Below, piece after piece: positions 1-33,734 of a stretch of DNA of 33,734 nt (within the stretch, counting starts at the first letter, position 1; every line of letters starts with the position of its first letter). The translations under genes and the position numbers were made by a program. Source of the DNA: Bacillota bacterium. Lineage in GTDB: Bacteria > Bacillota > Dethiobacteria > DTU022. The stretch spans positions 1 through 33,734 of the forward strand of contig VGTO01000013.1 in NCBI GenBank assembly GCA_016874655.1, in the 5' to 3' direction. Below the pieces are notes generated by a model that saw only the letters and a list, made by a program, of their open reading frames with translations, was not told where the DNA came from and did not search any database.

Positions 1-188
1 AAAATTTCCAGAGCCAGATATACAGTTACCCCGGATACTGCAACCGTAAAGAGATTACGTAGCAGGTTACTTTTCAGACCGATCAGACCGATCAACAATG
101 AACCAACCAGGGGTATTAGCACAATCATTAGGGGTAGTAAACTTTCCACAACCAGATCATTAACCTGTAGAACAAATATTTCTGTCAT
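1..188 (-). CDS. Antiporter-like membrane subunit (MrpD/NuoN type), 5' end only
   Basis: The window edge cuts this gene, so only about 62 N-terminal codons are visible. The frame is open from an ATG at 186-188 with a GAGGGG ribosome site 7 nt upstream. The translation starts MTEIFVLQVNDL and runs into two hydrophobic segments containing PLVGSLLIGLIG. That is the usual look of TM1-TM2 in proton-conducting subunits of the complex I/Mrp family. It is divergent from the mrp-like operon starting at 514, so it is probably part of the same bioenergetic locus, which continues left of the window. The exact paralogue cannot be told from the N-terminus, and another polytopic membrane protein is possible. 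Confidence 0.55.
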   Translation of the reverse strand, partial: MTEIFVLQVNDLVVESLLPLMIVLIPLVGSLLIGLIGLKSNLLRNLFTVAVSGVTVYLALEI

Positions 189-315
189 AGATGAGCCCCT
201 CGTCATTTATCGAAAAACAACCAAAACCTCTTATTCGCTTTTCAGCATTGATTTCCTTCTAAAAATATTTTTATTTATATAATTTATCGTCATTCAGATT
301 ATATTTAAAAACAAC

Positions 316-344
316 TTGACATATAAATGAAAATGATTAAGAAT
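316..344 (+). promoter_or_regulatory. Putative sigma-A promoter of the mrp-like operon, overlapped by a Fur-family-like box
   Basis: A perfect -35 TTGACA lies at 316-321. The -10 is poor: TAAGAA at 338-343 with a 16-nt spacer is the best candidate. Across the spacer and -10, TGAAAATGATTAAGA (328-342) matches 11 of 14 defined positions of the Fur 7-1-7 consensus TGATAATNATTATCA. A Fur/PerR/Zur-type repressor site is therefore possible. The leader to the first gene would be about 160 nt. Confidence 0.4.
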
Positions 345-429
345 AATATGGTGACGGGAGGATTTTTTTGCTTTTTCCCGGGTGATTATAAAACATAATG
401 AACAGGCAGTCAATTTTTTTTGTGGTTTT

Positions 430-447
430 TTGTGAATATTTTAACTT
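430..447 (+). promoter_or_regulatory. Rex-like palindrome in the mrp leader
   Basis: TTGTGAATATTTTAACTT matches 11 of 14 fixed positions of the clostridial Rex operator form TTGTTAA-N4-TTAACAA. Rex is an NADH-sensing repressor of anaerobic energy genes. The site lies between the putative promoter and the first gene. Its first six bases could also act as a weak -35 (TTGTGA) with a poor -10 near 454-460. This is a sequence match only. A second palindrome of related type sits in the fdh-rnfCD leader. Confidence 0.35.
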
Positions 448-469
448 ACGAAATATTCTAATCGTTTCC

Positions 470-497
470 AAGATACTGCTTTTTGCTGTATCTTTTT
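470..497 (+). terminator. Terminator-like hairpin just upstream of mrpB (possible attenuator)
   Basis: AAGATAC (470-476) pairs with GTATCTT (488-494). An inner GC/GC pair extends the stem past one mismatch around a T-rich loop, and a short T run follows. The hairpin ends only 3 nt before the GGGAGG ribosome site of mrpB at about 500-505. It could attenuate transcription or occlude initiation. The stem is AU-rich and modest, so it may be incidental. Confidence 0.3.
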
Positions 498-513
498 CAG
501 GGAGGTAGAGTTA

Positions 514-909
514 ATGCACGACTATGTTACAAGGGTTGTTTTTCGCTACATGTTGCTTTTTGTTCTTCTTTATGGTTTGTACGTGATCATGCATGGACAC
601 CTGTCACCCGGTGGCGGTTTTTCAGGTGGCATGATCATCGGCCTTGGCTTGTTGCTTTACATCCTGATCTTCGGTGAGCTCTGGAATGATAGTTTCCGTC
701 AGACCATATTAGATTCTGCCATCATCTTCGTCGGTATTGGCGGCATCATGGAAATCATCAAGTTTATTGTGCCATACGAACATGGGCCGATTGGTGTTAC
801 CGGTACTCTTTTCAGTGTAGGGATTATGTCTGTAGCCAATTTCGGCATCGGCGTCCTCGTCGCCAGCACTATCCTTGGTATTTACTTTATGATCAGCGAG
901 GAGGCTTAA
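514..909 (+). CDS. mrpB: Mrp/Mnh antiporter subunit B (MbhF-like)
   Basis: This 131-residue membrane protein has four hydrophobic helices and the MnhB-family motif PGGGFSGG at residues 32-39, just after the first helix. MrpB is a small structural subunit of multisubunit Na+/H+ antiporters, and its homologue MbhF is part of archaeal membrane-bound hydrogenases. The ATG at 514 follows GGAGGT (501-506) at ideal spacing. It is the first gene of a ten-gene operon and is only 3 nt from mrpC. In classical bacterial mrp operons, mrpB follows a large mrpA. Here no mrpA precedes it. Confidence 0.9.
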   Translation: MHDYVTRVVFRYMLLFVLLYGLYVIMHGHLSPGGGFSGGMIIGLGLLLYILIFGELWNDSFRQTILDSAIIFVGIGGIMEIIKFIVPYEHGPIGVTGTLFSVGIMSVANFGIGVLVASTILGIYFMISEEA

Positions 910-912
910 CTC

Positions 913-1272
913 TTGGATCTTCAACTTTTTCTGCTTAACTTCCCCTATTTTGTAGCTATTATATTGTTTTCAATGGGGACACTGATTGTCCTTACCCAAC
1001 CAAATCTGATAAAAAAAGTGATCGGTATCAATATTCTGCAATCGGCAATTTTCCTCTTTTATATCATTGTAGGCGACATCCACGGGGGAATACCGCCAAT
1101 TTACGATCCCAACCTGCCCGATGCACTCTACATCAATCCACTGCCTTCCTGTTTGATGCTGACCGGGATCGTTGTCGGATTCAGTGTTACTGCATTCGCC
1201 CTGGCTTTAATTGTTAAACTTTATATCTATTATGGAACCATATCGTCACCGAACTTTATGAAAATGAAATAG
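913..1272 (+). CDS. mrpC: Mrp/Mnh antiporter subunit C (NuoK homologue)
   Basis: This 119-residue protein has three predicted membrane helices and the MnhC/NuoK signature: an N-terminal helix, then GINILQSAIFLFYI, then a final helix containing LTGIVVGFSVTAFALALIV. It is the NuoK-type subunit that sits against MrpD in the antiporter and contributes to the lateral ion pathway. The start is a TTG at 913, preceded by GAGGAGG at about 898-904, which overlaps the end of mrpB. Length and helix number are normal for the family. Confidence 0.9.
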   Translation: MDLQLFLLNFPYFVAIILFSMGTLIVLTQPNLIKKVIGINILQSAIFLFYIIVGDIHGGIPPIYDPNLPDALYINPLPSCLMLTGIVVGFSVTAFALALIVKLYIYYGTISSPNFMKMK

Positions 1273-1285
1273 AGGTGTCCCTCTT

Positions 1286-2806
1286 ATGGATGAACTTGTT
1301 CAAAGATTACCCTTTCTTTGTGTGATCGGCACCCTGGTTGCTTCTTTCTGTATGCCGGTTTTGGCCAGGTGGAAAAAAGAGCTCTGTGCACCTCTGGCCA
1401 CCCTGGTTAGCGGCTCAGTTTTTATAGTTTCTATCTTCATTGCCCACTATGTGATGCAGGGAAACATTATCCGTTACGGGGTTTCTGGCTGGGCCCCTCC
1501 CTGGGGCATTGAAATTGTAGTCGACCCGATTACAAGCCTGATGATTATGTTGCTTTCAGGAATCTGTTTTTTGATCTGCATCTATAGTTTTGCTGCAATC
1601 AAACACGAACTCGAACGAATTGTTACCGGGTGGTATTATGCCGCATATTTACTTTGTATGGCCGGGATGATCGGCCTGGTGATTTCCAACGATGTGTTTA
1701 ATATGTATGTTTTTATCGAAGTGACCGGGATCAGCGCTGTCGCCCTGGTGGCAAGCAAAGGTACCCGTGAGGCTACCGAAGCGGCTCTCAAGTATCTGCT
1801 TCTGGCAACTATCGGTTCAGGGTTTATTCTCTTTGGCATCGGTTTTATCTACATGATTACCGGCAACTTAAATATTACTTTCATTGCCCAGGAACTGGAC
1901 CCGGTAAAAGGTAATTATCCATTTTTAATTTGGACAGCCATCAGTTTCCTGGTAGTCGGTTTTGGCGTAAAGTCAGCGTTTTTCCCGCTGCACCTCTGGC
2001 TACCTGATGCCCACTCTTCGGCACCTTCTCCATCGAGTGCTGTTCTTTCTGCTTTGGTCGTTAAAGTTTATATCATTGCCTTCATGAAGATTCTCTTCAT
2101 TGCCTTTGGTCTGGAAATATTCCATGAAACCTTCATTCGCCACCTGATCCTGGTGCTGGCAGTAATTGCCATGCTGGCAGGTTCATTTTTTGCTTTTGTG
2201 CAAATTGAACTTAAAAGGCGCCTGGCTTATTCCACTGTTGCCCAGATCGGTTATATCTATCTCGGCATTGGACTGGGCACCCCCTGGGGTCTGGCTGCCG
2301 GGTTACTGCACATTCTGGTTCATGCTTTTATGAAGACCTGTCTATTTCTCTGCGCCGGCGCCATCTATTATCAAACCGGCCGCAAGAAGGTCAATGATTT
2401 TTCCGGGATGGGCTATAAAATGCCCATTACAATGGGTGCTTTTACGATAGCAGCATTCTCGATGGTCGGCATTCCGCTGTTCGGCGGTTTTATCAGTAAG
2501 TATGGTCTGGCGCTGGGCAGCCTTGAAGCTGACCTGCCGATATTAATTTTGGTGATCATTTTAAGTGGTTTGCTTAATGCAACTTATTATTTTCCGATTA
2601 TTGGCCAGGCTTATTTTACCCAGGAAGACCACGCCGTGCACCACACTGATGGCGGACATTCTGAACCGAAAAAATTTCAGCGCGATCAAATTCCCCTCAG
2701 CATGCTGGTGCCAATTATCATCCTTGCATTGGGGATCATTTACCTTGGCATTTTCCCTGGCACAGTCCTTAATTTTATTAACCAGACAGTAGCCATGCTG
2801 CTTTAG
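1286..2806 (+). CDS. mrpD: Mrp/Mnh antiporter subunit D (NuoN/NuoM-type ion-translocating subunit)
   Basis: This 506-residue polytopic protein has the Proton_antipo_M core. The conserved charged residues of ion-translocating subunits are visible: Glu145 in NMYVFIEVTGIS, Lys229 in GFGVKSAFFPLHLWLPDAHS and Lys260 in LSALVVKVY. A broken-helix segment around KRRLAYSTVAQIGY follows. Its place directly after mrpC mirrors canonical mrp operons. A His-rich cytoplasmic loop (DHAVHHTDGGHSEP) lies near residue 450. Initiation is at ATG 1286 behind an AGAGGTG site. Confidence 0.92.
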   Translation: MDELVQRLPFLCVIGTLVASFCMPVLARWKKELCAPLATLVSGSVFIVSIFIAHYVMQGNIIRYGVSGWAPPWGIEIVVDPITSLMIMLLSGICFLICIYSFAAIKHELERIVTGWYYAAYLLCMAGMIGLVISNDVFNMYVFIEVTGISAVALVASKGTREATEAALKYLLLATIGSGFILFGIGFIYMITGNLNITFIAQELDPVKGNYPFLIWTAISFLVVGFGVKSAFFPLHLWLPDAHSSAPSPSSAVLSALVVKVYIIAFMKILFIAFGLEIFHETFIRHLILVLAVIAMLAGSFFAFVQIELKRRLAYSTVAQIGYIYLGIGLGTPWGLAAGLLHILVHAFMKTCLFLCAGAIYYQTGRKKVNDFSGMGYKMPITMGAFTIAAFSMVGIPLFGGFISKYGLALGSLEADLPILILVIILSGLLNATYYFPIIGQAYFTQEDHAVHHTDGGHSEPKKFQRDQIPLSMLVPIIILALGIIYLGIFPGTVLNFINQTVAMLL

Positions 2807-2837
2807 ATTTGTAAGACGATGCTCGGAGGTGGATTAA

Positions 2838-3353
2838 TTGTTTTCCAGAATTAGAAGTGACCTTTTTGGCGCCTTGTTTATCTTTTCGCTGTTGCTGGCT
2901 TTCTGGCTGCTAATCTCAGCCAGTATCCACTGGCAGCATATCTTGGTAGGTGTAATATTTTGTTTCATTCTTACCATATTCTGGAGCAATCTGACTATTG
3001 CTGCCGATATTAAAACCGGGTTTAATCTAAAGCAGCTTTTTATGTTGTTAAAATATTTCTTTTTCCTCGGTATTGATATCGTAATCGCTAACATAGGTGT
3101 GGCCTTAATTGTGCTTAATCCTAAAAAGCCTATTTCTCCCGGTATTGTAATCATGCGCTGTGATCTTGAACGAAGCTTGTCACGGGTTTTATATGTGAAC
3201 TCGATTACCCTGACTCCCGGCACAATTACGGTTGAACTGGAAGGTAACCTGTTGATCGTTCATGCCTTAACCGAAGATGTTGCTCATGGGGTGGAGGATT
3301 GGGCCCTGTATCGCAGACTGCAGGAAGTGGAGGGTATTTATAATAATGGTTGA
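2838..3353 (+). CDS. mrpE: Mrp/Mnh antiporter subunit E
   Basis: This 171-residue MnhE-family protein has N-terminal membrane helices (about residues 10-50 and 65-95) followed by a soluble tail. The family motif NSITLTPGT is at residues 121-129. MrpE is a peripheral subunit of Na+/H+ antiporters and equals MbhA in archaeal Mbh. The start is TTG 2838 with a strong GGAGGTGG site at 2825-2832. The 3' end overlaps the start of mrpF by 8 bp, which suggests translational coupling. Confidence 0.9.
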   Translation: MFSRIRSDLFGALFIFSLLLAFWLLISASIHWQHILVGVIFCFILTIFWSNLTIAADIKTGFNLKQLFMLLKYFFFLGIDIVIANIGVALIVLNPKKPISPGIVIMRCDLERSLSRVLYVNSITLTPGTITVELEGNLLIVHALTEDVAHGVEDWALYRRLQEVEGIYNNG

Positions 3354-3612
3354 AATAGCACTTTATGCTTTAGTTTTCGGGCTAATCATCATTTCCCTAC
3401 TCTCAATCGCCCGTGCCTATAGTGGGCCAACGGTTTTGGATCGGGTAGTGGCGATGAACATGATTACCACTAATGTTGTATTGACGATCTTGATTTTTGC
3501 TTATCTTGACAATAGCTTCTACTACGTTGATGTCGCGTTTGTTTTTGTACTTGGCGCTTTTATCGGAACGCTTTGTATCCTTAAACTATTGCGCGAAGGC
3601 CATATTCTGTAA
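3346..3612 (+). CDS. mrpF: Mrp/Mnh antiporter subunit F
   Basis: This 88-residue protein has three helices and carries the MnhF signature RAYSGPTVLDRVVAMN (residues 23-38), with the conserved Asp32. The frame is open further upstream, but the family N-terminus and a purine-rich GTGGAGGG site at 3328-3335 favour the ATG at 3346. That start overlaps the last codons of mrpE. Three-helix MrpF packs with MrpG and MrpE in the antiporter and corresponds to MbhB. Length is typical. Confidence 0.9.
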   Translation: MVEIALYALVFGLIIISLLSIARAYSGPTVLDRVVAMNMITTNVVLTILIFAYLDNSFYYVDVAFVFVLGAFIGTLCILKLLREGHIL

Positions 3613-3651
3613 CCGCCTGGCGCAATAAAAAAAGATTTGAGGTGTTTTAAT

Positions 3652-4053
3652 ATGATTTTTGTACAGCAAGTGATTCCCTATGTTGCGCTCTTTTTCATCT
3701 TTAGTGGATTCTTTTTTCTGTTGGTCGGTGTTGTGGGTCTGCTCCGTCTTCCTGATGTCTATACCCGGATGCATGCTATGGGCAAATGCGATACCTTAGG
3801 TACGGGTATGGTGCTAATCGGGCTGATGCTGCTTTTCGCGGATATAACCAATGTTACTAAGTTGCTTTTAATCGCTGCGATGATTGCCACAATTAATCCC
3901 GTGGTCACTCACCTGATTGCCAAAACAGCTTATAACAGGGGCACGCCGATGGCTGAAGGCAGCTTCTTAATTAATGACTACGTAGCCTCTCAACGGCGCC
4001 GGAGAAGACAGCCTCTGGTTACAGAACCAGAGAAAGGCGGAGATATCTGTTGA
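3652..4053 (+). CDS. mrpG: Mrp/Mnh antiporter subunit G
   Basis: This 133-residue MnhG/PhaG family protein has the family block LRLPDVYTRMHAMGKCDTLG at residues 31-50, between helices 1 and 2, and a third helix after it. A basic tail (SQRRRRRQP) follows. The ATG at 3652 is chosen over an in-frame upstream TTG at 3637, because GAGGTG (3639-3644) is correctly spaced for the ATG and the TTG lies inside the ribosome site. The stop overlaps the TTG start of the next gene. Confidence 0.9.
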   Translation: MIFVQQVIPYVALFFIFSGFFFLLVGVVGLLRLPDVYTRMHAMGKCDTLGTGMVLIGLMLLFADITNVTKLLLIAAMIATINPVVTHLIAKTAYNRGTPMAEGSFLINDYVASQRRRRRQPLVTEPEKGGDIC

Positions 4054-4292
4054 CCACTGATATGTTATTATTTTTGCTGCTGATAATCTTAATTGTAAGC
4101 ACTTTTTCGATCTTTATCTTCAAGGATCTGCTTTATATCGTGATCATCTTTGGAGCTTTCAGTATGGTAATGTCCCTGATCTGGCAGCAGCTTAATTCGC
4201 CTGACCTGGCCATTACTGAAGCGGCTGTAGGTATTGGAATGACAGTATTAATGGTAACTGTGGTTACCAAGGTTGGGAGGCGTCCCCAGTGA
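4050..4292 (+). CDS. DUF4040/MbhD-like small membrane subunit (part of MrpA C-terminus)
   Basis: This 80-residue, three-helix protein contains PDLAITEAAVGIGM (residues 51-64), the signature of the DUF4040/MbhD domain. In bacterial MrpA this domain is fused near the C-terminus; in archaeal Mbh/Mrp complexes it is the separate subunit MbhD. Glu57 in this motif lies in the ion pathway region of the homologues. The TTG start at 4050 overlaps the mrpG stop (TTGA), so the two are coupled. The 3' end likewise overlaps the following gene by 4 bp. Confidence 0.85.
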   Translation: MTTDMLLFLLLIILIVSTFSIFIFKDLLYIVIIFGAFSMVMSLIWQQLNSPDLAITEAAVGIGMTVLMVTVVTKVGRRPQ

Positions 4293-4618
4293 AAAACCTG
4301 CCCCGTGTTTTATTTTACGTCATGTCAATTGTTCTGGTTGGGCTGATCTCTTTTATGCTGATGCTGGCAGTAACCGAAATGCCTATCTACGGCAATTTAG
4401 ATAACCCGACAAATAACTATGTTTATGAGCGTTATGTGTATGAGGGGGTTCATGAAAGCGGCGGTTTGAATATGGTGGGCAATATTTTGATCGATTACCG
4501 GGGCTACGATACACTGCTTGAGTCAACGGTACTATTTACAACCGTTATATCAATTATGCTGGTCTGGGGCACAAGCAGCACCGGCCGTAAAGAGAAAGAA
4601 CATGAAACTCACCATTAA
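4289..4618 (+). CDS. MbhE-like subunit (extreme C-terminal domain of MrpA)
   Basis: This 109-residue protein has one helix near the N-terminus (about 7-29), an extracytoplasmic loop, and a second helix after IDYRGYDTLLESTVLF (residues 68-83). That motif is the MrpA C-terminal/MbhE signature (RGFDT-x-xE). The start is GTG 4289, overlapping the preceding stop by 4 bp. With the gene before it, it supplies in split form the parts that a canonical MrpA carries fused to its antiporter domain. Confidence 0.82.
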   Translation: MKNLPRVLFYVMSIVLVGLISFMLMLAVTEMPIYGNLDNPTNNYVYERYVYEGVHESGGLNMVGNILIDYRGYDTLLESTVLFTTVISIMLVWGTSSTGRKEKEHETHH

Positions 4619-4657
4619 CACCTGTTCTGTGACCTGACGGGAAAGGAAGATCTTCTA

Positions 4658-6139
4658 ATGGATTACATCTTATATTTGCCTCTCTTCATGATTGTCTTTC
4701 CCCTGGTTGGAGCGCTGTTTACCGGACTGGCTAAAGAAGAAAATGACCGGGCCCGCAACATAATGGCTGTAGCAGTCAGCCTGATCAGCGCCGCAGCTAT
4801 GGTCCTGGTCCTGATCCATTATGTTAATTATGGGGAATGGTCAATTCTGCTGCACCAGGTTGCTCCCGGCCTTGAAATAAAATTGCGCGTTGATCCCCTG
4901 GCCGCCCTCTTCGGCGGCACAGCTGCCATCCTCTGGTTTTTCTCTGTTGTCTACTCTACCGGCTACATGGCTCACGAACACGCCCGTCGCCGTTACTTTA
5001 TTTTTTACCTGCTCTCACTTAGTATGACCATGGGTGTAGCACTCGCGGCAAACCTTTTAACACTTTACCTCTTTTATGAATTTCTAACCCTCTTCACTTA
5101 CCCCCTGGTTATCCATGAAGAAAACGACGAAGCCAAAAAAGCAGGTATTCGCTATCTGATCTACAGTTTTTTTGGAGCCGGTCTGATCCTGATTGGTTTG
5201 ATTATTACTTACGGTAATGCGGGAACACTTGAGTTTGCCCGTGGCGGCATCATTAACCCCGCGACCGGATCACCATTCCTGCTACAGCTGGCCTTCCTCT
5301 GCCTTATCTTCGGATTTGGTGTAAAAGCAGCGGTCATGCCACTGCATGCCTGGCTCCCTTCAGCCATGGCAGCCCCGACTCCGGTCAGCGCTCTTTTACA
5401 CGCTGTTGCCGTTGTTAAATCAGGGGTTTTTGGCATTTTACGTAGCATGTACTCGGTTTTCGGGATTACAGCCCTGATCAGTTTAAATTTAGGTTATTTT
5501 GTGGCCGCACTGGTATCGGTAACCATCCTGACGGCCTCGATTATTGCCATGCAACAGGATGTGCTGAAGCGGCGTCTCGCTTATTCCACGATCAGCCAGC
5601 TTGGTTATATTACCTTGGGCGCCGGCCTTTTCAATGTAATCGGGCTAACCGGTGGCCTGCTGCATATTATTAATCATGCTTTACTGAAGATTACCCTCTT
5701 TTTCTGTGCCGGAGCGATCATAACCGTTACCGGTAAGAAAAAAATCAGTGAGCTTAACGGCCTCGGCAAGCGAATGCCGCTGACCATGATCGCTTTTACG
5801 ATTGCAGCCATCGGCATGATCGGCATCCCACCGGTTAACGGCTTCATCTCAAAGTGGTACCTGATCCAGGGCAGTTTAGAAAGCGGCGCCTGGATCTTTA
5901 TTGTGGTGTTGATCGGCAGCGCCCTTCTAAATGCAGCTTACTTTTTGCCGATTATCATCGCCGCCTTCTTTAAGGAAGGCAACTTCGAGCCGGTCAAGGG
6001 TCCTGAAGCTCCGCTATCGATGTTGCTGCCAATCTTAATTTTAGTTGCCGGTTGTCTTGTTGTTGGTACTAACCTGCAATTGACTGTACCATACCTACAG
6101 AACATAGCCGAATACCTTTTCTACGCAGGAGGTAATTAA
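4658..6139 (+). CDS. NuoL/MrpA-type antiporter subunit, 493 residues
   Basis: This polytopic Proton_antipo_M protein has the ion-translocation residues Glu141 (LFYEFLTLFTYPL), Lys223 (GFGVKAAVMPLHAWLPSAMA) and Lys254 (LLHAVAVVKSG). The LHAVAVVKSG form is closer to the MrpA N-terminal domain and NuoL than to MrpD. It may therefore stand in for the missing MrpA antiporter module. It lacks the long C-terminal extension of MrpA, whose domains are the two preceding small genes. It starts at ATG 4658 behind GGAAAGGAAG, and the next gene follows after 2 nt. Confidence 0.85.
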   Translation: MDYILYLPLFMIVFPLVGALFTGLAKEENDRARNIMAVAVSLISAAAMVLVLIHYVNYGEWSILLHQVAPGLEIKLRVDPLAALFGGTAAILWFFSVVYSTGYMAHEHARRRYFIFYLLSLSMTMGVALAANLLTLYLFYEFLTLFTYPLVIHEENDEAKKAGIRYLIYSFFGAGLILIGLIITYGNAGTLEFARGGIINPATGSPFLLQLAFLCLIFGFGVKAAVMPLHAWLPSAMAAPTPVSALLHAVAVVKSGVFGILRSMYSVFGITALISLNLGYFVAALVSVTILTASIIAMQQDVLKRRLAYSTISQLGYITLGAGLFNVIGLTGGLLHIINHALLKITLFFCAGAIITVTGKKKISELNGLGKRMPLTMIAFTIAAIGMIGIPPVNGFISKWYLIQGSLESGAWIFIVVLIGSALLNAAYFLPIIIAAFFKEGNFEPVKGPEAPLSMLLPILILVAGCLVVGTNLQLTVPYLQNIAEYLFYAGGN

Positions 6140-6141
6140 TT

Positions 6142-8139
6142 ATGGCCCGGGAAATTTTTTCTGGCTTGCCTTTAATTGCTGTTCTCATTCCACTTGTCGC
6201 TTTCGCCATGATCATCATCGCCGGAAAGTTACCCTGGTGGCGTAACACCTGGTCGCTAATCGGCAGCGCTGGCACCCTTGTCGCCGTGGCCTTAATGTAC
6301 CCCCTAATCGCAGCCGGTAAAATAATAACTTATGAACTGCCCATGATTATCACTCCGCTAAACCTCACCTTTCGGGTTGACGGGTTCAGCTTTTTTATGG
6401 CCCTGATTGCCTCATTCATTTGGCTGATGGCAACCATCTTTGCGATTGAATACATGAACCATGAGAAAAACCAGGGGCGCTTTTTTATATTTTTCATGCT
6501 AACCCTGGCCGGAACAATTGGTGTTCCCCTGGCCGGTGACCTGCTCTCGCTGCTCCTCTTTTTTGAGTTGATGTCTCTCGCTTCTTACGTACTGGTCGTT
6601 CACACTCAAACCAGGGAAGCATACAGCGCCGGCGATATATACCTTTACTTAGGAGTCTTCGGAGGCATGTGCCTCTTAACGGCAATGGGGTTGATCTATT
6701 TCAGCACCGGTTCCCTGGCTATTATCTCGCTCGCCGGTTTAGCCCAGAGTGGTAATGCTATCATGCAGGTTGCCATGGTCCTGTTGATCTTAGGTTTCGG
6801 CATTAAAGCCGGTATGGTTCCGCTACATATCTGGTTGCCTAAAGCGCACCCAGTAGCCCCGGCGCCGGCCAGTGCTCTACTTTCCGGGATTATGATCAAA
6901 ACCGGAGCCTACGGCATCATCAGGACGCTCAGCTTGATTTACGCTCCGGAGCAAGGTTCTGCTGCGCACAGCACCGCAGCAGATGTTGCCGGTGCCCTCT
7001 GGGCTCAACTTGCCGGAAGCGGCTACGTTATCATCTGGTTCGGCATTGTCACCATGTTTTTTGGAGTCTGTATGGCTTTAATTCAGGATAACATCAAAAA
7101 AATGCTGGCCTGCAGCAGTATCAGTCAGATCGGTTACATTATTATGGGCGCCGGGGTTGCCGCCTACCTCGGTTACGAAGGAGCAATGGGCCTGGCCGGA
7201 TCCGCTTATCATATTCTTAATCACGCCTTCTTTAAATCTACACTCTTTCTCGCCGCTGGAGCAATTGCCTACCTGACTGGCGAACTTGATATGACTAAAC
7301 TGGGCGGGCTGCGGCATAAACTGCCTTTCACGTCAATTGTTGTCCTGATTGCCTCCCTCGGTATCATTGGTATACCGCTTTTTAATGGTTACGCCAGTAA
7401 AACGCTGCTGCACCATGCCATTGTTGAAGCCTATGAACACCACCACTGGATATCGCTCTCGATCGCCGAAAAAATCTTCACCATTACCAGTGCCGGTACA
7501 GTCTGTTACTTTCTTAAATTCCTCTACTTTGTTTTCTGGCGCCCGGCGCCTGATAACCTTGACCAGGTGAAAAGAGAACCGCTACTGATGAAAATAAGTA
7601 TGGGTTTTTTAGCGGTAGTGATGGTTTTTATCGGCTTCTCGCCCAACTTTACGCTTAAAAAGATGGTTGGGCCGGTCTTAAATTCCTTTAACCTTGATGA
7701 GCACGGGGTGGAATACCTGCTTAAAATAAACTTTTGGAAAGCCGGCGATCTACTGGCTGTCGCTCTTGCCCTGGGGCTCGGTATCGTCTTCTTCTATCTT
7801 GTCCAGCGTTTCAACCTGTACCGGTTGCAAGTACCCTACTGGCTGGGCGCTGATTTTCTGGGCGCTTTCTTGAGCAGGGCAGCAATTCTTCTCTGGTTTA
7901 TAATCACCTTGCCCTTTATTGCCCTCCAGAATTTAAGCGGTAAAATATCAGGGAGGTTTTATCGCAAAGGATTTTTATTCCTGCAAAACGTCGATTACCG
8001 ACCCGGGCAATCTGCGGTATTCAGAACAGTGAATATCAGCAACATCGACTTCAGTATGATCCTGGTTCTGGTCTCCCTAAGCATCATCCTTACTGTTGTT
8101 TTCTACATAAGATTTGGACTGAGGATTTTCGGTCTTTAA
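6142..8139 (+). CDS. Second NuoL/MrpD-type antiporter subunit with C-terminal extension, 665 residues
   Basis: The first ~500 residues form a Proton_antipo_M domain with Glu142 (LLFFELMSLASYV), Lys222 (GFGIKAGMVPLHIWLPKAH) and Lys253 (GIMIKTGAYG). About 150 extra residues follow: a further helix near 530-550, an amphipathic linker, and a last helix at about 640-660. The layout resembles HyfB or long NuoL-like subunits of energy-converting complexes. It starts at ATG 6142, directly after GCAGGAGG in the end of the previous gene, and is the last gene of the operon. It is the third complete antiporter-type subunit here. Confidence 0.83.
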   Translation: MAREIFSGLPLIAVLIPLVAFAMIIIAGKLPWWRNTWSLIGSAGTLVAVALMYPLIAAGKIITYELPMIITPLNLTFRVDGFSFFMALIASFIWLMATIFAIEYMNHEKNQGRFFIFFMLTLAGTIGVPLAGDLLSLLLFFELMSLASYVLVVHTQTREAYSAGDIYLYLGVFGGMCLLTAMGLIYFSTGSLAIISLAGLAQSGNAIMQVAMVLLILGFGIKAGMVPLHIWLPKAHPVAPAPASALLSGIMIKTGAYGIIRTLSLIYAPEQGSAAHSTAADVAGALWAQLAGSGYVIIWFGIVTMFFGVCMALIQDNIKKMLACSSISQIGYIIMGAGVAAYLGYEGAMGLAGSAYHILNHAFFKSTLFLAAGAIAYLTGELDMTKLGGLRHKLPFTSIVVLIASLGIIGIPLFNGYASKTLLHHAIVEAYEHHHWISLSIAEKIFTITSAGTVCYFLKFLYFVFWRPAPDNLDQVKREPLLMKISMGFLAVVMVFIGFSPNFTLKKMVGPVLNSFNLDEHGVEYLLKINFWKAGDLLAVALALGLGIVFFYLVQRFNLYRLQVPYWLGADFLGAFLSRAAILLWFIITLPFIALQNLSGKISGRFYRKGFLFLQNVDYRPGQSAVFRTVNISNIDFSMILVLVSLSIILTVVFYIRFGLRIFGL

Positions 8140-8293
8140 AATAAAGGTAAAGCACAATAGTTATCTAAGGGATAAAACGTATACCATATTATCTGGGAAC
8201 TATCCTCCGGGATCTAAACCTTATCTAAAAAACCTTCATAAATATATACACGTTTACGTAAAAGCTACTATTTTAGAATTGTTGGGCTAATGA

Positions 8294-8322
8294 AGGGGCT
8301 GCCGGATATACCGGCAGCCCCT
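8294..8322. terminator. Strong hairpin terminator between convergent operons
   Basis: AGGGGCTGCCGG (8294-8305) and CCGGCAGCCCCT (8311-8322) form a perfect 12-bp stem with a 5-nt ATATA loop. The plus-strand side is followed by AATTTATTAC, so it best terminates the mrp-like operon. It lies 40 nt past the rnfD stop and may also serve the minus-strand fdh-rnfCD operon, although no U-run follows in that direction. The preceding 150 nt (8140-8293) are AT-rich and show no convincing gene. Confidence 0.85.
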
Positions 8323-8362
8323 AATTTATTACTATTCCGTTTAATAAACTAAGCGATAGTCG

Positions 8363-9343
8363 TTACTTCTTGTCAGCCATCGGTACCGGCACAGCTTTCT
8401 TAATATTACCAAACTGCGGCCGGGCAGTGGCTCTTTCAATCATCGGTACAAAGGCATTCATGATTAGGATTGAGTAAGCAACCCCTTCTGTAATCAGGAA
8501 TCCGACCCGGAAAACGACGATCAGGATACCGATACAGACTCCGAAGATGATCTTGCCTTTATCTGTAAACGGACTGCTAACCCAATCAGTAGCCATGAAG
8601 AAGGCCCCAATCATCATTCCACCGGTAACCAGGTGGAGTATTGGGTTTTGCCCGGCAATCAGGGTCAGCACAATGACCGTTCCCAGGATTGACACAGGAA
8701 TTCTCCAACCGATATGCCCCTTATAAAACAGGTAAGCAGCGCCGATTAGCAGTGCTAAGGGCGATACTTCGGAGAGAGCTCCGGCCGGGAACGCTGTAAA
8801 GAGCTGCAATGCAGAAGGCATCGGCATCCCCGCGCGCATCATAGCCAACGGTGTAGCCTGAGTAATGGTATCCAGTGAGCCTAAGTGAATCCCTAGTGGT
8901 TGAAACCACTGGTTTATATAGGCATAAAGAGGAGCTAATATAACCAGCGCTACGCGTCCGAATAAAGCCGGGTTAAAACGGTTCCAACCCAGGCCACCTG
9001 AAAGCTCCTTGGCGATTCCGATTGCAATGAAAGTTCCCAGCGCCACTTTATACCATGGTGTGGTTGCTGAAAAGAGCATAGCCACAAACAGACCGGTTAC
9101 CAAAGCGCTCCAGTCATATAGAGTTGGTTTTTTGTGCATCAGTTTACGGAATAAAAGCTCTGTCAGCACTGCAGTAACCAGGGCAACCCCAATAGTTAAA
9201 GCTGCGTAATACTGAAAAAAGTATATGGATACCAGCGAGATAGGTATTAAAGCAATAAAAACGTCGCGCATGGCACTTGATACATCTACCTCGCTCTTCA
9301 GGTGAGGAGCCGATGATACAATGTATTTTTGAGTATCACTCAC
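8363..9343 (-). CDS. rnfD: RnfD, membrane flavoprotein subunit of the Rnf complex
   Basis: This 326-residue polytopic NqrB/RnfD-family protein has helices spread along its whole length. RnfD carries covalent FMN, attached by ApbE to Thr in a Dxx(S/T)GAT motif on the extracytoplasmic side. Here the motif reads D158-T-I-T-Q-A-T164, so the Gly is replaced by Gln but the acceptor Thr164 is kept. The GTG start at 9343 has an AAGGAGG site upstream. It follows rnfC by 30 nt and ends the operon. The usual next genes rnfG, rnfE, rnfA and rnfB are absent; a terminator hairpin and convergent genes follow instead. Confidence 0.88.
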   Translation of the reverse strand: MSDTQKYIVSSAPHLKSEVDVSSAMRDVFIALIPISLVSIYFFQYYAALTIGVALVTAVLTELLFRKLMHKKPTLYDWSALVTGLFVAMLFSATTPWYKVALGTFIAIGIAKELSGGLGWNRFNPALFGRVALVILAPLYAYINQWFQPLGIHLGSLDTITQATPLAMMRAGMPMPSALQLFTAFPAGALSEVSPLALLIGAAYLFYKGHIGWRIPVSILGTVIVLTLIAGQNPILHLVTGGMMIGAFFMATDWVSSPFTDKGKIIFGVCIGILIVVFRVGFLITEGVAYSILIMNAFVPMIERATARPQFGNIKKAVPVPMADKK

Positions 9344-9373
9344 TACTTATAACCTCCTTTTCCCCTTATTTGA

Positions 9374-10681
9374 TCACTTGCTCATCAGGTCACGGATCAA
9401 AGGTTTGGTCTGCTGAACAAAACGAACAATCGGACGCTTGGATGGGCATACATAAGCGCAAATACCGCACTCAATGCAATCCAGAGTGTTCCACTCAGCA
9501 GCCTCACTGACCATGCCTACTTCGCAGTAGATACTGATTTGATTCGGATAGAGCAAAACCGGGCAATGTTCAACACATTTGCAACAGCGGACACAATCAC
9601 GGTATTCGGTATCCTCAAGGGCCATTTCCGGTGGCAATACAACAACCCCGGTTGTGCCCTTGGTTACCGGTGAGTCCAGGCTCAGCTGCGCTTTTCCGGT
9701 CATCGGTCCACCAATAATAACTTTCGCCGGCTCCTCAATAATACCCCCACATTCATCAATTAGATGCGCAAGCGGGGTGCCTATTTTTACCAGCAGGTTC
9801 TGCGGATCCTTGATATTCTGACCGGTAACAGCAACTACCCTTTCAATCAGCGGTTTGTTGTATCTGACCGCTTCATAAATAGCTACCGCTGTACCCACGT
9901 TTTGAATCATTGTGCCCACATCCATCGGCAGGCCTCCCGAAGGAACCTCCCGATCAAGTGCTGCTTTTACCAGGTGCTTTTCCGAACCCTGGGGATACTT
10001 GGTAGGCATCCTTAATAATACTATACGGGGATCATCATTCTTATCACGAATAGCCTCGATAGCATCATCTTTATTACCTTCGATGCAAATATAAGCCTTA
10101 TCAACCTCAAGCACTTTCATTAAGAGCTTTGTTCCCTGCAGCAGTTCTTCCGGTTTCTCAAGCATCAGCCGGTGGTCGCAGGTAAGGTACGGCTCACACT
10201 CACACCCGTTCAACAGTAAAGCATCGATCTTTTTATCCGGTGGTGGGCTTAACTTAACCGAAGTTGGAAAAGTTGCGCCGCCCATACCAACAACACCAGC
10301 TTCCTTGACCGCTTGAAGGATCTCTTCTTTTGTTGCTTTTTCCGGATCGTTGTTAGCAAGCTCCAATTTATCCTGGTTCTTGTCAACTGCAATGACAATG
10401 CAATCGATCGCCTGACCTGGAATTCGAGGTTCAATGGCGGTAACCGTACCGGAAAGGCTGGCGTGGACCGGAGCGCTTACGAACTTGTCGCTGGCCCCGA
10501 TTTTTTGGCCTGCTTTTACTTTATCGCCAACTTTCACCAGGGGCTCATTGGGAGCGCCAAGATGTTGTAAAAGCGGGATAACAATCTCCGCTGGCAGTGA
10601 AGCCTCTTTTATCGGCTTATGCTCACTAAAGCTCTTATAGTGGGGAACGTTTAACCCACCAAGAAACTGTTTTACTTCCAC
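9374..10681 (-). CDS. rnfC: RnfC, NADH-binding iron-sulfur subunit of the Rnf complex
   Basis: This 435-residue protein has a normal RnfC length. It has an N-terminal barrel-sandwich region, the nucleotide/FMN-binding stretch GVVGMGGATFP (129-139), and two C-terminal [4Fe-4S] motifs: Cys363/366/369/373 (CVRCCKCVEHC) and Cys402/405/408/412 (CIECGICAYVC). An extra Cys367 lies inside the first motif. RnfC oxidises or reduces NADH at the cytoplasmic face. The start is GTG 10681 after GGGGGGTG. It sits 18 nt after the formate dehydrogenase beta subunit, in the slot where a cytochrome b gamma gene is expected. Confidence 0.92.
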   Translation of the reverse strand: MEVKQFLGGLNVPHYKSFSEHKPIKEASLPAEIVIPLLQHLGAPNEPLVKVGDKVKAGQKIGASDKFVSAPVHASLSGTVTAIEPRIPGQAIDCIVIAVDKNQDKLELANNDPEKATKEEILQAVKEAGVVGMGGATFPTSVKLSPPPDKKIDALLLNGCECEPYLTCDHRLMLEKPEELLQGTKLLMKVLEVDKAYICIEGNKDDAIEAIRDKNDDPRIVLLRMPTKYPQGSEKHLVKAALDREVPSGGLPMDVGTMIQNVGTAVAIYEAVRYNKPLIERVVAVTGQNIKDPQNLLVKIGTPLAHLIDECGGIIEEPAKVIIGGPMTGKAQLSLDSPVTKGTTGVVVLPPEMALEDTEYRDCVRCCKCVEHCPVLLYPNQISIYCEVGMVSEAAEWNTLDCIECGICAYVCPSKRPIVRFVQQTKPLIRDLMSK

Positions 10682-10699
10682 TTATTTTCACCCCCCGGT

Positions 10700-11485
10700 T
10701 TATTTGGATTCGCCTTTGGCTTCCTCGAATTTTTTGCTCTGGCTGCGGTTTGACCAGATGCCCAGAGCCACAGCTACTACTACAATTACGCGTAACGGCG
10801 CATAAATAGCATTGAAGAAACGGGTTTGCACCGGCACTTGCGGATCCGCCGGAAAACCGTATTTCTCAGGCTTATCCGCCAACACATAAAGCATCGCTGT
10901 GCCACCGACCTGGTCCAGGCCGTAAATATTGGCGTCAACTTTGCCTTTGGCTTTAAGCTGGCTCACTCTTTTTTCTGCCTTGGCAATCAGCTCTTTACTG
11001 TCACCATAGGTAATTGAACCAGTCGTGCAGGCTGTTGCACAAGCCGGCTTAAGACCGTTCTGCAGCCGATCCAGGCAAAAAGTACACTTCCGGGCTTTGT
11101 TCGCCAGGCGGTCAAAGCCGATAACCTGAAACGGACAGGCTGCCGCACAGTAGTTACAGCCAATACACTTAACTTCATCAACCTTTACCGTATCGAATTC
11201 GGTACGATAAAGAGCACCGGCCGGGCAAGCCAGAATACAAGCCGCATCGCTGCAGTGCATACAACCAGATTTTACCATTAGCCAGTCTACGCCGCCGTTT
11301 TCATTATCAAACTCACGGAACTTAATCCGCATCCAGGTGGTAGACGATAAACGCGGCGGGTTTTCGTAAGTTCCGGTAAAGGTTGTCTCTTCAGCCGGAA
11401 GCTGGTTCCACTGCTTGCATGCAGCCTGGCAACCACGGCAACCCATACACTTGGAGGCATCTATTAAACAGATGTTCTTAGCCAT
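10700..11485 (-). CDS. fdnH: Formate dehydrogenase iron-sulfur (beta) subunit with membrane anchor
   Basis: This 261-residue electron-transfer protein has four [4Fe-4S] motifs: Cys13/16/19/23, Cys75/78/83/87, Cys107/110/113/117 and Cys134/137/149/153. One C-terminal hydrophobic helix (about 231-246) is followed by a charged tail, matching FdnH-type subunits. It has no signal peptide of its own, so export would be by hitchhiking on the twin-arginine alpha subunit. The ATG at 11485 directly abuts the fdnG stop codon, with GGAGGG upstream inside fdnG. In FdnGHI complexes the anchor contacts a cytochrome b subunit; none is encoded here. Confidence 0.88.
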   Translation of the reverse strand: MAKNICLIDASKCMGCRGCQAACKQWNQLPAEETTFTGTYENPPRLSSTTWMRIKFREFDNENGGVDWLMVKSGCMHCSDAACILACPAGALYRTEFDTVKVDEVKCIGCNYCAAACPFQVIGFDRLANKARKCTFCLDRLQNGLKPACATACTTGSITYGDSKELIAKAEKRVSQLKAKGKVDANIYGLDQVGGTAMLYVLADKPEKYGFPADPQVPVQTRFFNAIYAPLRVIVVVAVALGIWSNRSQSKKFEEAKGESK

Positions 11486-14400
11486 TTATTCCGCCCTCCT
11501 TACGTTGCAAAGGAATGCCTTATATTCCGGTATAGTCGTGTTGGGGTCACCGACTGAAGGAGTCAGATCATTAGCACTGGCTCCGGTGCTCATACCCATA
11601 AAGCCCCAGTGCATCGGCATTCCGACTACATGCTTCAGCTCACCATTGATGAGCATCGGCTTGATCCGCTTTGTAACACAAGCTTTAACCTTGATATTGT
11701 CCTGCTCGCCATCCTTGTAAAGTCGTTTGCTTTCAATCAGGATGTAGTCGCCGTTATTGATACCAAGTTCAGCAGCATGTTCTTCACTGATTTCAGCAAA
11801 CATCTCCGGCATCATCTCTATCAGCCAAGGTTGGTTACGGGTAACCGAACCAGACTGGTAATGCTCAACCAGACGGTAGCTGGTGGCAATGTGCGGGTAT
11901 CTGGCCCGCTCCTCGTCAGTTTCTACTGTATGATCTTCGTAGAAACGCTGACTGGCCGGATTAAAGGTGGCCTTAGGATAAAGCAGGTTATCCACCGGAC
12001 TGTCTGCCGGTTCATAATGGGTTGGGAATGGACCGTCACGCAGTCCGCCTACACCCTGGTAGCCGATGGAAAAGAGCCTTCCGACACCTTCGGGGAGCAT
12101 AATGAAGGGGTTGGCGGTTGAGTACTCAAAGTCCCAGGCACCCGGAATATCGGGAACATCATTGCCGACCCATTTCTGCTGGGCTTCGTCCCACCAGATT
12201 ACCGGTGCTGCCGGGTTCCAGGGCTTGCCTGCCAGGTCACAAGAAGCGCGACTATAGACAATACGCCGGTTAAGCGGCCAGGCAAAAGACCAGTCCTTGT
12301 TAAATCCAAGACCCTCTTTTTCCTTAATCCGCTTCTTGGTAGCAGGGTTATTAAGGTTGTTGTAGTATCCGCTATAGAGCCAGTTACCACAGGCTGTTGA
12401 ACCATCAGCCTGCAGACCGACAAAGTTGGTCAATAGGGAACCATCAGCCACCTTGTAACCATTAAGTTCCATGCTAACCTTGACGATATCAATCTGGCCG
12501 TCAGGTCCGTCATAGTCCCAATGCATCTTGGTAATCTGCTCGGCCACTTCTCCGCCTTCTGCTTCATAAAGAGCTCTTAAACGCTTAAACATCTCGTTCA
12601 CAATCCAGAGATCCGACATGGCATCACCAGGGGGATTCTGAGCTTTCCACATCCACTGAATCCAGCGACCGCTGTTTGCTTTATTGCCTTCCCTTTCGTA
12701 ACTGAAAGCAGCCGGCAGAATGAAAACTTCGGTCTCGATCTCAGCCGGGTTCATCCCCGGGCCTTTCCAGAAAGCAGCGGTTTCATTTTCAACAACATCA
12801 ACGGAAACCAGCCATTTCAGATTAGCTTGATAATGGAGCTTGGCCCGCGAACTTGAACCGCCAACCAGCGGGTTGTCGGCCACGCAGATCATTCCTTCAA
12901 CTTCACCGTCGCGCATATACTTGTACGCAGGAATATGGGAATGATCAAGGCCGTCGAGTTTCGGAAACCACTGGTAGCCAAATTCATTTTCCGGTGTGGC
13001 ATTATCGCCGTAGAATGCCTTTAGCAGGCTGACGATATACTTAGGCCTGTTGCTCCACCAGTTCTTCTGCGGTGTTGTTGCCGTTAGGTATTCTACCAGC
13101 GTGGCATGGCTACCCTGCTGAGGTGTGGGATTATAGCCTGGAATGATATGGTATAGCTGGGCCATATCAGTGGCACCCTGAACGTTTGACTGTCCACGCT
13201 GGGCGTTGACTCCGCCGCCAGCGATCCCCATGTTACCAAGCAACAGCTGGATTATAGCAATAGCACGGGTATTTTGAGCGCCGTGGGTAAACTGGGTTAT
13301 GCCCATGGCATAGAGGATATTACCTGCTTTGCCGGCCTGGCCGGTACTGCTGAAGAGTTCGTATGATTCTTTTAATACATCTTCAGGAGCGCCGGTAATT
13401 TTGCTGATATTAGCGATTGTGTATTTGCTGTAATGCTTCTTCAGCAGTTGGAATGAGCAGTTGGGGCTCTCCAGAGTAGGATCTTTCAAGATATTGCCAT
13501 CAGCATCGGCCTGGTACTGCCAGTCTGCCATATTATACTTGGTTGCGCTGCGGACCGGATCCGGCTCTGCCCCGGTAAAGAGGCCGTTAACTTCATCAAA
13601 ACTGAAGTTTTCGTTGATCAGATAAGATGCGTTGGTGTAATTGTCAACGTATTCCTTGTGATAGCGTTCGTTCTCAAGGATGTAGTTGATGAGGCCGCCC
13701 AGGTAAGCAATATTGGTTCCGGGGCGAATCGGTACATAAAGATCGGACACTGCTGCCGTACGGCATAAACGGGGGTCGACACAGATCAGTTTTGCACCCT
13801 TTGTCTCCCTTGCCTTTTCAATCCATTTCATCGAAATCGGGTGGTTTTCAGCGGTATTACCGCCGATGGCCATGATTACATCACTGTGCTGATAATCGTT
13901 CCAGTGATTTGTCATGACACCCCTGCCAAACGAGGCGCTGAGACCAGCGACCGTTGTAGAGTGTCAGAGGCGGGCGCAGTGATCAAGATTGATCACACCC
14001 ATAGCGCGGCACATCTTGTGGAAGAGATAGTTCTCCTCACCGGTGCACCAGGCGCTGCCCAGCCAGTTGATCGCATTGGTCCGGTTAACAGTTACCTGCC
14101 TGCCACCAACATCAACTGTTTTGACCAGGGTGCGATCACGGGTATCCTTAATCCGCTTTGCAATCTCATCGAGAGCCCAGTTCCAGTCTTTTTCCTCATA
14201 ATCACTGGCACCCGGAGCGCGGTAGAGCACCTTGGTCATCCGCTTCGGGTTGGGAATTGGCTTGCCTTTTTCTTCGAAAATGTAAGAAGCATTAAAAATC
14301 GAACTGCCTTTGCTACAAAGGCTTCCTTCGTTAATCGGATGACCGGGGTCACCCTCGGCATTGACAACAATACCGTCTTGGACGCTGCAGATAATACCAC

Positions 14401-14566
14401 AGCCAACGCCGCAGTAAGTACAGATAGTTGGAACTTCTTTCGTGTACTTAATGCGTAGAGGTTCGACAGGAGCTGCGATTGCTTTACGCAATCCCACACC
14501 GGTCAGGGTTGCTGCGGCAGCGGTCGCACCAGAAAGCTTTAAGAAGCTGCGCCGCGTTAGTTCCAT
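11486..14566 (-). CDS. fdnG: Selenocysteine formate dehydrogenase alpha subunit, Tat-exported
   Basis: This is one gene of 1026 residues that reads through an in-frame UGA at 13964-13966 as Sec201. The context is CARL-U-HSTTVAGLSASFGRG, matching FdnG-type molybdenum/tungsten-bis-MGD formate dehydrogenases. A SECIS hairpin follows. The N-terminus is a twin-arginine signal (TRRSFLKLSG) with a hydrophobic Ala-rich stretch, so the catalytic subunit should act outside the cytoplasm. A [4Fe-4S] motif follows (CTYCGVGC ... LCSKG). The ATG at 14566 is preferred to a GTG at 14578, because AGGAGGT (14577-14583) overlaps the GTG but is well placed for the ATG. The C-terminal part contains the molybdopterin dinucleotide-binding domain (HVVGMPMHWGF region). 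The reaction is formate to CO2 plus two electrons, or the reverse. Confidence 0.93.
13929..13966 (-). promoter_or_regulatory. SECIS element and Sec UGA codon in fdnG
   Basis: After the UGA (13966-13964) the mRNA folds as CGCUG-GUCU-CAGCG: a 5-bp apical stem (13949-13945 with 13940-13936) and a GGUCU loop like that of E. coli fdhF. A lower stem pairs AACGG (13955-13951) with UCGUU (13933-13929), including one G-U, across an asymmetric internal loop. The spacing from UGA to loop fits bacterial SelB-binding SECIS elements. Confidence 0.88.
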
Positions 14567-14581
14567 AAGGACATCCACCTC

Positions 14582-15496
14582 CTAGTCTTCTCTTTCACTT
14601 AAATCAGAGTCGTTAAACCACTTTAAGCCGGAACCCGGCTTATAGCCTTCCTTGCCGGCCAGAAGATCATTATTCAGGGTGGCAAGGTTGTGGATGGCAA
14701 GAACTAGATCACCATCCGCGTTAAGCTGCCTTAAATCAAAAATCTTGCAATAGCAAAAGCAGGATTGACAGTGATTTACCCGGCAAAGATCTTGGCCTTC
14801 AATGGTAAAGTAGCCTAGTTCTTCCCTCTCTTCATTATTGCAATACGGACACTTGACTCGGGTGTGTACCCAGCGGGTACCGCAAAGCCAACACTCCAGC
14901 TGCTTAGCTCCGTCTTCGGTGCGCAGCATGCCATAATGCGGCTTTTCACCACATAAAGGACAATCCCCCCCTTCGTACAGGTCTGTCCGTAGGACCTCAG
15001 CGATAGATTCAAGCTGTCTTCTATAAATAGAAGATAAGACTATTGAAAAAAGGAACGTGGCCATATCATTTTCTATGGCTGCTTCCTCAATCAATAACTG
15101 ACGGAACTGATCAATCTCTTCAAGACTGATAATCGATTCTTTGTTAGTAAAATATGAATCGGTTTTATCATTTACTTCATTAAAAACCAGTTTTAAAGCG
15201 GGATTTTTTTTCGCAGTTTCTTTACAAACAGTTTTAAACAGATCAACAAAGAGTTCAGTCTCCAGATCCGGCCTGAATCGCAAACTCTGATCTTTTTTCA
15301 TCAAATCAGTTGCTTCTTCCACCTGAGATATGGGTAGTTCAGCCGGAACAAATGCCCCTGAATTTTTTGCATAATACTGATCTAAAATAATATAGATGGA
15401 TTCTACAAAATCTGCGCCGCCGGCAAAATCTTCATATAGCTTTTTACAGCGCTCTATCTCCTGTTCATACCCAACCAGCCAGAGGCTATCCAACAA
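14582..15496 (-). CDS. fdhE: FdhE-like formate dehydrogenase accessory protein
   Basis: This 304-residue protein has a helical N-terminal half and a rubredoxin-like C-terminal half rich in CxxC pairs: Cys179/182, 202/205, 216/219, then Cys238, 243, 246, 248 and 250. FdhE binds the catalytic subunit of respiratory, Tat-exported formate dehydrogenases and is needed for their maturation before export. It is the first gene of the operon; its stop lies 15 nt before the fdnG ATG and overlaps the fdnG ribosome site. The start is TTG 15496, or the TTG just upstream, behind GAGGAG. Confidence 0.85.
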   Translation of the reverse strand: MLDSLWLVGYEQEIERCKKLYEDFAGGADFVESIYIILDQYYAKNSGAFVPAELPISQVEEATDLMKKDQSLRFRPDLETELFVDLFKTVCKETAKKNPALKLVFNEVNDKTDSYFTNKESIISLEEIDQFRQLLIEEAAIENDMATFLFSIVLSSIYRRQLESIAEVLRTDLYEGGDCPLCGEKPHYGMLRTEDGAKQLECWLCGTRWVHTRVKCPYCNNEEREELGYFTIEGQDLCRVNHCQSCFCYCKIFDLRQLNADGDLVLAIHNLATLNNDLLAGKEGYKPGSGLKWFNDSDLSERED

Positions 15497-15547
15497 CCAA
15501 CACTCCTCACAAAAGTTTGCCTTAACGATAGCAATAACTTAGTATCT

Positions 15548-15566
15548 TGCAAACACGTTGTTTACA
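15548..15566 (-). promoter_or_regulatory. Inverted repeat in the fdh leader, possible operator
   Basis: TGCAAACA-CGT-TGTTTACA (plus-strand reading) is a 19-bp near-perfect palindrome with one mismatch between arms. It lies about 50-70 nt upstream of the fdhE start, within the transcribed leader. The centre resembles catabolite-type (LacI-family) operators only loosely. The cognate regulator is unknown. Confidence 0.35.
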
Positions 15567-15611
15567 CTATTGCCAACTAAATGAAATTTTCGATGATTTG
15601 CCCTATAAACA

Positions 15612-15635
15612 AAAATCCCCTTAGTAAAGGGTTTT
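15612..15635 (-). terminator. Terminator-like hairpin in the fdh operon leader
   Basis: On the minus strand, AAAACCCTT-TACT-AAGGG then GATTTTTG forms a short stem: 5 bp of CCCTT/AAGGG plus flanking A/T pairs past a bulge, followed by five T. It lies midway between the promoter (15721-15749) and fdhE. It could therefore act as an attenuator. It is also symmetrical enough to work on the plus strand, where no gene precedes it. Confidence 0.4.
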
Positions 15636-15659
15636 CAGTGATTGCAGTTTTGTATTGCC

Positions 15660-15675
15660 TGTGACAATATTCACA
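15660..15675. promoter_or_regulatory. TGTGA-N6-TCACA palindrome (Rex- or CRP/FNR-like operator) in the fdh leader
   Basis: TGTGACAATATTCACA is a perfect TGTGA/TCACA inverted repeat with a 6-nt A/T-rich centre. This is the core of Rex operators of the B. subtilis type (TTGTGA-N6-TCACAA) and equally of CRP-family sites. It lies about 40-55 nt downstream of the predicted transcription start of the fdh-rnfCD operon. That position suits a repressor roadblock more than an activator. Confidence 0.5.
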
Positions 15676-15720
15676 TATATTAATGTTACAAAATGCTTAA
15701 GCTGTTTAACAATCGTGATA

Positions 15721-15749
15721 ATTATACCTATAAGGTTTTTTTATGTCAA
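15721..15749 (-). promoter_or_regulatory. Consensus sigma-A promoter of the fdhE-fdnG-fdnH-rnfC-rnfD operon
   Basis: On the minus strand, TTGACA (15749-15744), a 17-nt spacer and TATAAT (15726-15721) match the consensus fully. Transcription would start near 15713, giving a leader of about 215 nt before fdhE. The leader (15497-15713) holds a Rex/CRP-like palindrome, a terminator-like hairpin and a second inverted repeat, but no gene. Confidence 0.75.
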
Positions 15750-15823
15750 TATAAAATACCACTTGTGCGCAATGGTAGCGCAATAATGGGGTTAGGCCAT
15801 AGAACAGGCGATGGAAAAGGCTA

Positions 15824-15852
15824 TTGCCTGCAGCATTAATTGCAGTTATAAT
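15824..15852 (+). promoter_or_regulatory. tRNA-Arg promoter
   Basis: TTGCCT (15824-15829), a 17-nt spacer and a perfect TATAAT (15847-15852) lie with the -10 end 19 nt before the first base of the tRNA. Spacing and strength fit a stable-RNA promoter. Confidence 0.7.
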
Positions 15853-15871
15853 ACTGTAAGCCAAAGCATAT

Positions 15872-15947
15872 GCGCCTGTAGCTCAGGGGATAGAGCAACG
15901 GATTCCTAATCCGTGTGCCGCAGGTTCGAATCCTGCCAGGCGCACCA
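15872..15947 (+). tRNA. tRNA-Arg (anticodon CCU)
   Basis: This is a 76-nt cloverleaf. The 7-bp acceptor GCGCCTG pairs with CAGGCGC, the D arm is GCTC...GAGC, and the anticodon stem ACGGA/TCCGT has loop TTCCTAA with CCT at 15905-15907. The T arm has GGTTCGAATCC. The discriminator A (15944) and CCA (15945-15947) are genomically encoded. It reads AGG arginine codons. No intrinsic terminator is evident downstream; a decayed gene begins within 30 nt. Confidence 0.95.
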
Positions 15948-15975
15948 GTTCAATTGACTTCGTGAAGTAAGACAA

Positions 15976-16176
15976 GTTATCCAGCCTAAAATCTTAGACG
16001 ATCAGATTGGCGTACATCCTCTCGTAACTCTAATTACCATGTATGTCGGCTTATAAATTTTTGATTTATCCGGTTCAATCATAGGCTCGGTTATTTTCGT
16101 AGTTGTACAAAGCGTTCTAAGTTACTATACAAAAGGGCGTACTTTTAAACAAATAATTTTGGGAAACAACCAATAG
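15976..16176 (+). pseudogene. 3' remnant of an AI-2E/YtvI-family transporter
   Basis: In one frame the region reads VIQPKILDDQIGVHPLVTL, then ITMYVGL, an in-frame TAA at 16054-16056, then IFDLSGSIIGSVIFVVVQSV and a basic tail ending at TAG 16174-16176. The QPKI...GVHPLVTL...YVGL pattern, followed by a Gly-rich helix, is the C-terminal part of AI-2E family/YtvI permeases. Only the last ~65 codons exist. There is no start codon or ribosome site, and a stop lies upstream in the same frame. The fragment begins about 28 nt after the tRNA 3' end, so the 5' part was deleted or displaced by rearrangement at the tRNA. It converges on the CorC-family gene. Confidence 0.7.
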
Positions 16177-16191
16177 CCGACACCGTGTACT

Positions 16192-17436
16192 TTAAGTTAG
16201 AATCCGTAGTTTTTCAATCCGATTTTTATTCACGTTTTCAATGATAAACTTAATATTATTATTTTCTATTAACTCTCCTTCTTCAGGTAATCTACCGAGC
16301 AGCCCTGTTACATATCCTCCGATGGAGTCAAAATCCTCCGATTCAATATTTACTCCCAGCATCTCATTGATGAGATCAATTTTTACGACGCCGCGAGCAA
16401 TGTATTCGTCTTCTTTTACTAGCTCAATCTCAGTGTAATGTTCATCAAACTCGTCACGAATATCTCCTACAATCTCTTCGATCAGGTCTTGCATTGTAAT
16501 AATTCCAGCGGTGCCTCCGTATTCGTCCAAAACTATGGCCATTTGGATTCTATTATTGCGCATTTCCTTAAATAATTGGGTAATAAGCTTAAACTCAAAC
16601 GTAAAATAGGGGGCTCTCATATATTTGGTTATATTAAAAACTTCATCTTCTGCATCAAAGAAAAACAGGTCCTTCAGATGTAGGACACCTACAACATTAT
16701 CCATTCTATCTTCATATACGGGAATACGTGAAAACCTTTTTTGCTTAAATACTTCAATTATATTATTGTAAGGTGTGTCTAATTCAACCGCAACCATATC
16801 TATCAACGGGGTCATCATGTCGTTGACCTTTGATTCTCCGAATTCGAGTACGTTCTGAATCATCTTTTTTTCTTCGCCTTGAAGCACACCTTCTTCATGA
16901 CCCACATTAATTATTGTCTTAAACTCCTCTTCTGTAATGAATGGCAGCTTTCTGTTAATTTTTCCGCCCAGCATTTTTGTTATTGCATTCGTTAGATGCA
17001 TTAGCACTGCAGTAACAGGACTAATTACTGTAACAAAAAAAGTAATAAAGGGAGCGACCTTTAATGAAATTTTCTCGGAATTAACGGCGGCCAGGGATTT
17101 GGGGGTAATCTCGCCAAATATCAAAACAAGCAGAGTGGTGATAACCATTGCAATACCTACCCCCGTATTACCAAAATAGCGGATAGCCAGGGAAGTTGCT
17201 AAAGCAGACGCCCCAATATTTACAATGTTGTTGCCGACAAGGATAGCGCCAAGCATCTTGCCGGGGTCTTGCACCAGTTTTTGAATAGTACGGGACCCGG
17301 AAACGTTTTCATCAACCAAGTGCCTTATTCTTATTTTGCTTAAGGATACAAGTGCTGTTTCTGATGCAGAAAAGATAGCTGAAAAGACCAAACATACGGC
17401 CAAAACAATCAATTGCCATATATCACCTGGATCCAA
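16192..17436 (-). CDS. HlyC/CorC-family membrane protein (CNNM + CBS pair + CorC_HlyC domain)
   Basis: This 414-residue protein begins with a CNNM (DUF21) transmembrane domain (about 1-190, three to four helices, containing [12 protein letters not shown]). A CBS-domain pair follows (about 205-330, with [11 protein letters not shown] and [21 protein letters not shown]), and then a C-terminal CorC_HlyC domain (about 345-414). Family members are linked to Mg2+/Co2+ export and homeostasis; the old name haemolysin is misleading. The TTG start at 17436 lies 10 nt from GGGGAG. A consensus-like promoter lies about 70 nt upstream. The substrate cannot be told from sequence. Confidence 0.88.
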
Positions 17437-17503
17437 AACAGATTCACTCCCCTAAATCGTAATTTATTAATCGCCGTTCCTTATACAAAACCCTTCATTT
17501 ATT

Positions 17504-17532
17504 ATTATACCTGTAATAATTAGGCGTTTCAA
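17504..17532 (-). promoter_or_regulatory. sigma-A promoter of the CorC-family gene
   Basis: On the minus strand, TTGAAA (17532-17527), a 17-nt spacer and TATAAT (17509-17504) precede the TTG start by about 68 nt. The promoter lies just after the stop of the small ORF at 17547. Confidence 0.65.
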
Positions 17533-17546
17533 TCCTACCCTAATCT

Positions 17547-17708
17547 TCAACAAGCATCTGGTTTAATCATCTTACATTTTTCGGCCGCGGGCGTGTCAGA
17601 GTACAATGACTTAATACTAATGCAACATCCGAAATAACGGGATCTGAGATCAACTGCTTCCTGACCCTTCCTAGTTAATGTCGCCCACTCATTAAGCTTA
17701 GTTATCAT
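17547..17708 (-). CDS. Small Cys-containing hypothetical protein, 53 residues
   Basis: A short open frame runs from ATG 17708 to TGA 17547. A GAGGT motif lies 9 nt before the start. The product begins MITKLNEWATLTRKGQEAVD and contains four cysteines: adjacent Cys28-Cys29 (RYFGCCISIKS), Cys45 and the terminal Cys53. I do not recognise the family. The residue composition is protein-like, with no hydrophobic segment, and the frame fills most of the gap upstream of the CorC-family promoter. It may be a metal-binding or redox small protein, the remnant of a larger gene, or chance. Confidence 0.4.
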   Translation of the reverse strand: MITKLNEWATLTRKGQEAVDLRSRYFGCCISIKSLYSDTPAAEKCKMIKPDAC

Positions 17709-17784
17709 GTTTTATTACCTCGCACATTAGTTCTTATTTTATAATATATTGTAAGCGATAGATGCTGAAAACATGCCCTGCCTT

Positions 17785-17814
17785 TTGACAGGTTTTCCGG
17801 GCAAGTGCTACAAT
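17785..17814 (+). promoter_or_regulatory. Putative sigma-A promoter of the clostripain-family gene
   Basis: TTGACA (17785-17790), an 18-nt spacer and TACAAT (17809-17814) give a leader of roughly 95 nt before the GTG start. No other plus-strand feature is seen between here and the gene. Confidence 0.6.
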
Positions 17815-17916
17815 TTGACTGAACAGCTAAAGCCATGATTAACTTAGTAGTCATTAAGCGCGGCAAGTTAATTTGGATGGAATGACAAAGTAACCATATC
17901 ATTAATTAAAGGCCAG

Positions 17917-20364
17917 GTGAAGCAGGTGGAAAGAAAGAGCGGCGGCGGATCAAGGAAGAAAAGAGTCAGCGAAGGACCGGCGGCCGGCGGCGGAGTTTAC
18001 CGGCGCGGCGAAGCGGTTAAGCCCCAGGGCAGCAAACCGGTTGGCAAAGCCGACGGCTATGCCGAGCGCAAGCATGGTAGCAGTGGTCCGATCAGCAGCC
18101 AGCAGGATTTAGGACAATACGGTTCCGGTGGTTCCGGTTCCGGCCAGCCACCTTTTAAACAACGGCAAAGACCGACAGGTGGCGGGGGAATGTCTCCCAA
18201 AAAACTGCTGTTGTTAATAATCGTCATCTTTATCGGTTACCTGCTCTTAAGAAGTTGTTCCGGAATGATTGCCGAACCTGAACTACCTGCTTCGCAGGGT
18301 TTCACGGCGGATACACCCAGTGCTTCAGTAATCAGTGGTGACCCGGCCAATAATAATATCAGCCCGATGACCGGCATTACCGGCCCACGTACCAGGCGCA
18401 CAGAAATTAATGGCGGCGGCCAGGATGTTTTTACAATTATGATTTACATGTGCGGCACCGATCTTGAATCGCAGTATGGGATGGGCACCGCAGACCTTAA
18501 TGAAATGCTGCATGCCACGATCAGTGATCAGGTAAATATAATTGTTGAAACCGGAGGCACTGCAAGCTGGCGAAACAGCGTCGTTAAAAACAGCACCAAT
18601 CAACGCTTCCAGGTGACTTCTTCCGGCTTGCGATTGCTGCAGGATAATTTAGGCAAGCGACCGATGACCGACCCACGAACACTCGAAGATTTTATCACTT
18701 ATTCTGCTGTCAATTTTCCGGCCAACCGCTATGCCTTAATCTTTTGGGATCATGGGGGCGGATCATTAAGCGGTTTCGGCTATGATCAGCTTTTCCCGAA
18801 CAGCGGCTCGATGTCCATTAGCCAGATTCACACTGCCCTGGAGGGGGCCGGGGTTAAGTTTGATTTTGTCGGTTTTGACGCCTGCCTGATGGCCACCCTG
18901 GAAACAGCTTACATGCTTAACTACCACGCTGATTACATGATCGCTTCAGAGGAGACGGAACCGGGCATCGGCTGGTATTATACCAACTGGATCAGCAAGC
19001 TATCAGCTAATACTTCTATGGGTACAGTTGAAATCGGCAAGTTGATCATTGATGATTTTATTGCCACCTGCCGCAAAACAGTACCCCGTGAGATAACCAC
19101 CCTTTCGATCATCGACTTAGTAGTTTTAAATAATGAAGTAGACGGGGCCTTTAAAGAGTTTGCCACAGCAGTGGATGAGCAGCTAGACAGCAATTACCGC
19201 ATTGTATCCAACGCCCGCGGGGATTCACGTGAATTTAACCGCTCTCGTTTAGACCAGGTTGACCTGATTGATCTGGCTCAAAATATCGGCTCACCTGAGG
19301 CCACAAACCTGGTCAGCGCTCTACAACAGGCGATCAGGTATAACCGGACTTCAGACAATATCTCCAGGGCCCATGGCGTTTCGATTTACTTCCCCTACGA
19401 TGAGCTGCGTAATATCTCCTCGATGGTCAATATCTATGATCAGATCGGAATGGGTGATGAATACACCTCGCTGGTTAGAAAATTTGCCAACATGGTTGTG
19501 GGCGGTCAGATTACCACCAGTGGCAGCAGCAACCCGTTGAGTTCTCTGCTCGGTGCTTCCGGAGACGGCGGTTCACCTGGTTTATCAGCCGATCTCTGGT
19601 CGCTGGCCTGGAATACTTTTTTTGCCGATGCTGATTTTGGCAGCGTGATTGGCGCTGTTTCCGGGGAGCAGACCAATTGGATTGACCCAAACCTGATTCA
19701 GTCCAACGCCGATTACTACCGGGATCATTACTTTGATGCCGGCAGCTTACAGCTGACCAGGAAGGGCAGCAGCCAGGTTCTAAAGCTAACCGATGAGCAG
19801 TGGGACCTGATCCAGAAAATTGAGCTAAACGTTTTCTTTGACGATGGTGCCGGCTTTATCGACCTGGGGCTGGATAATGTCTATGAGTTTGACGGCGACG
19901 GCGACCTGATCGTTGAATTTGACGGCACCTGGCTGGCCCTGGACCGGCAGATTGTAGCCTACTACGTGGATAGCATTGAGGAAGCGGGCGACTACTGGTC
20001 GATAACCGGGCGTATACCGGCCATGCTGAACGGTGAGCTAGTGGATATTATCGTGCTGTTTAATGACGAATACCCTTACGGAACAGTAGCCGGGGCAAGA
20101 ATTAACTACGGGGCGTTAACCGATACAGTAGCCAAAGGGTTAATCTCGATTGAAAGCGGCGATGTGATCGATTTTCTCTGCGATTACTACACCTACGATC
20201 AGGAATATGATAGCAGCTTTTACTTAGGCGACCAGATGGTTGTTAACGGAGAGCTGGAGGTCAGCAATGTGGATGTGGGCAGCGCCAGGTGCATGGTGAC
20301 CTACCGGTTGACCGACATTTATAACAATACTTACTGGACCCCGGCCCTGATTTACAATGAGTAA
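17917..20364 (+). CDS. Membrane-anchored clostripain-family (C11) cysteine peptidase
   Basis: The protein is about 815 residues. Residues 1-92 are low-complexity, rich in Gly, Ser, Lys and Arg, and probably cytoplasmic. One transmembrane helix (about 96-111, LLLLIIVIFIGYLL) follows, and the rest would be extracytoplasmic. The C11 peptidase domain starts near 171 (VFTIMIYMCGTDLES). The catalytic pair is His279 in FWDHGGG and Cys323 in GFDACLM, with the family SEETEPG segment near 345-351. The ~300-residue C-terminal half is Asp-rich (FDGDGDLIVEFDG) and not assigned; it may bind Ca2+ or the substrate. The start is GTG 17917, or GTG 17926 with AGGTGA upstream. It stands alone between two promoters. 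The substrate is unknown. Confidence 0.82.
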   Translation: MKQVERKSGGGSRKKRVSEGPAAGGGVYRRGEAVKPQGSKPVGKADGYAERKHGSSGPISSQQDLGQYGSGGSGSGQPPFKQRQRPTGGGGMSPKKLLLLIIVIFIGYLLLRSCSGMIAEPELPASQGFTADTPSASVISGDPANNNISPMTGITGPRTRRTEINGGGQDVFTIMIYMCGTDLESQYGMGTADLNEMLHATISDQVNIIVETGGTASWRNSVVKNSTNQRFQVTSSGLRLLQDNLGKRPMTDPRTLEDFITYSAVNFPANRYALIFWDHGGGSLSGFGYDQLFPNSGSMSISQIHTALEGAGVKFDFVGFDACLMATLETAYMLNYHADYMIASEETEPGIGWYYTNWISKLSANTSMGTVEIGKLIIDDFIATCRKTVPREITTLSIIDLVVLNNEVDGAFKEFATAVDEQLDSNYRIVSNARGDSREFNRSRLDQVDLIDLAQNIGSPEATNLVSALQQAIRYNRTSDNISRAHGVSIYFPYDELRNISSMVNIYDQIGMGDEYTSLVRKFANMVVGGQITTSGSSNPLSSLLGASGDGGSPGLSADLWSLAWNTFFADADFGSVIGAVSGEQTNWIDPNLIQSNADYYRDHYFDAGSLQLTRKGSSQVLKLTDEQWDLIQKIELNVFFDDGAGFIDLGLDNVYEFDGDGDLIVEFDGTWLALDRQIVAYYVDSIEEAGDYWSITGRIPAMLNGELVDIIVLFNDEYPYGTVAGARINYGALTDTVAKGLISIESGDVIDFLCDYYTYDQEYDSSFYLGDQMVVNGELEVSNVDVGSARCMVTYRLTDIYNNTYWTPALIYNE

Positions 20365-20383
20365 GCATCTTTTTCTTAAATAA

Positions 20384-21154
20384 TTATATAGTGACCGGCT
20401 GGTTATAAAGCGGCCTGATCACTGCCAGACCCGGAAAACTGGCTTCCATGGCCCGGATAAAATCTTCCGTTCTGACCGGGCTTGAAACGGGAGGAAAGGA
20501 ATCGCAGGTATGGTGCAGTAACAGGGCCGCGGGTTTTAGGCGCTCAATAAATTTTAGGGTGTAGCTATCGAGATCGCTGCGCCCCTGAAAGGGCAGGGTA
20601 AGCAGATCAACCCCGGTCTGATAGTTAACAGCTACGTTAAGATTTAAACTACCCAGATGCAAAATTGTTTTGCCGTCTGCTTCTATTAAATAGACCAGTA
20701 CTTCGCCCTGTGGATAGAGTTTAGCCAGGCGCACTAACTTTCGCAGATCCGTAAAATTAGCAACCGCCCGGCGGCTGAATAGGGTTTTGATAATCAAGGG
20801 CAGGTCAAACTTGATATGTTCACCTTTAAAAACCTTAATTTTAAAAGGTCCGTGATCAAGGCAGTCGCCCGGCCTAATAACTTTTATCCTGCTTTGATCA
20901 ACCCCGTCGCGCACCAGGGTAGCAGCTGCAACCTCGGAACAATAGACTTTAGCGTTGCCCGCTTTGAGCACAAGCGGCACATCAATTAAGTGATCAAAAT
21001 GCCCGTGGGTGATGAAGATATCGCCATACTGAGCGAGTTCTGTAATTGTGGGCCTGGGTAGTTCATTATTTAAACTAATGAAAGGATCAAAAACGATTGA
21101 CTGCCCTTCGTCAGAAAAAGCAAGTGTTGCCGTACCAAACCATCTAATTTCCAT
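20384..21154 (-). CDS. Metallo-beta-lactamase-fold protein, UlaG-like
   Basis: This 256-residue MBL-fold protein has the motif HGHFDH (residues 50-55: His50, His52, Asp54, His55), a further His113 in GEHIKF, and His214/His215 near the C-terminus (LLLHHTCD). The overall order resembles UlaG-type metal-dependent hydrolases. The strand that normally carries the metal-bridging Asp (GD) reads LHLGSLNLN, with Ser169 in that place, so metal binding may differ. The start is ATG 21154 behind GAGGAGG. It lies 124 nt downstream of the permease gene on the same strand and may share its transcript. The substrate is unknown. Confidence 0.72.
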   Translation of the reverse strand: MEIRWFGTATLAFSDEGQSIVFDPFISLNNELPRPTITELAQYGDIFITHGHFDHLIDVPLVLKAGNAKVYCSEVAAATLVRDGVDQSRIKVIRPGDCLDHGPFKIKVFKGEHIKFDLPLIIKTLFSRRAVANFTDLRKLVRLAKLYPQGEVLVYLIEADGKTILHLGSLNLNVAVNYQTGVDLLTLPFQGRSDLDSYTLKFIERLKPAALLLHHTCDSFPPVSSPVRTEDFIRAMEASFPGLAVIRPLYNQPVTI

Positions 21155-21278
21155 TATTACATAGCCTCCTCTTTACCAAGCTGATTAGGTGAAGACCGAT
21201 AAGACTATACGTAGGACCTTCTGAAGAGATCGATTAATACCTTCTACTCTCAGCTGCTTTAGCCGTTAATCAGGTAGC

Positions 21279-22652
21279 TTAGAAATCTTCTTCCTTTATA
21301 TTAGTTAACCGCTCCAAAAGTACTCCCCGGCGGGCAAGTGCGCGACAGCGTATCTCGTAGTAGAGCAGACCGACCACCAGCCAGAAAACAAAAAGGTAGC
21401 TGAAAAAACTGCCATCAGGCATGGCCATCAGATCAATCAGCAGCATAGCCATCACCAAGAAGGCCAGCACGGCGGCAATAACTACTGCCAGTGGCAGCAA
21501 AATACCCTTAAGTTTAAAATAAGCTGCCGCATATGCTTTAGGCGCTCTGCGCGGCAGACTCCAGGCGGCGCCAAGAATCGGGATAAAAATAATGATGCCG
21601 CCGATCGATCCCAGGGCGGCAAACGCGGCCAAATACTTTTCTCCGAAGATTAAAACCGAAGCGGTGGAAACAACATAGATAAAGGTCAGAAAAAGGTGTG
21701 GTGTACTAAACCGCCTGTTTACTTTTGCCAGCGCTTTTGGAAAGATACCATCAGCCGCCATCACCAGCAGTGACTTGGTGCCCCACATGAACCCGGCATT
21801 AAGGGTTGTAATTATTGCCAGCACCCCGCCGCAGAGAATGAAAAAGTAGAAACCGGCAGGACTCATAAAAGATTTTGCCACGTTCGCCAGTGTCTGCCCC
21901 CCGATGCCAGCCTGCGGACTGATGCCGACAGCCGTTACCGAAACCAGGATATAAAGCAGGGTTACCAGGGGGATCGAGATCAGAAAGGTCCGGGGGATGG
22001 TTTTTCCCGGGTTTTTAATTTCTCCACCCAACTCAACTACGGCATTGGCGCCAAGATGAGTGAAGGTTAAGATCGAGGCAGCAAGCAGAAATCCGTATGC
22101 ACCTGCCGGGAACAGAGGAATAAAGTTTGCTGCTTCAATCTGTGGAAGTCCTGAAAAACCGAAAACCAAGAGGGCGGCAAATAGCAGTAGAACAAAAAAA
22201 GCCTGTAGCGCCGCGGCCATCGAGATGCCGATCAGGTTAATAATAAAGAGGATCGTCAAAATAACGATCGCTACCGGAACAGCCGGCAAATCCCAGAGTG
22301 CCTGCAAATACTGGGCGCCGCTTAAAGCCCAGAGCGGAAAAGCGCCAACCAGGGTCCCTCCCATGTAACCCCAAACCCCGATGAAAGCCCAGCGCGGCGA
22401 AAAAAGACGGCTGGCATATTTATAATTACCCCCCGTTGTCGGCAAAGCCGAGCCAAGCATGGCCAGGCACATCATTAAAAATAGTACCGGAATCACGCTC
22501 ACCACGTAAGCCAGCGGCACAGCCGGCCCGGTATATCCTGCGGCAATCCCGGTTAAGACAAAGATGCCGGCTCCGATGGTCATGCCGGCCGCCACAGCAA
22601 TTGTCTGCGGTAAACCAAGCACCCTTTGTAACCCGTATTCCTGTTCAGGCAC
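21279..22652 (-). CDS. APC-superfamily amino-acid permease
   Basis: The protein is about 457 residues with some 12 hydrophobic segments. It has the APC signature near the N-terminus (GLPQTIAVAAGMTIGAGIF, with the unwound GAGIF of helix 1) and the conserved helix 6 region LTFTHLGANAVVELGGEIKNP. It should import an amino acid or related compound by cation symport or exchange. GTG 22652 is chosen because AGAGGAG lies 8 nt upstream; the upstream in-frame GTG at 22676 has no ribosome site and would place this one inside the protein. It is divergent from the PLP enzyme and glycyl radical enzyme genes, with shared promoter DNA, so its substrate may feed them. Confidence 0.85.
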   Translation of the reverse strand: MPEQEYGLQRVLGLPQTIAVAAGMTIGAGIFVLTGIAAGYTGPAVPLAYVVSVIPVLFLMMCLAMLGSALPTTGGNYKYASRLFSPRWAFIGVWGYMGGTLVGAFPLWALSGAQYLQALWDLPAVPVAIVILTILFIINLIGISMAAALQAFFVLLLFAALLVFGFSGLPQIEAANFIPLFPAGAYGFLLAASILTFTHLGANAVVELGGEIKNPGKTIPRTFLISIPLVTLLYILVSVTAVGISPQAGIGGQTLANVAKSFMSPAGFYFFILCGGVLAIITTLNAGFMWGTKSLLVMAADGIFPKALAKVNRRFSTPHLFLTFIYVVSTASVLIFGEKYLAAFAALGSIGGIIIFIPILGAAWSLPRRAPKAYAAAYFKLKGILLPLAVVIAAVLAFLVMAMLLIDLMAMPDGSFFSYLFVFWLVVGLLYYEIRCRALARRGVLLERLTNIKEEDF

Positions 22653-22684
22653 AATAACTGCTCCTCTCTTCCACACCTTGATGA

Positions 22685-22713
22685 TTGACGCCTTTACATG
22701 CCTGTATTATAAT
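22685..22713 (+). promoter_or_regulatory. sigma-A promoter for the PLP enzyme-glycyl radical enzyme pair
   Basis: TTGACG (22685-22690), a 17-nt spacer and TATAAT (22708-22713). The -10 overlaps, on the opposite strand, the -10 of the permease promoter. The leader to the ATG at 22758 is about 38 nt. Confidence 0.65.
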
Positions 22714-22735
22714 TAATTTACAAATAGTCTGTCAA
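22706..22735 (-). promoter_or_regulatory. sigma-A promoter for the permease arm, overlapping the plus-strand promoter
   Basis: On the minus strand, TTGACA (22735-22730), an 18-nt spacer and TATAAT (22711-22706). It shares 22708-22711 with the plus-strand -10, so the two polymerases should compete for the same DNA. This couples or alternates expression of the divergent arms. Confidence 0.65.
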
Positions 22736-22757
22736 TTAGTCGGTGAAAAGGGTAAAG

Positions 22758-23933
22758 ATGACACACTACGCCCTCTTTAAAAAATACCCCGGGCTGGAAA
22801 ATAAGCTACTCAGAGCAGAACTGGGCAACTGGCCTACCCCACTGCAGCCGCTTGAAAGACTAACAGCGCACCTTGGCGGGCCTGCCGTTTACATTAAGAG
22901 AGACGATCTATCAAGCTCAATTTACGGTGGCAACAAGGCCCGTAAACTGGAACTGATTTTAGCGAAGGCTAACAGAAAAGGCTGCCGGGAAATAATTACA
23001 GCCGGGGGCCTTGGTTCGCATCATATCCTGGCTACCGCCGCCCTTGGCAGCAGAGCCGGTTACCGGGTGAGAGGGCTTTTTTTCTGCCAACCGGTAACAG
23101 ATCATGTAAAAAAGAATCTGCTCCTGGATCAGTACTTTGGCACCGAGATGCACTTTGTCAAAGATTATTTTGGCCTGGTTCGCGGGTATCTGTGGCATTA
23201 CTTTTCAGGCCTGGCTTTCGGTAAAAAACCGCTGTTGCTGATGCCCGGCGGTTCAAACAGACTGACAACAATCGGCTATGTTAACTGCCTGCTGGAAATA
23301 GCCGACCAGCTGGCTGGGCTTGAGCAGCCAATACCGGATGCGCTCTTTACCGCAGCTGGAACAGGGGGCACTGCTGCCGGCTTACTGGCCGGCCTGCAGT
23401 TAGAGAACCGGCTTACGTTGACAAACCTGCATGCTGTGCGAGTGGTGCAACCTGAGATCCTTAGTAAAAAGCGAATCTGTAAAATGGCAGCCGCTTCACT
23501 TAAACTGTTGGCCAGTCTGGAGTGGCAAATCGTTCCGCTTCAAGCATCCGCCCTGGATCAGCGACTAATCCTTGAAGATGGCTACCTGGGCGAAGGATAC
23601 GGGTTTTCTTCAGATAAAACCAGGGAAGCTTGTCAGTTGTTTAAAGAACTTGAAGGAATTGAACTCGAAGCGTGCTACACCGCTAAAGCCGCAGCTGCCC
23701 TGATCGATTACTGTCGCCGGGAGCGAGGTCGCCGGGGGCTGGTGATTTTTGTAAACACAGCAGCACACCCAAGCTGTTATAATGGTATTGATCTGCCAGA
23801 GCCGGCAGCGCTGCCGGAGGCCTTCAGGTGGTGTTTCAGTGATACGCCGAGAAACTGCCACTGCGGGCTTCAGAAGCAGAATTATCCTTTTTGTTCAGCT
23901 GTCAGTCGGCCTGGCTGGCGCTGGGCGGACTAG
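22758..23933 (+). CDS. ACC deaminase/D-cysteine desulfhydrase-family PLP enzyme
   Basis: This 391-residue fold type II PLP enzyme has the lysine-binding block SSSIYGGNKARKLE, with the Schiff-base Lys60, preceded by YIKRDDL. The phosphate-binding glycine loop reads AAGTGGTAAG. The family includes ACC deaminase, D-cysteine desulfhydrase and L-cysteate sulfo-lyase, all of which remove ammonia with C-S or C-C chemistry. The C-terminal loop that is usually HTGG reads NTAAHPS. About 45 extra residues follow, containing a Cys-rich stretch (CHCGLQ). The ATG at 22758 with AAAAGGG upstream is preferred to the GTG at 22743. The glycyl radical enzyme starts 21 nt after the stop, so the two are almost certainly co-transcribed. 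The substrate is unknown. Confidence 0.78.
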   Translation: MTHYALFKKYPGLENKLLRAELGNWPTPLQPLERLTAHLGGPAVYIKRDDLSSSIYGGNKARKLELILAKANRKGCREIITAGGLGSHHILATAALGSRAGYRVRGLFFCQPVTDHVKKNLLLDQYFGTEMHFVKDYFGLVRGYLWHYFSGLAFGKKPLLLMPGGSNRLTTIGYVNCLLEIADQLAGLEQPIPDALFTAAGTGGTAAGLLAGLQLENRLTLTNLHAVRVVQPEILSKKRICKMAAASLKLLASLEWQIVPLQASALDQRLILEDGYLGEGYGFSSDKTREACQLFKELEGIELEACYTAKAAAALIDYCRRERGRRGLVIFVNTAAHPSCYNGIDLPEPAALPEAFRWCFSDTPRNCHCGLQKQNYPFCSAVSRPGWRWAD

Positions 23934-23954
23934 CACTGACGGGGGGTGTATCAA

Positions 23955-26336
23955 ATGGCTTTAAGAAAAACCGATGCCGGCGAATATCAGCGTATTGCAG
24001 AAATTCGGGCTGAGCTGTTTAAAGAGCGCTATTCAATCTGTCTTGAACGCCCGGATCTGTTAAATCGCTACTGGCGCTCCGGTTCAGAGCGGGGCAAGCA
24101 CCCCTACCTGAGAAGAGCCGAAGCGCTGGCCTACATCTATAGCAACCGGCAGCCACGCATCTACCGCAACGAGCTGCTTGTTGGCAATATATCTTCGAAG
24201 CGGATTGCCGCCAACTACTACCCGGAAGGCGGCTCAATTAACATTCTTGAAGATCTCTTTTGTCTGGAAAGCCGTCCGGTCCTGCCGCTCTACCTGGAAC
24301 GGTCAGAGAAAAGGAAGCTACTGGCCCTGGCCCTGCGTAACTTCCCGCGCAGTGTAGCCACCCGTGCCCTTGCTAAGCCAGGCTGGATCGGGTACTTTAT
24401 TGATTTTTTCAGGGCTAAACGCTACTACATCACCGAAGAAGCAGGAATTTCCCACCTGGTTCCGGGCCACGAAGGGGTTATTAATAATGGCCTGCGTCAT
24501 AGCAGGGAGCTGGCGATTAACAAGCTGAAGGCTGGCAACCTGAACAGTGACAGCGAAGCATTCTATAAAGGGGTTTGTATCGTTATTGACGGTATTTGTG
24601 AGATGGCCGCCAACCTGGCGGCCGAGGCTGAGCACCAGGCCGCCGAGACACAGGTTAGTCCTGAACGCCGCCTGGAACTGCTGGAAATCGCAGAAAGCTG
24701 CCGGTGGGTGCCTTTTGAGCCGGCCCGCAGCTTCAGGGAAGGGTTACAGGCAGCCTGGCTGATCCACCTGGCCTTAAACCTCGAGGATTTTGAGCAGGGC
24801 ATCTCCTTTGGACGCCTTGACCAGTTCCTCTACCCCCTCTATTTAAAAGATCTGCAAAGCGGTAAGCTTACAGAAGAAAGCGCCCGCGAACTGCTCGCCT
24901 GCCTTTGCCTGAAATGCGGTGAAACCATCCCGCTTTACTCAAGACGCATCAACCGCTTTTTCGGCGGAAATGCAGTCGGGCAGGGCATAACCGTCGGCGG
25001 AGTTGATTTTGCCGGTAGCGATGTCACCAATGATCTGTCGCGTCTGGTCTTAGAGGCTTACAGCCTGGTGATGACCAGGGAGCCAAGCCTGCATGCCAGA
25101 ATCCATGACCGCTCACCCGAATGGTTCCTGGATAGCTGTGCAGCACTGATCCAGGCCGGCAGCGGAAGACCGGCTCTCTTTGGCGACGAAGCGATCACCA
25201 AGGCCCTTGAACATGCCGGGTTTACTAAAGAGCATGCCCGCGATTATGCAGTAATTGGTTGCGTCGAGATGGGCAGCCAGGGTCGCACCTATAACTCCTC
25301 TGATGCCGCTTTATTTAATATTCCGCTCTGCCTGGAGCTGGCCTTAAACCGGGGGCGCCGTTTTAGGAGTGGCAGCCGGCTTGGCGCTTCAACACCCCCT
25401 CCGGGCGAGATAGAATCATTTGATCAGCTGATCGAAGCCTTTAGGCTGCAGGTGGAAAATGCCGTAAGCGATCTGGTCAAAGTAATTAACGAGCTGGAGC
25501 AAGCATACCGGCAGATCAGGCCATCACCTCTAAATTCGATCCTCACTGAAGGCTGCCTGGAACAGGGGCAGGATGTCACCTGGGGCGGAGCTCTGTACGA
25601 CTTTACTTCGATCCAGGGGGTGGGACTGGCCGATGCCGGGGAGTCTCTTTATGTGCTGAAAAAGCTGATCTTTGAAAATAAGGAGTTCACTTTAGAAGAG
25701 TTTGTCACCATTCTAAAAAATAATTTTAAGAACCATGAGCAGCTGCAGACCAGGCTGCAAAACCGTCTGCCCCGCTTTGGCAACGATAACCCGGAAGTTG
25801 ATGCTGCAGTTCAGACAGCAGCCGATATCTTTACGGAAGCAATCACCAGGCAGCATAACTCCCGCGGGGGGAAATATATCGCCGGCTTCTATTCCATGAC
25901 CTGTCACCACGGTTTCGGCTCTGTAACCGGAGCACTGCCCAACGGCAGGAAGGCCGGCTTCAGGCTCTCCAACGGCTTGTCACCGGCAGACGGAGCGGAC
26001 CGCAAGGGACCAACCGCCCTGCTGAACTCGGCCGCTCAGCTTGACAACAGTAAGTGGGCAAACTGCTACGCCCTTAACCTGAAGTTTGAAAAAAGCATGG
26101 TTAGCGGGCCCAAAGGGCGCGAGACCTTTAAGGATTTGATCAGGGGCTATTTCAAACAGGGCGGCATGGAACTGCAGATTAACGTCCAGGACACAAATAT
26201 CCTGCGCCTGGCTAAAGAAAATCCTGCCGCCTACCCGGGGCTGATGGTCCGTGTCTCCGGCTATTGTTCGTACTTCTGCGATCTTTCGCCGGAGGTACAG
26301 GACGAAATTATTGAGCGCACCGCCTTCGGCAAGTAA
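23955..26336 (+). CDS. Glycyl radical enzyme of unknown substrate (GCVE active site)
   Basis: This 793-residue protein has the full glycyl radical enzyme layout. The thiyl-radical cysteine Cys436 and general base Glu438 lie in VIGCVEMGSQGR. The glycyl radical loop near the C-terminus is RVSGYCSYF, with Gly769. The Cys-x-Glu pair excludes classical pyruvate formate-lyase (adjacent Cys-Cys) and groups it with eliminases and lyases such as choline, diol, hydroxyproline and sulfonate lyases. Unusually, cysteines sit 2 and 6 residues after the radical Gly. ATG 23955 has a G-rich run (23941-23946) upstream. No radical SAM activase lies in the window, although most such enzymes have one adjacent. 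The enzyme should be oxygen-sensitive and cytoplasmic. Confidence 0.87.
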   Translation: MALRKTDAGEYQRIAEIRAELFKERYSICLERPDLLNRYWRSGSERGKHPYLRRAEALAYIYSNRQPRIYRNELLVGNISSKRIAANYYPEGGSINILEDLFCLESRPVLPLYLERSEKRKLLALALRNFPRSVATRALAKPGWIGYFIDFFRAKRYYITEEAGISHLVPGHEGVINNGLRHSRELAINKLKAGNLNSDSEAFYKGVCIVIDGICEMAANLAAEAEHQAAETQVSPERRLELLEIAESCRWVPFEPARSFREGLQAAWLIHLALNLEDFEQGISFGRLDQFLYPLYLKDLQSGKLTEESARELLACLCLKCGETIPLYSRRINRFFGGNAVGQGITVGGVDFAGSDVTNDLSRLVLEAYSLVMTREPSLHARIHDRSPEWFLDSCAALIQAGSGRPALFGDEAITKALEHAGFTKEHARDYAVIGCVEMGSQGRTYNSSDAALFNIPLCLELALNRGRRFRSGSRLGASTPPPGEIESFDQLIEAFRLQVENAVSDLVKVINELEQAYRQIRPSPLNSILTEGCLEQGQDVTWGGALYDFTSIQGVGLADAGESLYVLKKLIFENKEFTLEEFVTILKNNFKNHEQLQTRLQNRLPRFGNDNPEVDAAVQTAADIFTEAITRQHNSRGGKYIAGFYSMTCHHGFGSVTGALPNGRKAGFRLSNGLSPADGADRKGPTALLNSAAQLDNSKWANCYALNLKFEKSMVSGPKGRETFKDLIRGYFKQGGMELQINVQDTNILRLAKENPAAYPGLMVRVSGYCSYFCDLSPEVQDEIIERTAFGK

Positions 26337-26385
26337 TAAATGAATAGCAGAATAACAAACAGAGGGTCCGGGGGTTGAAAGTAGA

Positions 26386-26940
26386 TTGCGTGTCATTGCC
26401 GGCAGTGCCAGGGGCACTAAGTTAAAAGCGCCAAAAGGGCTTTCCGTAAGGCCGACAGCCGATCGGGTTAAAGAAGCCCTTTTTAATATTATCAATGCCC
26501 GTGTTATCGATTGTGTCTTTATCGATCTTTTTGCCGGCAGCGGGGCAGTGGGTATCGAAGCGCTAAGCCGCGGGGCGAAAAACGCAGTTTTTGTTGATCA
26601 CAACAGGGTTAATATCGCTTTAATCAAGGACAACCTGGAGAAAACCAGGCTGGCGGAAAGAGCCAGATTGCTCTGTAGTGATGCCGGTAAAGCAATCGAT
26701 AGTCTTGCTGCTGAAAATTTTAAAGCGGATCTGTTTTTTATCGATCCACCTTATGATCTTGCTAATGTAGAGCTGCTGGTCAGCCGGATATTCGCCAAAG
26801 ATCTGGTTAGTCCCACAGGCCTGGTAGTCGTTGAGCACTCTGCAAAAAACCTGATCTGGGCTGAATCGTTTCCCGGCTACCGCCAGAAAAAATACGGCGA
26901 CACCAGCCTGACCTTTATAACCCCACTTGGAAGCAACTAA
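26386..26940 (+). CDS. rsmD: RsmD, 16S rRNA (guanine966-N2)-methyltransferase
   Basis: This 184-residue Rossmann-fold methyltransferase starts MRVIAGSARG. It has the N-terminal RPTADRVKEALFNI block, the SAM-binding motif DLFAGSGAVGIEALSRGA and the catalytic DPPY (FFIDPPYDL). These match RsmD, which methylates G966 of 16S rRNA in assembled 30S subunits. It initiates at TTG 26386 behind a G-rich site. It follows the glycyl radical enzyme by 49 nt and converges on hisC with a 12-nt gap. The frequent partner coaD is not next to it. Confidence 0.9.
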   Translation: MRVIAGSARGTKLKAPKGLSVRPTADRVKEALFNIINARVIDCVFIDLFAGSGAVGIEALSRGAKNAVFVDHNRVNIALIKDNLEKTRLAERARLLCSDAGKAIDSLAAENFKADLFFIDPPYDLANVELLVSRIFAKDLVSPTGLVVVEHSAKNLIWAESFPGYRQKKYGDTSLTFITPLGSN

Positions 26941-26952
26941 ATCTAGTTCGCT

Positions 26953-28059
26953 TTATTTAAGGTCAGCCAGAACTTCTTTCAGGGCGGCCAGGAATCTTTC
27001 GTTTTGTTCTGCGGTGCCGTAAGTTACCCTGATAAAGGTAGGGTAGCCAAAGATATCGCCGGTGCGCACGATTACCCCTTTCAGGAGCAGCGTCTGGAAG
27101 GCCTGGCGGGAATCAACTCCCAAATCAACAAAACAGAAGTTAGCCTGATCAGGCACCGGTTTTAAACCTAAGGCACTTAGTCCTGCAGAAAACATTTTTC
27201 TTCCCTGTTCCACCAGAGCAACACTATGCTCAAGATGAGCAGTGTCGGAAAGGGCAGCCAGGGCAGCCTTCTGGGCCATGGCGTTAACATTAAAGGGCTC
27301 ACGGACCCGGTTAAGACCGGCAATCAAGGCAGATGAAGCGATGCCGTAACCGATCCGTAATCCGGCCAGCCCAAAAATCTTAGAAAAAGTGCGCAGGGCA
27401 ATCACGGGAAACCCCTTATCGATTAAATTCAACCCATCTGGGTGACCGGGATCGGTAACATATTCAATGTATGCCTGGTCCAGCACAACAAGTACTTTAT
27501 CAGGCAGCTTACCCAGAAATTTTTCAAATTCGGCACCTTGAATATGGCTGCCGGTTGGGTTATTGGGGCTGCAGATAAAAATAATCCTGGTTTGATTATT
27601 AATCGCTGCCAGTATCGCATCAAAATCGTAGGCAAATTCTGAGCCAACAAGCGGCACCAGGCGCGGCACGCCACCCATTAAGCGCATGGCAAAATCGTAC
27701 TCAGAAAAGCTTGGTGCAACCATTACCGCTTCGTCGCCGGGATTGATCAGAGCCAGGGTCAGAAAGCTTAATATTTCATCAGAACCGTTGCCGAAAAGCA
27801 GTTGATCCGGTTTGATTTTAAGCTTTGCGGCCAGGGCCTCTTTTAAGTAGTAGCAGTTACCATCGGGGTAAATATGCATCTTGGCGGCATTTTCCTGCAT
27901 CGCTTTTACCGCCAGCGGTGAAGGCCCTAGCGCGTTTTCATTAGAAGCCAACTTGATTACATCACTTAAACCAAGCTCCCTCTCCACCTCTTCCACCGGT
28001 TTACCTGGTACATAAGGTTTAATGAGGTCAAGGCAGGAGCGCATTTCGGGAAAGGACAT
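26953..28059 (-). CDS. hisC: Histidinol-phosphate aminotransferase
   Basis: This 368-residue class I/II aminotransferase has HisC features: KLASNENALGPSP near residue 36-48, YPDGNCYYLKEALA, NGSDEI, SPNNPTG, and the PLP lysine Lys227 in RTFSKIFGLAGLRIGYG. It converts imidazole-acetol phosphate and glutamate to histidinol phosphate. The frame is open for another 48 codons, but ATG 28059 with GGAGGTG upstream gives the family N-terminus. A promoter (28093-28120) lies within the divergent region shared with the T-box transcript. Other his genes here are hisH and hisF, on the opposite strand. Confidence 0.88.
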   Translation of the reverse strand: MSFPEMRSCLDLIKPYVPGKPVEEVERELGLSDVIKLASNENALGPSPLAVKAMQENAAKMHIYPDGNCYYLKEALAAKLKIKPDQLLFGNGSDEILSFLTLALINPGDEAVMVAPSFSEYDFAMRLMGGVPRLVPLVGSEFAYDFDAILAAINNQTRIIFICSPNNPTGSHIQGAEFEKFLGKLPDKVLVVLDQAYIEYVTDPGHPDGLNLIDKGFPVIALRTFSKIFGLAGLRIGYGIASSALIAGLNRVREPFNVNAMAQKAALAALSDTAHLEHSVALVEQGRKMFSAGLSALGLKPVPDQANFCFVDLGVDSRQAFQTLLLKGVIVRTGDIFGYPTFIRVTYGTAEQNERFLAALKEVLADLK

Positions 28060-28092
28060 CAACCACACCTCCGTCTTTAAAAAGGTTATTTT

Positions 28093-28120
28093 ATTATAAC
28101 TGATCAGCAGCACCTGGCAA
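28093..28120 (-). promoter_or_regulatory. sigma-A promoter of hisC
   Basis: On the minus strand, TTGCCA (28120-28115), a 16-nt spacer and TATAAT (28098-28093) lie about 35 nt upstream of the hisC start. Confidence 0.55.
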
Positions 28121-28159
28121 AGGAATAGCGGATAAATTATTATTTTTGCGCCCCTTCGC

Positions 28160-28188
28160 TTGCATTCTATAGAGCGGTCTGCTATAAT
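28160..28188 (+). promoter_or_regulatory. sigma-A promoter of the T-box/aminotransferase-hisHF-pdxST transcript
   Basis: TTGCAT (28160-28165), a 17-nt spacer and TATAAT (28183-28188) place the transcription start near 28195, at the 5' end of the T-box leader. Confidence 0.7.
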
Positions 28189-28194
28189 GCGACA

Positions 28195-28456
28195 ATAAGT
28201 CAATAGCTAAAGGCTTTGAAGGGGAATAAACTTAAAACCCATCAGGCAAGAGAGGGGCTTCACCGGCTGAAAGAGCCCCACCGGGTAAAGATATAAGCCG
28301 CCCTGGAGCTGCTGCACCGAACGAAATACACCTTCATCATAAGTGCAGCCGGTTTTAAAAAATCGTTAACGAGTTCAAGAGGCCCCAACAGGGGCAATTG
28401 GAGTGGTACCGCGGGATGTAAGCCCGTCTCTGTTATGAGGCGGGTTTAATTTTTAT
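28195..28456 (+). promoter_or_regulatory. T-box riboswitch leader, probably tRNA-Tyr responsive
   Basis: The hallmark T-box sequence AATTGGAGTGGTACCGCG lies at 28396-28413, followed by an intrinsic terminator. Upstream are a Stem I arm (GGCTT at 28212-28216 with AAGCC at 28295-28299; GGGGCT with AGCCCC at the distal end), a GCTGCAC/GTGCAGC hairpin, and a Stem III-like GCCCC-AACA-GGGGC. In the 3' side of the likely specifier loop, TAT (28292-28294) precedes a purine and the lower helix. The UGGU of the T-box would pair with an A73 discriminator, which fits tRNA-Tyr and excludes His (C73) and Asp (G73). The T-box call is firm; the tyrosine assignment is inference. Confidence 0.9.
28421..28456 (+). 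terminator. T-box regulated terminator
   Basis: AGCCCGTCTC (28421-28430) pairs with GAGGCGGGTT (28437-28446) around TGTTAT, followed by TTTAATTTTTAT. Its 5' arm competes with the T-box antiterminator immediately upstream. Confidence 0.88.
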
Positions 28457-28509
28457 CCAAAACAGGAGCTTCAGAAAAATAGAGCAGTCAGTACAGGGAG
28501 GCAATCAGG

Positions 28510-29754
28510 GTGAACATTAATTGGCAGGATTTTTTTGCGCGCAGGACAGAACGAGTTACAGGATCACAAATCAGGCAGTTTTTTGCTCTCACCGAAAGAC
28601 CGGAGGTAATCTCCTTTGCCGGCGGTTTTCCCGATAACGAGTTTTTTCCCCGCGAAGATCTGGCCAGGACAATGGCTTCACTGGTTAAAGAAGATGCCCG
28701 CCAGGCCCTGCAGTACGGTCCGACCGAAGGGATTTACGAACTACGGGTTTTTCTCTCCGGCAAGATGCGCCAGGCCGGCGCCCGCTGTGAAATTGGAAAC
28801 CTGATCATTACCAACGGCTCGCAGCAGGGAATTGACCTGCTAAGCCGGGTGCTGGTCAACCCCGGAGATCCGGTGCTAGTTGAAGAACCGGCTTATATCG
28901 GGGGCATGGGGGCGATCAAGAGCTACGGCGGTGTAACTAACGGAATCGAAATGGACGAAGAAGGCCCGCGGCCTGAATCGATGGTTAAGACCTTGGAAAA
29001 ACTGATTGCCAGAGGGCTTAAGCCAAAATTCTTTTATACAGTGCCAAATTTTCAAAACCCGACCGGGACAACAACCAGCCTTGAGCGCCGGATTAAAATC
29101 TTAGAAATTGCCTCCCGTTACGATCTGCTGGTAGTGGAGGACGACCCTTACGGAGAGCTGGCTTACGATGGCACTGTCCCCCCGAGTTACTACACCCTCG
29201 ATCGCGAACAGCGGGTAGTGTTCTTAGGTTCCTACTCAAAAGTACTGATACCCGGGATCCGCATCGGCTGGATGGCTGGGGCCGAAACGCTATTGGAAAA
29301 AGTAATTTTGATCAAGCAGACCACAGACCTCTGTTCCAGTTCAATTGGCCAGCGGCTGGCCTACCGCCTTTCACATGACGGCTACGTAAACCGGCACATT
29401 GAGCGGCTTTGCGATCTTTACCGGCAGAAAAGAAACGGCATGCTTGAGGCCATGCAGCAATATTTTCCGCCCTCGGTTAAATTCAGCAGGCCCGGCGGCG
29501 GTTTTTTTACCTGGGTCACTTTTCCCGATAATTATCCGACCAGCAGGGAGCTGCTTGAGATGGCCCTTGAACGGAAGGTTGCTTTTGTTCACGGCATAGG
29601 TTTTTATAGTAATGGTGGGGGATCACATACCGCCAGGTTTTCATTCAGCCAACCGGGGTTGGACGATATAACAACCGGAATCAGGATCTTTGGCGAAATG
29701 CTGTGGGAGATCGAAAGTGAACTTAATAAAAACCGTCCCGCGGTCAATCAGTAA
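28510..29754 (+). CDS. Class I PLP aminotransferase (aromatic/2-aminoadipate aminotransferase family)
   Basis: This 414-residue fold type I aminotransferase belongs to the LysN/AraT-like group. It has ISFAGGFPDNEFFP at 34-47, TNGSQQGIDLL, a PNFQNPTG block at 179-186, and the PLP lysine Lys244 in GSYSKVLIPGIRIGW. Members transaminate aromatic amino acids, 2-aminoadipate or branched chains. The T-box upstream points to an amino-acid biosynthetic role; with the tyrosine reading it would be aromatic amino-acid transamination. The start is GTG 28510 behind GGGAGG. It heads a five-gene run ending with pdxT, whose PLP product it would need. Confidence 0.85.
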   Translation: MNINWQDFFARRTERVTGSQIRQFFALTERPEVISFAGGFPDNEFFPREDLARTMASLVKEDARQALQYGPTEGIYELRVFLSGKMRQAGARCEIGNLIITNGSQQGIDLLSRVLVNPGDPVLVEEPAYIGGMGAIKSYGGVTNGIEMDEEGPRPESMVKTLEKLIARGLKPKFFYTVPNFQNPTGTTTSLERRIKILEIASRYDLLVVEDDPYGELAYDGTVPPSYYTLDREQRVVFLGSYSKVLIPGIRIGWMAGAETLLEKVILIKQTTDLCSSSIGQRLAYRLSHDGYVNRHIERLCDLYRQKRNGMLEAMQQYFPPSVKFSRPGGGFFTWVTFPDNYPTSRELLEMALERKVAFVHGIGFYSNGGGSHTARFSFSQPGLDDITTGIRIFGEMLWEIESELNKNRPAVNQ

Positions 29755-29782
29755 GTGGGAAGTTCTATGAAAGGATTAGACC

Positions 29783-30415
29783 ATGACCGAAATTATTATT
29801 ATTGACAGCAACAGCGCCAACTTAAGTTCTGTCTACAAAGCAGTAAAAGCCGCCGGGCTTGAAGCGAAAGTCAGCGATGACCCGAAGATAATCAGGACAG
29901 CAAGAGCGCTGATTTTTCCGGGAGTGGGATCTTTCGGTCATGCAGTGGCACAAATTAAGAATAAAGGTTTACATGAGCCGGTTTATGACGCAGTGGCCGC
30001 CGGTAAACCATTTTTAGGGATCTGCCTGGGGATGCAGCTGCTGCTCGCAGGTAGTGAAGAAGCTGGCTGCTCTGTGGAGAAAGTACCGGGCTTAAATATT
30101 ATCCCCGGTTTTTCAAAACGCTTTCCGGCTGGACTGCCTGTGCCACATGTCGGGTGGAACCTGGCCCGACCGGTCATCAAATCAGCGCTCTTCGCCGGTC
30201 TTGAAGAAGGCGCCTATTTTTACTTTACCCATTCTTTTTACGTTGTACCGGCGAATGATCAACATGCTGCAGCAAAGACTTCATATGGCCTGGACTTTGT
30301 ATCGGCAATTCAATCAAATAATCTTTTCGGGGTTCAGTTTCACCCTGAAAAGAGTGGCCCGGCAGGCTTGCGCCTGATCCGCAATTTTGGTAAGATTATA
30401 GCCGATCGACTGTAG
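29783..30415 (+). CDS. hisH: HisH, glutaminase subunit of imidazole glycerol phosphate synthase
   Basis: This 210-residue class I glutamine amidotransferase has the nucleophile Cys81 in GICLGMQLL and the His187/Glu189 pair in [10 protein letters not shown]. It opens [14 protein letters not shown] and has the IGPS-type GVGSFGHA oxyanion-side motif. It supplies ammonia to HisF. It follows the aminotransferase by 28 nt and precedes hisF by 32 nt. Length is typical. Confidence 0.92.
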
Positions 30416-30447
30416 CTAATCATTGCTTTGAGCGGGAGTCTGTGTTG

Positions 30448-31263
30448 ATGCTTGCAAAACGAATTATTCCCTGTTTGGATGTGCGGGATGGCCGTGTTGT
30501 TAAAGGCACCCGCTTTGTTAATATTAGGGACGCAGGCGACCCGGTTGAACGGGCTGGTTTTTACAGCAATGAAGGTGCAGACGAACTGGTTTTTCTTGAT
30601 ATTACCGCCTCTGTAGAAAAGAGGCGGGCGATTATTGACGTGGTCAGTAAAACTGCCGATGCCGTTTTTATCCCCCTCACCGTAGGCGGAGGAATCGACT
30701 CTCCGGAGTTTATGCAGGAGCTATTGCAATCTGGTGCAGACAAAGTATCACTCAACACCGCCGCCCTTAATAACCCGCAGCTCATCAAAGCCGGAGCATC
30801 ACGCTTTGGCTGCCAGTGTATTGTGGTGGCAATCGATGCCAAACGGGCTAATGCTACCGGAAAGACAGGCGGCTCTATTAAAAACTTACACTGGGAAGTA
30901 TATAGCCACGGCGGGCGCACCCCAACCGGCAGAGATGTTATAGAATGGGTTACCGAGGCAGAACAACTGGGGGCAGGAGAAATTTTGCTGACCTCAATGG
31001 ACGCAGATGGCACCCTTGATGGATACGACCTGGAGCTGCTGGCAGCGGTAACCGGAGCAGTTAAAATTCCGGTAATCGCCTCCGGTGGTGCAGGGACCCT
31101 TGAGCACCTATACGAGGCGCTGACCACAGGAGGAGCCCATGCAGTGCTGGCAGCTTCTATACTACATTTCGGCACCTACAGCATTGAGGATATAAAAAAA
31201 TATTTATCCGCGAGAGGCTTGCCGATCAGACCGACAGGCACCGAGCGCTATATTGAACTGTGA
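30448..31263 (+). CDS. hisF: HisF, cyclase subunit of imidazole glycerol phosphate synthase
   Basis: This 271-residue (beta/alpha)8 barrel begins [20 protein letters not shown], with catalytic Asp11, and has Asp130 in [10 protein letters not shown]. The phosphate-binding loops TVGGGI and ASGGAG are visible. With HisH it converts PRFAR plus ammonia to imidazole glycerol phosphate and AICAR. It is about 15-20 residues longer than usual because of a C-terminal tail ([15 protein letters not shown]). ATG 30448 is chosen; a GTG and a TTG just upstream are alternatives around the same GGGAG site. hisA, hisI and the rest of the pathway are not in the window. Confidence 0.92.
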
Positions 31264-31279
31264 GAGGAGCAGGAAGAGC

Positions 31280-32164
31280 ATGAAAGAACAGGGTACTTAC
31301 AGGGTTAAAAAAGGGATGGCCCAGATGCAAAAGGGCGGCGTAATCATGGACGTCACAACCGTGGAACAGGCCCGGATCGCTGAAAAAGCGGGCGCCGTCG
31401 CCGTAATGGCCTTAGAACGCGTACCGGCAGACATCAGGGCGGCAGGCGGTGTGGCTCGTATGGCTGATCCTGAAATAATTTTAAGAATTATGGACACCGT
31501 AACAATCCCGGTCATGGCCAAAGTGCGCATCGGCCACTTTGCCGAAGCCCAGATCTTAGAAGAACTTGGGGTCGATTACATTGATGAAAGCGAAGTTTTA
31601 ACCCCGGCCGACGAACAGTATCACATCAACAAGCATCTTTTTAAGGTGCCATTTGTCTGCGGAGCCAGAGATTTGGGCGAGGCGCTGCGGCGCATCTCGG
31701 AAGGAGCCGCGATGATTCGCACCAAGGGTGAGCCGGGAACTGGCAACGTGGTTGAGGCGGTTCGTCACATGCGTAAAGTAATGGATCAGATTCGCCAGGT
31801 CCTCGGCAAGGCAGATGATGAGCTGGTTGTGATGGCCAAAGAGATGGGCGTATCCATCGAAATGTTAAAAGAAGTGCGTGAGGCAGGCAGGTTGCCAGTC
31901 GTAAATTTTGCCGCCGGGGGTATTGCTTCTCCCGCTGATGCTTCGCTGATGATGCAACTCGGCTCTGACGGTATTTTTGTCGGCTCCGGCATCTTTAAGT
32001 CCGAAAAGCCGGAACTGGTCGCTGAAGCAATCGTTCAGGCAACCCTGCACTATGACGATCCAAAAATCCTGGCCAAGACTTCAAAGGGCTTGGGTGAAGC
32101 GATGCCCGGCTTAGAAATGTCTTCACTCACTGCAGCCGACCGGATGCAGGAGCGAGGTATATAA
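31280..32164 (+). CDS. pdxS: PdxS, PLP synthase subunit
   Basis: This 294-residue barrel has the standard PdxS length. Lys81 (VMAKVRIGH) binds the ribose 5-phosphate intermediate, Asp24 is in GGVIMDV, and the second lysine Lys149 lies in [10 protein letters not shown]. It makes pyridoxal 5'-phosphate from ribose 5-phosphate, glyceraldehyde 3-phosphate and ammonia supplied by PdxT. ATG 31280 follows a purine-rich AGGAAGAG; an in-frame upstream start would overlap hisF. The neighbouring operon genes include PLP-dependent aminotransferases. Confidence 0.95.
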
Positions 32165-32168
32165 AGAG

Positions 32169-32747
32169 ATGAAAGTTGGTGTGCTGGCGGTCCAGGGCGC
32201 TGTCTCAGAGCATTTAAACCACCTTGGGCGGTGTGGGGTTAATGCCATTGCCGTAAAAGAAAAAGCAGCCCTGGATCAGGTCAGCGGTTTGATTATACCG
32301 GGCGGTGAAAGCACCACCATCGGTAAGTTACTTGAGACCTTCGGCCTGGCCGAATCGATCAGAGAGCGCTGCTGCGACGGCAGTCTGGCTGTATTCGGCA
32401 CCTGTGCCGGCATGGTGTTAATGGCGGATGAGGTTTCAGACGGGCTTCCCGGCCAGCCGCATCTGGGGTTAATGAAGATCAAGGTCAAGCGTAACGCTTT
32501 TGGCCGCCAACGGGAAAGTTTTGAGACCGAGCTGCAGTTTGACTTATTTGAGCCGGCCTTAACTGCTGTTTTTATCAGAGCCCCCAAAATTGAAGAAGCC
32601 GCAGCCGAAGTTGAAGTGCTGGCCCGGCTGGATGAGGGGATCGTCGCCGCCAGGCAGGGGTTGATGCTAACCACGTCTTTTCACCCTGAACTTACTGCCG
32701 ATTTAAGGGTTCACCAATACTTTATCGAAATTTGCAAAGCAGTTTAA
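32169..32747 (+). CDS. pdxT: PdxT, glutaminase subunit of PLP synthase
   Basis: This 192-residue class I glutaminase has GLIIPGGESTTIGKL at 40-54, nucleophile Cys79 in FGTCAGM, and His172/Glu174 in SFHPELTAD. It releases ammonia from glutamine for PdxS. It starts 4 nt after the pdxS stop. Its stop lies 5 nt from the guaA stop on the opposite strand, with no hairpin between. Confidence 0.95.
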   Translation: MKVGVLAVQGAVSEHLNHLGRCGVNAIAVKEKAALDQVSGLIIPGGESTTIGKLLETFGLAESIRERCCDGSLAVFGTCAGMVLMADEVSDGLPGQPHLGLMKIKVKRNAFGRQRESFETELQFDLFEPALTAVFIRAPKIEEAAAEVEVLARLDEGIVAARQGLMLTTSFHPELTADLRVHQYFIEICKAV

Positions 32748-32752
32748 CGTAG

Positions 32753-33734
32753 CTATTCCCACTCGATTGTGCCGGGCGGCTTAGAGGTAATGTCATAAAC
32801 TACCCGGGCTACCTCCGGTATTTCCCCGGTAATACGCGCTGAAATCTTCTCCAGCAGGTCGTGAGGCAGGCGAGCCCAATCTGCGGTCATGGCATCTTCC
32901 GAAACCACCGCCCGAACGGCCACTACCGGCCCGTAATGACGATCATCGCCTTTAACACCAACCACATTTACACCGGTTAGAACGGCAAAGTACTGCCATA
33001 AACCACCGGACAGTCCGGCTTGTGCCACCTCTTCCCGCACCACAGCATCGGCGCTTTGCAGCAGATCTAACTTTTCAGCAGTAATCTCACCGATAATCCG
33101 CACAGCCAGCCCGGGCCCGGGAAAAGGCTGCCGCTTTAAAATTGCATCCGGCAGACCAAGCTCGGTGCCTACCAGGCGGACTTCATCCTTGAAAAGCTCC
33201 CGTAGAGGCTCCACCAGTTCAAACCCGAGTTCGGCGGGTAACCCTCCGACGTTATGGTGTGATTTGATCACCGCAGCGCCGCTGATCGAGCCGCTTTCAA
33301 TCACATCGGGATAGATGGTGCCCTGGGCCAGGTAGGTGATATCGCCCATGGAAAGGGCCTTTTCTTTAAAAACATCGATAAACTCCTTACCGATAATCAT
33401 CCGCTTTTCTTCCGGGTCCGTTACTCCGGCCAAGCGCTCTAAAAAACGCTCGCGGGCATCGATATGAATAAATTTACCCTTAAGTTTTTCGCTGTACAGT
33501 CTGGTCACCTGCACAGCTTCATCTTTGCGTAGCAGGCCGTGATCGACAAAAATGTACACCGCCCGCTCTCCTATTGCCCGGTCCAGGATGAACGCCACAA
33601 CTGAAGAATCAACTCCGCCGCTCAGTGCACAAACCACCTTACCAGTAGCGCTAAGTGTCTCATTGATCTTCTTAACGGCATCGTTAACAAAATTGCCGGG
33701 GGTCCAACTTTTATGGCAGCCGCAGACTTTAAAA
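32753..33734 (-). CDS. guaA: GMP synthase (glutamine-hydrolysing), ATP-pyrophosphatase and dimerisation domains; 5' end outside window
   Basis: About 327 C-terminal codons are visible. The frame stays open to the right edge and begins [16 protein letters not shown], the linker after the glutaminase domain. The PP-loop [11 protein letters not shown] follows. The C-terminus [13 protein letters not shown] is diagnostic of GuaA. The enzyme amidates XMP to GMP with glutamine and ATP. The N-terminal glutaminase domain lies beyond the window. It converges on pdxT. Confidence 0.95.

Follow-up and report, generated by a model that had tools for sequence, protein, structure and literature searches.

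Among the formate dehydrogenases that have been described, FdhAB of D. vulgaris is a soluble, periplasmic and cytochrome-c-linked enzyme. A long-standing question in syntrophs is how electrons are brought from NADH, at about -320 mV, to lower-potential formate or H2; the usual answers are quinone loops, confurcating enzymes or the whole Rnf complex. FdnGHI of E. coli (1KQF) has a selenocysteine-containing, Tat-exported alpha subunit and an Fe-S beta subunit whose membrane helix lies at the C-terminus, and these features are shared by the enzyme reported here, in whose operon rnfC-rnfD take the place of the gamma subunit. In the whole Rnf complex (rnfCDGEAB; 7ZC6, 9ERI), electrons pass from ferredoxin to RnfB, to RnfA/E and to the flavin of RnfG on the outside, and they return from the FMN of RnfD through riboflavin and the Fe-S clusters and FMN of RnfC to NAD (PMC11889175, PMC12174285). 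The present locus resembles this complex in that the cofactor residues of its RnfC and RnfD are conserved, but the RnfC is of a separate lineage and the inferred partner is formate rather than ferredoxin.

The adjacency of formate dehydrogenase (FDH) and rnfC-rnfD has been noted once before, without explanation, in unFirm_1, where a two-subunit rnfC/rnfD adjoins formate dehydrogenase and both RnfC and FDH were detected in the metaproteome (Frank et al. 2016, PMC5080403). The likeness to our locus is one of gene adjacency, without sequence comparison; the authors described a truncated Rnf, in a single MAG, with no mechanism, conservation survey or other partners. We found no description in the open-access literature of RnfC-RnfD acting as a "half Rnf".

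Organization of the Operon

Positions given here refer to the window, i.e., the whole stretch of 33,734 nucleotides that was analysed. An earlier note had read an operon in the order fdhE-fdnG-fdnH-rnfC-rnfD on one strand, and profile matches confirm this order, on the minus strand, together with the gene coordinates. The fdhE-like accessory gene (14582-15496) is a weak match to TIGR01562 (62.7 bits against an NCBIfam cut-off of 187.65), with Pfam FdhE_central over its cut-off. The intergenic gaps were found to be as short as claimed (approximately 0-30 nt), and the termination proposed after rnfD is supported by a GC-rich terminator-like hairpin at 8294-8322 (no strand assigned; 12-bp stem, 10 GC pairs) that separates two convergent operons, FDH-Rnf and Mrp. 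The neighbouring Mrp operon was considered as a part of the complex and dropped, being convergent, beyond the terminator and limited to a few loci; it was seen only at the nearest relatives and on one contig labelled Dehalococcoidia.

The gene fdnG (11486-14578, minus strand) encodes the Mo/W-bisPGD alpha subunit of formate dehydrogenase, the C-terminal open reading frame alone scoring 921.6 bits with TIGR01553. It appears split in lists of open reading frames because codon 205 (13964-13966, minus strand, in the context RL-U-HST) is UGA; reading it as selenocysteine (TGA=U) gives a single protein of 1,030 amino acids. A TGA stop is found at the matching position in 24 of 25 homologous N-terminal open reading frames, and a SECIS-like element begins at the UGA (13911-13969, minus strand; Rfam SECIS_3, 32.5 bits, E 8.6e-5, below the gathering score). 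We reject a pseudogene split by a stop codon on the evidence of the conserved TGA together with this element. The Tat export that had been assumed for the alpha subunit is borne out by a TAT signal (PF10518). The nearest solved structure is the alpha subunit of D. vulgaris FdhAB (9qm0_A, E 1.7e-268; see also 6SDR), ahead of 1kqf_A from FdnGHI (E 6e-244); unlike FdhAB, the enzyme here is membrane-anchored and linked to RnfCD by its operon.

For the beta subunit, fdnH (10700-11485, minus strand), which has a four-cluster ferredoxin domain, the best model is the FDH-beta family TIGR01582, with a score (220.8 bits) under the strict cut-off of that model, and the closest PDB chain is 1kqf_B (E 2.4e-62). 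A hydropathy scan places a C-terminal transmembrane helix at residues 226-244 (10754-10810, minus strand; hydropathy 2.14), and the basic tail that follows it is expected to face the cytoplasm.

The NADH/FMN-binding subunit RnfC (rnfC, 9374-10681, minus strand) matches TIGR01945 with 527 bits (cut-off 246) and 7zc6_C with E 6.3e-128. The cysteines of its two [4Fe-4S] motifs (363/366/369/373 and 402/405/408/412) are all present in 45/45 proteins of the lineage that we call type 2, to which the FDH-linked RnfC and RnfD belong. The membrane flavoprotein RnfD (rnfD, 8363-9343, minus strand) matches TIGR01946 (260.7 bits, cut-off 207) and 9eri_D (E 7.5e-70). Its residues T164, N124 and D253 align with T156 (covalent FMN), N123 and D249 (riboflavin) of A. 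woodii, and they are conserved in 43/44, 44/44 and 44/44 type-2 RnfD proteins, respectively; the predicted covalent FMN site, Thr164 in the motif TQATPL, is encoded at 8852-8854 (minus strand). The loop that precedes this threonine on the outer side has 40 residues in 37/44 type-2 RnfD proteins, compared with 31 in 10/15 canonical ones. Two ApbE flavin transferases are encoded in the genome. The flavin and Fe-S residues along the putative electron path through RnfD and RnfC are thus conserved, while cofactor loading itself is inferred.

Genomic Context and Possible Membrane Partners

The genome is a draft (96.5% complete, 152 contigs) and absence calls rest on family searches. The gamma subunit FdnI had been reported as missing from the locus; this holds, and a profile search for cytochrome b of family PF01292 gave no match in the draft genome either, NrfD/PsrC-type partners being outside its scope. 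With two marker families searched in this draft, no menaquinone pathway was found: PF02621 (MqnA/D) is absent and no MenD is over the cut-off. FdnGHI differs from the present system on both points. It could still be argued that the FDH donates to some other membrane partner, such as a NrfD-type protein or an unknown cytochrome, or to a soluble carrier, with RnfCD being unrelated. There is no direct evidence for an FDH-RnfCD interaction and membrane partner families were not exhaustively searched, but the absence of matches for PF01292 and menaquinone synthesis, and the strong conserved linkage and partner swapping described below, make this explanation very improbable in our opinion.

RnfG, RnfE, RnfA and RnfB are likewise missing from the FDH-Rnf operon, as the earlier note had claimed. 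A genome search for rnf genes located rnfC-D-G-E on contig C103, interrupted by the contig end, and therefore canonical Rnf is present elsewhere in the genome. A formate transporter and a cytosolic FDH neighbourhood of NAD-linked appearance are also present, so that the exported FDH is not the sole formate route.

A Distinct Lineage of RnfC and RnfD

On sequence grounds, the FDH-linked RnfC and RnfD are a lineage distinct from the canonical one. In the tree of the class set, RnfC proteins from canonical operons form one group with 100% SH-aLRT support, and the canonical group is recovered again in the phylum set, with 36 rows plus one row from a contig edge. FdnG/FdnH-like genes lie within 6.5 kb on the same strand at 40 of 44 type-2 rnfC loci and at none of 18 canonical loci; two of the four type-2 loci without them are at contig edges. 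These counts lead us to reject chance adjacency of FDH and rnfCD, and they answer the call for a check on conserved fdnH-rnfC-rnfD adjacency. The fdnGH-rnfCD neighbourhood is kept across the class of the source organism and also in another class of the same phylum. The genes do not always stand in the same order (fdnGH-rnfCD, rnfCD-fdnGH, rnfCD-fdnH), and therefore the linkage cannot be put down simply to a single inherited arrangement. The full rnfGEAB set was found beside none of the 44 type-2 loci, a RnfG-like neighbour being seen at a single one (L066).

The system is broader than first noticed. Within the type-2 lineage, the partner is swapped for a [NiFe(Se)] hydrogenase at two loci (L064, L086) and for PhsA-like molybdoenzymes at three (L014, L052, L082). 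At the two hydrogenase loci, a HybA/FdnH-like Fe-S protein accompanies the large and small subunits, as in exported hydrogenases of the Hydrogenase-2 or Hys type, but here the genes adjoin rnfCD; no cytochrome b/NrfD-like gene was recognised in the stretch examined, where unlabelled open reading frames were only partly scanned. Such swaps within one lineage point to a shared adaptor function.

A different explanation would take the FDH-linked RnfC2 and RnfD2 as spare or isoform subunits that join the canonical RnfG/E/A/B, the FDH being a mere neighbour or feeding Rnf loosely. Besides the canonical genes on C103, this explanation can call on RnfA/E matches over the cut-off in 90/98 class genomes and on the 48% identity between RnfC2 and the canonical RnfC1. 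The lack of RnfA/E in a few genomes is no proof that type 2 is independent, since the canonical RnfC match is cut by a contig end in G090 and G085, and G035 is incomplete. We consider the spare-subunit explanation unlikely nonetheless, given that canonical operons have their own rnfC and rnfD, the separation of type-2 from canonical RnfC tracks gene context cleanly, spare parts would not be expected to stay linked to exported oxidoreductases while partners are swapped and gene order varies, and unFirm_1 was reported with C and D only. One near-complete genome in 3 contigs (G148) carries FDH-RnfCD, PhsB-RnfCD and two canonical Rnf operons together.

A phylum survey with RnfC2 as query returned mainly canonical Rnf, type 2 appearing in no more than two additional genomes, each a member of family f13. 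The nearest congener (G042, 93% complete) gave a canonical RnfC match only. The recurrence of the pairing in dozens of related bacteria that appear quinone-free, and with other exported enzymes such as hydrogenase, suggests an undescribed direct wiring of outside enzymes to NADH.

Proposed Electron Route and Energetics

We think it probable that the operon encodes a dedicated, quinone-independent and electrogenic membrane NADH:CO2/formate oxidoreductase made of FdnGH and RnfC-RnfD, although this is inferred, without biochemistry or a model of the complex. FdnGH would substitute for RnfB-A-E-G in exchanging electrons with the RnfD-RnfC limb from the outside, and electrons would move reversibly between formate/CO2, FdnG, the FdnH clusters, the FMN and then the riboflavin of RnfD, the Fe-S clusters and FMN of RnfC, and NADH. 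To our knowledge RnfG is the only known electron donor of RnfD, and direct transfer from FdnH to RnfD is unprecedented. The proposed route agrees with the published U-shaped path of Rnf (PMC11889175, PMC12174285). A single membrane crossing remains, and therefore electron transfer itself should be electrogenic: NADH oxidation with CO2 reduction on the outside would consume membrane potential, and formate oxidation would generate it. The direction is most likely reversible, running from NADH to formate during syntrophic growth. We infer, rather than show, that a complex forms and carries its cofactors, and likewise the electron route, its electrogenicity, the activity and the direction.

A hybrid complex linking NADH and formate had been proposed in the earlier note beside the alternative of RnfCD joining RnfGEAB. 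The former is favoured by the separate RnfC lineage, the conserved fdnGH-rnfCD neighbourhood, the canonical rnf genes with their own rnfC/rnfD and the lack of a recognised fdnI-like gene, the physical complex, its direction and its part in syntrophy still being inferences. Of the observations that were to refute it, a canonical rnf elsewhere was indeed found, but neither a separate fdnI-like gene nor a loss of the adjacency in related genomes.

With somewhat less confidence, we favour a wider role in which RnfC-RnfD is a free-standing, quinone-independent "half Rnf" adaptor that connects exported FDH, [NiFe(Se)] hydrogenase and PhsA-like molybdoenzymes to cytoplasmic NADH, directly and electrogenically, replacing cytochrome b/NrfD subunits. 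If this is true, Rnf consists of two separable modules, and membrane potential alone would drive NADH-dependent release of formate or H2 outside the cell in organisms apparently without quinones. The model predicts subunit contacts that are directly testable.

RnfD might also translocate Na+, in which case NADH:formate transfer would be coupled to Na+ movement in addition to charge transfer. An ion path through RnfD/NqrB has been proposed for the Rnf of C. tetanomorphum and the NQR of V. cholerae (PMC12174285), whereas in A. woodii Na+ transport is assigned to RnfA/E, which the FDH-Rnf operon lacks, and RnfD is assigned electron transfer only (PMC11889175). Soda-lake-type MAG collections are the source of the nearest named relatives and, in the closest relatives, the Mrp-type antiporter cluster adjoins the locus, but it is convergent and was not found at most other type-2 loci; we regard Na+ translocation by RnfD as improbable.

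Operon and Subunit Features

The draft genome to which the window belongs, as contig C13, spans 2.13 Mb in 152 contigs, with 96.5% completeness and 3.4% contamination. It encodes acetyl-CoA synthase, and its nearest named relatives are MAGs that carry the labels Bacillota and Syntrophomonadaceae. As the earlier note described, the operon (8363–15496, minus strand) runs on one strand in the order fdhE-like, fdnG, fdnH, rnfC and rnfD, and then terminates. Its gaps measure ~0–30 nt, and the 12-bp hairpin at its end is shared with a convergent Mrp operon. The latter is a Mrp-type Na+/H+ antiporter cluster (514–8139) encoding MnhB, C, D, E, F, G, MbhD, MbhE and two further MrpD-like proteins. The closest relatives share this arrangement, as does a Dehalococcoidia-labelled contig whose Mrp proteins are only 36–40% identical. 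Upstream of the operon lies a clostripain-family (C11) protease gene (17917–20364).

In the ORF list fdnG appears as a broken gene. That reading was rejected: it is a single gene, in which codon 205, a UGA, falls where formate dehydrogenases of known structure have selenocysteine. A SECIS_3-like element (Rfam match below gathering) begins at this UGA, and 24 of 25 relatives have a TGA stop at the same place. Export of the alpha subunit, as claimed earlier, is predicted from the Tat signal of FdnG. FdnH has a single C-terminal membrane helix and a basic tail; RnfD, regarded before as the membrane-spanning subunit, is a membrane protein by sequence, and no membrane helix was found in RnfC.

Conservation of the Association with Formate Dehydrogenase

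RnfC was searched across 98 genomes of the class, most of which carry one to three copies, and ~58 loci were taken and mapped. They are of two kinds: canonical, within rnfCDGEAB, and type 2, where rnfD follows rnfC; type 2 is present in ~38 of the 98 genomes. All 18 mapped canonical loci lack FdnG and FdnH nearby, whereas FdnG/FdnH-like genes adjoin type-2 rnfC in 40/44 loci; the fdnH-rnfC-rnfD adjacency first noticed in the window is thus conserved elsewhere, with a gene order that differs among lineages. The four exceptions are two loci at contig edges plus L047 and L066. Distant partners may go undetected, because context labels were assigned by BLAST comparison with the proteins of the window alone.

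In a tree of 63 RnfC proteins, every canonical one falls on the same side of a 100% branch; in a phylum-wide tree, 36 canonical proteins and one contig-edge entry again form one 100% group (both trees were built by a quick method). A genome from another class of the phylum (G148), whose assembly consists of three contigs, holds FDH-rnfCD, PhsB-rnfCD and two canonical operons together. MAG contigs labelled Thioalkalivibrio and Dehalococcoidia (L012, L015) bear closely similar FDH-RnfCD genes, with RnfC 77–80% identical to that of the window, by mis-binning or transfer.

In a single MAG, Frank et al. (2016) found rnfC and rnfD next to a formate dehydrogenase; RnfC and the FDH were both detected in the metaproteome, and the authors termed the locus a truncated Rnf (PMC5080403). 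The reports on 'Ca. Syntrophonatronum acetioxidans' (exported FDH) and 'Ca. Contubernalis alkaliaceticus' (exported FDH with membrane-anchored beta subunit) describe Rnf genes separately, making no link.

Quinone Partners and Canonical Rnf

Neither fdnI nor rnfGEAB had been seen at the locus. Genome-wide, fdnI remains missing, with no PF01292 cytochrome b in the draft, but a canonical rnfC-D-G-E does occur on contig C103, interrupted by the contig end; a congener (L104) displays the full rnfCDGEAB order. MqnA/D were not found in the draft either, and match strongly in only 1/98 class genomes. MenD exceeds the curated cut-off in 0/98, with 7/14 controls positive. A quinone-linked FdnGHI is therefore unlikely, as far as absences from a draft genome allow.

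Downstream of canonical rnfCDGEAB, and on its strand, many genomes across the class and the phylum have small ORFs and Mrp-type antiporter genes (L054, L056, L059, L094, L095, L096, L104, L138, L141, L162), which suggests a Rnf-Mrp functional unit.

Proposed Electron Path

In published structures, Rnf conducts electrons along a U-shaped path from ferredoxin through RnfB, RnfA/E, the outside RnfG flavin, RnfD (FMN, then riboflavin) and RnfC (Fe-S and FMN) to NAD (PMC11889175, PMC12174285). RnfC-RnfD is the down-going limb of this path, and every residue tested for this limb is retained. T164, N124 and D253 of the window's RnfD (8363–9343, minus strand) correspond to A. woodii T156, N123 and D249 and are conserved in 43/44, 44/44 and 44/44 RnfD proteins; the eight RnfC cluster cysteines are kept in 45/45. 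In type-2 RnfD, the segment directly before the FMN threonine is longer and uniform, and could be a docking place for an outside partner. From these two features we infer that FdnH would donate electrons to, or accept them from, the FMN of RnfD. The single membrane crossing remaining would move two charges per electron pair.

Textbook potentials are ~ −320 mV for NAD and ~ −430 mV for CO2/formate. On this unmeasured estimate, making formate outside at the expense of NADH would be downhill at a membrane potential near 180 mV. The physical FdnGH-RnfCD complex, its activity and its direction are inferred only.

Exchanged Partners

Type-2 rnfCD also accompanies a Tat-exported FdnH/HybA-like ferredoxin and a [NiFe(Se)] hydrogenase, with its Tat-exported small subunit and its large subunit (L064, L086), or a PhsA-like molybdoenzyme with its ferredoxin subunit and a TorD-like chaperone (L014/L048, L052, L082, L140). 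These partner types are scattered over the RnfC tree; therefore, partners have been exchanged. A module that retains RnfC-RnfD while the exported enzyme changes looks like an adaptor. No such half-Rnf proposal was found in the open-access literature, subscription papers being outside the search.

L066 (genome G086) is an odd partial Rnf with RnfG-like, RnfC and RnfD but lacking E, A and B; Ser replaces the FMN Thr in its RnfD, and an apparent MenA-type prenyltransferase, judged by eye, lies close by. At L047 and L049, type-2 rnfCD stands near a YeeE/YedE-type sulfur transporter, at L047 also near a multihaem-cytochrome-like protein and apparent rhodanese and cytochrome c maturation genes; these neighbours are possibly a further half-Rnf partner.
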